Assembly: GCA_016209225.1 (NCBI GenBank)
Contig: JACQWO010000072.1
Location: 1 to 49,765, forward strand
Source of the DNA: Desulfobacterales bacterium
GTDB taxonomy: Bacteria > Desulfobacterota > UBA8473
Reading direction: 5' to 3'
Length of the DNA stretch: 49,765 nt
The notes beneath the pieces were generated by a model. It was not told the origin of the DNA. It saw only the letters and a program-made list of their open reading frames with translations, and searched no databases. Of the stretch, positions 1 through 49,765 are shown in pieces. Within the stretch, counting starts at the first letter, position 1. Each line of letters opens with the position of its first letter. A program made the translations under genes and the position numbers.

Positions 1-153
1 CGGTCAATGGAAGGTGCGAAAATCTTCTGCCGAATCCGAAGCTATATATTGACGTGCAGGAAACAAGGCGTTACTGCATCCGAAGCTTTGCGACTCCTGT
101 TTCAGGGACAGTGGCCTGAATTTATGAATGTCAAAGAGCAGTGTGCTGAATAG
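1..153 (+). CDS. Transposase C-terminal end, partial (IS66-like)
   Basis: An open frame enters from the left edge and ends in TAG at 151-153, giving 50 residues. It contains EGAKIFCRIRSYILTCRKQG followed by VTASEALRLLFQG. This resembles the C-terminal end of IS66-group transposases, which have a similar 'FCRIRSY..T.RKQG' helix near the end. The rest of the gene lies outside the window. No inverted-repeat end can be recognised in 154-416, so the element boundary is not defined. The family call comes from remembered motif similarity and is moderately certain; that it is the end of a real coding frame is more certain. Confidence 0.55.
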   Translation, partial: RSMEGAKIFCRIRSYILTCRKQGVTASEALRLLFQGQWPEFMNVKEQCAE

Positions 154-416
154 TTAAAACGATCTTTCCATACCGTATTATTCGCTAATGAATTCATAAT
201 AAGAAAACCTCCTTCTCGTAAAATATAGATAGTTTCAGATGCAACTATTATAGTAAAATATATTTTTTGTAAAGGTTTTTTGAAATTCTCTACTCAGAGG
301 GATAGATTGAAGTCCCCAATAATCGGGAGAACGCATGCTTCCTGTCCCGTTAAAAGCGGAACCGCAGGCGGTCAGGAAATGCGCTTTTTGCTTGCACCGT
401 GAGAAGAAGTGTATGG

Positions 417-896
417 CTAATCGACTTCCAGGTTCCGGACGTCAAGCATACTGGTAAGCATGTTGAGGGAGGCTACGATCTGATCTTTTTTGACCTCGGT
501 GAGATTTTTGACCCTCTGCTGGATAGGGGGCGGGGCATTTTCAGCTAGCTTTTTGCCGGCCTCGGTTAACTGGATGGTAATCATCCGGCGATCGTGAGAG
601 TTTCTCAACCTTTCAACGAGCCCCTTGTTTTCCAGGCGGTCAACCACGCCGGTAACGGTGCTGGATTTTACCATCATATGCTTGGCGATCTGGGAAGAAA
701 GCAGTGGGCCGTTATCATATAAGGTCAGAATGCAGTTCAATTGCGCTGCGCTCACCTGATATTTTTTATTTAATTCCTTGGTATAGAGCTCACTTGCCTG
801 GACTAACCTGCGGATCGAAAAGATGATTTCCTTGGTGCGGTTTTGCTGAACGTTTGAGGATAAGGTGTCTGTGCGGATAAAGCTGTTGGTTGACAT
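417..896 (-). CDS. MarR-family transcriptional regulator
   Basis: A 159-residue winged-helix protein, normal length for MarR repressors. After an about 25-residue polar N-terminus comes a dimerisation helix, then the helix-turn-helix (SAAQLNCILTLYDNGPLLSS, then QIAKHMMVKSSTVTGVVDRL) and the wing (GLVERLRNSHDRRMITIQLT), which carries the DRR signature typical of the family. Such proteins normally act as dimers binding short palindromes, with derepression by small phenolic or acyl ligands. It stands alone, divergent from nothing, and is followed on the same strand by the catabolic island starting 1.7 kb away. A role in controlling that island is possible but is inference only. The start is an ATG preceded by AGGAAT. 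Confidence 0.9.
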   Translation of the reverse strand: MSTNSFIRTDTLSSNVQQNRTKEIIFSIRRLVQASELYTKELNKKYQVSAAQLNCILTLYDNGPLLSSQIAKHMMVKSSTVTGVVDRLENKGLVERLRNSHDRRMITIQLTEAGKKLAENAPPPIQQRVKNLTEVKKDQIVASLNMLTSMLDVRNLEVD

Positions 897-934
897 ATTT
901 TTTTATTCCTGTTAAAAATGTTTCGATTCAAAAT

Positions 935-963
935 ATATTATTGTAAGAGACTAAATTAATCAA
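935..963 (-). promoter_or_regulatory. Probable sigma-70 promoter of the MarR gene
   Basis: Read on the minus strand: -35 TTGATT (958-963), a 17-base spacer, then -10 TAATAT (935-940). It lies 39 bases upstream of the MarR ATG. The region is very AT-rich, which raises the chance of a coincidental match. Confidence 0.45.
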
Positions 964-991
964 CATAATTTATCATTTTTAGACAATTTGT

Positions 992-1486
992 TCAGGAATT
1001 CACATCCAGACATCCTTTCAACGGGATCATCATTGAAGTCATAGTTAACGATATACGGTGGATTTTTTCAACCAGTTCACTTATGACAAAGGGCTTTACT
1101 ACATAGCCATCGGCTCCCTTATCCAGTATCTCCGGCATTTCCGATCTGGGGTCCTCACATGCAGGATAGTCCACCAGCATAATCACTTTAATATCCGTAC
1201 GTTCCCGTTTAAGGTAAACTAAAAACCTGTATCCGGCATTTTCCTCATCTATCCATGGGAGAAAATCTTTATCTCCGGGCATAGAGTATTCCTTGGTCAG
1301 GTCAAGTTCTATCAAGACTATATCCACCCCCTCCAACATGGATAATGCCTCAGTATAGCTGTCGCAAATCCTGATAGTGTATATATATGTTTCATCAGAA
1401 ATATTTAGAAAATCCTCCAAAGGTTCACCAAGCTTAAGTGCCTGTTTGTCTATCATCAATATATTTATATCCCTTTTTTCACTCAT
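992..1486 (-). CDS. Degenerate receiver-domain protein
   Basis: About 164 residues with the fold pattern of a response-regulator receiver: an N-terminal acidic strand (INILMIDKQ), a central strand VDIVLIELDL, a strand IKVIMLVDYP and the switch-lysine loop ADGYVVKPF. The normally acidic pair after the first strand is reduced to ID, the phosphoacceptor position reads ELD with a shifted or replaced Asp, and the usual Thr/Ser after 'IML' is Val. An insertion rich in charged residues sits between the central strand and the next helix. No output domain follows. It may be a pseudo-receiver or use a displaced Asp. The start ATG at 1486 has GAGG upstream and is preferred to the TTG one codon earlier. 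Nothing nearby indicates a partner kinase. Confidence 0.65.
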   Translation of the reverse strand: MSEKRDINILMIDKQALKLGEPLEDFLNISDETYIYTIRICDSYTEALSMLEGVDIVLIELDLTKEYSMPGDKDFLPWIDEENAGYRFLVYLKRERTDIKVIMLVDYPACEDPRSEMPEILDKGADGYVVKPFVISELVEKIHRISLTMTSMMIPLKGCLDVNS

Positions 1487-1689
1487 CAATCAACCTCATT
1501 AGATTTAATTTATAGGTTTTTAGTACATAATCGAAAAGAACTAATGTCCAATATAGACTAAGAAAGAAATGTTATCAATCATTATTTCAACTTAGAACTT
1601 TCTCTTTTGTTTTGGTAAAATCTTTGATAGTATAGGGTAGCGGAAAAAGAAACTTTTCAGTTCTAACTAGTTAGGTGAGGCAACAGTGT

Positions 1690-2340
1690 ATGGTCAAAGC
1701 CAAAAGGATTTTAGAAATCTTGGAAAGGGAGCATCCTGATGCACGCTTACTCCTTGAATTCAAAACCCCTTTACAGCTCCTTATTGCCACCGTCCTTGCC
1801 GCTCAGTGTACTGATGAAAGGGTCAACCAAGTTACCGCAAGCCTTTTTAAAAAGTATCAAAAAGCCGAAGACTATACAAGCGTTAGCATCGAGGAACTAG
1901 AAGGAGATATTCACTCTACGGGTTTCTATAAGAATAAGGCTAAAAACATTGTAGGGTGCTGTAAAAAGATTGTTAACGACTTTAATGGGGAAGTCCCTTC
2001 AACGCTTCCGGCATTGGTAAGTCTGCCTGGGGTAGGAAGAAAAACGGCAAACATAGTATTGGCTAACGCATTTGGCAAACCTGCTATTGGGGTAGATACC
2101 CACGTGGACAGGGTTTCAAATCGTTTGGGGCTGGCACATTCCAATAATCCTGATAAGGTAGAAATGGAGCTGTGCCAGATCATACCAGAGGAGAGATGGA
2201 TCAGAACTGTCCATCTGCTCACCTTCCATGGAAAAAAGATTTGTAAGGCAAAAAGGCCATTCTGTGGTCAATGCGTTCTGTTCAAATTATGTGAATGGCC
2301 AAATAAGGAACGATTTTACGGGCAGAACCTTTTAAACTGA
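1690..2340 (+). CDS. nth: Endonuclease III (base-excision repair DNA glycosylase/AP lyase)
   Basis: Removes oxidised pyrimidines from DNA and cuts the abasic site. The 216 residues match the family length. The helix-hairpin-helix LPGVGRKTANIV holds the catalytic Lys (about residue 118) and GVDTHVDRVSNRLGL the catalytic Asp (about 136). The C-terminal cluster loop C-x6-C-x2-C-x5-C (CKAKRPFCGQC then C four residues before the end of ELCEW-like sequence) binds a [4Fe-4S] cluster. The ATG at 1690 is preferred to the GTG at 1675 because AGGTGAGG lies about 9 bases ahead of it. It is the only plus-strand gene of this part of the window and converges on a small zinc-ribbon gene. All key residues are present. 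Confidence 0.96.
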   Translation: MVKAKRILEILEREHPDARLLLEFKTPLQLLIATVLAAQCTDERVNQVTASLFKKYQKAEDYTSVSIEELEGDIHSTGFYKNKAKNIVGCCKKIVNDFNGEVPSTLPALVSLPGVGRKTANIVLANAFGKPAIGVDTHVDRVSNRLGLAHSNNPDKVEMELCQIIPEERWIRTVHLLTFHGKKICKAKRPFCGQCVLFKLCEWPNKERFYGQNLLN

Positions 2341-2383
2341 TGTCGAAGGTTGATGTAAATACAAAATATTCCACCGATATTCC

Positions 2384-2581
2384 TTAAATTATAAGCTTAT
2401 TCTCTTTGCTATGTGGTTCTACTTTAGAACCCAAAGATGATGCACAGTAGCTACAGAGATACTCAAACTTATCCCCTTCAGGTAAAACTATCAAGAGTCT
2501 TTTTCTTACTGGCACAGCTACTTTACATTGTGGGCAATAAAGTGAGGTGGCCTCAAGCTGCTGGAAACTGGCATTGTTCAT
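2384..2581 (-). CDS. Small zinc-ribbon protein
   Basis: A 65-residue protein with two CxxC pairs, YCPQC near residue 16 and LCSYC near residue 43, separated by about 25 residues. This is the geometry of a one-zinc ribbon. Between the pairs is a basic/hydrophobic strand (VRKRLLIVLPEGDKFEY) like a beta hairpin. The ATG has GGAG about 11 bases upstream. It starts 46 bases after the stop of the acyl-CoA dehydrogenase gene on the same strand and may be co-transcribed with it. No function can be assigned; it could be a regulator or a structural accessory. It is probably real because of the intact ribbon and the ribosome-binding site. Confidence 0.7.
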   Translation of the reverse strand: MNNASFQQLEATSLYCPQCKVAVPVRKRLLIVLPEGDKFEYLCSYCASSLGSKVEPHSKENKLII

Positions 2582-2627
2582 AGAGGAATTCTCCTTAAAA
2601 CTCCAAAAGACTTACGGGCATTATCCC

Positions 2628-3893
2628 TTACCAACCTTTAGTCCACATTTCTGCATCTTCGTATACTTTTTCATCCTCCATATGCGCCTCTTGAGCATCC
2701 AGCTCACTCACACGGGGGGGATTGGGGTCGTTGAGCAATTCACGATAGTATTCGTGCTGAATCAGAAGACTCATAATTTCGTTGCTTCCAGTCCATATTT
2801 GGGTAAGCCTTGCATCACGCACCATCCTCTCGATTGGGAATACGTTGGTATACCCTATGCCTCCAACGATCTGCATGGCGAGGTTACAAACATCCCAGCA
2901 CATATCGGTAGCGAATTTCTTTGCTTCACTTACCAGTCGTCTCGTTGAGGGGAGTCGGTTATCTGCTGTTTTCCCTGCGGCATGTACCAAGGCACGGGCC
3001 GCATCCAGTTGGGTTATGGCATCTGCAACCTTGAAGCTAACCCCCTGAAAAGAGCGTATATTTTTGCCAAAAGCGTATCTCCTGTTACTGTATCGGGCGG
3101 CAACCTCAATAGCGGCGCGTGCCAGGCCTAGTGCAAAGGCGGCTGAGGTCAGTCGTTCCGGAATCATCATTGTGTTGAAAATTTCTGCACCCTGGTTGAG
3201 TCCACCGATAAGATTTGAAGCAGGAACCTTTACATCCCTGAAGATTAGTCGCCCTGTTCCCCCTCCACGTGTACCTAAAAGTTGGTATAGATACTTGGTT
3301 TCAACTCCCTCCCTGTCTGCTTCAATAAGGATTAGGCTGATACGTTCCTGAGGCTTTCCTTCTGGGTTGGTTTTACAGTATACGATAAAGAAATCCGCCC
3401 CGTTAGCCGCTACAACGAACCGCTTTTGGCCTTTAACAATAAAACAATCGCCTTCCAATTTTGCCTCTGTAGTAGCCCCGAAAAAGTCTGATCCGCCACG
3501 TGGCTCGGTTAGTGCCTCGGCAGAGACAAAATCGCCTTTGAGTATGGGTTTAAGAAATTTCTCTTTTTGCTCTTCCGTCCCGAAATTATAAAGGGCCTCA
3601 CCCACAATGGAAGGCATGGCGAAGGCACAACCCAGAGCTGTGCCCAGAACCCCAATCTCCTCAAGGGCAGCTACTTCAGCAGTCCAATTCAGTCCTCGGC
3701 CGCCATATTGTTTTGAAAATCTCAAACCCAAGAGGTTGCGATCTCCCAATGCCTTCACATACTCCTTAGGGTAGGTTATCTCATCCTTATCCATCTTTTT
3801 TAGCAAATCGGATGGCACCTCGTTTTTTACAAAATCTCTTACCTCCTGTTTTAATGCTCTTTCTTCATCGGTCAAAAGCACGTCCTGCAACAT
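2628..3893 (-). CDS. Acyl-CoA dehydrogenase
   Basis: A 421-residue FAD enzyme that desaturates an acyl-CoA at C2-C3 and passes electrons to ETF. The N-terminal helical domain, middle beta domain (AEALTEPRGGSD near 125-135, FAD/substrate contacts) and C-terminal helical domain (YAFGKNIRSFQG near 273; IVGGIGYTNVFPIERMVRD near 342) are all present. The usual catalytic Glu of the 'YEGT' motif is Thr368 here (IWTGSNEI). Instead Glu246 in IPERL lies where isovaleryl-CoA and long-chain dehydrogenases carry their base, so it is probably active. A C-terminal tail of about 35 acidic residues is extra. It is the last gene of the catabolic island on the minus strand; no ETF genes are in the window. The substrate is unknown. 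The ATG has a strong G-rich ribosome-binding site. Confidence 0.93.
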   Translation of the reverse strand: MLQDVLLTDEERALKQEVRDFVKNEVPSDLLKKMDKDEITYPKEYVKALGDRNLLGLRFSKQYGGRGLNWTAEVAALEEIGVLGTALGCAFAMPSIVGEALYNFGTEEQKEKFLKPILKGDFVSAEALTEPRGGSDFFGATTEAKLEGDCFIVKGQKRFVVAANGADFFIVYCKTNPEGKPQERISLILIEADREGVETKYLYQLLGTRGGGTGRLIFRDVKVPASNLIGGLNQGAEIFNTMMIPERLTSAAFALGLARAAIEVAARYSNRRYAFGKNIRSFQGVSFKVADAITQLDAARALVHAAGKTADNRLPSTRRLVSEAKKFATDMCWDVCNLAMQIVGGIGYTNVFPIERMVRDARLTQIWTGSNEIMSLLIQHEYYRELLNDPNPPRVSELDAQEAHMEDEKVYEDAEMWTKGW

Positions 3894-3913
3894 AATATTA
3901 CCCCCCTTTCTTT

Positions 3914-4257
3914 TTAGTTCACACTGAAAAATTCCCTATTTATTGGATAAAACCTATGGCATATTAATTTCCTACAGTCAAGTTCCCTTGCCATTCCGGC
4001 TATCTTTCTTATATATTCAGGAGAGTAGTTGAAATCGTTAATGAGAGGAATTCTAAACCAGGTCCGTCCGTACCTTCTTGGAAAAGTTACGAGCATTTGT
4101 AAGGATAAGACTATTGCCTACACCCGTATATTTCTGATGTCTTTCAGAATCTAACTGTTTGATATCTAATAGTAAAAGATCAACAAATCGAAGTATCTCT
4201 CTAAAAACCTTTTCAGAAACATATCCACATGTGTCAAGAGCTCTGTTAAACTTTCAG
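3914..4257 (-). pseudogene. Remnant of a glycyl-radical-enzyme activating protein (radical SAM)
   Basis: Reading leftward from 4257, one frame gives KFNRALDTCGYVSEKVF, then RFVDLLLLDIKQLDSERHQK, then YTGVGNSLIL, and stops at 4053-4055. A different frame then continues with FRIPLINDFNYSPEYIRKIA and KLICHRFYPINREFF. These are consecutive blocks of PflA/BssD-type activases ('aldTcGy', 'vDlvlyDiKh', 'yTGv.N..Il', 'RiPlIpgfNd', 'llPyH'), so the gene is frameshifted. The N-terminal part with the CxxxCxxC cluster motif is missing; the junction abuts the remnant at 4246-4326. The last residues (REFFSVN) are encoded by a dispersed repeat also seen near 13120 and 13170. It is a dead gene, left by a deletion or recombination. 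Confidence 0.8.
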
Positions 4258-4326
4258 TTTTTTCCACTCTTCGGTTATCTGTTTAGGGTTATCGAAGATA
4301 ACTTTCATTGTCTTTAGAGTTCCCAT
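4246..4326 (-). pseudogene. Remnant: first 26 codons of a second BcrC/HgdB-like subunit
   Basis: An ATG at 4326 directly follows the stop of the upstream subunit gene and opens MGTLKTMKVIFDNPKQITEE, then WKKLKV and a stop at 4246-4248. This is almost the same as the N-terminus of the intact subunit at 7224-8330 (MGTLETMKDIFDNPNKIIEE, then WKKD), and the gene order (418-residue subunit, then this) is the same too. The remainder has been lost and replaced by the activase remnant. The sequence shows that the large-subunit pair was once duplicated as a pair. Confidence 0.85.
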
Positions 4327-4329
4327 TGA

Positions 4330-5583
4330 TTATTTTCTTTTGCTTGCCAGTAGAGATTCAACAAACGAATCAAGATTGGCTTTTGAAGTAACATCGTCAT
4401 ACTCCCTTATATCCATACCATCAAGATCAAAGATCGATGTGGGGATTCCGACCTCTTGATATACCGCATCTTTGATTAATCTCATATATCCGGGCAAGAG
4501 TCCACAACTCCTCTTAACTGACCCTATTAGCCCATCAATCTTAAACTCTTTTACGGTCTTTACAACAAAATCCACCATATTTTCGGATGTGGGATTGATT
4601 ATATCGACGAGGGATTTGTATGCCAGGCTCTCAAGGGGCCTCTCTGGATCCATAATAGAAGGATCGTATGCCCCCCCCACTATATACTCTACCATACTCT
4701 TCACAACAACAGCGTCATATTTTTCCACATAGTTGAGAAGTCCCATGTTATATACAGGAGGCACTCCAAACCACATCAGCCTCAACTTTTCATTATCGAG
4801 AACACCCTCTTTATTTGCTACTTTCTGTTTCAGCTCTTCAAGTAAATTTTCATATAGCGTAACCCCGAGCTGAGTCCCGGCCAGTGAAACAAGTGGATAG
4901 CAGGCAGTGAATCCGTCAACTGAACTCATAGGGGAAGGCACAGCCTTTCTGTAGCCGTCTATTTCATTCCAGAGTTCAACCAGCCTCTTGGAAAGGCAAA
5001 CAGACTCTTTTAGCTTGTCCCTATTATAATTGAACCCATGCTCCACCAAAAAATCTATAGCCCCCTGCAACTGGTCCACATAGTATTCAACAGCATAATC
5101 GGGGATGTCGCTCCCCCAGGTGTTTATAGGGGCATCAACGAAGTGGTAAGGGATACCATAGTGATCAGCCACATATAGGAAAGACTTGGACTCGGACATA
5201 CACGGAAGGTTAGTTGCTACTATAATATCAGGCGGAGCGAAAAATTTCTCAAGGTATGGCTCCCTCTCCTTGGCAACTGCACACCCCAGAAAACACCTGT
5301 GAAAGGCACAGACATCTCTTGAAAATCCTTCCTCTTCAGCAATCTGTATATAGTGTCCAGATAGCTGTTTCGTTCCTATCACAACCGGGAGATGCTCCAG
5401 ATAGATTGCAGGCGCGTCTAGAGCATTAAATATCTCTCTTGGAATCAGTCCATAAGACCAGATTACAGGCACACCTTTTTCCTTTGCTTCTTTTATATTT
5501 GCATAATAGGCTTTAACGGCTTTTCCTATCTCTAATGATGTTTGTAAACTCTTTTTTCCCGGAGCAGTTACTTTTGTTGTCAT
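4330..5583 (-). CDS. 2-hydroxyacyl-CoA dehydratase / benzoyl-CoA reductase-type subunit, second copy
   Basis: 417 residues, alignable end to end with the protein at 8331-9587 and identical at most positions (start MTTKVTAPGKKSLQTSLEIG against MATKVTTPGKKNLQTTLEIG). The conserved Cys residues of the HgdB/BcrB family are present: FHRCFLGCAVAK, NLPCMSESKSF and KRSCGLLPGYMRL, which should hold a [4Fe-4S] cluster. It lies 56 bases downstream of the second activator and has lost its former partner gene, of which only 26 codons remain. It could pair with the intact small subunit, replace the first copy under other conditions, or be redundant. The start ATG has AGGAGG close upstream. Confidence 0.88.
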   Translation of the reverse strand: MTTKVTAPGKKSLQTSLEIGKAVKAYYANIKEAKEKGVPVIWSYGLIPREIFNALDAPAIYLEHLPVVIGTKQLSGHYIQIAEEEGFSRDVCAFHRCFLGCAVAKEREPYLEKFFAPPDIIVATNLPCMSESKSFLYVADHYGIPYHFVDAPINTWGSDIPDYAVEYYVDQLQGAIDFLVEHGFNYNRDKLKESVCLSKRLVELWNEIDGYRKAVPSPMSSVDGFTACYPLVSLAGTQLGVTLYENLLEELKQKVANKEGVLDNEKLRLMWFGVPPVYNMGLLNYVEKYDAVVVKSMVEYIVGGAYDPSIMDPERPLESLAYKSLVDIINPTSENMVDFVVKTVKEFKIDGLIGSVKRSCGLLPGYMRLIKDAVYQEVGIPTSIFDLDGMDIREYDDVTSKANLDSFVESLLASKRK

Positions 5584-5639
5584 GTTTCACCTCCTAATAA
5601 ATCTTTAATGCCCCTGTTATTGTTGTCTACTCCAATAAA

Positions 5640-6437
5640 TTATTTTTTCTTTGCAGTCTTTTTTTCAAGGATTCCCCTACCAAAAACTGCTGCCCCAAGG
5701 GCTCCTACTATTTGAGGTTCGAAGCATATATTTGCCTTTAACCCTACCTTTTGTTCTATCCTTTTCACTACTCCGATATTCTTGGCAATACCTCCACTGA
5801 TGACAAAGTCACCTTCAATACCTACTCTCTTCAAAAGAGTATAGACCCTATCTGCCAATGCCTCACAGGCTCCTGCCAGTACGTCGTTTTTGTGGGTTCC
5901 TTCGTGGAGGTATCCCAAAACCTCTGTTCTGGCAAAGACAACGCAGGTGCTACTCAGAGGTGCCAGTCTGTTTTTTATATCAAGGGATAGCCCTCCCATC
6001 TCAGCGAGAGGAGTGTCAAGAAGCCCTGACATAATCTCCATAGATCTCCCAGCACCGGCAGCACATTTGTCGTTCATTGCAAAATTTGTAACCTTTCCTG
6101 TATCATCACATCGTATTCCTTTACAGTCTTGACCACCCATATCAAGAATCAGCCTAACACTGGGGAAAAACCAATTTGCCCCCTTTGCATGGCAAGTAAT
6201 TTCTGTAATGTTCTTATTAGAAAAAGGGACAACGACCCTTCCGTATCCTGTAGATACGATATATTCGATATCTTCCATAGTAAGCCCTGCTTGCTTCAAT
6301 GTCATATCGAAAACCTCTTTAGCCGTTTCGCTGCTATCAGGTCCGGTTGGAATGATATTCCAGGCTAATATTTCGTTGTCCTTTAGTATGACTGTTTTGC
6401 CCGTTAATGATCCTACATCTACTCCAGCAGTTATCAT
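5640..6437 (-). CDS. ATPase activator subunit (BcrA/BcrD, HgdC family), second type
   Basis: 265 residues of the ASKHA-fold ATPase family that drives one electron at low potential into dehydratases and benzoyl-CoA reductases. The phosphate loops are GVDVGSLTGKTVIL (about 5-18) and LDMGGQDCKGI (about 98). NDKCAAGAG gives Cys125 and SSTCVVFARTEV gives Cys165; one of each from two protomers bridges a [4Fe-4S] cluster. SGGIAKNIGVV is the adenosine motif, and a Lys-rich tail ends the protein. The ATG at 6437 (just downstream of AAGGAAGGAG) is preferred to an earlier start that would overlap the preceding activator. Two non-identical activators in one operon is a feature of class I benzoyl-CoA reductases, whereas dehydratases usually have one. 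Confidence 0.9.
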   Translation of the reverse strand: MITAGVDVGSLTGKTVILKDNEILAWNIIPTGPDSSETAKEVFDMTLKQAGLTMEDIEYIVSTGYGRVVVPFSNKNITEITCHAKGANWFFPSVRLILDMGGQDCKGIRCDDTGKVTNFAMNDKCAAGAGRSMEIMSGLLDTPLAEMGGLSLDIKNRLAPLSSTCVVFARTEVLGYLHEGTHKNDVLAGACEALADRVYTLLKRVGIEGDFVISGGIAKNIGVVKRIEQKVGLKANICFEPQIVGALGAAVFGRGILEKKTAKKK

Positions 6438-6438
6438 T

Positions 6439-7212
6439 TTACTCCTTCCTTTCTCTGGCCAACAGAGCAGCACCTAAGGCACCAACAACCTCTGGTTTTT
6501 CTGGCACAGTGAGTTCCGAATTCATTAATTCATTCAAAGTTGTGACAAGACCTATGTTTTTGGCTATTCCGCCTATGATAATGACATTACCTTCCAAAAG
6601 AATCCTGTTTGCCAGACCAACAACCCTTGAAGCTATAGATTTGTGGATACCTCTTAATATATTGTTCTTTGGCACTTTTCTGTGAATCATCGATACAACT
6701 TCAGATTCAGCGAAAACCGAACACATAGAGGTAACTTCAATATCTTCCGTTGATTGAAGGGAGAGTTCCCCCATCTCTTCGGGTTTTACCCGCAATGCTT
6801 TGGCCATTGCGTCCAAAAAGATGCCTGTGCCGGAAGCACACTTGTCATTCAATGCGAAATCAACGATATTTCCTTCCGCATCAAATTTTATAGCCCTACA
6901 GTTTTCTCCACCAATATCTATTACCCCATTCGATTTTGGGTAAAAGTAAAGAGCTCCTTTGGTGTCACACACCACCTCTGTTCCCTGTACTGATTTATAG
7001 GGAACCTTTTTCTTCCCAACGCCAGTACTTCCAATGGACTCCACATCCTGAAGGGATATGCCGGCCTTCTCTAAAACATTATCCATAGCCCTTTTAGTAG
7101 CCGCTCCGATATCAATACCAGTAGCCAATACCTCATATGCCATGATTTTATCTTGATTCAAAATTACCACTTTAGTCGATAAAGATCCTGCATCTATTCC
7201 TGCTGTTAGCAT
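6439..7212 (-). CDS. ATPase activator subunit (BcrA/BcrD, HgdC family), first type
   Basis: 257 residues, same fold as its neighbour but clearly divergent. Motifs: GIDAGSLSTKVVIL at the N-terminus, VIDIGGENCRAI (about 98), NDKCASGTGIFLDAM with Cys125, MCSVFAESEVVSM with Cys164, and IIGGIAKNIGLV. Both cluster cysteines are therefore present. It follows the small dehydratase-type subunit by 11 bases and precedes the second activator by one base, so the four genes are tightly coupled. In known systems the two activators form a heterodimer on the catalytic pair. The role as electron-activating ATPase is well supported; the assignment to BcrA or BcrD cannot be made by eye. Confidence 0.9.
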   Translation of the reverse strand: MLTAGIDAGSLSTKVVILNQDKIMAYEVLATGIDIGAATKRAMDNVLEKAGISLQDVESIGSTGVGKKKVPYKSVQGTEVVCDTKGALYFYPKSNGVIDIGGENCRAIKFDAEGNIVDFALNDKCASGTGIFLDAMAKALRVKPEEMGELSLQSTEDIEVTSMCSVFAESEVVSMIHRKVPKNNILRGIHKSIASRVVGLANRILLEGNVIIIGGIAKNIGLVTTLNELMNSELTVPEKPEVVGALGAALLARERKE

Positions 7213-7223
7213 ATCTCCCTCCT

Positions 7224-8330
7224 TTACAACATTTCTATAAAAGCCTGGACTCTGGTTTTCAATTGTCCCAGCCCTGAAAGACTGTGGTCTACCTCCAGTG
7301 TTAAGGTGGGAACTTCTTCCTCCAGTTTTTTCCTGAAAATTGCCGATTCATATACAAAAGGATGACAGTATTTTATGTTGAAATAGATAATACCATCAAC
7401 GTTAAACTCCCTTATAAGTTCCTGAAGATAATCATACCTGTCCTCTGACGGATGTGCACAAGCACAAAGGGTTCTCTCTAAATTAAACCTGACAATGGCA
7501 TCCATGGGGTCATTATTTGGCTTTGTCGTATACCAGAAGTATTTGGCAGAGGTGCAGAGATCATCAACAGCCACAACACCGCCCATATCTTCCACCAGTT
7601 CGATGAGGGTTGGGTTGTCTATGATACTTCCTGTAAGCAAAATCCTTGGACCATCTGCGTTTTTGATCTCTCTGTTTTTTACCTCGTCAATGAGCTTTCT
7701 CAATAAGGGGTTAGCCTTTTCTTTGGGCATTAACATGGAGGCCATTGATGTTACCAGGAATTCAGATCCTGAAATAGCAGGGATGTCCCTCTTCCTTAAG
7801 TCATTCAGTTCCTTGAGTAATTTCCTTGTTTCATCGTAAAGCTCTATGGATTTTTTTAAGGACTCATCCGTTATCTTGTTCCCGCTTAGGTCTTCCATGA
7901 GTTTCTTAAATTTCTCCAGTTCCATGCGATAGAATTTAAACCCCGATTCATCGTACATCTTTTGAGGGTTGTTGACCATATAACAGGGTACGGAATCTAC
8001 ATAGGTGTCCCACATGTTGTAGAGATGTCGTACCGCATCACACGTGTTACATAACACCATGCTGTCCAAAAACCCGAATTTTTTATCCAGGGCAAGATCG
8101 AATAGGTTCCTTACGAATTCACAGGCACACGGTTGGAAGTAGGAATCGGCCTTTTTAATAGGTTCGGGGGTACCAAAGGTAGGATAGGGTAACATGCCGG
8201 CGGCATGGATTATCTCTTCGGGAACATACATGCATCTATGCCCAACCACCTTCCTTCCGTCTTTTTTCCACTCTTCGATTATCTTATTAGGGTTATCGAA
8301 GATGTCTTTCATTGTCTCTAGAGTTCCCAT
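7224..8330 (-). CDS. Benzoyl-CoA reductase / 2-hydroxyacyl-CoA dehydratase small catalytic subunit (BcrC/BzdN-like)
   Basis: 368 residues, close to the length of BcrC, BzdN, HgdB and HadC. Typical family segments are VVGHRCMYVPEEIIHAAGML (Cys33), YFQPCACEFVRN (Cys68, Cys70), VLCNTCDAVRHLY (Cys94, Cys97), LTGSIIDNP and YFNIKYCHPFVYES (Cys322), ending LGQLKTRVQAFIEML. These include the expected [4Fe-4S] ligands. Its ATG abuts the stop of the 418-residue subunit, with GGAGG inside the end of that gene, so translation is coupled. With two activators downstream, a class I reductase that dearomatises or reduces an aryl- or enoyl-CoA is likely; a dehydratase of a 2-hydroxyacyl-CoA remains possible. 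Confidence 0.9.
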   Translation of the reverse strand: MGTLETMKDIFDNPNKIIEEWKKDGRKVVGHRCMYVPEEIIHAAGMLPYPTFGTPEPIKKADSYFQPCACEFVRNLFDLALDKKFGFLDSMVLCNTCDAVRHLYNMWDTYVDSVPCYMVNNPQKMYDESGFKFYRMELEKFKKLMEDLSGNKITDESLKKSIELYDETRKLLKELNDLRKRDIPAISGSEFLVTSMASMLMPKEKANPLLRKLIDEVKNREIKNADGPRILLTGSIIDNPTLIELVEDMGGVVAVDDLCTSAKYFWYTTKPNNDPMDAIVRFNLERTLCACAHPSEDRYDYLQELIREFNVDGIIYFNIKYCHPFVYESAIFRKKLEEEVPTLTLEVDHSLSGLGQLKTRVQAFIEML

Positions 8331-9587
8331 TTATTGCCTCCTTTTGCTTGCCAGTAGAGATTCAACAAACGAATCAAGATTGGCTTTTGAAGTAACATCA
8401 TCATACTCCCTTATATCCAACCCATCCAGGTCAAAGATCGATGTGGGGATTCCTTTATCTTTATATACCGCATCTTTTACCAATCTCATATATCCAGGCA
8501 AAAGCCCACAGCTCCTCTTAACCACCCCTATAAGTCCATCAATCTTAAACTCTTCGACAGCCTTTACAATGAAATCTACCATATTTGGATATGTTGGATT
8601 TACTATATCAACCAGGGCCTTATAGGCAAGACTCTCGAGGGGTTTCTTTGGATCCATCTTAGAAGGATCAAATGCTCCCCCGGCTATATACTCTACCATA
8701 CTCTTCACAACAACAGCGCCGTATTTCTCAACATAGTTGAAGAGCCCCATATTATAGAAAGGAGGCACTCCAAACCACATGAGTCTCAACTTTTCATCCT
8801 CAATAACGCCTTGTTTTTTTTCAACCTTCTCCTTCAGTTCTTCAAGTAACCTTTCAAATAGAGTAACCCCGAGCTGAGTCCCTGGCAGTTGAATAAGTGG
8901 GTAAGCGGCAGTGATGCCATCGACTGTTGACATGGGTGTAGGCACCGTTTTTCTGCAATTGTCTATTTCGTTCCATAAACCCATCATCTTTTTAGTAAGG
9001 TTAATAGACTCTTTTAGTTTGTCCATGTCTACCTTAAATCCATGCTCCTCCATGGAATCTATTGCCCCCTGTAACTGACCTGCAAAGTACTCGATGGCAT
9101 AATCAGGGATATCCTTCCCCCATGTGTTTATAGGGGCATCGAGGAAATAATAAGGGCAATTATGGTGATCAGCAGCGTAAAGGAAGGATTTAGACTCAGA
9201 CATACATGGGAGATTACTGGCTATTATGAGGTCAGGTGAGACAAATAATTTTTCAAGATATGGGTCCCTATCCTTGGCGACTGCACACCCCAAAAAACAC
9301 CTGTGAAAGGCACAGACATCTCTTGAAAAACCTTCCTCCTCAGCGAGTTGTATATAGCGGCCCGACAGCTGTTTCGCCCCTATCATCAGTGGAAGATGCT
9401 CAAGGTAGAGTACCGGTGCATCTGCTGCATGAAATATCTCACGCGGCACTAATCCATAAGACCAGATTACAGGTTTCCCTGCGCTCTTGGCTTCTTTCAC
9501 ACCTTCGTAATATGCCCTAATGGCCTTGCCTATCTCCAATGTGGTCTGCAAATTCTTTTTCCCCGGGGTAGTTACTTTTGTTGCCAT
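8331..9587 (-). CDS. Benzoyl-CoA reductase / 2-hydroxyacyl-CoA dehydratase large catalytic subunit (BcrB/BzdO-like)
   Basis: 418 residues. The N-terminal Rossmann-like half has VIWSYGLVPREIFHAADAPV and the cysteines C92, C97, C101 and C128 (FHRCFLGCAVAK; SNLPCMSESKSF); the C-terminal half has VVKRSCGLLPGYMRLV (C360). The family binds the CoA ester between two such subunits next to a [4Fe-4S] cluster. First of the four coupled genes (large subunit, small subunit, activator, activator) and followed later by its own duplicate at 4330. Slightly shorter than known BcrB/BzdO and nearer to HadB in length, so the reaction type is not certain. AGGAGG lies 8 bases before the ATG. Confidence 0.9.
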   Translation of the reverse strand: MATKVTTPGKKNLQTTLEIGKAIRAYYEGVKEAKSAGKPVIWSYGLVPREIFHAADAPVLYLEHLPLMIGAKQLSGRYIQLAEEEGFSRDVCAFHRCFLGCAVAKDRDPYLEKLFVSPDLIIASNLPCMSESKSFLYAADHHNCPYYFLDAPINTWGKDIPDYAIEYFAGQLQGAIDSMEEHGFKVDMDKLKESINLTKKMMGLWNEIDNCRKTVPTPMSTVDGITAAYPLIQLPGTQLGVTLFERLLEELKEKVEKKQGVIEDEKLRLMWFGVPPFYNMGLFNYVEKYGAVVVKSMVEYIAGGAFDPSKMDPKKPLESLAYKALVDIVNPTYPNMVDFIVKAVEEFKIDGLIGVVKRSCGLLPGYMRLVKDAVYKDKGIPTSIFDLDGLDIREYDDVTSKANLDSFVESLLASKRRQ

Positions 9588-9658
9588 GTTTTACCTCCTA
9601 AGATTGGCTATTCTACCGGTATTTTGTTGATGGTTTATCAGAAAGCTCCTTGAAATGA

Positions 9659-10201
9659 TTATGTAAGGGAACCCTTTGTTAACAAGCAAAGTTCTTTTAA
9701 TGAAATTTCATTATGGAATGAACCTATCTCATCCAGGGTGTGAGCGTCGCTATTCTTTAACAAAATAAGGTTGTATTTTTGGGAAATCTCTTCCACCTTT
9801 TTCTTATTGATCTGGCGATCATGAAGGGCATTACTTATCTCTATTCCCTGGAGTAGATTCATATCATACTCAAATCCATCGTCCCCTGGGTAAGGATAAC
9901 TTGGGTGTGGTAAAAATCTAAAGGTGGAACCGTTGGGCAGAAATAGCTCTACCATTTCTGCCCATCCCATTTCCTTTATAGTTATTTCTCTCCCAGGTAT
10001 TATCAATATCTGACTGTCAAGGCTTTCATCTACTATCTTTTTAACCAGAAATCCATACTCTTTATCATCGTGTTCGGTAATGGCTATTCCATCCAATCCC
10101 CGGTTCTTGATCTTCTCAACAATCTTTCTCACTAGATCTATGCTTGGATAGGCAACCATACCGGTAGCTTCCATACAGTGGGTGTGTAAATCCAGTTTCA
10201 A
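9659..10201 (-). CDS. PHP-domain phosphoesterase-like protein
   Basis: 180 residues with the metal-binding motifs of the PHP family in order: DLHTHC near the N-terminus, ITEHDD (about 62), PGREIT (about 93), HPSYPYPGDDG (about 118) and KNSDAH (about 150). These His/Asp/Glu residues normally bind two or three divalent metals for phosphoester hydrolysis. Members of this short type occur as stand-alone hydrolases of unknown substrate. It is the first gene after the promoter at 10256-10284 and lies 71 bases upstream of the large reductase subunit, so it is probably the first gene of that operon. Its role there is unknown. Confidence 0.85.
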   Translation of the reverse strand: MKLDLHTHCMEATGMVAYPSIDLVRKIVEKIKNRGLDGIAITEHDDKEYGFLVKKIVDESLDSQILIIPGREITIKEMGWAEMVELFLPNGSTFRFLPHPSYPYPGDDGFEYDMNLLQGIEISNALHDRQINKKKVEEISQKYNLILLKNSDAHTLDEIGSFHNEISLKELCLLTKGSLT

Positions 10202-10231
10202 GATGTCCCCTTAATGCAAATCTTGAACAAC

Positions 10232-10246
10232 ATTCATAAAATGAAT
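10232..10246. promoter_or_regulatory. Possible operator palindrome ATTCAT-AAA-ATGAAT
   Basis: A perfect inverted repeat with 6-base arms and a 3-base centre lies just downstream of the -10 box, roughly +3 to +18 of the predicted transcript. That placement suits a repressor. MarR proteins bind sites of this size, but no link with the MarR gene at 417 can be shown from the sequence. The region is AT-rich, so chance is not excluded. Confidence 0.35.
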
Positions 10247-10255
10247 TGCAATAAT

Positions 10256-10284
10256 AGAGTAATAAATAGTATAAAATTTGTCAA
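10256..10284 (-). promoter_or_regulatory. Probable sigma-70 promoter of the PHP/reductase operon
   Basis: Read on the minus strand: -35 TTGACA (10279-10284), exactly 17 bases, then -10 TACTCT (10256-10261). It lies about 55 bases upstream of the PHP gene and is the only good promoter found ahead of the reductase genes. Confidence 0.6.
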
Positions 10285-10527
10285 GCACAAAATAACAATC
10301 TTTTGAATAACTGAGTTTTCGGTAATATGGAAAAGTAAAATGATATTTTAAAGGGTGTTATTGACATAATTGATAGAGGTATCTCTGTTTGAGACAGGAT
10401 ATAATGCCGGAAGATGCCTTTGAATTGGACAAGAAAAGGAAGATTGCCAGGACTTGATGAGCAACCACTAAAGAACAGGTTGTCGCTCAAACAAAAAATC
10501 CTTTGAGCAACAACCCCTGGATTTCTT
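10285..10527. other. Intergenic stretch without a supported gene
   Basis: Between the promoter of the PHP operon and the 3' end of the flavoprotein gene. A 69-codon open frame on the minus strand here has no ribosome-binding site, no domain and a composition like noncoding DNA. The segment AACAGGTTGTCGCTC AAACAAAAAATCCTTTGAGCAACAACC contains a short inverted repeat (GTTGTCGCTCAAA / TTTGAGCAACAAC, 10479-10514) that could terminate the flavoprotein operon coming from the right. Confidence 0.4.
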
Positions 10528-12198
10528 TTAGCGCAATGTTCCTACATAGCAGGAGGTAAGCTGTCTCTCTTTTACGTGGGGCAACGTATAATCGGGGAGT
10601 AACATTGGAGACACCCGATCTGTCTGGATGTCCGCCTCTTCAAGCCCCTTGTGATAGGCACGGACGTGATCAAGGGTGAGTCTTCCCATATCTGACCTTG
10701 ATTTTGCATAATCAGCAGCATTTTTACCAGCGATCCTTCCGAATACCAGGATGTCCAGCAGAGAATTGCCCATCAAACGATTTTCTCCGTGAACGCCCCC
10801 TCCTGCCTCTCCGGCAACAAAAAGCCCGGGCAGTGTTGTTTCACCCTTGCTCTTATATTCCAATCCTCCATTCTGATAGTGGAGGGTTGGATAGATCAGC
10901 ATAGGCTCTTTAGATATATCAATCCCGAATCGCTTGTAAAGGATAAACTTGCCGGGGAATTCCCTCTCCACTGTACCTTCCCCAGACAGGGTATCGATCA
11001 TAGGAGAATCCAGCCAAACCCCAAATTTGCCTGTAGGAGTTGGAACTCCCCTGCCCTTTTCAACACATTCTTTGATGACGGCGGCTGATTCCACATCCCG
11101 GGGCTCCCTCTCGTTGACGAACTGCTGTCCGTCGATATTGATTAGATTTGCCCCAGACCCACGGAATTTTTCGGTAATCAGGATACCCTCAGCCTGTTCA
11201 GGGAAGACTACCCCTGTTGGGTGGTATTGAACTGTATGGAGGAAACAGATTCCCACGCCTGCACGGTAGGCAATAACGATGCCGTCAGCGGTGGCTCCGT
11301 AGTGATTTGTAGTCATGAAATTCTGGATATGAAGCCGTCCACTGCCACCGGTCGCCATGATGACAGCCTTGGCCTTTACTATGAAGTATTCCTCAGTCTC
11401 CATATTGTAAAGCAATGCCCCGGCACACTCCCCGTTTTCGTTAAGGATAAGCTCCACGGCCGGAGAAAATTCGATTACCTTGATATCCTGAGAGCGGTTA
11501 CGTGCTTCATCACGGATGGTACGCATGATCTCAGCCCCTGTAATATCCGCCGCATAATGCATCCGTTTTCTGCATGTCCCACCTCCGTGGAGAGTCTTTA
11601 ACGTTCCGTCCGGGAACTTAGAAAAATTGCACCCCAGCTTTCCCAACCACAGGATAACATCGGGGGCCTCAGTAACAAGAGTATCAACCAGGTCAGGTAT
11701 ATTTTTGAAGTGGCCACCCCCCATAACATCCAGGTAGTGATAATAAGGCGAATCCTTCCATCCCTTAGTTGCAGCCTGGATGCCCCCTTCAGCCATCATA
11801 GTATTGGCATCCCCATGGCGGAGTTTAGTAGCGATGATTACTTTTGCCCCCTGCTCTTGAGCGAGAAGGGCTGCTGAGGTTCCTGCACCACCCCCTCCGA
11901 TAACGAGAACGTCGGTTTTATAATCAACCCGGGAGAGGTCTACGAGATCCGGGTTAACTCTGCTCTTTGCTTCAAGCATATCTACCATCTCATGGGCTAT
12001 TCGGTAACCCTTGCTGGGACCGACTTTAATCTCCCGCCGTCCTTCCTCTCTGAAATCGGGGTGATAGTCGAGTATTTTCTTGCGTTCTTCCAAAGAAAGA
12101 AAGGGAACCTCTTCATTCTTCTTTTTCCTGGTAACTCTCTCTGATCTGGTTTTCTCTACTACCTTAATCAATTCTTTTAACTCTTGTGGGTATGGCAT
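10528..12198 (-). CDS. Fumarate reductase/succinate dehydrogenase-type flavoprotein subunit
   Basis: 556 residues. An about 90-residue extra N-terminus precedes the FAD-binding motif VLVIGGGGAGTSAALLAQEQ (about 97-116). The position that carries covalent FAD in SdhA/FrdA as His is Asn132 here (DANTMMAEGGIQ), so FAD should be non-covalent, as in thiol:fumarate reductase TfrA. Catalytic landmarks remain: HGGGTCRKRMHYAADITG, QYHPTGVVFPEQAEG, EREPRDVESA and GENRLMGNSLLDILVFGRIAG, compatible with a dicarboxylate-type reaction. It is the last gene of the HdrC-HdrB-FeS-flavoprotein operon. It may be a fumarate reductase or succinate oxidase linked to thiols or menaquinone, or a flavoprotein for a different acid. 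GGAAGG precedes the ATG. Confidence 0.88.
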   Translation of the reverse strand: MPYPQELKELIKVVEKTRSERVTRKKKNEEVPFLSLEERKKILDYHPDFREEGRREIKVGPSKGYRIAHEMVDMLEAKSRVNPDLVDLSRVDYKTDVLVIGGGGAGTSAALLAQEQGAKVIIATKLRHGDANTMMAEGGIQAATKGWKDSPYYHYLDVMGGGHFKNIPDLVDTLVTEAPDVILWLGKLGCNFSKFPDGTLKTLHGGGTCRKRMHYAADITGAEIMRTIRDEARNRSQDIKVIEFSPAVELILNENGECAGALLYNMETEEYFIVKAKAVIMATGGSGRLHIQNFMTTNHYGATADGIVIAYRAGVGICFLHTVQYHPTGVVFPEQAEGILITEKFRGSGANLINIDGQQFVNEREPRDVESAAVIKECVEKGRGVPTPTGKFGVWLDSPMIDTLSGEGTVEREFPGKFILYKRFGIDISKEPMLIYPTLHYQNGGLEYKSKGETTLPGLFVAGEAGGGVHGENRLMGNSLLDILVFGRIAGKNAADYAKSRSDMGRLTLDHVRAYHKGLEEADIQTDRVSPMLLPDYTLPHVKERQLTSCYVGTLR

Positions 12199-12284
12199 AT
12201 TCGTACCTTCCTATTATACAATTTTGAATCATCTCCAAAAAAGTTGCAATTTGAAATAAAGGATTCAAGGATTCAAGTGAAAAT

Positions 12285-13052
12285 TTATAGATAAGTGTTA
12301 TCAGCCGGCTTCCAATCCTCAGGTGCCTCTGATGGTTCCATTTCCCTCGCCTGGTATACTTTTCGCAGCTGGTCTTCACTCATACTCTTTATATCTGTTA
12401 TAGCCCTGGTATACCTTCCGGTTTTGATGTTATCCACCATAGTTTTCAAATGGGAAGATTCAGGCTTGATCTTGCTTCCGGTGATTCTTCGTACCATCTG
12501 AGCGATGTGGTATTGGGACATCTCTCCCATGCAGCGCACAGTACAGAGCCCGCACTGGATGCAGTCGAAGGAGAGTTCTGTGGCTTTCTCGAAATCTCCC
12601 TGTTTGATTGCCGAGATATAGTCCATAACCGAGATGTCCATAGGGCATACCTTTGTGCAAGCATTACACGCTACACACCGGAATAGCTCAGGGTATTTTT
12701 TATATACTTCTTCAGGGTCAGATCCCATGGCTTCCAGATTGTATGTTGCTCTGTTAGCAGGGAAGAAGGGTAATTGGGTCAGATACATCCCATCTTCAAC
12801 AACAGTCTGGCATGCCAGTCCAACATAAATATGGTAGTCTCCCGGCTTTCGGTAAACGGTACCGCAAGCGCCACAGATTCCGCCACGACAACCGCATCCT
12901 CTGATGTACTTGTACCCGGCATATTCCATGGCCTTCATAATAGTCAGGTTTTTCGGAATCTCATATTTCTTTCCCATGACGAAGATCGAAACCAATTCTT
13001 TGCCGGAAGTAGTTTCTCTGCTTTCACCTTTTGTGGTATCCGTTGTATTCAT
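12285..13052 (-). CDS. Iron-sulfur subunit (SdhB/TfrB-like, [2Fe-2S] plus two [4Fe-4S])
   Basis: 255 residues. A plant-type ferredoxin domain has Cys53/55, Cys60, Cys63 (GCGCRGGICGACG) and Cys81 (LACQT). Two ferredoxin clusters follow: C126, C129, C132, C136 (CVACNACTKVCP) and C164, C167, C170, C174 (CIQCGLCTVRC). Classical SdhB has a [3Fe-4S] centre in the last place; here four cysteines imply [4Fe-4S], as in TfrB and HdrC-like proteins. It transfers electrons between the flavoprotein and the HdrB-like subunit. It lies 86 bases upstream of the flavoprotein gene; a pair of dispersed repeats separates it from the HdrB-like gene. Confidence 0.9.
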   Translation of the reverse strand: MNTTDTTKGESRETTSGKELVSIFVMGKKYEIPKNLTIMKAMEYAGYKYIRGCGCRGGICGACGTVYRKPGDYHIYVGLACQTVVEDGMYLTQLPFFPANRATYNLEAMGSDPEEVYKKYPELFRCVACNACTKVCPMDISVMDYISAIKQGDFEKATELSFDCIQCGLCTVRCMGEMSQYHIAQMVRRITGSKIKPESSHLKTMVDNIKTGRYTRAITDIKSMSEDQLRKVYQAREMEPSEAPEDWKPADNTYL

Positions 13053-13109
13053 TTCAACCTCACATTTTCTGGGATTAAAACCTCACTAAGAGGTTGCTTA
13101 AAAAGTTTC

Positions 13110-13190
13110 TTAATTAGTTTGCCCTGAAAAATTCCCTTTTCCGCTCTCTGGAGCAGGTTTTTTGACTAATTAGTTCATCCTGAAAAATTG
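13110..13190. repeat. Pair of dispersed repeats with core CTGAAAAATT
   Basis: Two copies of a unit, TTAATTAGTTTGCCCTGAAA followed by AATTCCC (about 13110-13137) and CTAATTAGTTCATCCTGAAA followed by AATTGC (about 13164-13190). Similar units occur at about 3913-3938 (TTTAGTTCACACTGAAAAAT) and 16170-16200 (TTAGCCCATCCTGAAAAATG). All are in the same orientation on the plus strand and mark gene ends. Confidence 0.6.
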
Positions 13191-13191
13191 C

Positions 13192-14076
13192 TCAAGCCGC
13201 TGTCAGGAATTTTTTACTTTCCATTAACCGGATTACCCCATTGTGATTCAATTCAAAGTTACAGACTTCAGCCCCCAGGCCGAGAGCTATGGCAAGTAGC
13301 TGGGTAAAGTAGAAGGTAGGCAGTGCTTTAAGTTTATCGTGTTTTCTTAAGGCGTCCTCCTGTCGTTTTCCCAGGTTATACTCACAAAGGGGACAGCTTG
13401 TCACTATAGCCTCGGCACCCCAACTTTCTGCCGATTCCAGTATCTTAGAGACGGTTTCTATTCCGACATCAGGGTTGCTTAAGATTTGATAGGAAGAGCA
13501 ACAATCAGTAGAAGCCGGAAAATCTACTACGGTTGCTCCCATCGTCTCAATAAGGTTTTTAAATAGCGTACGCTTTTCAGGCGGCTCAATAGCTACTGAC
13601 TGAGGACGTAATAGGGTACATCCGTAATAGGGGGCAATCTTTAATCCTCTCAAAGGCACTTTGATGCTTTCCCTTATCTTTTCCCACCCTATTTCATCTC
13701 GCAGGAAGCTCAAAAGATGGACTACTTCTACTTCCCCATTGTAGTCTCGCTCTTCTTCCATAAAGGTATTTATGGTGTGCCTTTTTTCGCTGTTTTCTCG
13801 CATCAGGAGATTGGCACGGGCCAGGGTATTGTAGCACATGGAACACGCTACAACCAACTTATTATCACCCTGTTCCACAACCCTTATCAGATCGCGGACA
13901 GGGGCAAGAAGGTGTAAAAGATCATCGTCTGCTAATGAAAATACCGCACCGCAGCAATTCCACCGAGGCAGTTCCACAAGTTCTACCCCTAAGGCATTTA
14001 GAGCAGCTACTCCTGGACAGTCCATGTTTTTGGCCTTAGTCTTTAATGTGCAACCTGGGTAATAGCTAATCTTCAT
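13192..14076 (-). CDS. HdrB-like / SdhE-like subunit with two CCG domains
   Basis: 294 residues. Each half carries a CX31-38CCX33-34CXXC-type motif: YYPGCTLK, WNCCGAVF and CSMCYN in the first; YYGCTLL, TDCCSSYQ and CPLCEYN in the second. In HdrB such motifs bind non-cubane [4Fe-4S] clusters that split disulfides; in type-E succinate:quinone reductases (SdhE/MfrE) the same module faces the membrane. The second motif has CCS rather than CCG. It follows the HdrC-like gene by 9 bases. With the SdhA/SdhB-like genes this gives a four-subunit complex equivalent to the split parts of TfrB or SdhE. Whether it reacts with a thiol pair, a quinone or another carrier cannot be told. Confidence 0.9.
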   Translation of the reverse strand: MKISYYPGCTLKTKAKNMDCPGVAALNALGVELVELPRWNCCGAVFSLADDDLLHLLAPVRDLIRVVEQGDNKLVVACSMCYNTLARANLLMRENSEKRHTINTFMEEERDYNGEVEVVHLLSFLRDEIGWEKIRESIKVPLRGLKIAPYYGCTLLRPQSVAIEPPEKRTLFKNLIETMGATVVDFPASTDCCSSYQILSNPDVGIETVSKILESAESWGAEAIVTSCPLCEYNLGKRQEDALRKHDKLKALPTFYFTQLLAIALGLGAEVCNFELNHNGVIRLMESKKFLTAA

Positions 14077-14085
14077 TTTATCCTC

Positions 14086-14493
14086 TCATGAAGTGTGTTT
14101 CCTAAAGCAGCTTACCAGAGCAATCTGAGGGAGGTCAGCCATCATCTCTTCAGATATTGCCGAAGGTTCAACATAATTGATATTTTTTCGCAGGGTTAGC
14201 TGCCTGATAGCTTCCATGACTTTAGTAAGTTCGATCCCCCTCGGGCAACGGACAGAACAGGCATTACAAGTTGCGCAGATCCAGGCTGTTTTGGAACAAA
14301 TAACCTTATCCTTCAAACCAAAGTGGGTCAAAATCATAATCTGCCGGGGGGGGGTATCCATATGTTCAATCATAGGGCATCCACCTGAACATGTGCCACA
14401 CTGCATGCATTTGTGAAAATTTTCGCCGCTGATCTCTTCGACTTTCTTTACGAATTCTTCATCATAGGTTTTATCCGAGATTTCGATAGTCAA
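14086..14493 (-). CDS. HdrC-like ferredoxin subunit
   Basis: 135 residues with two [4Fe-4S] motifs: C29, C32, C35, C39 (CMQCGTCSGGCP) and C73, C76, C79, C83 (CATCNACSVRCP). The spacing with the segment PPRQIMILTHFGLKDKV between them is that of heterodisulfide reductase subunit C. It is the first gene of the operon, behind the promoter at 14560-14588. The C-terminus ends in a polar tail. It should pass electrons to the HdrB-like subunit encoded directly after it. Confidence 0.9.
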   Translation of the reverse strand: MTIEISDKTYDEEFVKKVEEISGENFHKCMQCGTCSGGCPMIEHMDTPPRQIMILTHFGLKDKVICSKTAWICATCNACSVRCPRGIELTKVMEAIRQLTLRKNINYVEPSAISEEMMADLPQIALVSCFRKHTS

Positions 14494-14559
14494 TGGTCTA
14501 CCTCGCTGTTATTTGGGATCGTAAAATTAAACAAAGCCTCTCTGTTACAAGAGCAGTAG

Positions 14560-14588
14560 AGAATAACAAAAGAAAATATTTGGGTCAA
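14560..14588 (-). promoter_or_regulatory. Probable sigma-70 promoter of the HdrC-HdrB-FeS-flavoprotein operon
   Basis: Minus strand: -35 TTGACC (14583-14588), 17 bases, -10 TATTCT (14560-14565). Immediately upstream lies a perfect palindrome AAGAAAA-A-TTTTCTT (about 14587-14601) and another, TTGTG-TCAAC-CACAA (about 14605-14619), either of which could bind a regulator. Confidence 0.6.
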
Positions 14589-14645
14589 GAAAAATTTTCT
14601 TATTGTGTCAACCACAATTAGAAATGTCCGCTTTTATAGTGAGGT

Positions 14646-15338
14646 TTAGTAACTGCTCAGGTTCAAAGTTCCAAGGTTCACGGTTAGAGAGCGATGAAAA
14701 TATGAAGAGCGCAAAGTAGCCAGCCGTGAACCGTGAACCTGAGCATACTCTCCGGTGCTTTCTTCCAGTTTCTCATGAGGCACTACTTTGTTCACCAGAC
14801 CTATGCGGTATGCTTCATGGGCATCAATCATATCTCCGGTAATCATCATCTCAAACGCCTTGGAAGTACCAACCAGTCTTGGCAAGAAATAGGTGCCTGC
14901 CATACCGGGATTGAGCCCTATCTTTACAAAACTCATGCTCAATGTGGCCTTTTCAGAAGCAATCCTTATATCACTGACTAGAGTGAGACAGCACCCCGCC
15001 CCTATTGCGGGACCGTTCACTGATGCAATAACAGGGATATCCAATTCCCGAATGGCCAGAAACTTTTTGTAGAAGTCTTTTGCAGAATCCTTTTTGTCTA
15101 TAGGGCTTATTTCCCCATCAGGGAAAGTCCCTGCCTTCAAGTCGGCTCCGGAACAAAAGGCCTTCCCTGCCCCAGTTATGACCACAACCCTTACGTCTTT
15201 ATCCTTTTTGAGCAAATCCACCGCAGATGAAAATTCGTCGGCCATCTTTTGAGTCATAGAGTTGCGTGCTTCCGGATTATTTAATGTTATTGTAGCAACC
15301 CCCTTGTCCTTCTCAAATATTATCTTCTCAAATTCCAC
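14646..15338 (-). pseudogene. Enoyl-CoA hydratase/isomerase, 3' end replaced by a repeat element
   Basis: 230 codons. The crotonase core is good to about residue 196: ITLNNPEARNSMTQKMADEF, VVVITGAGKAFCSGADLKAG (oxyanion-hole loop), VIASVNGPAIGAGCCLTLVS (second oxyanion-hole loop), ISFVKIGLNPGMAGTYFLPR-like segment and GLVNKVVPHEKLEE. From there the reading frame runs into the inverted-repeat element at 14649-14750, which supplies 33 foreign residues and the stop codon. Normal crotonases are about 260 residues and use the missing C-terminal helices for trimer packing and the CoA site. It would hydrate a 2-enoyl-CoA or isomerise one; activity is now doubtful. It lies in the same orientation as, and 27 bases after, the acyltransferase gene. 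Confidence 0.85.
14649..14750. repeat. Inverted-repeat element, copy 1 (inside the enoyl-CoA hydratase gene)
   Basis: Begins GTAACTGCTCAGGTTCAAAG and ends CCGTGAACCTGAGCATACTC. The ends are inverted copies with a few changes from the family consensus (TAACTACTCAGG / CCTGAGTAGTTAC). The inner stem has the words GTTCCAAGGTTCACGG / CCGTGAACCGTGAAC. Confidence 0.85.
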
Positions 15339-15364
15339 TTTTTCCCTCCTTTACAGAGATGAAT

Positions 15365-15958
15365 TTATAGTTTTTCTATCTCTTCCATTATCTTCTCGGT
15401 CATTCTTTTCCTATTCTTTTTATACGTGTTGTTTTTAGTCTCAAAGGAAATGGGTTGGCCAAAGACAATTCTTGCCCGACCCATCCTCGGGAAAACCTTT
15501 CCATCAGGGAGTAACTTCTCGGATCCTATTATCTTCACCGGCACAATCGGCACATTTGCCTTCATGGCTAACCACGCCACTCCAGGCTTTCCTTCTATCG
15601 TATTGCCATTCAGTGGGATAGTGCCTTCAGGAAACAAATTGAGCACCTTGCCTTGATTTAATATTTGGAGAGAACGTTTGAGGGCATACCGATCCATCTT
15701 TCCCCTTTTTACCGGAAATGCGTTCAGATGGGTCATGACAAACCTCAAAATGGCGTTTTTGAATAACTCTTCCTTTGCCATTGAATATACTTTCCTTTTT
15801 ACCCCTACCCCTAAGAGGAGGGGATCTAAGTAGCTTATATGGTTTGGTGCAAGGATTACCCCTCCTGAGCTGGGAATATTTCTATGTCCTATAGTGTCTA
15901 GCCTGATATAAGAATGGAAGAAAAGAGATAATAACCTTACCACTATTTTGTATAGCAT
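15365..15958 (-). CDS. 1-acyl-glycerol-3-phosphate acyltransferase-type protein (PlsC family)
   Basis: 197 residues. The four acyltransferase blocks are present: APNHISYLDPLLLG (H-x4-D, catalytic), FPVKRGKMDRYALKR, LNLFPEGTIPLNG (substrate phosphate) and VPIVPVKIIGSEKLLP. A hydrophobic N-terminus (VVRLLSLFFHSYIRL) could anchor it in the membrane. The enzyme would acylate lysophosphatidate or a similar acceptor in phospholipid synthesis. It is placed 27 bases before the enoyl-CoA hydratase remnant and may be the first gene of that short unit. All key residues are intact. Confidence 0.9.
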   Translation of the reverse strand: MLYKIVVRLLSLFFHSYIRLDTIGHRNIPSSGGVILAPNHISYLDPLLLGVGVKRKVYSMAKEELFKNAILRFVMTHLNAFPVKRGKMDRYALKRSLQILNQGKVLNLFPEGTIPLNGNTIEGKPGVAWLAMKANVPIVPVKIIGSEKLLPDGKVFPRMGRARIVFGQPISFETKNNTYKKNRKRMTEKIMEEIEKL

Positions 15959-16349
15959 TGTTACCCTTCTAAACTTTAATATCTTATTAGACGCACAGGG
16001 GAAACACTCTTACAAAACGGTAAGCACATGCTCGTGGTGAGTGCCTTTCCAACTTATTAATTACAAGGCATCTGAAAAACCGTACCTAAAAGGTAAAGGG
16101 TCACTTTTTTGATTCATACAGCATTTAATTTCTAAATACAAGGCAAAACCAACCGACACAAAACAAAATAATTAGCCCATCCTGAAAAATGAAAAATTTC
16201 CTTTGTAGTGATCATGAGCTGGGTCATTAAGTCGTTCACCGTTAAACCGTGAACTATGAACCATTTTTAAACTGCCTGAAGTGAGCCATAGATGGGTCAA
16301 AAAACCTGAACCAGACAGCGATAGTCTTGTTGAGGGATTTCAAATCTTA
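15959..16349. other. Gene-free stretch with repeat words
   Basis: No convincing coding frame. It contains one copy of the CTGAAAAATT repeat (16170-16200) and a short run of the inverted-repeat vocabulary (GTTCACCGTTAAACCGTGAA, 16233-16252, followed by CTATGAACC). It separates the minus-strand catabolic island from the plus-strand signalling region, so it is a divergent region. No clear promoter for the acyltransferase was found. Confidence 0.5.
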
Positions 16350-16356
16350 TTTTTCC

Positions 16357-16384
16357 TTGTATTTTTACATTACTATGCTATAGT
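16357..16384 (+). promoter_or_regulatory. Extended -10 sigma-70 promoter of the first TauE/SafE gene
   Basis: -35 TTGTAT (16357-16362), 16-base spacer, TG (16376-16377) and -10 TATAGT (16379-16384). The block from the -35 box through AGCCAAAGAT is nearly repeated at 18026-18063 ahead of the PAS/sigma-54 activator, pointing to a shared promoter type. A leader of about 105 bases precedes the ATG at 16499. Confidence 0.65.
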
Positions 16385-16498
16385 AGCCAAAGATGACGGC
16401 TTCGTGGTGCTACACAAGGCATAGGGGTTATTTACGACTTTATCAAAGTTAGACCCGAAAGGAAATCGCTGGTTATTACGGATAAAAAGGAGTAAGAG

Positions 16499-17458
16499 AT
16501 GGGGGAGAATGCTAAATGGTGGATAATTGTTATATTGAGCTCTTTGTGGTTTATGGTTTTGACACATCCTGTCTTGGCTGAAGTAACTGCCCAGACCTCC
16601 GGTGCAGAAAGTAATGCCCATGCCTGGTGGTTTTGGCCTGTTGTCCTCTTTCTGGTTACCCTTGTCATGGGAATTTTAGCGGTACTGGGGGGGGTTGGCG
16701 GTGGTGTTCTTTTTGTGCCCATTATCAGTGGTTTTTTTCCTTTTCATCTGGATTTTGTCAGGGGTGCGGGGCTTCTGGTAGCCCTGGCTGGTGCACTGGC
16801 CGCAGGTCCTGGCCTCCTGAGGCTAAACCTTGCCAGCCTGAGACTCGCCATCCCGGTAGCGTTGATTGCTTCGACCTGTGCTATCATAGGGGCTATGATC
16901 GGATTGGCTCTCCCCACCAATATCATCCAAACGGCCCTGGGGGCTACCATCATTGGCATTTGTATCCTTATGTTGACGGCTAAGAAATCGGAATTCCCGG
17001 ATGTGCCTCAATCTGATATGCTCTCCTCTGCCTTGCGGATATATGGGGTCTACCGGGAGGAAAGCACAGGACAGGTCATTAACTGGAAAATACACCGTAC
17101 CCCCCTGGGCCTTACTCTGTTCATTGCCATCGGTATCATGGCCGGTATGTTTGGCCTTGGAGCTGGTTGGGCTAACGTTCCTGCACTCAATCTTGTAATG
17201 GGTGTTCCTTTGAAGATAAGCGTAGCCACAAGTAAGTTCCTTCTCTCGATCACTGATACGTCAGCAGCCTGGATATACTTGAACAAAGGGTGCGTTATAC
17301 CAATGATAGTAGTTCCCTCTCTGGTAGGGATTATGCTTGGTTCCTTTATAGGGGTTCCTCTTCTTAAAGTGGCCAAGCCTTCAGTTGTTCGCTGGATAGT
17401 TATATGTATGCTGGCATTTGCAGGAATCAAGGCACTAGGCAAGGGTTTAGGCTTTTAA
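16499..17458 (+). CDS. TauE/SafE-family anion exporter
   Basis: 319 residues, a polytopic inner-membrane protein. A signal-like first segment (WWIIVILSSLWFMVLTHPVLA) ends near residue 27. The two halves each carry the family's glycine-rich motif: GILAVLGGVGGGVLFVPII (about 60) and GIMAGMFGLGAGWANVPALN (about 220). About eight further hydrophobic segments follow. A cytoplasmic loop of about 45 residues (KKSEFPD...WKIHRTP) separates the halves. The family exports sulfite, sulfoacetate, taurine-derived or other small anions. GGAG precedes the ATG. A small membrane protein follows 71 bases later and is probably its partner. Two more members occur at 34635 and 37359. Confidence 0.88.
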   Translation: MGENAKWWIIVILSSLWFMVLTHPVLAEVTAQTSGAESNAHAWWFWPVVLFLVTLVMGILAVLGGVGGGVLFVPIISGFFPFHLDFVRGAGLLVALAGALAAGPGLLRLNLASLRLAIPVALIASTCAIIGAMIGLALPTNIIQTALGATIIGICILMLTAKKSEFPDVPQSDMLSSALRIYGVYREESTGQVINWKIHRTPLGLTLFIAIGIMAGMFGLGAGWANVPALNLVMGVPLKISVATSKFLLSITDTSAAWIYLNKGCVIPMIVVPSLVGIMLGSFIGVPLLKVAKPSVVRWIVICMLAFAGIKALGKGLGF

Positions 17459-17529
17459 ATAAAAACACTTTCAGGAAAGTAAGAATTTTATAAGATAAGA
17501 ACGTATATAAAGACTCAAGGAGAAAAATA

Positions 17530-17955
17530 ATGACTGACAAATCACAAACCTCATTAGAGGCAGGACCCGAACAGGTTCTTTATGCCAAAGTTTTAAGGAA
17601 AGGGATGTACCTGGGCCTTGTTATTCTCTTCATTACCTTTGCTATCTATGCTTTAGGCATTATAAAGCCCTATATCCCCAAGGACAAGATCTCCATCTAT
17701 TGCGCCATGAACGTCCATGATTATCTTTATTATGCCAAGATCAAAGATGGCTGGAGCTGGCTTGGGATGTTGAGGTATAGTGAGTTTATCAACTTCATAG
17801 GGATTGTTATCCTTGCCGGTGTTACTATCATCTGCTACATTGCGATCATACCTGTTCTCTTGAAAAACAACGACAAGCTATATGCAACCATGGCTCTGCT
17901 GGAAGTGGTTATCCTTGGCTTGGCAGCCAGTGGTATCCTGGCGGTAGGACACTAA
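17530..17955 (+). CDS. Small membrane protein, DUF1634-like partner of TauE/SafE
   Basis: 141 residues with three hydrophobic helices: about 28-48 (LGLVILFITFAIYALGIIKP), about 87-110 (NFIGIVILAGVTIICYIAII) and about 118-138 (MALLEVVILGLAASGILAVG). Length, three-helix layout and position just after a TauE/SafE gene are those of the DUF1634 family, which has no established biochemistry. The region between helices 1 and 2 is polar (about 35 residues) and probably extracytoplasmic. AAGGAG lies 7 bases before the ATG. The family name is from context and recollection rather than a search. Confidence 0.6.
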   Translation: MTDKSQTSLEAGPEQVLYAKVLRKGMYLGLVILFITFAIYALGIIKPYIPKDKISIYCAMNVHDYLYYAKIKDGWSWLGMLRYSEFINFIGIVILAGVTIICYIAIIPVLLKNNDKLYATMALLEVVILGLAASGILAVGH

Positions 17956-18025
17956 TGCCCCTTCCCATCCTTGCTTGTCTGAATCTTATTAACCCTCTGA
18001 ACCATATCTACGCTTTGGTTTTTCC

Positions 18026-18053
18026 TTGTCTTTTCCCATTACTCTGCTATAGT
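18026..18053 (+). promoter_or_regulatory. Extended -10 promoter of the PAS/sigma-54 activator gene
   Basis: -35 TTGTCT (18026-18031), 16 bases, TG and -10 TATAGT (18048-18053). It matches the promoter at 16357 in both boxes, spacer length, spacer words (ATTACT-TGC) and the following CCAAAGAT. Confidence 0.65.
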
Positions 18054-18124
18054 AACCAAAGATAATATCTATTGAATCCCGAAGGAAAAGGCAGTCTTCC
18101 CTGTTGATTTTAGGGGTATCATTG

Positions 18125-19549
18125 ATGGAAATTGAGGAAAATAAAACCTACTGGCCAATCGACCATCTCAGGATGGATATTAGAGAGCTTATTGATGGAA
18201 TTCCAGTAGGAGTAGCCCTTATCTCTCCAGATTTACGCATTCATGCCATTAACAGAGCCATGGAAAGCCTTACTGGTTTCGACAGGAAGGAAGCTTATGG
18301 TGTCCCCTGCCGTTATATTATGAGAAACAACCTCTGTACTGGAGAGTGTCCTGCCAGAAAAATTCTGGAGAAAGAAGATCAGATCAGCGCTGAAGGGGAT
18401 ATTATTAATCTCGCTCGACAGAAGGTGCCAGTCATAATCAATCTTTCGCCATTGAAGGACCATGATGGCAAACCTATCGGCGTTATTGAAACAGTCGAAG
18501 ATATCTCTCTGGTCAGGGAGTTTGATCAAAAGATCCAGGGACCATCCAGCTACCATAACATCATCGGTCACAGCCCTCAGATGGAGGAAATATTCAAAAC
18601 CTTGCAGCTTGTTTCTCAAACCGATTCTTCGGTTTTGATAACAGGCGAAACAGGCACAGGTAAGGATTTACTGGCTGAGGCGATCCATCTCTCCTCAATG
18701 AGGGCCAAGGGACCTTTTATCAAGATAAATTGCGGTGCGCTGCCCGAAAACCTTTTGGAATCTGAATTATTTGGACATAAGCGGGGTGCATTTACCGGAG
18801 CAGTTGAAGATAAACAGGGGCGCTTTCGTATGGCTAACAATGGGACTATCTATCTAACAGAGATAGGAGATCTCCCTTTATCCCTCCAGGTTAAGCTCCT
18901 CACCTTTCTGGATGATAAAGAATTTTACCCTCTTGGGAGCAATAAACCGGTAAAATCGGATGCAAGGGTTATTGCCGCAACGCATAGGGATTTAAATGAG
19001 ATGGTAAGACAGGGGACATTTCGAGAAGACCTTAAGTTTAGGTTGAAGGTTATCCGTATAGAGCTACCCCCTCTGAGGGAAAGGGGGGATGACATCAGGT
19101 TGTTAATGAATCATTTTCTGCAGCATTTTTCTAAAAAATTTAACAAGCGGATAACCGGATTTTCCTTGAATTCCATTCCAATAATGTTAAATTACACATA
19201 CCCTGGTAATGTACGGGAGCTCCGAAACATCGTCGAATTTGCCGTAAATCTATGTCAGGATGAGGTAATTCGCCGTGAACACCTGCCTTCCTATTTACAT
19301 GAACCTATAACCATGGGTGTACCCGTGTCTGATAATCTAGCAAACACCTCTTCCAATACATCAACGCCCCCTATGTATAGAGAATCCCTTTACAAAGCCA
19401 CCAGTCATTTTGATTGGGAGAAGATTGAGCAACAGATGATCGTTGAGGCTCTTACTCAATCCAGGGGCAATCGAACAGGTTCAGCTAAACTTCTGGGATG
19501 GGGGAGGGCAACCTTTTATCGAAAGCTGAAAAAGTACAAACTTGGATAA
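18125..19549 (+). CDS. Sigma-54-dependent transcriptional activator with PAS domain
   Basis: 474 residues counted from the ATG at 18125 (AGGGGT upstream; a TTG 21 bases earlier is less likely). PAS domain about 15-125 with a cysteine cluster C-x8-C-x3-C (PCRYIMRNNLCTGECP), which could sense redox state or a metal. AAA+ domain about 145-370: Walker A GETGTGKD, the sigma-54-contact loop GAFTGA and RERGDDIRLLMNHFL. The Walker B region reads GTIYLTEIGD, where Thr replaces the usual first Asp, so ATP hydrolysis may be altered. The C-terminal Fis-type helix-turn-helix is GNRTGSAKLLGWGRATFYRK. No receiver domain is present, so the PAS domain is the likely input. It is followed by an inverted-repeat element. 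Confidence 0.93.
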   Translation: MEIEENKTYWPIDHLRMDIRELIDGIPVGVALISPDLRIHAINRAMESLTGFDRKEAYGVPCRYIMRNNLCTGECPARKILEKEDQISAEGDIINLARQKVPVIINLSPLKDHDGKPIGVIETVEDISLVREFDQKIQGPSSYHNIIGHSPQMEEIFKTLQLVSQTDSSVLITGETGTGKDLLAEAIHLSSMRAKGPFIKINCGALPENLLESELFGHKRGAFTGAVEDKQGRFRMANNGTIYLTEIGDLPLSLQVKLLTFLDDKEFYPLGSNKPVKSDARVIAATHRDLNEMVRQGTFREDLKFRLKVIRIELPPLRERGDDIRLLMNHFLQHFSKKFNKRITGFSLNSIPIMLNYTYPGNVRELRNIVEFAVNLCQDEVIRREHLPSYLHEPITMGVPVSDNLANTSSNTSTPPMYRESLYKATSHFDWEKIEQQMIVEALTQSRGNRTGSAKLLGWGRATFYRKLKKYKLG

Positions 19550-19559
19550 AGATTTGTAA

Positions 19560-19648
19560 TAACTACTCAGGTTCAAAGTTGCAAGGTTCACGGTTCAAGG
19601 TTAGAGCAACCAACCGTGAACTGTGAACCTGACAACCTGAGTAGTTAC
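19560..19648. repeat. Inverted-repeat element, copy 2
   Basis: Starts TAACTACTCAGGTTCAAAGT and ends AACCTGAGTAGTTAC. Inner stem words are GCAAGGTTCACGGTTCAAGG and CCAACCGTGAACTGTGAACC. It lies between the sigma-54 activator and the NifX-like gene and could form a long hairpin that terminates transcription, though no T-run follows. Confidence 0.85.
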
Positions 19649-19701
19649 CATTTGTAGTAGTTAAGCATGTGTTCCATGGCAATCTTGGGAAACAGATAAC
19701 A

Positions 19702-20052
19702 ATGATGGAAAAAATCCTCATAACCATCTATGAAGAAGATGTTGCACCTCGTTTTGATCTTTCCTCTGTTGTATTTATAGCCTCCTTAAATGATAAAAGA
19801 GAGACCATTGAAAGAAAAACTATAGTCCTAACCTCTGCCTCTCCGGAAGAGTTATGTCATATGATTCTCTCACAGGGTATAACCCATCTTATATGTGGTG
19901 GGATTGAAGATGAATTCTATCAATACCTCAACTGGAAGAAGGTGGAGGTTATAGATTCAGTGGTCGGCCCTTATGAAGAGGTTTTAGATCTATTTTTAAA
20001 GGGCAGTCTGGAGCAGGGAACCAATCTCATGTTTCAAAAAACTCAGGGGTAA
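19702..20052 (+). CDS. NifX/NifB-C-terminal-like (dinitrogenase cofactor family) protein
   Basis: 116 residues from the ATG-ATG at 19702; the GTG at 19669 lies too near the repeat. The fold pattern of the NifX/NifY/NifB-C family can be followed: IYEEDVAPRFDLSSVVFIAS at the N-terminus, SPEELCHMILSQGITHLICG in the middle and a final VEVIDSVVGPYEEVLDLFLK. Such stand-alone members are common in anaerobes outside nitrogen fixation and may bind an Fe-S or Mo-type cofactor. No other nif gene is present. It ends 7 bases before a histidine kinase gene, so it may feed a signal to it; that is inference. Confidence 0.75.
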   Translation: MMEKILITIYEEDVAPRFDLSSVVFIASLNDKRETIERKTIVLTSASPEELCHMILSQGITHLICGGIEDEFYQYLNWKKVEVIDSVVGPYEEVLDLFLKGSLEQGTNLMFQKTQG

Positions 20053-20059
20053 ATGGTTT

Positions 20060-21814
20060 ATGCCCGGGATTAAAGAAAGGTTTAGCAAGTGGACAAGAAT
20101 AGGGACATCTGATTCTCTTTATAACGATGACCCCCCCCAAAAGCACTATGACAGGTTGCGCAGAAACCTGATGATAATTATTATCTCTATGGCAATAATC
20201 CCCATGATATTAATGGCTATCATAAATTATCATCAATATCGGAATGCCATAAGGGATGAAACGATTAAACCCATCCAGAGTCAGTTAACCAACCTTAAAC
20301 ATGTTCTTGACATATTCCTTGCAGAAAGAAAGTCTTCTCTTAATCTAATAACCAACTCTTACGATTTTGAAGAAATCAATGATCAGGCAAAGTTAATCAA
20401 GATATTTATGGTTCTACGAGAAGAGTTCAAGGAATTTGTCGATATAGGTGTCATTGATTCTTCCGGTCTGCAAAAAACATACGTTGGGCCTTATAACCTG
20501 AGGGGTAAAGATTACAAAGATCAGGGCTGGTTCAAAGAGGTAATGGTTCGTAATGAATACATAAGCGATGTTTTTATGGGTTACAGGAGGTTCCCTCACT
20601 TTGTTATAGCAGTGAAAAGAGACCTTCACAATGGAAAATTTTGGGTTATTCGGGCCACAATTGATACAGCAAAATTTAATCGTATTATCACCTCCATGGA
20701 GTTAGAACCTGGGAGTGATCTCTTTTTAATCAACCAGGATGGAATTCTACAAACACCGTCCAGGTACCATGGAAAGGTGCTGGATAAGTACCCTCTGTCT
20801 ATGCCGGTTCTAACTCAGATTTCCAGCGCTGTTGTTCAGGAAAGATACGTTTCTAAAGGATATCGGACATTAATAGGGTACGCCTGTCTGGATATAAAGC
20901 CTTTTATCCTGATCTTCATTAAGAAACCAGGGGAGATTATGAAGACATGGTTTGCCTTAAAGAGCGAGTTGTTCTGGGTGCTTTTTTTTAGTTGTATCTT
21001 AATCATTGGGGCCACTTACGGAATAGTAAAAACCCTTGTAAGACACATCCAGGAATCCGATGAACGTAGGGGAACCGCCCTTCGTGAGGCGCAATACGCC
21101 AATAAGCTGGCGTCTGTTGGAAGATTGGCTGCAGGCGTTTCTCACGAGATCAATAATCCCCTGGCTATAATTAATGAAAAGGCTGGTTTAATGATGGACA
21201 TTATAGAACGTAATGAGAATTTCTCTGAAAGAGAGAAGTTCATCGGATTAATAAGCTCTATTCACAGATCTGTGGATCGGTCCCGTGTGATTACTCATCG
21301 ACTACTCAGCTTTGCCAAAAGGATGGATGTCAATCTGGAAGACGTCGACCTCGCAGATCTCCTCAAAGAGGTTATTGGATTCCTTGAAAGAGAAGCCTTC
21401 CACAGAAATATAGACTTGAGATTAAATTTCGATCCAGAACTTCCTGGAATAATAAGCGATAAGGGACAGCTTCAACAGGTATTTCTCAATATTATTACTA
21501 ACGCGTTTGAGGCTGTGGAAAATGGTGGAATGGTTCATATCACAACCTCTATTAAGGATGAGAGCAACGTGCAGGTTATTGTTCAAGATAACGGTCAAGG
21601 TATTCCCGAGCAATACCTTCCCCATATCTTTGAGCCCTTTTTTACCACAAAGAAGAAATACGGAACAGGTCTGGGGTTGTCTATAACATATGGAATTGTA
21701 CAGAAGCTTAGGGGGGACCTTACCGTGCAAAGTAAGGAGGGAGATGGTACTACCTTTACTGTAATTATCCCGATAAAGAGTAAACCAGATTTGGAAGGGG
21801 GTGACCATGTCTAA
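20060..21814 (+). CDS. Membrane-bound sensor histidine kinase (Cache sensor)
   Basis: 584 residues. Transmembrane helices at about 37-57 and 303-323 flank a periplasmic Cache-type sensor with the motif GWFKEVMVRNEYISDVFMGY and PHFVIAVKR. The cytoplasmic half has no clear HAMP. HisKA carries His362 (GVSHEINNPLAIINE); the ATPase domain has an N-box NAFEAVENGG, DNGQGIPE and GTGLGLSITYGI. All catalytic motifs are present. The receiver gene overlaps its end by 8 bases, which makes that protein the likely partner. It is a paralogue of the kinases at 28122 and 31368; all share the sensor motif, suggesting related ligands. Confidence 0.93.
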   Translation: MPGIKERFSKWTRIGTSDSLYNDDPPQKHYDRLRRNLMIIIISMAIIPMILMAIINYHQYRNAIRDETIKPIQSQLTNLKHVLDIFLAERKSSLNLITNSYDFEEINDQAKLIKIFMVLREEFKEFVDIGVIDSSGLQKTYVGPYNLRGKDYKDQGWFKEVMVRNEYISDVFMGYRRFPHFVIAVKRDLHNGKFWVIRATIDTAKFNRIITSMELEPGSDLFLINQDGILQTPSRYHGKVLDKYPLSMPVLTQISSAVVQERYVSKGYRTLIGYACLDIKPFILIFIKKPGEIMKTWFALKSELFWVLFFSCILIIGATYGIVKTLVRHIQESDERRGTALREAQYANKLASVGRLAAGVSHEINNPLAIINEKAGLMMDIIERNENFSEREKFIGLISSIHRSVDRSRVITHRLLSFAKRMDVNLEDVDLADLLKEVIGFLEREAFHRNIDLRLNFDPELPGIISDKGQLQQVFLNIITNAFEAVENGGMVHITTSIKDESNVQVIVQDNGQGIPEQYLPHIFEPFFTTKKKYGTGLGLSITYGIVQKLRGDLTVQSKEGDGTTFTVIIPIKSKPDLEGGDHV

Positions 21815-22175
21815 TCTAAGGGTCCTACTTGTTGACGACGAAGAGGAGTTTGTAACTACACTGTCGGAGAGACTGAGTTTAAGAGGCATTGAAACGGAAG
21901 TAGCTTACAACGGTGAAAATGCCCTGGCTAAAATGAATCAAATAACTCCGGATATTGTTATTTTAGATGTCATGATGCCGGGGTTAAGTGGCCTCGATGT
22001 TCTCAAACAGATTAAGGAGATATTACCTGATATTCCAGTTATTCTGCTTACAGGGCGTGGCTCCACCAGAGACGGAATCGATGGTATGAAACAAGGTGCT
22101 TTTGATTACTTAATGAAGCCGGTTGATATCGAAGACTTAATAAAGAAGATGAATGAAGCTATGAAAAGCAGGTAA
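21807..22175 (+). CDS. Single-domain response regulator
   Basis: 122 residues, receiver only. VLLVDDEEEF holds the acidic pair, DIVILDVMMPGLSG the phosphoacceptor Asp, LLTGRGS the Thr and FDYLMKPVD the Lys. The ATG at 21807 follows AGGGGGTG and sits inside the end of the kinase gene, so translation is coupled. With no output domain it probably passes phosphate or acts through protein contact, for example on one of the sigma-54 activators. Confidence 0.92.
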   Translation: MSNLRVLLVDDEEEFVTTLSERLSLRGIETEVAYNGENALAKMNQITPDIVILDVMMPGLSGLDVLKQIKEILPDIPVILLTGRGSTRDGIDGMKQGAFDYLMKPVDIEDLIKKMNEAMKSR

Positions 22176-22202
22176 TATTAAGTAGGACGAATAGTCTCTA
22201 TT

Positions 22203-22901
22203 ATGAAAAGAGCAGATGATCAACTTCTTAAAATCAAAGAAATTGCTTTTATTGGTAAGGTAACTGCCAGCCTTTCTCATGACATTAAAAATATATTGGC
22301 TATTATCAATGAGTCATCAGGGCTAGCCGGTGATCTTTTAACTAAAGGGGATCAGAAGGAAAACCCTCATTTAAGCAGACTGACTCAGATCAATATAAGT
22401 ATGCAGGAACAGGTCAAAAGGGGGGTAGAGATAGTTAAACGCTTAAATCGATTTGCCCATAGCATGGATGAGGAGGCTTCTGATTCTGACCTCAATGATA
22501 TTATCCTTCTGACAGCAGATATTGCAAAAAGATTGGCCAGGTTGAAAGGGGTAGGTTTGGAAACTATACCTACAGATAACCCAATAATAGATATACGCAA
22601 TGACCCATTCAAAATAGAACAGATACTCTTTGGTTGCATAGAATACTTGCTGGATTTGCCGGCAAAGAAAAGTCTGATTACAATAACAGTTAAACAGAAC
22701 AAGGATGATACCTCTATAATCATCTCAGATGATTCCTCAAAAGTAAGCCCCTCTTGTGGGGATAATGGAATAGAGAAGACGAGCGATTTACAGATGACAT
22801 TCCTAAATATATTGATGGACGAAATAGGAGGTTCTGTAAATTTTATTAAATCACAATCCGGCAACACAATCACATTGTCCCTCCCCCTTAAACCACCTTG
22901 A
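22203..22901 (+). CDS. Soluble histidine-kinase-like protein with degenerate ATPase domain
   Basis: 232 residues and no membrane segment. The HisKA part is intact: IGKVTASLSHDIKNILAIIN with His about 25. The C-terminal half keeps the overall length of an ATPase domain, but the N-box lacks its Asn (LFGCIEYLLDLPA), the G1 box is broken (ISDDSSKVSPSC) and the G2 glycine loop is absent. It therefore probably does not bind ATP and may serve as a phosphotransfer or phosphatase helix, or as a receiver-docking scaffold. It begins 27 bases after the receiver gene, so kinase, receiver and this protein form one set. The stop codon lies in a strong hairpin. Confidence 0.75.
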   Translation: MKRADDQLLKIKEIAFIGKVTASLSHDIKNILAIINESSGLAGDLLTKGDQKENPHLSRLTQINISMQEQVKRGVEIVKRLNRFAHSMDEEASDSDLNDIILLTADIAKRLARLKGVGLETIPTDNPIIDIRNDPFKIEQILFGCIEYLLDLPAKKSLITITVKQNKDDTSIIISDDSSKVSPSCGDNGIEKTSDLQMTFLNILMDEIGGSVNFIKSQSGNTITLSLPLKPP

Positions 22902-22922
22902 AAGGACCACCTGTCCTTTCAA
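22898..22922. terminator. Strong hairpin at the end of the kinase/receiver unit
   Basis: TTGAAAGGAC, loop CACCT, GTCCTTTCAA: a perfect 10-base stem beginning at the stop codon of the preceding gene. No long T-run follows (CCTGCCTTTG), so it is a weak intrinsic terminator or an RNA-stabilising end. Confidence 0.55.
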
Positions 22923-22930
22923 CCTGCCTT

Positions 22931-22957
22931 TGTCTCATATAGTACCAAATTGATACA
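22931..22957. promoter_or_regulatory. Upstream activator site 1 for the sigma-54 promoter
   Basis: A 27-base imperfect palindrome with arms TGTCTCA and TGATACA. It shares its arms and length with site 2, whose start lies 45 bases downstream. This is about 135 bases before the predicted transcript start, in the normal range for an enhancer-binding protein. Confidence 0.65.
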
Positions 22958-22975
22958 TCAGTATGCTGCCATAAG

Positions 22976-23002
22976 TGTCTCATATTGTATTATAATGATA
23001 CA
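22976..23002. promoter_or_regulatory. Upstream activator site 2 for the sigma-54 promoter
   Basis: A 27-base palindrome, TGTCTCAT-N11-ATGATACA, one mismatch between the 8-base arms. Its first ten bases (TGTCTCATAT) are identical to those of site 1. Tandem dyads are typical of NtrC-type activator binding. Confidence 0.7.
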
Positions 23003-23053
23003 CTACCTGCCTATAATTTCCCTAACTCTTTGATTGTTGGTATTTTTTTGTTA

Positions 23054-23069
23054 TGGCATGCATTTTGCT
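23054..23069 (+). promoter_or_regulatory. Sigma-54 (-24/-12) promoter
   Basis: TGGCATG-CATT-TTGCT: the invariant GG and GC are exactly 10 bases apart, an excellent match to TGGCAYR-N4-TTGCW. It lies about 50 bases after the second activator site and 230 bases before the ATG at 23302. Two sigma-54 activators are encoded in the window (18125 and 47581). Confidence 0.8.
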
Positions 23070-23119
23070 GTTTATAAAGACAAACGGTAGCAACGCAAAC
23101 CAAAACAGATGGACACGCA

Positions 23120-23280
23120 AAAAGTCAAAATTGGGATGGCAAAGTAAAAAGCTCCAGATACAAGGCGCTCAAATCCTGAGGAGTGAGGCGTACTTAGAGG
23201 TACGCCTCAACAAGCCTGCCCCTGCAAAACCAGGGGAAGGATACAGCGTAACACCGCAGATGGACTTTTTAAGAAGCCAT
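23120..23280. repeat. Dispersed 150-base repeat, copy 1
   Basis: Contains GTAAAAAGCTCCAGATACAA, CAAATCC, GAGTGAGGCGTACTTA and CCGCAGATGGACTTTTTA. The outer parts AAAAAGCTCCAGAT / ATGGACTTTTT are imperfect inverted copies. The second copy is at 29881-30029. This one has an extra block with CAACAAGCCTGCCCCTGCAA and forms the untranslated leader of the next gene. The repeat type is familiar from many Desulfobacterota genomes. Confidence 0.75.
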
Positions 23281-23301
23281 CAAAACAAAAGGAGGTCAAT
23301 C

Positions 23302-23586
23302 ATGAGAAACATTAAGGAAAGAATTGAAGATTGGTTTGCCGCAGTGGCCTTTGCAGAAGCCGGTGAAGGAAAAACAGCAATGGAGATTGCAGGCATACAA
23401 AGGAGACCTCAAAAAAGACTGTCATTTGACAATTTGATGGCGGCTGTTACCTTTGCTGAGGCTGGGGCACATGAGTATGCATTAGAGTTTGCAGGAAAAA
23501 CCGCGCACAAAAAGAGTAGCAAACCCCTATCCATCGTCCTTCCTGGAGTGAAGATATGGTATGGCACTGCTACTGTGACCTGCTAA
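23302..23586 (+). CDS. Small protein with two FAEAGE motifs
   Basis: 94 residues from the ATG at 23302, which has AAAGGAGG 5 bases upstream. An open frame extends further up but only through the repeat. Two copies of a helical unit are visible: WFAAVAFAEAGEGKTAMEIA (about 12-31) and LMAAVTFAEAGAHEYALEFA (about 46-65), each 'AAV.FAEAG....A.E.A', each predicted to be a helix pair. The same unit ends the two receiver proteins encoded next. The C-terminus (SIVLPGVKIWYGTATVTC) is hydrophobic. It is the first gene behind the sigma-54 promoter. No known domain is recognised; it may be a small docking protein for the receivers. Confidence 0.85.
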   Translation: MRNIKERIEDWFAAVAFAEAGEGKTAMEIAGIQRRPQKRLSFDNLMAAVTFAEAGAHEYALEFAGKTAHKKSSKPLSIVLPGVKIWYGTATVTC

Positions 23587-23670
23587 TCTGTCAAGGGTAG
23601 GTCCAAAGTCGCACGCATACCTAATTGTTATCAGTAATGCCTATTTTGCCCCTATGGGAGAAGTGGTGAA

Positions 23671-24174
23671 TTGAAGATTATGCTGGTAGGCAACAACACC
23701 ACGTTTATGGAGAACCTCTCTGAAAAGATCAAAGGGAGCGGCTTAAAGGTGTTTACCTCAAGCAGTGCAAACGAAGCCGTTAACACATTAATAAAGAAGA
23801 AGATTGATGTTGTTGTACTCAATATGAAAGAACTTCAAATGAGTGGGATTGATATACTGTCTCGCATCAAGAAGGTACGTCCCTTAACAGAGGTGGTTAT
23901 GCTCACAACCCCCTCCATTATTCATTTGTCTATAGATGGTATGAAACTCGGTGCGTTCGACGACCTCCTTTTACCTCCAGATATAGGTGACCTTCAAAGG
24001 ATGATAATAGAGGCAGGCATAAGGAAGAAAGAGAAAGAAGCTGAGGAGGGGAAGAAGAAAAGAAAATCTATCATTGATGCCCTCGATGATATCGCGGTAT
24101 CGGCCACTTATGCCGAGGCAGGACAATTTGAAACTGCCATGGAAATATTAAAAAAAGAGAAAAGGAGAAAATAA
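23671..24174 (+). CDS. Pseudo-receiver with C-terminal FAEAGE-like unit
   Basis: 167 residues. The receiver fold is clear, but the acidic pair is lost (IMLVGNNTTF), the phosphoacceptor Asp is Asn (VVVLNMKELQMSG) and the switch Lys is Pro (FDDLLLPPDIGDL); the Thr is kept (VVMLTTPS). It therefore should not be phosphorylated and probably works by protein contact. A basic linker (KKEKEAEEGKKKRKS) leads to DIAVSATYAEAGQFETAMEI, the same unit as in the preceding small protein. The TTG start at 23671 has GGGAG upstream; the ATG at 23680 is an alternative. Its stop is one base from the next start. Confidence 0.82.
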   Translation: MKIMLVGNNTTFMENLSEKIKGSGLKVFTSSSANEAVNTLIKKKIDVVVLNMKELQMSGIDILSRIKKVRPLTEVVMLTTPSIIHLSIDGMKLGAFDDLLLPPDIGDLQRMIIEAGIRKKEKEAEEGKKKRKSIIDALDDIAVSATYAEAGQFETAMEILKKEKRRK

Positions 24175-24175
24175 A

Positions 24176-24625
24176 ATGAAGAGAAAAATGAAGGTACTCC
24201 TGGTAGATGATGAAGAAGAATTTGTTAAGACCCTCGCTGAAAGACTTGAAATGAGAGATCTTGGTTCAGATACTGTTTATGACGGAGAAGGGGCTTTGAG
24301 TTATGTTGAAAATCAGGAGCCTGATGTTATGGTTCTTGACCTTAAGATGCCAGGGATTGATGGTATGGAGGTCCTTAGAAAAGTGAAAAAGGCATATCCC
24401 AACATCGAGGTCATAATGCTGACAGGACACGGGACCAAGAAGGATGAAGAAGAGGCCAGAAGGTTGGGGATATTTGATTATATGGAGAAACCTGTTGATA
24501 TCGATAGTCTAGTAAAGAGAATGAAAGACGCCTTCAGAAGAAAACTCGACAAGTATACGGCTGCTGCAACCTTTGCAGAGGCAGGGGAGGTCGATGAGGC
24601 CAAAAAGATATATGACGAAAAATAA
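24176..24625 (+). CDS. Response regulator with C-terminal FAEAGE unit
   Basis: 149 residues. The receiver is complete: VLLVDDEEEF, VMVLDLKMPGIDG, MLTGHGT and FDYMEKPVD. After the last helix comes YTAAATFAEAGEVDEAKKIY, matching the units in the two genes before it. It starts two bases after the stop of the pseudo-receiver, in an A-rich sequence with AAAGGAG upstream. An active and an inactive receiver sharing one tail suggests they bind the same partner or each other. Confidence 0.9.
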   Translation: MKRKMKVLLVDDEEEFVKTLAERLEMRDLGSDTVYDGEGALSYVENQEPDVMVLDLKMPGIDGMEVLRKVKKAYPNIEVIMLTGHGTKKDEEEARRLGIFDYMEKPVDIDSLVKRMKDAFRRKLDKYTAAATFAEAGEVDEAKKIYDEK

Positions 24626-24656
24626 CGGTTTAATTTAGAACTGTGAGGAGTAAACA

Positions 24657-25211
24657 ATGAAAGAAATAAGAGTGAAGGATATAATGGTGCCTCTTAAGGA
24701 GTATGCAACAGTGCATGAGGATAGTTCTCTGGCTGACGCTGTTTATGCCCTGGAGGAGGCACAAAAGGCATTTGACGTTTCCCGTGAAAGGCATCGGGCC
24801 ATCCTGGTCTATGATAACAATAAAAAGATAGTAGGGAAATTAAGCCAATGGGATGTGATCAAAAGCCTCGAACCAAAATATGACTCCTTTGGAGACTTGA
24901 GGTCGGTGTCTCGTTCAGGATTCAGCCCTGAATTTATCAAATCGATGTTAGAAAAACACAATCTATGGGTGGACGACCTGGATACTGTATGCCACAGAGT
25001 CGCCAAGAAAAGGGTTAAAGAGGTGATGTATGTGCCTACAGAAGGCGAAAAGATAGAAGAGGATGCGACTTTTGGAAAGGCATTGCACATGCTTATTATC
25101 GGTCATCATCAGTCTCTTCTTGTAAGCAGGGGAGAAGGTATTGTTGGTGTTTTACGTCTGGGAGATGTATTCAAATTGGTCTGTGAAAGGATAAAGGCTT
25201 GCATAATTTAA
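24657..25211 (+). CDS. Protein with paired CBS domains
   Basis: 184 residues. First CBS: VKDIMVPLKEYATVHEDSSL, then AILVYDNNKKIVGKLSQWDV. Second CBS: VKEVMYVPTEGEKIEEDATF, then HQSLLVSRGEGIVGVLRLGD. A helical insert of about 45 residues (LRSVSRSGFSPEFIKSMLEK...) lies between. CBS pairs bind adenine nucleotides or S-adenosylmethionine and often gate transporters. The position directly before an SLC13 transporter gene suggests such a role. TGAGGAG precedes the ATG. Confidence 0.9.
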   Translation: MKEIRVKDIMVPLKEYATVHEDSSLADAVYALEEAQKAFDVSRERHRAILVYDNNKKIVGKLSQWDVIKSLEPKYDSFGDLRSVSRSGFSPEFIKSMLEKHNLWVDDLDTVCHRVAKKRVKEVMYVPTEGEKIEEDATFGKALHMLIIGHHQSLLVSRGEGIVGVLRLGDVFKLVCERIKACII

Positions 25212-25256
25212 TGGAATAGCGGAGGTCCTTTGAAGGGAGTAGCGGAGGTAGATAGG

Positions 25257-26756
25257 ATGGAAGAAAGAGGGAGTAGGGGCATACCAGAAGATATTGTTGT
25301 TGCAGTTCCCAACCCGGGGTTTAACTGGAAAAAGTGGATATTTATCTTATTAGGAATTGCTGTTTTCCTTTTTATTTATTTTATGCCGTCATGGCCTGAC
25401 GCAGTAGACCCTACCGGGAAGGCATTCCCTCTATCCAGAGAGGGAAAGGCATCAATTGCCCTGTTTTTGCTGGCCGGTATCTGGTGGGTCTTTGAGGTAG
25501 TACCTATCGGTTTAACGAGTATAGCCATTGGCGTTTTTCAGGCAATCTTTGCGATCCGTCCCGCAAAAGAGGCATTCAGGGACTTTATGGACCCGTCTGT
25601 CATGTTCATCTTCGGCTCAATAGTCGTTGGACTGGCATTCACAAAAACAGGCCTGACGAGACGTTTGGCTTACAAAATGCTGGAGGTGGTTGGCGAGAGA
25701 ACAAGCATGATCCTGTTGGGGTCTCTTGTGGTAACAGCAGGACTTGCCCATTTTATGGCACATACGGCAGCCGCAGCGACTGTATTTCCGATACTCATGG
25801 CTATTCATACCCTTTACGGAGAGGAAGAAGGGCCAACAAGGTTTGGAAAGGCCCTTTTCATCGGTATGGCTTATGCTGCAGGGGCTGGAAGTGTTATAAC
25901 AATCCTCGGCTCTGCCCGTGCGCCTGCTGCGGCAGGAATGTTCAGGGAATTTACCGGAACAGATATAAGCTTTTTTGAACTGACAAAATACATGTTTCCT
26001 ATCGGATGGCTGATGGTCTTTTTTATCTGGGTTTTACTGATGATATTTTTGAGACCGGAAAAAAAGGTAATCCATGGTCTAAGGGACAGGGTAAAAAAAC
26101 TCTCAAAAGAACTCGGTCCCTTTAAAAAGGATGAGAAATTTGTGATCTTCTGTGTCTTGGGCGTGGTTATCACCATGTCTTTACAATCTGTATTTCCTGC
26201 ATTGAAGGCGCTGGACAGGTCAGCCATTATGCTTGTATCTACCCTTCTCTTTTTCTTATTCGGGGTGCTCACCTTAAAAGAGCTCGAGGAGATACCATGG
26301 AATATCATCCTTCTCTTCGGTGGTGCAATGAGTATCGGATTCTGCCTCTGGCAAACGGGTGCCGCTCAGTGGATGGCTATTGAATGGCTTGTAATGTTCG
26401 AGAAGGCGCACTGGCTGGTCTTTGTTTTGAGTATAGCGTTTTTTGTCCTGATTCTGACCAACTTCATTATGAATGTTGCGGCCATTGCAATATCTCTTCC
26501 TGTTTCCCTTGTTGTAGCGAAATACCTTGGTATAGCTCCTGAACCAATCTTGTATGCTTCACTTGTAACGGCAGGTATGCCTTTCTTGCTCTTAATAGGC
26601 GCTGCACCAAATGCCATTGCGTATGAATCGAAACAGTTTACCACTGGAGAATTTTTCGGGTATGGTCTGATACCCAGTTTAGTCCTTATGGCTGTTTTAG
26701 CAGTTGCTCTCTTAGTACTCTGGCCGATGTTAGGAATGCCGATTTTGATTAAATAA
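25257..26756 (+). CDS. SLC13/DASS-family anion transporter
   Basis: 499 residues from the ATG at 25257 (GGAGG 9 bases upstream; a TTG at 25230 has an almost identical upstream AGCGGAGGT). About eleven hydrophobic helices. Family features: WWVFEVVPIGLTSIAIGVFQ, DPSVMFIFGSIVVGLAFTKT, ATVFPILMAI, and near the end TNFIMNVAAIAISLPVSLVV and GAAPNAIAYES, which correspond to the two substrate/Na+ hairpins, though the usual SNT signature is not exact. DASS proteins import dicarboxylates, citrate or sulfate with sodium. Its partners here, a CBS protein and an LCIB-type carbonic anhydrase, make bicarbonate or a related anion worth considering. Confidence 0.88.
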   Translation: MEERGSRGIPEDIVVAVPNPGFNWKKWIFILLGIAVFLFIYFMPSWPDAVDPTGKAFPLSREGKASIALFLLAGIWWVFEVVPIGLTSIAIGVFQAIFAIRPAKEAFRDFMDPSVMFIFGSIVVGLAFTKTGLTRRLAYKMLEVVGERTSMILLGSLVVTAGLAHFMAHTAAAATVFPILMAIHTLYGEEEGPTRFGKALFIGMAYAAGAGSVITILGSARAPAAAGMFREFTGTDISFFELTKYMFPIGWLMVFFIWVLLMIFLRPEKKVIHGLRDRVKKLSKELGPFKKDEKFVIFCVLGVVITMSLQSVFPALKALDRSAIMLVSTLLFFLFGVLTLKELEEIPWNIILLFGGAMSIGFCLWQTGAAQWMAIEWLVMFEKAHWLVFVLSIAFFVLILTNFIMNVAAIAISLPVSLVVAKYLGIAPEPILYASLVTAGMPFLLLIGAAPNAIAYESKQFTTGEFFGYGLIPSLVLMAVLAVALLVLWPMLGMPILIK

Positions 26757-26793
26757 GTAACATAACCCTGAGTGTAGACCAACAGGAGGGTAA

Positions 26794-27507
26794 ATGGGAT
26801 TTGAGGATGTCCTGTGCAGGTTTTTCCCGAAGGTATATACTGAAGCCGATTTTATAGAGAAGACTTACAGTATACTTGATAAAGCAGGTTTTAATGCTGA
26901 CAACACAATTGCCTCTGCCAATGTATGTAGAGATGAGATTTCACAGACAATAGTCAGTCTAATAAGAGAGAGATGGGGAGAGGCATTCAACCTCTCGAGC
27001 CTTGCAGGTATGTTCTTTGCCGGCAGAACAGCCCTGATAGCAGGGATGCATCATGCACCGATTGAGGCCGGCAGGGAACGTTATGTCTATTATGCCTTGC
27101 CTCATATAGCAATCGGTTCTGGCGGGGAGATAGGGCTCTGTAGACGGAAAGGCAGAGAAAAAGAAGGAAGCGCATGCGGCGCCTTGACCGCCTTTCATAA
27201 AGAGATGACAGGGGGCAGGGTCAATCTCTCGATGGACAATGAAGACGTTGAACAGAGCCTTCTTAAGATGCGTCTGTTAAGGGAGATCCCCTATGGCCAT
27301 GTTCCCGACCTTCTTGAGCTTACAAGGATGACACATAAGGTTATCCAGACAGACCTTGAAAATGCACTCAATAATATCGTGGATAAAGAGAGGTGTGATT
27401 ACGCTCTGATGACAGGCATACAGATTCATGGCCCTAATGGCAACTATGTGTGGCCTGCATCTTCTTATGCAGTCATAAACGGAGCAAGACAGGAAATTAC
27501 ATTTTGA
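26794..27507 (+). CDS. LCIB/LCIC-like theta-type carbonic anhydrase homologue
   Basis: 237 residues matching the algal low-CO2-inducible protein B core in order: GFNADNTIASANVCRDEI, WGEAFNLSSLAG, HHAPIEAGRERYVYYALPHI, GEIGLCRRKGREKEGSACGA, MTHKVIQTDLENAL and DYALMTGIQIHG. The presumed zinc ligands (Cys of CRDE, His of HHAP, Cys of ACGAL) and the Asp/Arg of CRDE are present, so it may interconvert CO2 and bicarbonate. No signal peptide, so it is cytoplasmic. Its ATG has AGGAGG upstream and it starts 37 bases after the transporter gene, as the last gene of the sigma-54 operon. A pairing with an SLC13 transporter is unusual. Confidence 0.88.
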   Translation: MGFEDVLCRFFPKVYTEADFIEKTYSILDKAGFNADNTIASANVCRDEISQTIVSLIRERWGEAFNLSSLAGMFFAGRTALIAGMHHAPIEAGRERYVYYALPHIAIGSGGEIGLCRRKGREKEGSACGALTAFHKEMTGGRVNLSMDNEDVEQSLLKMRLLREIPYGHVPDLLELTRMTHKVIQTDLENALNNIVDKERCDYALMTGIQIHGPNGNYVWPASSYAVINGARQEITF

Positions 27508-27552
27508 AAATCTTGGAAGAGAGGGTGAAGACTAACTGTTGAGAATTTTATC

Positions 27553-27642
27553 GTAACTACTCAGGTTCAACGTTCCAAGGTTCACGGTTCACGGTTAGAG
27601 CAACCAACCGTGAACTGTGAACCTGACAACCTGAATAGTTAC
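27553..27642. repeat. Inverted-repeat element, copy 3
   Basis: Starts GTAACTACTCAGGTTCAACG and ends AACCTGAATAGTTAC. The inner stem is close to copy 2 (GTTCACGGTTCACGGTTAGA / CCAACCGTGAACTGTGAACC). It lies between the carbonic-anhydrase gene and the next receiver, so it may end the sigma-54 operon transcript. Confidence 0.85.
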
Positions 27643-27664
27643 ATTTTATCAAGGGGAGAAACCT

Positions 27665-28090
27665 ATGAAAACAATGCTGTTATTAGTGGACGATGAGGAG
27701 AGTTTTGTAGATATACTGGCCGAACGATTGAGGAATCGGGATTTTGATGTCACTACTGCCCTGAATGGGGAAGATGCCCTGCAAAAGATCAACGAACACA
27801 ATGTTGACGTTGCTATCATCGATGTTATGATGCCGGGTCTCAGTGGTATTGAAACCCTTAGAGAGATAAAGAGGCTGAAACCACTTGTAGAAGCGTTAAT
27901 GCTCACCGGTCATGGAACAGTAGAAACTGCCATAGAGGGCATGAAGCTTGGTGCATATGATTACCTGATGAAACCATGTGATATGGACCAACTCTTAGCC
28001 AAGATCGGAGAGGCAAAGGATAAAAAGAATAAACATGAAGAAAAGATCAGGGAAGCAAAGATAAAAGAACTCTCTTCCAGGTTTGTTTAA
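27665..28090 (+). CDS. Single-domain response regulator with charged tail
   Basis: 141 residues. Complete receiver: LLLVDDEESF, VAIIDVMMPGLSG, MLTGHGT, YDYLMKPCD. A C-terminal charged helix (KKNKHEEKIREAKIKELSSR) follows and is nearly repeated in the receivers at 30044 and 33215. AAGGGGAG precedes the ATG. It overlaps or abuts the start region of the kinase at 28122, its likely partner. The tail looks like a coiled-coil docking helix. Confidence 0.92.
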   Translation: MKTMLLLVDDEESFVDILAERLRNRDFDVTTALNGEDALQKINEHNVDVAIIDVMMPGLSGIETLREIKRLKPLVEALMLTGHGTVETAIEGMKLGAYDYLMKPCDMDQLLAKIGEAKDKKNKHEEKIREAKIKELSSRFV

Positions 28091-28121
28091 CCCTATAAGT
28101 TATTTTTGCCCTGTGAGTCAA

Positions 28122-29816
28122 ATGAAAGCTGAATCCGACAAAAATCATCAATACTACCGTACCCTCACGAGAATGATTGTGGTATTAATGATCAGTATCT
28201 CTATTATTCCTCTCATCTCCATCGGGGGGATAACTATTTACTACTACAGCCGATCTTTAAAAAATAATACCATAGTATACCTCGAAACCATCGTTAACAA
28301 ACATAAAATCCACATAGACACATTCCTGGAGGAAAAGCTGGCTGACATTCAGACCCTTGTAGACTCAGCTACTGTGGAGCAACTCCTTGATGGTTCTTTC
28401 TTAAGAGGAAGGCTTGAAACATTGCAAAAGAGGTATGGGGATTTTGTCGATCTTGGGGTTGTAGATAACAGGGGATACCAGCGTGCCTATGCCGGACCCT
28501 TTAAACTTGAATATGCGAGGTATTCTGATGCGGATTGGTTCAAGAAGGCAATGACCAGGGAGTACTTTATCAGTGATGTCTTTCTTGGCATTCGAGGATT
28601 GCCCCACTTCATTATAGCGATAAAAACGAAGGATAATGAGGGGAGAATCTGGATTGTAAGGACTACTATAGATATAGAAAAATTCACTTCACGGGTTGAG
28701 AACATTAAAATAGGCAAGACCGGCCATGCCTTTATCTTGAACCGCTATGGAGAGTTTCAAACGAATCCCAAATTTAAGGATAAGGAAGACACCCATTTTG
28801 TATACTCTATCCTTAAGGAAACATCCCCGGGGGTTAGCGGCGTTTCAGTTGTTGAAACCGAAAAGGAAAAGAGAAAGAGGGTAATCTACGCTATTTCATT
28901 TCTCAAGAATAGAGAATGGATGCTGGTCTGTAAACAGGACTCGGCAGACGCTTTTTCATCCCTTTACCACGTAAGGAAATTGGTTATATCTATCTGTTTT
29001 GTAAGCTTCTTTTCAGTTCTGTTGATAAGCTTTCTCCTTGCAAAAAAAGTAGTGGGACGTATAGAAAGGGCTGACCTGGAAAAGGTAAAGATGCGCGAGC
29101 AGGTCGTAGAGGCAGGTAAACTCGCATCAATAGGGGAACTGGCAGCAGGCATCGCCCATGAGGTGAACAATCCCGTGGCTATTATGGTGGAAGAGGCGGG
29201 TTGGATGGAGGACCTATTGGAAGAAGGGGAACTCGAGAAGGGTGATACCCTTGATGAATTCAGGCGTGCCTTAAAACAGATAAGGGCACAGGGAACACGG
29301 TGCAAGCAGATTACCCATAAATTATTGAGCCTGGCTCGGAAAACCGGCTCACAGTTATCTGACCTTGAATTGAATGAGTTGATCAAAGAAGTAGTTGGAC
29401 TTTCCCAAAGGACGGCAAGGTATAGGAACGTCAAGATAGAGACCGAACTCAGCCCTGATACCCCCCCTATAACTGCATCCCCCTCAGAGCTTCAGCAGGT
29501 TCTTCTCAATCTAATAAACAACGCGATCGACGCTATAGGCAAAGATGGCGGTACGGTCAAGATTAATACCCGCATGGACAATAAGTCTGTAATTATTGAT
29601 GTATCTGACACAGGATGTGGAATCCCTGAAGCCCATATTCAGAGGATTTTCGATCCGTTTTTTACCACGAAGCCGGTGGGCAAAGGCACAGGGCTCGGTT
29701 TATCCATCTGTTATGGGATAATTGACAGGATGGGTGGAACGATAAGTGTCAATAGCGCAGTGGGAAGAGGTACAACCTTTCATGTCCAGCTTCCCATCCG
29801 GCCAGAGGGGAAATAG
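28122..29816 (+). CDS. Membrane-bound sensor histidine kinase (Cache sensor)
   Basis: 564 residues from the ATG at 28122; an upstream TTG would overlap the receiver gene. Transmembrane helices about 19-41 and 287-307 flank a Cache sensor with DADWFKKAMTREYFISDVFL and LPHFIIAIK. HisKA has His346 (GIAHEVNNPVAIMVEEAGWM). The ATPase domain has NNAIDAIGKDGG, DTGCGIPE, DPFFTTKPVGKGTGLGLSI. All motifs are intact. A paralogue of the kinases at 20060 and 31368, presumably from duplication of a kinase-receiver unit. Confidence 0.93.
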   Translation: MKAESDKNHQYYRTLTRMIVVLMISISIIPLISIGGITIYYYSRSLKNNTIVYLETIVNKHKIHIDTFLEEKLADIQTLVDSATVEQLLDGSFLRGRLETLQKRYGDFVDLGVVDNRGYQRAYAGPFKLEYARYSDADWFKKAMTREYFISDVFLGIRGLPHFIIAIKTKDNEGRIWIVRTTIDIEKFTSRVENIKIGKTGHAFILNRYGEFQTNPKFKDKEDTHFVYSILKETSPGVSGVSVVETEKEKRKRVIYAISFLKNREWMLVCKQDSADAFSSLYHVRKLVISICFVSFFSVLLISFLLAKKVVGRIERADLEKVKMREQVVEAGKLASIGELAAGIAHEVNNPVAIMVEEAGWMEDLLEEGELEKGDTLDEFRRALKQIRAQGTRCKQITHKLLSLARKTGSQLSDLELNELIKEVVGLSQRTARYRNVKIETELSPDTPPITASPSELQQVLLNLINNAIDAIGKDGGTVKINTRMDNKSVIIDVSDTGCGIPEAHIQRIFDPFFTTKPVGKGTGLGLSICYGIIDRMGGTISVNSAVGRGTTFHVQLPIRPEGK

Positions 29817-29880
29817 GTTTGGGAAAAATAGAAAGCGCCGAGGAGAGAGTCGGAACTTGTTAAATATAAAAGGAGATGAA

Positions 29881-30029
29881 GCCGTCAAAAGTCAAAAATC
29901 AGACGGCACAGTAAAAAGCTCCAGATGCAAGGCGCGCAAATCCGAAGGAATGAGGCATACTTACCTGTACGCTGCAATGACTGAGGATGCAGCGGAACGC
30001 CGCAGATGGACTTTTTACGAAGCCGTTAA
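29881..30029. repeat. Dispersed 150-base repeat, copy 2
   Basis: GCCGTCAAAAGTCAAAAATC at the left and TTTTTACGAAGCCGTTAAG at the right; inside are GTAAAAAGCTCCAGATGCAA, GGAATGAGGCATACTTACCT, GTACGC and CCGCAGATGGACTTTTTACG. The ends are imperfect inverted copies. It occupies the space between a kinase gene and a receiver gene, ending 15 bases before the ATG at 30044 and right at the ribosome-binding site. Confidence 0.78.
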
Positions 30030-30043
30030 GGAGGACTACGATA

Positions 30044-30469
30044 ATGACAAACATAATGCTGGTTGATGATGAAGAGCCGTTTGTAGAAACCATGACCAAA
30101 CGTTTATCCAAAAAAGGTTTCAGGGTTATTGGTGCATTCAGCGGGGATGAGGCGCTCAAAACGCTCGCATCTAACAGGATGATCGATGTTATTATCCTGG
30201 ATGTCAAGATGCCGGGTATGGATGGTATAGAGACGCTTAAGGAGATCAAAAGCAAATTCCCTTTGGTAGAGGTTATAATGCTTACAGGTCACGCCACTGT
30301 GGAGTCAGCCATTGAAGGAATGAAGCTTGGGGCGTTTGATTACCTAATGAAGCCGTCTGACATGGAGCAACTCTTAGCCAAGATTGAAGAGGCAAAGGAT
30401 AAGAAGTATAAGCATGAAGAGAAGATCAGAGAGGCAAGGATAAAAGAACTTTCTTATAGATTTGAATAA
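30044..30469 (+). CDS. Single-domain response regulator with charged tail
   Basis: 141 residues from the ATG at 30044, which has AAGGAGG upstream; an earlier in-frame start would read through the repeat. Receiver motifs: IMLVDDEEPF, VIILDVKMPGMDG, MLTGHAT, FDYLMKPSD. The tail (KKYKHEEKIREARIKELSYR) is almost the same as that of the receiver at 27665. First of three receivers in a row that precede one kinase. Confidence 0.92.
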   Translation: MTNIMLVDDEEPFVETMTKRLSKKGFRVIGAFSGDEALKTLASNRMIDVIILDVKMPGMDGIETLKEIKSKFPLVEVIMLTGHATVESAIEGMKLGAFDYLMKPSDMEQLLAKIEEAKDKKYKHEEKIREARIKELSYRFE

Positions 30470-30481
30470 AGACTGTCAAAA

Positions 30482-30892
30482 ATGATGAGAACAGGGATAA
30501 ATCAAACAGAGGGTATTAATCTGCTGTTGGTGGATGATGAAGAGGGCTACGTAAGTGTTTTGTCCAAAAGATTATCAAAGAGAAATATTCAGGCAACTGT
30601 TGCTCTCAGCGGAACAGAAGCCATTCAGACTATAAAAGGGCAGGATTTCGATGTAGCCGTTTTAGATCTGAGGATGGAAGATATGGATGGTATTGAGGTT
30701 TTGAAGATCTTCAAAAAAGTATCTCCTAATATGGAGGTTATCATGCTTACGGGCCACGGTTCCGAGCAGGCCGCCAGGGATGGTCTATCCCTCGGGGCAT
30801 TTGCATATCTTACCAAACCATGCGATCTAGATGATCTTCTCAATAAGATCAGACAGGCAGCCAGAAGAAAAGGAGGTGGCACGGGTGGATGA
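30482..30892 (+). CDS. Single-domain response regulator
   Basis: 136 residues. Receiver motifs: LLLVDDEEGY, VAVLDLRMEDMDG (the usual Pro after the Asp loop is Glu), MLTGHGS, FAYLTKPCD. It lacks the long charged tail and ends in a glycine-rich stretch. It has no clear ribosome-binding site and starts 12 bases after the previous gene, so translation may be coupled. Its last codons overlap the next receiver gene. Confidence 0.9.
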   Translation: MMRTGINQTEGINLLLVDDEEGYVSVLSKRLSKRNIQATVALSGTEAIQTIKGQDFDVAVLDLRMEDMDGIEVLKIFKKVSPNMEVIMLTGHGSEQAARDGLSLGAFAYLTKPCDLDDLLNKIRQAARRKGGGTGG

Positions 30893-31325
30893 ATTCAGCG
30901 TCCTTCTGGTAGATGACGAAAAAGAATTTTTAGAGACCTTAATTAAAAGATTGAGAAAGCGAAAGTTAAAGGTAACAGGGGTTACCAGCGGTGAAGATGC
31001 CCTCAGAATCCTGAAAGAAACGCCGCCGGATGTGGTGGTGCTGGATGTGAGGATGGAGGGTATGGATGGCATACAGACGTTGCGGGAAATCAAGAAGGTA
31101 AGCCCCCTCGTAGAGGTGATTATGCTTACAGGACATGCAAATCTGGAAGTCGCTGTTGAGGGAATGGAAGTAGGAGCATTTGATTATCTGATGAAACCAA
31201 TGGATATTGATGAACTGTTATACAAACTTCAGGATGCCTATAAGAGAAAAACGATTCAGGAGCAAAAGATAAAATACCTGGAAGAGGAAAAAAAAATCCC
31301 CTCTCCCCTTTTGGGAGAGGGTTAG
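30885..31325 (+). CDS. Single-domain response regulator with repeat-derived tail
   Basis: 146 residues from the GTG at 30885, chosen because AAGGAGG lies 8 bases upstream. Receiver motifs: VLLVDDEKEF, VVVLDVRMEGMDG, MLTGHAN, FDYLMKPMD. The C-terminal charged helix (KRKTIQEQKIKYLEEEKK) then runs into IPSPLLGEG, encoded by a hairpin repeat (31299-31321). The tail was therefore probably altered when the repeat arrived. The kinase at 31368 follows 42 bases later. Confidence 0.9.
   Translation: MDEFSVLLVDDEKEFLETLIKRLRKRKLKVTGVTSGEDALRILKETPPDVVVLDVRMEGMDGIQTLREIKKVSPLVEVIMLTGHANLEVAVEGMEVGAFDYLMKPMDIDELLYKLQDAYKRKTIQEQKIKYLEEEKKIPSPLLGEG
31299..31321. repeat. Hairpin repeat CCCTCTCCC-CTTTT-GGGAGAGGG
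   Basis: A perfect 9-base stem with a 5-base loop, followed by a second hairpin, GCCCCGTACTTGATACGGGG (about 31330-31349). Such blocks are scattered in many bacterial genomes. It forms the last codons of the receiver gene and the space before the kinase gene and might attenuate readthrough. Confidence 0.65.
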
Positions 31326-31367
31326 AGCCTGCCCCGTACTTGATACGGGGGTGAGGGGTATTTTGAG

Positions 31368-33029
31368 ATGAAAAGACAACTATATGCAAACCTCAGGAGG
31401 AAGATCGTCTTCATCACCCTGGCAGTTGCTTTTATACCCCTTATTTCCCTCAGTGTGATTATTTATTACCAGTTCGCCCAGGTGTTCAGGAATAAAATCG
31501 AAGAACAGATTGAATACCGTGCCAGGGCACAGGGTAACGCGATAGAACTCTTCTTAAAGGAACGCACCGCCATTCTACTGGCCATGGCCGACACATATAC
31601 TTTTGATTATCTGGCAGGTGAGGACAATCTGGGGAAGGTTTTTCAGATAATGAACCATCGAGTCGGCGGTTTCATTGATCTTGGCTTGATTGACAGTTCC
31701 GGACGGCATGTCGCCTATGTAGGCCCTTACAACCTTCTTGGTCTGAACTATTATTCGCAACCGTGGTTCGGTGAGGTTGAAAGCAAGGGCGTTTACGCCA
31801 GTGATGTCTTTACGGGTTACAGGCGGACACCTCATTTTATCGTTGCTGTCCGACGTCAGGAGAGCAACAGAAGTTGGATACTGAGGGCAACAATAGACTC
31901 TGATGTTTTTGAGAGTCTTGTCCGGGCGGCACAGGTGGGAAAAACAGGGGACGCCTTTATTATCAACAGAGAGGGCATCTATCAAACGCACCTGCGTTTT
32001 GATGGTGAGATTCTCTCTAAATCAAATCTGAACCCCATTATCTTCGGAGAGGGTACCACGGTCTTAGAAAAGGTGAACAGAGAGGGGAGAAAGGTCCTCT
32101 ATGCCGGAAGGTGGTTGAAAAAAAACAACTGGCTTTTGGTGATCAGCCAGGATGCGTCGGAGGAGATGACAAAACTGTTTAAAACGAAAAGGATGGAGAT
32201 TATTATCGTTGTCTCCGGTTGTTTGCTGATCATCCTGACAACCATCTTTACCACCCGTCTGACCGTCAGTCACCTGGAAATGGCTGACCGGAAGATGAAC
32301 GAATTGAACGCACAACTCGTCCATGCAGACAAGCTGGCAGCCCTCGGTAAGATGGCGGCCGGCGTTGCCCATGAAATCAACAATCCCCTTGCCGTTATTG
32401 CCGAAAAAACCGGGTGGATGGAGGATCTCCTGACAGAGGAGGAGTTTAAGAAGAGCCAGAACTTTGAGGAGTATAAAAAATCACTTAGGAAGATAGAGGA
32501 ACACGTGGAGAGGGCGAGAAAGGTAACCCATGGGATGCTTGGATTTGCCCGGAGAATGGAGCCTCATCTGGAGGATGTGGACATAAACGAAATCCTGAAT
32601 GAGACGGTAACCTTTCTGGAGAGTTATGCCCGGACAAATAACATTGCCATAGAGAAAGAGCTGGAAACCGATCTGCCCATCATTGCCAGTGACCACGCCC
32701 AGCTCCAGCAGGTCTTTCTGAACCTTATAACCAATGCCATTGATGAGATAGGCAAGGATGGACTGGTTTACGTAAGCAGCAGTAGGATCAATTCCGACAT
32801 AGCCGTCAGCGTGAGAGACAATGGACAGGGGATTCCCAAAGAGTATCAGGCAAGGGTTTTTGAACCCTTTTTCACCACCAAACCGGGAGGCAAGGGAACA
32901 GGCCTTGGTTTGTCGATTACTCATAATATCGTCCAGAATATGGGAGGGACGATCACCCTCGAGAGCGAAAAAGGGAAAGGGACAACATTCACCGTAAGGT
33001 TACCTATTGTTGTCCCGGAGAAGAAGTAG
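31368..33029 (+). CDS. Membrane-bound sensor histidine kinase (Cache sensor)
   Basis: 553 residues. Transmembrane helices about 13-33 and 277-297; the Cache sensor contains QPWFGEVESKGVYASDVFTG and TPHFIVAVRR. HisKA has His335 (GVAHEINNPLAVIAEKTGWM). The ATPase domain has NAIDEIGKDG, DNGQGIPKE, EPFFTTKPGGKGTGLGLSI. It is probably the cognate kinase of the three receivers just before it. GAG only 5 bases before the ATG gives a weak ribosome-binding site. Confidence 0.93.
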   Translation: MKRQLYANLRRKIVFITLAVAFIPLISLSVIIYYQFAQVFRNKIEEQIEYRARAQGNAIELFLKERTAILLAMADTYTFDYLAGEDNLGKVFQIMNHRVGGFIDLGLIDSSGRHVAYVGPYNLLGLNYYSQPWFGEVESKGVYASDVFTGYRRTPHFIVAVRRQESNRSWILRATIDSDVFESLVRAAQVGKTGDAFIINREGIYQTHLRFDGEILSKSNLNPIIFGEGTTVLEKVNREGRKVLYAGRWLKKNNWLLVISQDASEEMTKLFKTKRMEIIIVVSGCLLIILTTIFTTRLTVSHLEMADRKMNELNAQLVHADKLAALGKMAAGVAHEINNPLAVIAEKTGWMEDLLTEEEFKKSQNFEEYKKSLRKIEEHVERARKVTHGMLGFARRMEPHLEDVDINEILNETVTFLESYARTNNIAIEKELETDLPIIASDHAQLQQVFLNLITNAIDEIGKDGLVYVSSSRINSDIAVSVRDNGQGIPKEYQARVFEPFFTTKPGGKGTGLGLSITHNIVQNMGGTITLESEKGKGTTFTVRLPIVVPEKK

Positions 33030-33061
33030 ATGTTGGCCGTAGTTGCATAAATACATAAATA

Positions 33062-33194
33062 GTAGCTATTCAGGTTCAAAGTTCCGGGGTTCACGGTTCA
33101 AGGTTAGACTGTGGATTCATGAACTATCTCAAGAAATATGAAGAACGTAAGCCAACCAACCGTGAACCTTGAACCTGATAACCTGAGTAGTTAC
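33062..33194. repeat. Inverted-repeat element, copy 4
   Basis: Starts GTAGCTATTCAGGTTCAAAG and ends GATAACCTGAGTAGTTAC. The stem words match copies 1-3, but the loop is longer and carries GAACTATCTCAAGAAATATG, related to the GAAAATATGAAGAGCG loop of copy 1. Confidence 0.82.
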
Positions 33195-33214
33195 CATAAA
33201 TAATGGGGGTTAAA

Positions 33215-33676
33215 ATGGACACCTTCCGGGTTTTGGTTGTAGATGATGAAACAGATTTTTTAGAAACAATCGTTAACCGTTTCCAGAAAAGGAAAATTGA
33301 TGCAACAGGTGTTCCAACTGGAGAGGCAGCCCTGGAACTGATGAAGGGAAAACCCTTTGACGTTATTTTGCTGGATGTCAAGATGCCGGGCGGTATGGAT
33401 GGTATCGAGGCATTAAGAGAAATCAAAAAGATACAGCCTTTGAGCGAGGTGATTCTCCTTACCGGACATGCCTCAGTGGAAACAAGCATCGAGGGATTGA
33501 AGATGGGTGCCTTTGATTATCTGATAAAACCGGTAAAATTTGACGAGGTCCTGGAGAAATTGGCAGCTGCCTTTGAAAAGAAGAATATTCAGGAACAAAA
33601 GATTCGCAGCGCAAAGATCCAGGAATTGATCCGCTTTCCTGGTCGCATATTTGATCAGGAGAAGGGGAAGGAGTGA
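33215..33676 (+). CDS. Single-domain response regulator with charged tail
   Basis: 153 residues from the ATG at 33215 (GGGGGTT upstream; the ATG at 33203 lies within that signal). Receiver motifs: VLVVDDETDF, VILLDVKMPGGMDG with one extra Gly, LLTGHAS, FDYLIKPVK. Tail KKNIQEQKIRSAKIQELIRF is like those at 27665 and 30044. It is separated from the kinase by a repeat element and followed by the universal stress protein gene. Confidence 0.92.
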   Translation: MDTFRVLVVDDETDFLETIVNRFQKRKIDATGVPTGEAALELMKGKPFDVILLDVKMPGGMDGIEALREIKKIQPLSEVILLTGHASVETSIEGLKMGAFDYLIKPVKFDEVLEKLAAAFEKKNIQEQKIRSAKIQELIRFPGRIFDQEKGKE

Positions 33677-33779
33677 AGCGAAGCTAAGTTTAGTATAAGA
33701 ATTCCCATTTTTAAAACTTTAGGCACTTTAAACTTTAGCTCACTTTAGGCATTAACTCGAAATGACGAGGAGGGGTTTT

Positions 33780-34193
33780 ATGAAGGTACTGGTAGCGATA
33801 GACGGTTCAGAAAATTCCATAAAGGCGGTAAGAAGGGCGCTGGAACTGGCAGAGAAAGAAAAGGCAGAAATTACCCTGATGTCAGTTGCCTATTTTGGGA
33901 AGGGTGACTTTGATGACATGCCACCCAGAATCCAGGAGAAATTGGAGAAACATGCCAGGGATGCCCTCGATAGGGCAAAGATTATTTTCGAAGAAAGGGG
34001 GATCAATGTCCAGACCATCCTGGAGACAGGTGTTGTGCCGGCCAACAATATTATAGGGAGGGCGAAAGATGATGGATTTGACCTCATCCTTATGGGAAGC
34101 ACGGGCATCACCGGTCTCGAGAGGGTTTTGATGGGGAGCACAGCAGCCAAGGTGGTGGCACACGCTCCATGCAGTGTGAGTGTAATTCGATGA
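33780..34193 (+). CDS. Universal stress protein A-family protein
   Basis: 137 residues from the ATG at 33780, behind GAGGAGGGG. VLVAIDGSENSIKAVRRALE begins the fold; the ATP-binding loop is LILMGSTGITGLERVLMGST (G-x2-G-x9-G-S type) and the end is APCSVSVIR. It probably binds ATP and dimerises in the cytoplasm. It lies at the head of the block with two TauE/SafE exporters and four less known envelope proteins, spaced 18 bases from the next gene, so it is likely co-transcribed with them. Confidence 0.92.
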   Translation: MKVLVAIDGSENSIKAVRRALELAEKEKAEITLMSVAYFGKGDFDDMPPRIQEKLEKHARDALDRAKIIFEERGINVQTILETGVVPANNIIGRAKDDGFDLILMGSTGITGLERVLMGSTAAKVVAHAPCSVSVIR

Positions 34194-34211
34194 ATTCAGG
34201 AGGTAAAGGAG

Positions 34212-34508
34212 ATGTTTAAGTTGTGGACAAAACTAACAGGTGTAATGGTCATGGCATTGTTCGTTATATCGGATATTGCCCTGGCTGCTGCAGAAAAGGC
34301 TTCCCCCCTCGTCATTGTGGCTGATACGCGCATATTGACGGGCTGGGAGGCATGGTTTGCCAATCTATATAATGAAAGTCATCTATATTTTACTCTTCTC
34401 ACAGTGGCAATCATTCCGATTGTCGGTGTGCTTCTTGGTCTTATAGCGGACCTGGTTATGAGCCATATAGGCATTGACCTGAAGTCAAGGGAATTATCTG
34501 AACACTAA
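34212..34508 (+). CDS. Small membrane protein of unknown function
   Basis: 98 residues. A signal-like N-terminal helix (TGVMVMALFVISDIALAAA, about 9-27) is followed by an about 35-residue polar stretch with a Trp-rich patch (GWEAWFANLYNES) and a second helix (LLTVAIIPIVGVLLGLIADL, about 62-82), then a short charged C-terminus. It may be cleaved after ALAAA, leaving one anchor, or keep both. AGGAGGTAAAGGAG lies before the ATG. Similar small proteins next to TauE/SafE genes occur in sulfate reducers, by recollection; the function is unknown. Confidence 0.78.
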   Translation: MFKLWTKLTGVMVMALFVISDIALAAAEKASPLVIVADTRILTGWEAWFANLYNESHLYFTLLTVAIIPIVGVLLGLIADLVMSHIGIDLKSRELSEH

Positions 34509-34515
34509 AATTATG

Positions 34516-34616
34516 AGGATTCAAGGGGTCAAGGAAAATGCTTAAGGCACTAATAAAATCCTTAGAAAACAAGCACTTGAACCCTAAAATTCTAGAATCC
34601 TTGAATCCTTTTTTTT
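34516..34616. repeat. Inverted-repeat block with T-run (possible terminator)
   Basis: AGGATTCAAGG at the left and CCTTGAATCCT at the right, perfectly complementary, followed by seven more T (34610-34616). The inside is weakly paired. This could be a terminator after the small membrane protein gene, but the exporter gene starts just 19 bases later, so readthrough or a promoter inside the block would be needed. Confidence 0.5.
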
Positions 34617-34634
34617 AAACTTGGGAGGTAGTGT

Positions 34635-35690
34635 ATGGACTGGTTGTATGTTTTAATGCCAATTTCGGGGGTTACAATATTCTGGCCTGGCCTGGTTATC
34701 CTTGGAATCGGGGTCGGAATAATCGGTGGTTTCTTCGGCATGGGCGGCGCCTGGATGGTGACACCGGGGCTTAATATCCTTGGTTTTCCCATGGCTTTCG
34801 CGATCGGGACCGATATCGCCCACATGGCGGGTAAGTCCCTTATTTCTACAATGCGGCATGGCAGGTTTGGGAACGTAGACTACCGGCTGGGCTTTATTAT
34901 GCTTGTCGGCACCGTGGTAGGGTTTGAAATCGGCGCCCAGATGATTATGTGGCTGGAACGTCTCGGTAAGGTAGAACTCTATGTTCGCTGGATGTATGTC
35001 GTGCTCCTTATCCTTATCGCATGGATGATCTTTTCTGACGTGGCAAAGAAAAGAAAAAAGGAAAAAGAGGCAAGGGCAGCAGGTATGGAGGTGGACAAAC
35101 TGGCTACCGGTATTGAATGGCACAAGACCCTCCACAAGATCAAGATCCCCCCGGTAATACATTTTAAGGCGGCTGGATTTTACTGTTCTGCCTGGTTACC
35201 CATCTTTATCAGTTTTTTTACCGGCTGGCTTGCCGGTATCCTCGGCATCGGCGGGGGCCTCATACGTATGCCGGCCCTGATCTATTTTATCGGTTGTCCA
35301 ACCCACATAGCTGTTGGGACAGACCTCTTTGAGGTTATGATCTCCGGTCTTTACGGAGCTGCCACCTATACTTTCAAGGGCAGGACGGAGCTGGTTGCCG
35401 CCCTTATAATGCTGGTAGGCGCTGCTATGGGAGCACAGGTCGGGACAGTGGCAACCAAATACATTAAAGGGTACGGGATTCGTATCGCCTTCGGATGCGC
35501 CGTTGTCGGTTGTTGTATTTCCATCATCATGAAGCTTATTCCAAATTATATAGCCTGGACTAAAGCAGCTATGGATATTGCCTCGACTGTTCTCATTCTT
35601 GGGCTTGTGGGTGCCATGTCTCTCTATATTTTTATCAAAATGGTACAGGGTGCAAGGGAAGAAATCGCCGTGAAGAAAGGAAAGACTTAG
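34635..35690 (+). CDS. TauE/SafE-family anion exporter
   Basis: 351 residues. First half: FWPGLVILGIGVGIIGGFFG then MGGAWMVTPGLNILGFPMAF; second half: FTGWLAGILGIGGGLIRMPA, then LIYFIGCPTHIAVGTDLFEV. These paired glycine-rich motifs define the family. Eight or so membrane helices; an about 55-residue cytoplasmic loop rich in Lys/Glu (KKRKKEKEARAAGMEVDKLA) separates the halves. It ends one base before the next open frame. Substrate unknown; sulfite or another sulfur oxyanion is the family precedent. Confidence 0.9.
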   Translation: MDWLYVLMPISGVTIFWPGLVILGIGVGIIGGFFGMGGAWMVTPGLNILGFPMAFAIGTDIAHMAGKSLISTMRHGRFGNVDYRLGFIMLVGTVVGFEIGAQMIMWLERLGKVELYVRWMYVVLLILIAWMIFSDVAKKRKKEKEARAAGMEVDKLATGIEWHKTLHKIKIPPVIHFKAAGFYCSAWLPIFISFFTGWLAGILGIGGGLIRMPALIYFIGCPTHIAVGTDLFEVMISGLYGAATYTFKGRTELVAALIMLVGAAMGAQVGTVATKYIKGYGIRIAFGCAVVGCCISIIMKLIPNYIAWTKAAMDIASTVLILGLVGAMSLYIFIKMVQGAREEIAVKKGKT

Positions 35691-35706
35691 CATGAGGAGG
35701 TATGTG

Positions 35707-36312
35707 ATGATAAAGAAACTTAGCATGTTTGCGATACTAACTGCCTTATCCTCTGTTCTCGCCTGCGGGGAATTGGGTAAGGTAGATCAGGGCAGGGTTA
35801 TCGAATTTGACAGGGGAAAAGGTACGGTCACTATTATCAGAGATAAGAAGGCCGACACTAAGAACCCTGACTACAGTTATCTGCCGCCTGTTACTTATGA
35901 GATGCCGAAGGATCCTGCGGAAATCGGGGCTCTCCCGAAGGCAGGGAAGCGGATGAAGCTCGATACTAAGAAAAACCAGATAGTCATCTTTGATACGGCC
36001 ACACAGAACTTCAAGACGATCACTTATAAGCTGATCGAGCAGAAGGAAAACGTGGGAAAAGAGGACACGTTGGTCTATGATAAGGCGGCAGATAAACCCA
36101 GGAATTTCCCTGTGATGGACAGGGAAAAGAAGACCATCACCGTCTATTCGAAGAGACAAAAGGTTCTCACCACCTTCTCTTTGCCTACTGAATACTTTAC
36201 CCTTCCGGATAATACATGGGATTCCGGTGATGAAGCCCGCATCTACTATAAGGAGGAAGGTAAGGCCAGGAGGTTTATGAACGTCAGCAAGATTGACATT
36301 TTTAAGAAATAA
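35707..36312 (+). CDS. Probable lipoprotein (DUF4881-like)
   Basis: 201 residues from the ATG at 35707 (GAGGAGG upstream; an ATG at 35692 is possible). The signal peptide MIKKLSMFAILTALSSVLAC ends in a lipobox-like VLAC, so the Cys would be lipidated. The mature part is polar and rich in Lys/Asp and beta-type repeats: RVIEFDRGKGTVTIIRDKKA, RMKLDTKKNQIVIFD, FPVMDREKKTITVYSKRQK, each a 'DrekktitvI' hairpin. No catalytic motif. I recall a DUF4881 family of this size in Desulfovibrio relatives, but this needs a profile search. It follows the exporter gene closely and may be its periplasmic partner. Confidence 0.75.
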   Translation: MIKKLSMFAILTALSSVLACGELGKVDQGRVIEFDRGKGTVTIIRDKKADTKNPDYSYLPPVTYEMPKDPAEIGALPKAGKRMKLDTKKNQIVIFDTATQNFKTITYKLIEQKENVGKEDTLVYDKAADKPRNFPVMDREKKTITVYSKRQKVLTTFSLPTEYFTLPDNTWDSGDEARIYYKEEGKARRFMNVSKIDIFKK

Positions 36313-36315
36313 ACC

Positions 36316-36399
36316 ACTTGAGGTTCAGGGTTGAACTTAGAACTTAGAACCTTGAACCTTGAACCTTGAACTTAGAACCTTGAACTTAGAACCTTGAAA
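36316..36399. repeat. Tandem word repeat (GAACTTAGAACCTT type)
   Basis: Units GAACTTAGAACCTTGAACC in irregular tandem, beginning TTGAGGTTCAGGGTTGAACT. It is a one-sided relative of the stem words in the inverted-repeat elements. It runs directly into the ATG at 36400, so the next gene has no separate ribosome-binding site visible. Confidence 0.75.
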
Positions 36400-37194
36400 A
36401 TGGACATAGAGAAAGTCAGGCAGTGGAGAAGCACCACGGGAAAGGCTGCTTCTGTTTTATGTGTTGTTCTGAGTCTTTTAATTATTGATGCCCTGGTTGC
36501 CGGATTCAGGCAGCCGATAAATGTATTTGATCTTCTTCCAGGGACATCTGCAGAAATCAATGGATTAATGGCAGAAAAAGTCGAAAGTACCCGGGAAATA
36601 ACTTACACGAGCACTTCAAATCTAATTCAGCTTTCCATAGATTCAATTCAGAAAGGTCATTGGTTCGGGGACAACATGTGGCAGGGGCGGCTGACAACCA
36701 GTCCCCGTATCAGACGGGGAGAGTATAGGTTGGTTGTAGATATTAAGGGAAAGAAAATTCAAAAGCCGCCCCTTGTTTTTCTGATAAGGGTTCATAAAGA
36801 TTATGAGAGCTATCGCCAGAGCTTTAAGTCTCTCATGAAACGATACTTTAATATCTCTCCATGGGTTGCGGTTGTTTCTCTTTCCCCGTTGGTTGTTCTG
36901 GCCTTCGGGTGTATATTTCTTCTCTCCCGGAAGATTGAATATCTCATGGCAGAACAGGGAAAGGCAGAGGTATATAAGGCCATAAAAGGCGAGGGAGGAT
37001 ACGAGATTGCCTTTGGCCTGGGTACCAGGCATGGTATCCAGGCCAACACCTGCCTTGCACTTCTCAATGAAAAGGGGAAACCTGTAGGAACGGTGATGGT
37101 TCACAAAGTTTCTGAAACTGACTCATTGGCAACGGTAGGATATGGCTGTACAGTTAAACCGGGCTATATCGTTTCACTTCAGGAGCCAGAATGA
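36400..37194 (+). CDS. Membrane protein of unknown function
   Basis: 264 residues from the ATG at 36400. Two membrane helices: about 18-35 (AASVLCVVLSLLIIDALVAG) and about 155-175 (AVVSLSPLVVLAFGCIFLLS). Between them is an about 120-residue extracytoplasmic domain with a beta-rich character (GEYRLVVDIKGKKIQKPPLV), and after the second helix an about 85-residue cytoplasmic domain that reads like a small beta barrel (GTRHGIQANTCLALLNEKGK, VGTVMVHKV). No family is recognised. It lies between two exporter genes and is likely part of the same transport system. Confidence 0.75.
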   Translation: MDIEKVRQWRSTTGKAASVLCVVLSLLIIDALVAGFRQPINVFDLLPGTSAEINGLMAEKVESTREITYTSTSNLIQLSIDSIQKGHWFGDNMWQGRLTTSPRIRRGEYRLVVDIKGKKIQKPPLVFLIRVHKDYESYRQSFKSLMKRYFNISPWVAVVSLSPLVVLAFGCIFLLSRKIEYLMAEQGKAEVYKAIKGEGGYEIAFGLGTRHGIQANTCLALLNEKGKPVGTVMVHKVSETDSLATVGYGCTVKPGYIVSLQEPE

Positions 37195-37207
37195 AGATAA
37201 TTTTCTA

Positions 37208-37329
37208 GTATCCGTTAACAGTTTACGGTTTGCAGTTAACAGTTGGCAAAAACTTGAATCTAAGATGAATTATGAGTTCTTCATTAAATGTAAACTGTGA
37301 ACTGTAAACCGAGAACCGTGAACGGTTAC
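37208..37329. repeat. Inverted-repeat element with variant ends
   Basis: Starts GTATCCGTTAACAGTTTACG and ends CCGTGAACGGTTAC. Stem words CAGTTTACGGTTTGCAGTTA / AACTGTGAACTGTAAACCGA are inverted copies. Same overall plan and GTWAC/GTTAC edges as the main family, but the ends read CCGTTAAC rather than CTACTCAGG. Confidence 0.78.
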
Positions 37330-37358
37330 AATTTATAAGATGAAGAGGAGGTTATTTA

Positions 37359-38633
37359 ATGAGAAAATTGTATCAAATGCTTTTGATGGGCGCAATGGCC
37401 CATGCAAGGTGGGATTATGAAATGTCTATGAATATATTGAGAAGCAAGAAGAGGCGATGGATACTGGGTTTGATGTTATTGCCGATTATTTTAGGATCGA
37501 TCGCTCTGGCATCTTCTGATCTCCCGCCCATCCTGGGGGGAAAGGAGGCTTACAGCCCTGCCTTTTATACTACCTTTGTTTTCATGGTATCCATACTTAT
37601 CGGTATCTGTGCAGGGTTAATTACCGGTGCTATCGGGGCGGGCGGCGGCTTCATCATCACGCCTGCGCTCATGAGTGCCGGGATAAAAGGCATCCTGGCC
37701 GTGGGTACCGATCTCTTTCACATCTTCGCCAAGGCTATTATGGGAACGGTTGTTCATAAAAAACTGGGTAATGTCTCGACCGGCCTGGCTATCGCCTTTT
37801 TAGTCGGATCTGTCCTGGGTGTTACCGGCGGCGGGGTGATCAACAGGACACTTTATGAAAAAAACCCTGTCTTAAGTGACACCTTCATCAGTGTCGTTTA
37901 TGTCCTATTATTGGGGTTTTTAGGCATCTATGCCTTGATAGATTTTTTCCGGCTCAGGAAAATGGAGGGAGAGGTCGGAGCTCACGTGGGGGAAAGTCCC
38001 CATGGCGTCGAGATGGCATCCGGGGAGAAGGGCCTTCCCGCCAGGTTGCAATCTGCCAGGATTCCTCCCCTTATTGCCTTTGATCAGGACCTGACCCCTG
38101 GCGGCAAGAAGATTTCCGCGATTTTTGTGGCTATCTGCGGGGCTATTGTCGGTTTCGCTGCGGCAATAATGGGGGTAGGCGGAGGCTTTTTGACCTTTCC
38201 CATGTTTGTTTACATCCTAGGAGTTTCTTCCTTTACTACAGTTGGGACGGATATTCTGCAGATCATATTTACCGCCGGCTACGCCGCCATTGTACAATAC
38301 GCCGTCTATGGCTTCGTTTTTTATACCCTGGCAATGGGAATGCTCCTGGGCTCCCTGGTGGGAATTCAGCTCGGCGCACTTACCACCACGGTTGTCAAAG
38401 GAATCTATATCAGGGCTTTTTATGCCGTAGCCGTTATAGCCGGTTTTGTGAACAGGCTATTTGCCCTGCCCGGCAAACTCAGGGAGATGGAGGTCCTTGA
38501 CATCTCCAAGGCTATGGCAGCAACTCTGACCACTATCGGTAACTGGCTCTTTTTTATTGCCGTGGGGATTTTCGCAATCTGGGTAATCGGAAAGTTTTTC
38601 AGCAATATTAAAGTCTTGAGAGGGGAGGTATAG
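37359..38633 (+). CDS. TauE/SafE-family anion exporter, long form
   Basis: 424 residues. An about 30-residue N-terminal extension with MGAMAHARWDYEMSMNILRS precedes the first helix (WILGLMLLPIILGSIALASS). Paired family motifs: GLITGAIGAGGGFIITPALM (about 88) and AAIMGVGGGFLTFPMFVYIL (about 268), with VGTDLFHIFAKA and VGTDILQIIFTA after them. A long central loop (RLRKMEGEVGAHVGESPHGV...) separates the halves. GAGGAGG lies before the ATG. It resembles the exporter at 34635 more than that at 16499. The next gene starts 4 bases after its stop. Confidence 0.9.
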   Translation: MRKLYQMLLMGAMAHARWDYEMSMNILRSKKRRWILGLMLLPIILGSIALASSDLPPILGGKEAYSPAFYTTFVFMVSILIGICAGLITGAIGAGGGFIITPALMSAGIKGILAVGTDLFHIFAKAIMGTVVHKKLGNVSTGLAIAFLVGSVLGVTGGGVINRTLYEKNPVLSDTFISVVYVLLLGFLGIYALIDFFRLRKMEGEVGAHVGESPHGVEMASGEKGLPARLQSARIPPLIAFDQDLTPGGKKISAIFVAICGAIVGFAAAIMGVGGGFLTFPMFVYILGVSSFTTVGTDILQIIFTAGYAAIVQYAVYGFVFYTLAMGMLLGSLVGIQLGALTTTVVKGIYIRAFYAVAVIAGFVNRLFALPGKLREMEVLDISKAMAATLTTIGNWLFFIAVGIFAIWVIGKFFSNIKVLRGEV

Positions 38634-38637
38634 TACG

Positions 38638-39357
38638 ATGCTGGTGGCAAATAAAAGGGAATTCAGCAAAGGTCTTCTTCTAACTGTCAGTTTCTTGATT
38701 GTCCTGGGAATAATGTTTACCCCTGTGTTTGGCGGAGGGAGGAATGCCTTTCAGGCTGCCGATCAGTTTTTCAACTCCATTGCCAAGGGATCAACGTACT
38801 ACATCCCCAAAGTTCTAAGGGAAAACGAGGAGTATAAAGGTCGCCGCATTGATGCTGCCATCAAACTTGATAACGAAGAGATGGCAAAAAAGGCAGGGCA
38901 GCTCTTCTCCGCAGCGGGCGCCTCGGTGAGTATGGCGGACAGTGAATCAACTCTGCTTAAGGTAAATGGTGACCTTGGCAGGATTTTAGAGGTGGCGATC
39001 AGGGATGCCAATGTTGTATTCCATAATCGAGGCGAAGAGATCGTCCAGAAATACGGCTTTCCGGAAAAAGAGGTGTTGTTTGTCTGGCATAAAGGATTCA
39101 AGGCACTGAACAAGGCACTGACAAAACAGGAAAGATTCACCGAGGCGACCTGGGTAGAAGAGGTGATGAAGAGAACCATCGAGGTGGCATACAACTTCTA
39201 TAAAATCGAACCGAAATCGGCGTCTTCGAGTGTCGGTATGTTAAGCGTTTCGCTCGGCTTTTATGTCGTGTATACCCTGTGGTGGGGTTATGCAATCCTC
39301 TTCCTTTTTGAGGGTCTCGGTTTACAAATGAAAGCGGGCCATAAAAAAGAGGTTTAA
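38638..39357 (+). CDS. Membrane-anchored protein of unknown function
   Basis: 239 residues. An N-terminal helix (GLLLTVSFLIVLGIMFTPVF, about 12-31) and a C-terminal helix (VSLGFYVVYTLWWGYAILFL, about 203-222) enclose an about 170-residue helical, soluble domain (NEEMAKKAGQLFSAAGASVS, ALNKALTKQERFTEATWVEE), probably outside the cytoplasm. GGGGAGG precedes the ATG. It is tied to the exporter gene by a 4-base gap, so a subunit or sensor role in that exporter is plausible. No known domain recognised. The TAA stop is shared with the edge of a repeat element. Confidence 0.78.
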   Translation: MLVANKREFSKGLLLTVSFLIVLGIMFTPVFGGGRNAFQAADQFFNSIAKGSTYYIPKVLRENEEYKGRRIDAAIKLDNEEMAKKAGQLFSAAGASVSMADSESTLLKVNGDLGRILEVAIRDANVVFHNRGEEIVQKYGFPEKEVLFVWHKGFKALNKALTKQERFTEATWVEEVMKRTIEVAYNFYKIEPKSASSSVGMLSVSLGFYVVYTLWWGYAILFLFEGLGLQMKAGHKKEV

Positions 39358-39533
39358 CTGTTCAGAATCCAGAAGTCAGGAGTCAGAATTCAGAATAACT
39401 ATCGCTAAGATGATATCCGGATAAAAACAAATTGATAAGCCTTTTGCCAGACAATCAAGTTTTGAAAATCCTTTAGTGGGTTCCCTTTTCATTCTGGCTT
39501 CTGAATTCTGGCTTCTGTCTCCTAAGTAGTTAC
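39355..39533. repeat. Long inverted-repeat element with a different stem
   Basis: Starts TAACTGTTCAGAATCCAGAA and ends CTGTCTCCTAAGTAGTTAC. The stem words are CAGAAGTCAGGAGTCAGAAT and ATTCTGGCTTCTGAATTCTG, unrelated to those of copies 1-4 although the end CTAAGTAGTTAC is the family end. The centre holds about 90 bases of unpaired sequence. Confidence 0.78.
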
Positions 39534-39552
39534 AAAGAGGTTTAAACTTTCC

Positions 39553-42159
39553 GTGTTTTCTTTCCTGAAAAAGATTTTTTTTAGGGGAGACCCCACACAG
39601 AGACAACGTTTTGTCTTTAACGTTGAGGAACTTCGCTCTACATTCAAGGCCCGTTACCATAGTTTCAAACTCCTTCTCAATGCCAACAACAAGGCGCTGG
39701 AGATAATGGCTGATATAGAGCAGTTCCTTCCGGGGGAGCGCCCTTTTGGCATGTCCTTTATAAGGGCAAGCTGTACGGCTTTGTCTGTCAATGTCTTCCG
39801 TATCATCCAGAATCTTAATGAACTTGCCCCCGATAAATATCGGGAATTGTACGGCAGATTCAGGGACATTGAGGGGTCCATCAATCAGATACTTTCCCGG
39901 AGAAGACTGCCAAAAGGGGATAGGCTTGTTATTTCACTTCGGGAAATCAACGGGGAGATGGCCGATGAAACAGGAAACAAGATGGCGGGCCTGGGAGAGG
40001 TAAAAAATCGCCTCCGGATTTCCACACCGGAAGGCTTTGTGATCACAGCCCTTGCCTATCAGAGATTTTTCACCCATAATGACCTTCAGACAGAGATTGA
40101 CCGTCGCCTTCAGTCTTCCAGTGCAGAGCAGATTGATCACCTCTATGCCCTCAGCGCCGGCATCCAGCAACTGATCATCCGGTCAGATATTCCCCCCGAC
40201 CTCGAACAGGCGATCATGGAGGCTTACAGAGACCTCGAGCGGCAGGTCGGAGGCGGGATAACGGTATCTCTGCGTAGCAGTGCCTTGGCGGAAGATTCTG
40301 CCGGAACATCCTTTGCCGGGCAGTATCGTTCCGAACTGAACGTGAGCGCCGAAAATATTATGCAGGCATATAGAGAAGTCGTCGCCAGCAAATACAGTCT
40401 GCCGGCTATGGCTTACAGATTGAACAGGGGGATACGTGATGAAGATATTGACATGTGTGTTGGTTGTATGGTTATGATTGATGCGCTGGCCGGCGGAGTC
40501 ACATACTCTCGTAATCCGCTGGACATGAGAGATGGTTCGATTTCCATAAACTCAGTCTGGGGGCTGCCAAAATCCGTGGTTGACGGCAGCGGGGCATCTG
40601 ACCTGTTTGTTGTCTCAAGGGACAACATGGATGTGATAAAAAAAGAGATCGGGAACAAGGAGTATAAGTTTGTCTGTTACCCTGAAGAAGGGGTATGCCG
40701 TCTGGATATGGCGGGAGAGAAAGCCTCATCTCCTTCACTGACAGATGACCAGGCCCAAGAGCTTGCCCGGATAGCGATGAAAATAGAAGAATACTATGGT
40801 TTCCCTCAGGACATTGAGTGGGGTATTTCCCATGATGATTCCATATATATCTTGCAATCTCGGCCGCTTAAGCAGTTTGATACAGGAGAAAAGGATTTTG
40901 AAGGGGCAAAAGAGCCATTAAACGGGGAATCGTTGATCATCTCAGGTGGGATAACAGCGTCTGCCGGTGTATCCTGCGGTCCTGTTTTTATAGTAAAGAG
41001 AGACATGGATACCCTTCAGTTTCCGGAGGGGGCTGTTCTGGTTACCCCCTCGCCTTTGCCTAGATGGGCTGCTCTCTTGAGTCGGGCTCAAGCGGTGGTC
41101 ACTGAGGAGGGAAGTTTTGCCGGCCATCTGGCAACCGTGGCAAGGGAATTTAATGTCCCGGCATTGTTCGGCATCCCCGGGGCAACCGATAAATTGAGGA
41201 ACGGCGACCTGATAACGGTAGATGCAGAGGGGCGGAAAATATATAAGGGCCGTGTTGAGGCACTGTTAGTGCAATCGGGGCATAAGAAAAGGTTTATGGA
41301 AGGCAGTCCTGTTTATGGGATACTTAAAGAGGTGAGCCGGTATATCGTTCCCTTAAACCTTCTTGATCCGGATGCCCCGGATTTTAAACCGCAGAAGTGC
41401 CGGACCCTACATGATATTACCCGCTTTTCCCATGAAAAGGCGGTTTGGGAGATGTTCAGTTTCGGTAAGGAGCATCATTTTTCAGAGCGCGCCAGCAAAC
41501 AACTGCTAACTGACGTACCTATGCAGTTCTGGGTCATTGATTTAGACGACGGTTTCAGAGATGAGGCAAAGGGAAAGCATGTTAAACTGGAAAACATCTC
41601 ATCTGTCCCCATGCTCGCCCTCTGGGAGGGAATGACCGCCATACCCTGGCGGGGACCACCGCCGGTTAATGCAAAGGGGTTTTTGTCCGTTTTACATGAG
41701 GCAACTACCAATCCTGCACTTGATCCATCCACCCGCTCTTCGTACGCTATCCGGAATTATTTTATGATCTCAAAAAATTTTTGCAGTCTCCATTCGAGGT
41801 TTGGTTTCCATTTCTCGATTGTGGAGGCTCTAGTTAGCGAAAGAGCCATTGAAAATTATATCAGTTTCCAGTTCAAGGGGGGTGCCGCTGACTATCAGCG
41901 AAAGGCTAGACGGGCCTTTTTTGTCGGCCGTATCCTCGAGGAATTTGGTTTCCGTATAGAGGTCAAAGAGGATGCACTTTTTTCCCGTGTTGAGGGAGTA
42001 GAAGAAGGCTTCATGAAGGAGAGACTCAGGATCATCGGTTACCTTATCATCCATACCCGCCAGTTAGACATGATTATGCTGGACGATGCCTCCATAAGCA
42101 GTCAGAAGGAAAAGATCATGAATGACCTCTATTCCATTATTAAGGATTCAAGGGGGTAA
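39553..42159 (+). CDS. PEP-synthase-like dikinase with unknown C-terminal domain (first copy)
   Basis: 868 residues from the GTG at 39553 (AGAGG upstream). Helical N-terminal domain about 1-125; ATP-grasp domain about 130-440 like PEP synthase/PPDK, with SLRSSALAEDSAGTSFAGQY, TYSRNPLDM and QDIEWGISHDDSIYILQSRP; swivelling phosphohistidine domain about 460-575 with His525 in GSFAGHLATVAREFNVPALF. The C-terminal PEP/pyruvate barrel is absent. Instead residues 580-868 form an unrecognised domain with LHDITRFSHE, SRFGFHFSIVEALVSE and NYISFQFKGGAADYQRKARR. It should phosphorylate its own His using ATP and pass the phosphate to an unknown acceptor bound by the last domain, by analogy with rifampin phosphotransferase. 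Cytoplasmic. Confidence 0.85.
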   Translation: MFSFLKKIFFRGDPTQRQRFVFNVEELRSTFKARYHSFKLLLNANNKALEIMADIEQFLPGERPFGMSFIRASCTALSVNVFRIIQNLNELAPDKYRELYGRFRDIEGSINQILSRRRLPKGDRLVISLREINGEMADETGNKMAGLGEVKNRLRISTPEGFVITALAYQRFFTHNDLQTEIDRRLQSSSAEQIDHLYALSAGIQQLIIRSDIPPDLEQAIMEAYRDLERQVGGGITVSLRSSALAEDSAGTSFAGQYRSELNVSAENIMQAYREVVASKYSLPAMAYRLNRGIRDEDIDMCVGCMVMIDALAGGVTYSRNPLDMRDGSISINSVWGLPKSVVDGSGASDLFVVSRDNMDVIKKEIGNKEYKFVCYPEEGVCRLDMAGEKASSPSLTDDQAQELARIAMKIEEYYGFPQDIEWGISHDDSIYILQSRPLKQFDTGEKDFEGAKEPLNGESLIISGGITASAGVSCGPVFIVKRDMDTLQFPEGAVLVTPSPLPRWAALLSRAQAVVTEEGSFAGHLATVAREFNVPALFGIPGATDKLRNGDLITVDAEGRKIYKGRVEALLVQSGHKKRFMEGSPVYGILKEVSRYIVPLNLLDPDAPDFKPQKCRTLHDITRFSHEKAVWEMFSFGKEHHFSERASKQLLTDVPMQFWVIDLDDGFRDEAKGKHVKLENISSVPMLALWEGMTAIPWRGPPPVNAKGFLSVLHEATTNPALDPSTRSSYAIRNYFMISKNFCSLHSRFGFHFSIVEALVSERAIENYISFQFKGGAADYQRKARRAFFVGRILEEFGFRIEVKEDALFSRVEGVEEGFMKERLRIIGYLIIHTRQLDMIMLDDASISSQKEKIMNDLYSIIKDSRG

Positions 42160-42192
42160 GCACTCAACAGCAGACATACAACAGCAGACATA

Positions 42193-42218
42193 CAACAGCG
42201 GGCTTAAGCCCGCTGTTG
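42193..42218. repeat. 26-base perfect palindrome around GGGCTTAAGCCC
   Basis: CAACAGCGGGCTT followed by its exact reverse complement. CAACAGCAGACATA units precede it (42165-42192). Imperfect copies are at about 42710-42735 and 42793-42818. It could be a REP-type hairpin or a terminator after the dikinase gene. Confidence 0.8.
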
Positions 42219-42315
42219 AGGCCGTCGTTTCTGATAGACTCGTAAAAAGCCAAAATTGGAATGGCAACGTGAAATGCGGTGGCCTTCATTTGCCAACTAA
42301 ACGAAGGAAGTATAT

Positions 42316-42723
42316 ATGGAAAGTATCCGTTTGTTACTGGTAGATGATGAAGAAGACTTCAGAACAACACTGGCCAGCAGGTTAAAAAGAAGAAATATAG
42401 ATGTTACCGATGTTGGCAGCGGCAACGAGGCAATAGAACTAATCAGAGAAAGGTCTTTCGATGTGGCCGTTCTTGACATCAAGATGCCCGGGATGGATGG
42501 CATAGAAACCCTGAAACATCTCAAGAAGATTGCTCCGCTCGTAGAGGTTATCCTGCTGACCGGACATGGTTCTGTGGAAGCAGGTATTGAGGGTATGAGA
42601 TTGGGGGCATATGATTACCTGATGAAACCTTATAATGTCAAAGATCTTTTGCTAAAGGTAGAAGATGCCTACCGACGGAAACTGCTCGAAGAGAGTCAAC
42701 AGCGGACTCAACAGCGGACTTAA
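42316..42723 (+). CDS. Single-domain response regulator with repeat-derived tail
   Basis: 135 residues. Receiver motifs: LLLVDDEEDF, VAVLDIKMPGMDG, LLTGHGS, YDYLMKPYN. The last residues (EESQQRTQQRT) are encoded by CAACAGCGGACT repeats. GGAAG precedes the ATG. It is placed between the two dikinase-like genes, which suggests a role in controlling them; the kinase at 45434 is the nearest candidate partner. Confidence 0.92.
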   Translation: MESIRLLLVDDEEDFRTTLASRLKRRNIDVTDVGSGNEAIELIRERSFDVAVLDIKMPGMDGIETLKHLKKIAPLVEVILLTGHGSVEAGIEGMRLGAYDYLMKPYNVKDLLLKVEDAYRRKLLEESQQRTQQRT

Positions 42724-42822
42724 GCCCGCTGCTGTAGGAGGGGGTAGAAGATGCCCGGCGGAAATTGCTTGAAGAGGCTCAACAGCGGACTCAACAGCAG
42801 GCTTAAGCCCGCTGTTGTGGGA
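42658..42822. repeat. Tandem duplication of the receiver gene's 3' end
   Basis: The segment from GTAGAAGATGCCTACCGACG (42658) to the palindrome recurs 86 bases later as GTAGAAGATGCCCGGCGGAA (42744). The first copy encodes VEDAYRRKLLEESQQRTQQR; the second, in its old frame, would give VEDARRKLLEEAQQRTQQQA and a stop. The second copy now holds the start of the next gene in another frame. Confidence 0.85.
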
Positions 42823-45462
42823 TGGCTTAACCTTTTCAGAAGAAAAAGATCAAGCAAGGATACCTTTTCCCCTGATACCCTGTCCAACCTCTTTCGCTTC
42901 AAATATTCCTGTTTCAAGATGTTGCTGGACTCAAATGCCGAATTTTTGAAGGTAATAAGCGACATAGAGGAGAGACTCCAGGGGCAGCAGGTCTTTGGTA
43001 TGTCATACGTGAGATCCCGGGCTGCCCAGGCTGTTTTTCACGCCCTTCGTATGGTTAAAAACCTGGATGACCTCTCGGGTCACCGTTATACCTTGCTTTT
43101 TGATATCCTCGAAAAGATTAACCTAAAAATCAAAGAGGCTTTGGGTAAGAGAAAGGAGATTCCACCGACAGAATTGATTTTACCCTACCTTCAGATTAAT
43201 GCGGAGATGGTGGATTGGGTGGGGGGGAAAAATGCCAATCTTGGTGAGATACATAACAGGGTGCATCTTCCAATACCCAGAGGGTTCGCTATCACCACAC
43301 GGGCATTCGAATCTTTTATGGTCAGAAATGAACTCTTTGATGAGATCAGTAAAAAAAAGGTGGGGATTGACCCTGATAATCCGGAAACCATTAACACTAC
43401 CAGTGAGGAGATCCGGCAGTTAATCACCTCAGCCCAGGTTCCTGCTGAACTGGAAGATGCCATCCTCCTGGCCTATGCAAAACTTGCCGAGGACAGCGGA
43501 ATACGAGTATCCATGCGGAGCAGCGCGACCGGAGAGGATAGTGAGCTTTCCTATGCCGGCCAATACTTATCTAAATTAAACGTACCATCGGATCAAATCA
43601 TTCATGCCTATAAGGAAGTCGTAGCCAGTCTCTATACCCCTCGGGCGATTGCCTATCGCCTCAACAAAGGGATAAGGGACGAAGATGTCGCTATGAGTGT
43701 AGCCTGCCTTCAAATGGTGGAATCTGCGGCCAGCGGCGTAATGTATTCGCGAAATCCATTCAACTTACTTGAAGAGAATATCATCATTACCGCGGTATGG
43801 GGGCTGGGTCCCTATGCCGTGGAGGGGGTTATCACGCCGGACAGTTACACGGTAGGGAAAAATCGTCAAACAATAGCAGCCGAGATCTCCCACAAGATAG
43901 TTAAATTGATCAGTAAGCCCGACGGGGATTTGATAGAAGTTCCTGTGGCGGATGATCTTCAGGATAAACCCTGTCTATCACAGGAGGAGATTGATATTCT
44001 TGTCACCTACGCCCTGAAACTTGAGGAACATTATGGATGCCCCCAGGATATAGAGTGGGCTCTCGACAAAAAGAAACGTCTCTTTATTCTGCAAAGCCGC
44101 CCCCTCCGTGTAGAAGACTATGGAAAAGGCTATCCCATCACCCCTGTCTTGACAGCATACCCTCTGCTGATCGAAAAAGGGAGAACAGCCTCTGCAGGGG
44201 TAGGTTTCGGACCGGCATTTCATGTGGTTTCAGATCAAGACCTATTGAATTTCCCTGATGGGGCGGTTCTGGTGGCAAGGCACTCTTCTCCGAAGTTTGT
44301 TATGGTTATGAAGAAAACCAGGGCAATTATCACCGATATGGGGAATATAGCAGGACATATGGCATCTCTGGCAAGGGAGTTCTCGGTACCTGCCATTGTG
44401 AATGCCAGGGTGGCCACAGCCACTATCCCCACCGGTATGGAAGTTACCGTGGATGCCTATTCGGGAAGGGTATATCAGGGAATAGTCCCTGAATTAGAGT
44501 CCTTCCAGAATGCCTGTGAATGCCCCATGAAGGATACACCGGTATACAGGGTTCTGAGAGAGGTCAGTGATTGGATCATACCTCTGCATCTCCTGGACCC
44601 CAAGTCACCCAACTTCACCCCTTCATTTTGCCGGTCCCTTCACGATATCAGCCGGATGGTACATGAATTCTCATATACTGAGATGTTTCAACTCAGCGAT
44701 TTTGTGTCCGATAAAAAGGGAGTGGCTTTTAAATTGAAAGTCTCTATTCCGCTTGATCTGTATGTTATTGATTTGGGAGGCGGCATGACGGAAACTAACG
44801 TGCATCTCAATAGTGTGCCTCCTGATAAGATCGCCTCAGTTCCCTTCAATGCCCTCCTTAGAGGAATAATGCATGAAGACTTTCAGAAAAGTCAATTACG
44901 ACCTGTCGAGTTTAAAGGCTTTTTATCTGTTATGAGAGAGCAGATGCTCTCCCCTCCTTCTAAAACAGAAAGGTTCGGTGATCGCAGCTATGCCATTATC
45001 TCTGACAAATATCTAAATTTTAGCTCCCGTGTTGGCTACCACTACAGCATCCTGGATTCCTACTGCAGCCCGACACCTGGTATGAATTATATTACCTTTT
45101 CTTTTAAGGGGGGGGCTGCCGATGATATCCGCAGAAACAGACGTGTCCGGGCTATTGCTGTAATCCTTCAATCACTTGATTTTACAGTCGAGATCACCGG
45201 AGATCGGGTAGATGCCCGTTACCAAAAACATGAGTGCTCTCTTATTGAAGACAGACTGGACATAATCGGACGACTGCTCCAGTTCACCCGCCAGATGGAT
45301 ATGCTGATGAATAATGAGGCCAGTGTTGAGGCGCTGGCGAAGAACTTCCTGGCAGGAAATTACAATTTGAAAAACACTGCAACTACCCGGGGGCAGAAGT
45401 CAGAAGTCAGGAGTCAGGAGTCAGGGGGTAGAAATGATTCAAGAAAAACACCCTGGGATTAA
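42751..45462 (+). CDS. PEP-synthase-like dikinase with unknown C-terminal domain (second copy)
   Basis: 903 residues if the ATG at 42751 (AGGAGG upstream) is used; its first about 22 residues come from duplicated receiver-tail DNA, and a GTG at 42817 would give an N-terminus like that of the first copy. Domains as in the first copy: helical N-terminus; ATP-grasp with DWVGGKNANLGEIHNRV, SMRSSATGEDSELSYAGQY, MYSRNPFNL and LFILQSRP; phosphohistidine domain with His536 in GNIAGHMASLAREFSVPAIV; and the same unrecognised C-terminal domain (LHDISRMVHE, SRVGYHYSILDSY, NYITFSFKGGAADDIRRNRR). The final about 25 residues (RGQKSEVRSQESGGRN...) are repeat-encoded. The two copies are clearly homologous throughout yet quite diverged, so the duplication is old. 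Confidence 0.85.
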   Translation: MPGGNCLKRLNSGLNSRLKPAVVGWLNLFRRKRSSKDTFSPDTLSNLFRFKYSCFKMLLDSNAEFLKVISDIEERLQGQQVFGMSYVRSRAAQAVFHALRMVKNLDDLSGHRYTLLFDILEKINLKIKEALGKRKEIPPTELILPYLQINAEMVDWVGGKNANLGEIHNRVHLPIPRGFAITTRAFESFMVRNELFDEISKKKVGIDPDNPETINTTSEEIRQLITSAQVPAELEDAILLAYAKLAEDSGIRVSMRSSATGEDSELSYAGQYLSKLNVPSDQIIHAYKEVVASLYTPRAIAYRLNKGIRDEDVAMSVACLQMVESAASGVMYSRNPFNLLEENIIITAVWGLGPYAVEGVITPDSYTVGKNRQTIAAEISHKIVKLISKPDGDLIEVPVADDLQDKPCLSQEEIDILVTYALKLEEHYGCPQDIEWALDKKKRLFILQSRPLRVEDYGKGYPITPVLTAYPLLIEKGRTASAGVGFGPAFHVVSDQDLLNFPDGAVLVARHSSPKFVMVMKKTRAIITDMGNIAGHMASLAREFSVPAIVNARVATATIPTGMEVTVDAYSGRVYQGIVPELESFQNACECPMKDTPVYRVLREVSDWIIPLHLLDPKSPNFTPSFCRSLHDISRMVHEFSYTEMFQLSDFVSDKKGVAFKLKVSIPLDLYVIDLGGGMTETNVHLNSVPPDKIASVPFNALLRGIMHEDFQKSQLRPVEFKGFLSVMREQMLSPPSKTERFGDRSYAIISDKYLNFSSRVGYHYSILDSYCSPTPGMNYITFSFKGGAADDIRRNRRVRAIAVILQSLDFTVEITGDRVDARYQKHECSLIEDRLDIIGRLLQFTRQMDMLMNNEASVEALAKNFLAGNYNLKNTATTRGQKSEVRSQESGGRNDSRKTPWD
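45391..45431. repeat. One-sided word repeat (CAGAAGTCAGGAGTCAGG)
   Basis: Tandem words CAGAAGTCAGAAGTCAGGAG and TCAGGAGTCAGGGGG, the same vocabulary as one arm of the element at 39355-39533. It encodes the tail of the second dikinase-like protein and supplies the AGGGGG that serves as ribosome-binding site for the kinase gene at 45434. Confidence 0.75.
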
Positions 45463-47581
45463 CAAAAAGGTCGTTCTCATTGTCTGCCTGAGCGCTGCTA
45501 TCTTTCTGGCAATTGGTGTCGCTTTGGGTCTCTGGTCTGGCAGGGAGATGAGAGAGGTAGTGGGAAGACAGTTCAATGAAGAACAACTGGTTATTGCCCG
45601 TAATATCTCCAATCTGGTTGAAAGGGAAATGAACTTCCTTAGAAAAGAGCTTGTTCTCCTTGGCAAGGATATCTCTGATGGGCATCAAGCCCCTGATAGG
45701 CAGTATGAAACTATCCAGAAGAGTCTTTCCCATGTCTTAGAGGGTGGCGTTTGGAGAATTGATGTTGTAGACTTGGGGAACAAAAAGACCCATATATATA
45801 CGTCTCATAGACACTGGACATTAAATCAGGCATCCGACCAGGGACTGCATAATGGACAGGGCCCGAATATAGGAAACAATAGAGGGGTCTGGGTTTCCCC
45901 TCCCCGGACAGAGTATTCTGGAATAGATTTGCAATTGGCGGTATCTCTGGCAGGCGCTTCTAAAAGACTGCTTCTTTTTCATGTCAATGTCTCATGGTTC
46001 CTGACCCCCTTTTTGAAAAATGTGCGCTCCGGAAAGACAGGATATGCCTGGATTATTGATAACAACGGGGTTTTCCTCTTTCATCCCGAGACAAAGTTTG
46101 TCGGCAGGGATGCCTTCAAGGTTCGTAAAGAGCGGGATGCAAGTATTTACTACGGAAAGATCAATTTTATTCAGAAAGAAAGGATGCTCAAAGGTCTGGA
46201 GGGCACAGGCTGGTATGTTTCCGGTTGGCATCGGGGAATTACCGGAGAGATAAAGAAACTGATTGCCTACTCCCCCATAATTATCTCAGACAATCCGCCC
46301 CAAAAGTGGTCTGTAGCCGTGGCAGCGCCCATAAAAGAGGTTGAAGAGGCAATTTATTCAGCCTATCTGCGGCATTTTCTGTTGCAGGGGCTGATCATTG
46401 TGGCTGTTGTATTGGGCGCCGCAACGATCCTGTTTTTTGAAATACGTTGGTCTCGCACTCTGGAGCAAGAGGTTGCCAATCAAACCTGGGAACTCAAAAG
46501 ATCAGAAGAAAAATATCGCTCTCTAGTAGAAAGCGCTGAGGACTTTATCTTTACGGTAGATTCTGAAGGCCATTTTCAGTCCATGAACAGCTTTACTGCC
46601 AATTTCTTCGGGGGCTGTCCTGAAGATTTCCTGGGCAAGAAGCTTTCTGCCCTATTTTCTGATGAAATTGTTGAAAGGCAGCTGAAATTGATAAGACTGG
46701 TCTATAGATTCGAGAAGAGCGTTCGTGATGAGTTCATGTTAACATTGGGAGAACACCAAACGTGGATCAGTGCCAATTTCATGCCCTTAAAGAATGAAGA
46801 GGGCAAGGTGTCTTCTGTCTTATGTATTGCCAGGGACATTACGGAAAACAAACAATTAGAAAGGCAGCTCATCAATACCGAAAAATTGGCATCTATGGGG
46901 ACATTAGCGGCTGGTGTTGCCCATGAAATCAATAACCCACTGGGGGTTATACTGGGCTTCTCCGACCTTTTACTGGAAAAAACAGATGAGAACAGTCAGG
47001 AATATGAAGACCTGAAAACCATAGAAAGACAGGGTCTCCATTGCAAACAGGTTGTAGAAAATCTCTTAAGCTTTGCCCGTCAGGGAGAAGGGGACGACGC
47101 TGAGCGCTCTGATTTGAACCATAGTATTGAGGATATAATCAAGGTTGTGAAACACACCCTTGAGATGAACAATATTGAACTGGTTCTGGATTTAGATAAA
47201 GACATCCCCCAGGTTAAAGGTGATTCCCGACAATTACAGCAGGTGTTTTTGAACCTGATCAACAATGCCGCAGCGGCCATGAATGGAGGGGGTATGTTAA
47301 ATATCCGGACATTCATGGAAAGAGGCAGCCGAAAGGCCATAGTTCATTTTCAGGATAACGGTGTGGGGATTAAAGAAGGAGATATAGACCGCATCTTCGA
47401 CCCCTTCTTTACCACCAAGCCGGAAGGGGAAGGGACCGGTCTGGGTTTATTCGTAAGCTATGGTATTATAACCAAATATGGAGGAACGATAAATTGTGTC
47501 AGCCATACTGCTGATTCACCCGGCAGGCCGAGGGGGACTACCTTTACCATAAAGCTGCCCATCACGACTCAGGAGGGATAA
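45434..47581 (+). CDS. Sensor histidine kinase with Cache and PAS domains
   Basis: 715 residues. Transmembrane helices at about 12-33 and 315-335 enclose a double-Cache-type sensor (GKTGYAWIIDNNGVFLFHPE, about 200-220, and KWSVAVAAPIKEVEE near 291). A PAS domain follows at about 360-475 (YRSLVESAEDFIFTVDSEGH). HisKA has His497 (LAAGVAHEINNPLGVILGFS); the ATPase domain has NNAAAAMNGGG, DNGVGIKEG and DPFFTTKPEGEGTGLGLFVS. All catalytic motifs are intact. The ATG lies inside the end of the dikinase-like gene in another frame, and the gene's stop overlaps the start of the activator at 47581, making a clear two-component pair. Confidence 0.94.
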   Translation: MIQEKHPGINKKVVLIVCLSAAIFLAIGVALGLWSGREMREVVGRQFNEEQLVIARNISNLVEREMNFLRKELVLLGKDISDGHQAPDRQYETIQKSLSHVLEGGVWRIDVVDLGNKKTHIYTSHRHWTLNQASDQGLHNGQGPNIGNNRGVWVSPPRTEYSGIDLQLAVSLAGASKRLLLFHVNVSWFLTPFLKNVRSGKTGYAWIIDNNGVFLFHPETKFVGRDAFKVRKERDASIYYGKINFIQKERMLKGLEGTGWYVSGWHRGITGEIKKLIAYSPIIISDNPPQKWSVAVAAPIKEVEEAIYSAYLRHFLLQGLIIVAVVLGAATILFFEIRWSRTLEQEVANQTWELKRSEEKYRSLVESAEDFIFTVDSEGHFQSMNSFTANFFGGCPEDFLGKKLSALFSDEIVERQLKLIRLVYRFEKSVRDEFMLTLGEHQTWISANFMPLKNEEGKVSSVLCIARDITENKQLERQLINTEKLASMGTLAAGVAHEINNPLGVILGFSDLLLEKTDENSQEYEDLKTIERQGLHCKQVVENLLSFARQGEGDDAERSDLNHSIEDIIKVVKHTLEMNNIELVLDLDKDIPQVKGDSRQLQQVFLNLINNAAAAMNGGGMLNIRTFMERGSRKAIVHFQDNGVGIKEGDIDRIFDPFFTTKPEGEGTGLGLFVSYGIITKYGGTINCVSHTADSPGRPRGTTFTIKLPITTQEG

Positions 47582-48984
47582 TGTCAGGAAGGATACTGAT
47601 AGTTGATGATGAGAAAGACATGCTGGTTCTTTTGAGGAGGATTATTTCCGAGAAGACGGATCATCAATTGGTGACAGAGTGTGATCCGGTGATGGCCTTG
47701 GAATTGTTTAAGAAACAGCCTTTTGATCTGGTAATAGCCGATTTAAAGATGCCCGGGATGGATGGCATCAAACTCCTTGAAGAAGTCAAAAAAATAAACC
47801 CAAAGGTTTTGGTGGTCATCATGACTGCCTATGGCACTATTGAAACCGCAGTGGAGGCAGTCCAGAAAGGCGCCTATGACTACATAACCAAGCCATTTCG
47901 AAAAGAACGGATTCTATTAACGATAAACAAGGTTATGAAATGGCGGGATATGGTAAGGGAAAACCTGGCTCTTCGTCAGGCGCTGGAGGAGAGAGATGGT
48001 TTTTCGTGCATGGTCGGGGCAAGTCCGGTTATGAAGGAGATATTTGAACAAATAAGGCAGGTAGCCCCTACCACGGCTACAGTGTTAATCACCGGAGCCA
48101 GCGGAACCGGCAAGGAATTGCTCGCCAGGGCAATCCATCAAAACAGTCTTCGAAGCTCCAATAAAATGATTACCGTCAACTGTACTGCTATCCCTGAACA
48201 GGTTATAGAAAGCGAGCTTTTTGGCCATGTAAAAGGCGCCTTTACCGGGGCATGGAAAGACAAAAGGGGGCTGGTTGAAGAGGCTCACCAGGGGACCCTC
48301 TTTCTGGATGAAATCGGCGATCTCAACCCTCTCATGCAAACCAAACTCCTTCGGCTGGTACAGGAAGGTGAGTTTAAGCCGGTCGGAAGTGTGGTCACCA
48401 AAAAGGCTGACATACGCTTTGTAGCTGCCACAAACCACAATCTGAAGGAGGAGATGGAAGAAAAACGTTTCCGGGAAGATCTTTACTACCGGTTAAATGT
48501 CATCCATCTTGAATTACCTCCACTTAAGGAGAGAAAAGAGGACATCTCCCTTTTGAGTTATCATTTTTTAAAAAAATACACGCGGGCTAACCAGAAAGAG
48601 ATCATAGACATTTCATCTGCAGCCATGCAGGCACTTCTTTCACTGGGATTGCCCGGCAATGTGAGAGAGCTGGAAAACATCATCGAACGCGGCGTTATCT
48701 TTTGCCGGACCAACACGCTGGAGGTGAAAGACCTATTCCCAAATAATGAGCAGAAGGCTTCGTATCCTTACCTTGATGAGGATATCTACCGATTATCCTT
48801 TAAAGAAGCCAAGGATAAGATGACTCATGAGTTTCATCGGCACTATGTGTTGTCCGTCCTGCGAAAAAGCAGGGGGAATATAAGTAAGGCTGCTGCTATG
48901 GCGGGTATTCAAAGGCAATATCTTCACCGACTGATGAAGGAAGAAGGGATAGATGCTAAGGATATTAATCTCAAATGTGAATAG
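47581..48984 (+). CDS. NtrC-type sigma-54 response regulator
   Basis: 467 residues. Receiver domain 1-120 with Asp54 (VIADLKMPGMDG) and Lys104 (YDYITKPF). AAA+ domain about 145-375: Walker A GASGTGKE (172-179), GAFTGA (219-224), Walker B TLFLDEIGDL (239-248) and arginine-finger region FREDLYYRLNVIHLELPPLK. C-terminal helix-turn-helix GNISKAAAMAGIQRQYLHRL. TAATG overlap with the kinase gene shows translational coupling. It should activate sigma-54 promoters; the one at 23054 is the only strong one seen here and is a candidate target, as is any promoter outside the window. All key residues are present. Confidence 0.95.
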   Translation: MSGRILIVDDEKDMLVLLRRIISEKTDHQLVTECDPVMALELFKKQPFDLVIADLKMPGMDGIKLLEEVKKINPKVLVVIMTAYGTIETAVEAVQKGAYDYITKPFRKERILLTINKVMKWRDMVRENLALRQALEERDGFSCMVGASPVMKEIFEQIRQVAPTTATVLITGASGTGKELLARAIHQNSLRSSNKMITVNCTAIPEQVIESELFGHVKGAFTGAWKDKRGLVEEAHQGTLFLDEIGDLNPLMQTKLLRLVQEGEFKPVGSVVTKKADIRFVAATNHNLKEEMEEKRFREDLYYRLNVIHLELPPLKERKEDISLLSYHFLKKYTRANQKEIIDISSAAMQALLSLGLPGNVRELENIIERGVIFCRTNTLEVKDLFPNNEQKASYPYLDEDIYRLSFKEAKDKMTHEFHRHYVLSVLRKSRGNISKAAAMAGIQRQYLHRLMKEEGIDAKDINLKCE

Positions 48985-48989
48985 AATTA

Positions 48990-49078
48990 TAACTACTCAG
49001 GTAGATAGACTGAAGGCGGAAGGCTTTGCGAGATGTTTTATAGACTTCAGCCTTCAGCCTAAACACCTGAGTAGTTAC
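48990..49078. repeat. Inverted-repeat element, copy 5 (different stem)
   Basis: Starts TAACTACTCAGGTAGATAGA and ends AAACACCTGAGTAGTTAC. The ends match the family, but the stem words are GACTGAAGGCGGAAGGCT / AGACTTCAGCCTTCAGCCT, different from copies 1-4. It follows the activator gene and precedes the CBS fragment. Confidence 0.85.
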
Positions 49079-49085
49079 ATAGAAT

Positions 49086-49298
49086 TTACTTGTCTGTAAC
49101 CTGCAAACCCATCTCCTGCAAAGCATCTTTAAGGCAAACCATTCCCTCTGGCCGTTGATTCTCTATTACAGCAATACACTTGAGGTCGTTATTAACCATT
49201 AACTCAATGGCATGTACAATCTTATCGTTTAGAGTCACTGAGGGACAAAGCGGTATGCCTTCCTTAAAGGGAAGAAGAAGTAAAAAATTTCTTGCCAT
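49086..49298 (-). CDS. CBS-domain fragment
   Basis: 70 residues from an ATG with no good ribosome-binding site. One CBS repeat is visible: LCPSVTLNDKIVHAIELMVN, then DLKCIAVIENQRPEGMVCLK and a final DALQEMGL. The same frame stays open upstream to about 49420 (SEEYYEQIS, then RDVGNWSSFTAPICFKSEE) without a normal start codon, so the protein may be a C-terminal remnant of a longer gene. Normal CBS proteins have two repeats. The adjacent truncated integrase suggests a decaying region. Confidence 0.55.
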   Translation of the reverse strand: MARNFLLLLPFKEGIPLCPSVTLNDKIVHAIELMVNNDLKCIAVIENQRPEGMVCLKDALQEMGLQVTDK

Positions 49299-49437
49299 GC
49301 TTATCTGCTCGTAATATTCTTCTGATTTAAAACAAATAGGTGCTGTGAAGCTGCTCCAATTTCCAACGTCCCTATTTTCGACCCATAAAACAGGGGAAGG
49401 ATATAATGAAACATGGCTTCAGTACCAAGTTAAGATG

Positions 49438-49764
49438 TTATTTTCTCTCATGCTGAAAAAACAATTTTCTAAACTCAAGTTGGTAAGTCAGTTCCGGCAG
49501 AATCGTCTGAGGAAGAGGAACCGTGCGGTCCTTTTTCCCCTTTCCATGTATCGTAAGAATTTCGGTGTCGAAATTGAAATCCTTCACCCGCAGTTGCAGA
49601 CATTCGAACAACCTGAGCCCGCAACCGTAAAGCAATTTGACCACGAGACCATAAGGATATTGGAGGTGCTTCAGCACGGTCTCTATTTCCTTTCGGGAAA
49701 GAACTACCGGAATATATTTCGACTTTTTCGCACGGGGAACGTACCGGTAATCTCCGAAATCCTG
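49438..49764 (-). pseudogene. Tyrosine recombinase, integron-integrase-like, truncated
   Basis: An open frame runs in from the right edge: VPRAKKSKYIPVVLSRKEIE, then LLYGCGLRLFECLQLRVKDF, then ILTIHGKGKKDRTVPLPQTI. These match the middle of integron integrases, with the first catalytic Arg (GLRLFE) and the Lys of the beta hairpin (GKGKKDR). A stop at 49438 ends the protein before the HxxR and Tyr motifs, so it cannot be catalytic. The N-terminal part is outside the window. Integron-type rather than XerC-type is judged from the LRVKDF...GKGKKDR segment. Confidence 0.78.
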
Positions 49765-49765
49765 C

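Follow-up and report, generated by a model that had tools for sequence, protein, structure and literature searches.

In sulfate-reducing bacteria, a cluster type combining a DASS transporter with CBS proteins, dCache kinases and receivers has already been described as a sulfate uptake system; in the part of that report concerned with the cluster, sulfate is assigned as the substrate by annotation and not by assay (PMC11887813). In DASS exchangers, basic residues occupy the sodium sites (PMC7553777). Algal LCIB and LCIC proteins with a CRDE motif are without carbonic anhydrase activity in vitro, both as recombinant and as native proteins (PMC8825250). In the literature searched, we found no report of a gene pair formed by an SLC13 transporter and an LCIB protein.

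The window analyzed here, i.e. the whole stretch of 49,765 nucleotides from a Desulfobacterales bacterium, contains the set of genes that defines the DASS cluster of sulfate reducers (DASS, CBS, Cache kinases and receivers). Within it, six co-directional genes on the + strand (23302-27507) encode, in this order, a 94-aa ORF, the receivers RRa and RRb, a CBS protein, an SLC13/DASS transporter and an LCIB homologue, with intergenic gaps of 84, 1, 31, 18 and 37 bp. They are preceded by a sigma-54 promoter-like site, TGGCATGCATTTTGCT (-24/-12; 23054..23069, + strand), which perfectly matches the motif scanned for, TGGCAY-N5-TTGCW, is the sole match in the whole window (0.11 expected by chance) and is identical in the sister genome G007. 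The preliminary description of six closely spaced genes behind a single sigma-54 promoter is, thus, borne out. A PAS-AAA(sigma-54 interaction)-Fis HTH protein (18104..19549, +; PF00158, 2e-68) is a candidate activator of this site, and the surrounding cluster includes two dCache_1 sensor histidine kinases (20060..21814 and 28083..29816, both +). The same window also encodes TauE/SafE permeases.

The 94-aa ORF (23302..23586, +) contains two FAEAG-type helix motifs and gave no family match in a Pfam search; its ATG at 23302 has AGGAGG ahead of it, and the alternative, longer ORF starting at 23053 would overlap with the promoter. A homologue is present in G007 (94%) and another in L134, a locus without LCIB. 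Similar motifs are found at the C-termini of RRa (23671..24174, +; PF00072 Response_reg, 1e-12; YAEAG) and RRb (24176..24625, +; PF00072, 1e-28; FAEAG). RRa reads as a probable degenerate receiver because Asn replaces the expected phospho-acceptor Asp (VVVLNMKEL). The CBS-domain protein (24657..25211, +; PF00571, 3e-12) is encoded directly 5' of the SLC13 gene, as it is in most related loci.

LCIB resembles carbonic anhydrases and serves algae in handling CO2. The last gene (26794..27507, +) encodes a genuine member of the LCIB family by sequence and fold: it matches LCIB_C_CA (PF18599) at 7e-54 and with 182.8 bits against a curated cut-off of 25, matches PDB 5b5x at 2e-42, and its structural model (pLDDT 88.8) aligns to the beta-CA-like LCIB fold of 5k5w with TM scores of 0.79/0.82. 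The zinc ligands C45, H104 and C128 are kept in 58/58 homologues, H87 (algal His162) in 57/58 and R118 (algal Arg194) in all 57 rows having a letter there, and Asp47 is likewise conserved. These results uphold the assignment of an LCIB core with zinc ligands in the preliminary description, as well as the placement of a DASS/SLC13 gene before it and a CBS gene before that. Moreover, 56 of the 58 homologues have the CRDE motif, and the S47R mutant of PtLCIB4 reads CRDE at the matching position. Because CRDE-bearing algal proteins are inactive in vitro, carbonic anhydrase activity of the LCIB homologue appears doubtful by analogy.

The SLC13/DASS transporter (25230..26756, +), currently annotated as a sulfate transporter, matches CitMHS and Na_sulph_symp in Pfam (4e-46 and 5e-46) and scores 207.7 bits against NCBIfam TIGR00785 'dass' (cut-off 198.6), and Foldseek retrieves NaDC3, NaCT, NaS1 and VcINDY, all of the DASS fold. 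The two SNT-type substrate/sodium motifs are absent in their typical form: nearly all of 78 sequences have AHT and MNV in their place, and we therefore regard these proteins as a divergent clade in which sodium coupling is not assumed. Where VcINDY has PPN and Asn, the clade has Arg230 (78/78) and His178 (76/78), placed near the expected Na1 site by an alignment at about 22% identity. The presence of these two residues suggests exchange or sodium-independent transport, and not simple sodium symport.

Besides the window, SLC13 lies directly 5' of LCIB on the same strand in 37 loci from two phyla (gaps 12-436 bp), including several sulfate-reducing lineages. A lack of recurring linkage, named in the preliminary description as a result that would refute it, is, therefore, not observed, and chance adjacency is rejected. 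Among 396 genomes, 27 have both genes, 19 LCIB only, 5 SLC13 only and 345 neither (Fisher 1e-24, with ancestry not corrected for), and in the LCIB tree linkage to SLC13 occurs on most deep branches. LCIB is an optional partner in the phylum of the window, where about 70 of 395 genomes have an SLC13 orthologue and only 6 have LCIB alongside (about 64/70 without). The notion that LCIB always accompanies the SLC13 clade was rejected, as Nitrospira-like LCIBs are located elsewhere, and obligate pairing is also contradicted by three genomes of the f12 group in the phylum of the window that have LCIB and lack SLC13. In G584 and G598, a search between SLC13 and the next gene for another carbonic anhydrase in place of LCIB gave only CBS genes.

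Beta-carbonic anhydrases and Mrp antiporters are found near SLC13 at a frequency above chance. Among loci of the SLC13 clade without LCIB, a beta-carbonic anhydrase lies in the stretch of ~17.5 kb analyzed for each locus in 4/40 (0.1-0.4 expected), and in L157 the gene order is beta-carbonic anhydrase, CBS, SLC13 and an Mrp antiporter set. At the level of genomes, a beta-carbonic anhydrase is present in 3/3 SLC13 genomes truly without LCIB versus 9/33 with LCIB (p 0.03, from a tiny sample). A 473-aa beta-helix protein encoded near SLC13 in 12 loci was not accepted as a gamma-carbonic anhydrase: its gamma-carbonic anhydrase and acyltransferase matches are about equally weak, the best being 3c8v, a 'putative acetyltransferase'. 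CODH/ACS is present in 33/33 genomes with SLC13 and LCIB versus 9/20 others. This association is confounded because 79/80 SLC13 genomes have sat and because dsrA, above cut-off in 32/33 genomes with both genes, co-occurs nearly as tightly; as proof of a role in carbon metabolism it is weakened accordingly. Only 1/80 genomes has sat at a distance of 20 kb or less from SLC13, i.e. the two are not linked.

Given the repeated adjacency of SLC13 and LCIB in sulfate reducers, the pair may be an unrecognized bacterial inorganic-carbon system. The linkage to beta-carbonic anhydrases and Mrp, together with the CODH/ACS co-occurrence, suggests a role in inorganic carbon, and we tentatively favor, with somewhat less than even confidence, a model in which SLC13 transports inorganic carbon as bicarbonate and the carbonic anhydrase working with it can be exchanged. 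In this model, (i) a conserved CBS protein and the SLC13-type anion transporter would constitute the core, with the LCIB-type carbonic anhydrase joined into the same operon, (ii) the transporter would move bicarbonate or swap it for another anion, (iii) cytoplasmic LCIB would interconvert transported bicarbonate and CO2 at the inner side of the transporter, thereby providing or removing CO2 for the carbon metabolism that sulfate reducers base on CODH/ACS, and (iv) the dCache kinases, receivers and sigma-54 activator would set operon expression while the CBS protein may gate transport according to the energy state. The further proposal that the entire SLC13 clade of sulfate reducers, filed as sulfate importers, carries bicarbonate with an interchangeable anhydrase of the LCIB or beta class in an inorganic-carbon system tied to CODH/ACS metabolism is more doubtful. 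The new inorganic-carbon route proposed in the preliminary description is, thus, strengthened by the recurring pair and its genomic company and weakened by the published assignment of the cluster type to sulfate uptake, the orthologues without LCIB and the CRDE motif.

A strong rival, which we consider somewhat less probable, is that SLC13 imports sulfate and that LCIB as an accessory hydrates metabolic CO2, giving protons and holding the pH during sulfate uptake and reduction. The fit, dCache_1 kinases included, to the cluster as presented in PMC11887813, the listing of DASS proteins among putative sulfate transporters (PMC5840216), the near-universal sat and dsrA in carriers and the TauE/SafE permeases all agree with it; the missing sat linkage, the neighboring carbonic anhydrases and Mrp antiporters, the altered first SNT motif with invariant basic residues near the expected Na1 site, and a published substrate that rests on annotation argue against plain sulfate uptake. 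Both sets of evidence would be reconciled by exchange of sulfate inwards for bicarbonate outwards, with the anhydrase making the counter-ion from metabolic CO2; Arg230 and His178 resemble the basic residues of DASS exchangers, but their positions depend on the low-identity alignment and the charge balance is unlike the known one-for-one dicarboxylate exchange, and we regard this mechanism as quite unlikely. Alternatively, and compatible with any substrate, LCIB could, as a partner of the transporter, have a structural role or sense CO2/bicarbonate instead of being an active anhydrase. CRDE argues for this unlikely option, whereas retention of the zinc ligands, Asp47, His87 and Arg118 is unexpected in a dead enzyme and ordinary beta-carbonic anhydrases lie near the same clade elsewhere. 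Finally, the relatives of solved structure that are nearest in sequence transport dicarboxylates or citrate; that SLC13 carries dicarboxylates while LCIB acts in an unrelated carboxylation or decarboxylation is nevertheless very improbable, given the clade-wide AHT and MNV motifs and the restriction of the clade to sulfate reducers.

Little is known of how anaerobes with Wood-Ljungdahl enzymes obtain CO2 and bicarbonate or get rid of them. We know of no SLC13 protein that carries bicarbonate, which counts against the favored model. If the pair handles bicarbonate, the known inorganic-carbon systems would gain a transporter family, a cluster common among sulfate reducers would have its sulfate annotation corrected, and bacterial LCIB proteins would be at hand for testing the uncertain activity of algal LCIB.

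In its proposed task, the combination of a membrane transport unit with carbonic anhydrase chemistry, the pair resembles SbtA, BicA and DAB (reviewed in PMC13144422), from which it differs in its unrelated transporter family. The transporter shares the fold and TIGR00785 membership of VcINDY, NaCT and NaS1 and differs from them in AHT and MNV at the SNT motifs, in the invariant Arg230 and in an identity of about 20-23%. Similarly, the LCIB homologue shares fold, zinc ligands, the His/Arg pair and CRDE with Chlamydomonas LCIB/LCIC (5k5w, 5b5x; PF18599), to which it is closer, at 211-212 bits, than it is to PtLCIB4 of diatoms, at 78 bits; the Chlamydomonas proteins are chloroplast proteins without a transporter gene partner, whereas that of the window is bacterial and its gene adjoins that of a membrane transporter. 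The DASS sulfate-uptake cluster of Desulfobacteraceae, as far as it is presented in PMC11887813, is likewise large and brings a DASS transporter together with CBS proteins, kinases with Cache domains, and receivers; the likeness to that of Dvar_38230/38430 is drawn from gene content, and relative to the cluster presented there the LCIB gene is an addition in the window.

The pairing of an SLC13 transporter gene with an LCIB-family gene is real and conserved. The linkage in relatives, whose absence the preliminary description took as grounds for abandoning its proposed inorganic-carbon route, recurs: beyond the window, LCIB follows SLC13 on the same strand after 12-436 bp in 37 loci, and no earlier report of the pair was found in the literature searched. 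A contig scan with the LCIB protein as query, in which neighbours were not considered, yielded 13 LCIB loci from genomes titled Nitrospirae, Nitrospiraceae, Nitrospira or Thermodesulfovibrionia; SLC13 lies upstream in all 12 with upstream sequence, and the L014 copy is a fragment. Among 396 Nitrospirota-type genomes, 46 carry a full or nearly full LCIB, 32 an SLC13 orthologue (at least 60% identity) and 27 both (Fisher 1e-24). The genes adjoin in 26 of these 27 and lie ~14 kb apart on one contig in G685; two of the five SLC13-only genomes, G703 and G778, stop at contig edges. Full LCIB occurs in 9/395 genomes of the window's own phylum, six times immediately after SLC13. All these counts ignore shared ancestry, but most deep branches of the LCIB tree include SLC13-linked members; row L096 is marked there as linked on the strength of an SLC13 gene 14 kb away.

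In the window, the proposed set of six closely spaced genes behind one promoter is present, all on the + strand and preceded by a perfect sigma-54 motif (23054-23069). In the sister genome G007 the genes come in the same order (protein identity 90-94%) and the sigma-54 motif is identical, though the entire upstream stretch is well conserved as well. The leader between this site and the first gene contains a hairpin with a perfect 9-bp stem, GAGGCGTAC-TTAGAG-GTACGCCTC (23172-23206), that is single-copy in the window, has an altered counterpart in G007 and may be part of a dispersed repeat. The motif A-x-x-F/Y-A-E-A-G, found twice in the 94-aa ORF (23350, 23452), at the C-terminus of each receiver (24109, 24572) and in the related clusters L026, L134, L146 and L075, may be a docking helix common to these proteins. 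Three kinases of the operon stretch have dCache_1, and two large PPDK_N/PEP-utiliser proteins (39553-42159, 42751-45462) belong to the same cluster. Genes at 4330-9587 resemble a 2-hydroxyacyl-CoA dehydratase/benzoyl-CoA reductase set with ATPase activator subunits, a resemblance that suggests anaerobic aromatic or acyl-CoA metabolism.

LCIB is an optional partner: about 70 of the 395 genomes of this phylum have the SLC13 orthologue, six of them with LCIB. In 40 SLC13 loci fetched from the phylum (~17.5 kb each, nearly all without LCIB), CBS mostly stands immediately upstream of SLC13 and receivers and kinases are numerous; G027 (L134) is laid out like the window, down to the small ORF, but has no LCIB. 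A 473-aa left-handed beta-helix relative of PDB 3c8v lies near CBS-SLC13 in 12 of the 40 (e.g. L139:10472-11893). SLC13 paralogues (~47% identity) occur in L131, L132 and L133, where the fetched stretch lacks LCIB; those of L131 and L132 have SNT as first motif and CBS and TauE-like or PPDK-like neighbours. The Nitrospirota-type order is mostly GntR-UTRA regulator, CBS, SLC13, LCIB and CitMHS-type transporter, the last accompanied in some cases by a second CBS gene; a PPDK_N/PEP-utiliser gene homologous to the window's two lies upstream in divergent orientation. Where SLC13 is missing beside LCIB, the neighbours in some lineages are ion transporters: in the Nitrospira-like L084 (5876-7675) a Na/Ca-exchanger family protein is encoded immediately before LCIB, L085 and L088 show an equally long gene at that position (family shown for L084), and L112 and L113 place LCIB beside Mrp/Nuo-type antiporter subunits. 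The L113 unit (1764-8586; three such subunits, LCIB, universal stress protein) is possibly DAB-like or pH-related.

We tentatively favour bicarbonate or inorganic carbon as the transporter's substrate. Beta-CA genes occur in 4 of the 40 fetched loci (PF00484 for L154; homology for L157, L164 and L171) against 0.1-0.4 expected from a rough density estimate. G000, the window's own genome, has no beta-CA. Mrp sets adjoin SLC13 in three loci; L157 reads beta-CA, CBS, SLC13, complete Mrp set. CODH/ACS is present in 33/33 SLC13+LCIB genomes versus 9/20 others, a trait confounded with dsrA because nearly all SLC13+LCIB genomes are dsrA-positive (32/33 above cut-off). The original proposal stands up to the recurrence check and is supported by the beta-CA and Mrp linkage, but publication of the same cluster type as sulfate uptake tells against it. 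Window-type loci match the 'DASS-type sulfate transporter' cluster of Desulfobacteraceae, with CBS proteins and Cache kinases (PMC11887813); in the available part of that paper the substrate was assigned via a transporter database, not by transport assay. DASS proteins are also among the putative sulfate transporters of Marietou et al. (PMC5840216). A sulfate carrier with LCIB as accessory anhydrase is a possible, somewhat less probable reading, in keeping with sat in 79/80 SLC13 genomes and with dsrA in the 32/33 SLC13+LCIB genomes given above. What speaks against plain sulfate uptake is that sat comes within 20 kb of SLC13 in one of the 80. A dicarboxylate carrier seems very improbable. The first SNT motif reads AHT (His in 76/78 sequences), the second MNV, and Arg230, in a segment where VcINDY has PPN, is present in 78/78. 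Since DASS exchangers have basic residues at their sodium sites (PMC7553777), an exchanger-like mechanism is possible for this clade; sulfate/bicarbonate exchange specifically we regard as unlikely.

LCIB may itself be silent, a doubtful reading that concerns this protein alone and overlaps those on substrate. Across 58 aligned LCIBs the Zn ligands C45, H104 and C128 are invariant, D47 and H87 are each kept in 57, and R118 occupies its column in each of the 57 rows that are ungapped at that point; counted along the alignment, H87 and R118 are algal His162 and Arg194. R46 completes a CRDE motif in 56/58, the form of Chlamydomonas LCIB/LCIC, which are inactive both recombinant and as native complex (PMC8825250), so that CA activity of the bacterial proteins is not to be assumed; the PtLCIB4 S47R mutant has CRDE at the corresponding place. 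The assignment of the last operon gene to the family is borne out by Pfam (LCIB_C_CA, 7e-54), phmmer (2e-42 to LCIC) and an AlphaFold model (pLDDT 88.8) whose top Foldseek match is LCIB itself. Profile scores of 211-212 bits against green-algal LCIB/LCIC and 78 bits against diatom PtLCIB4 place it far closer to the former.
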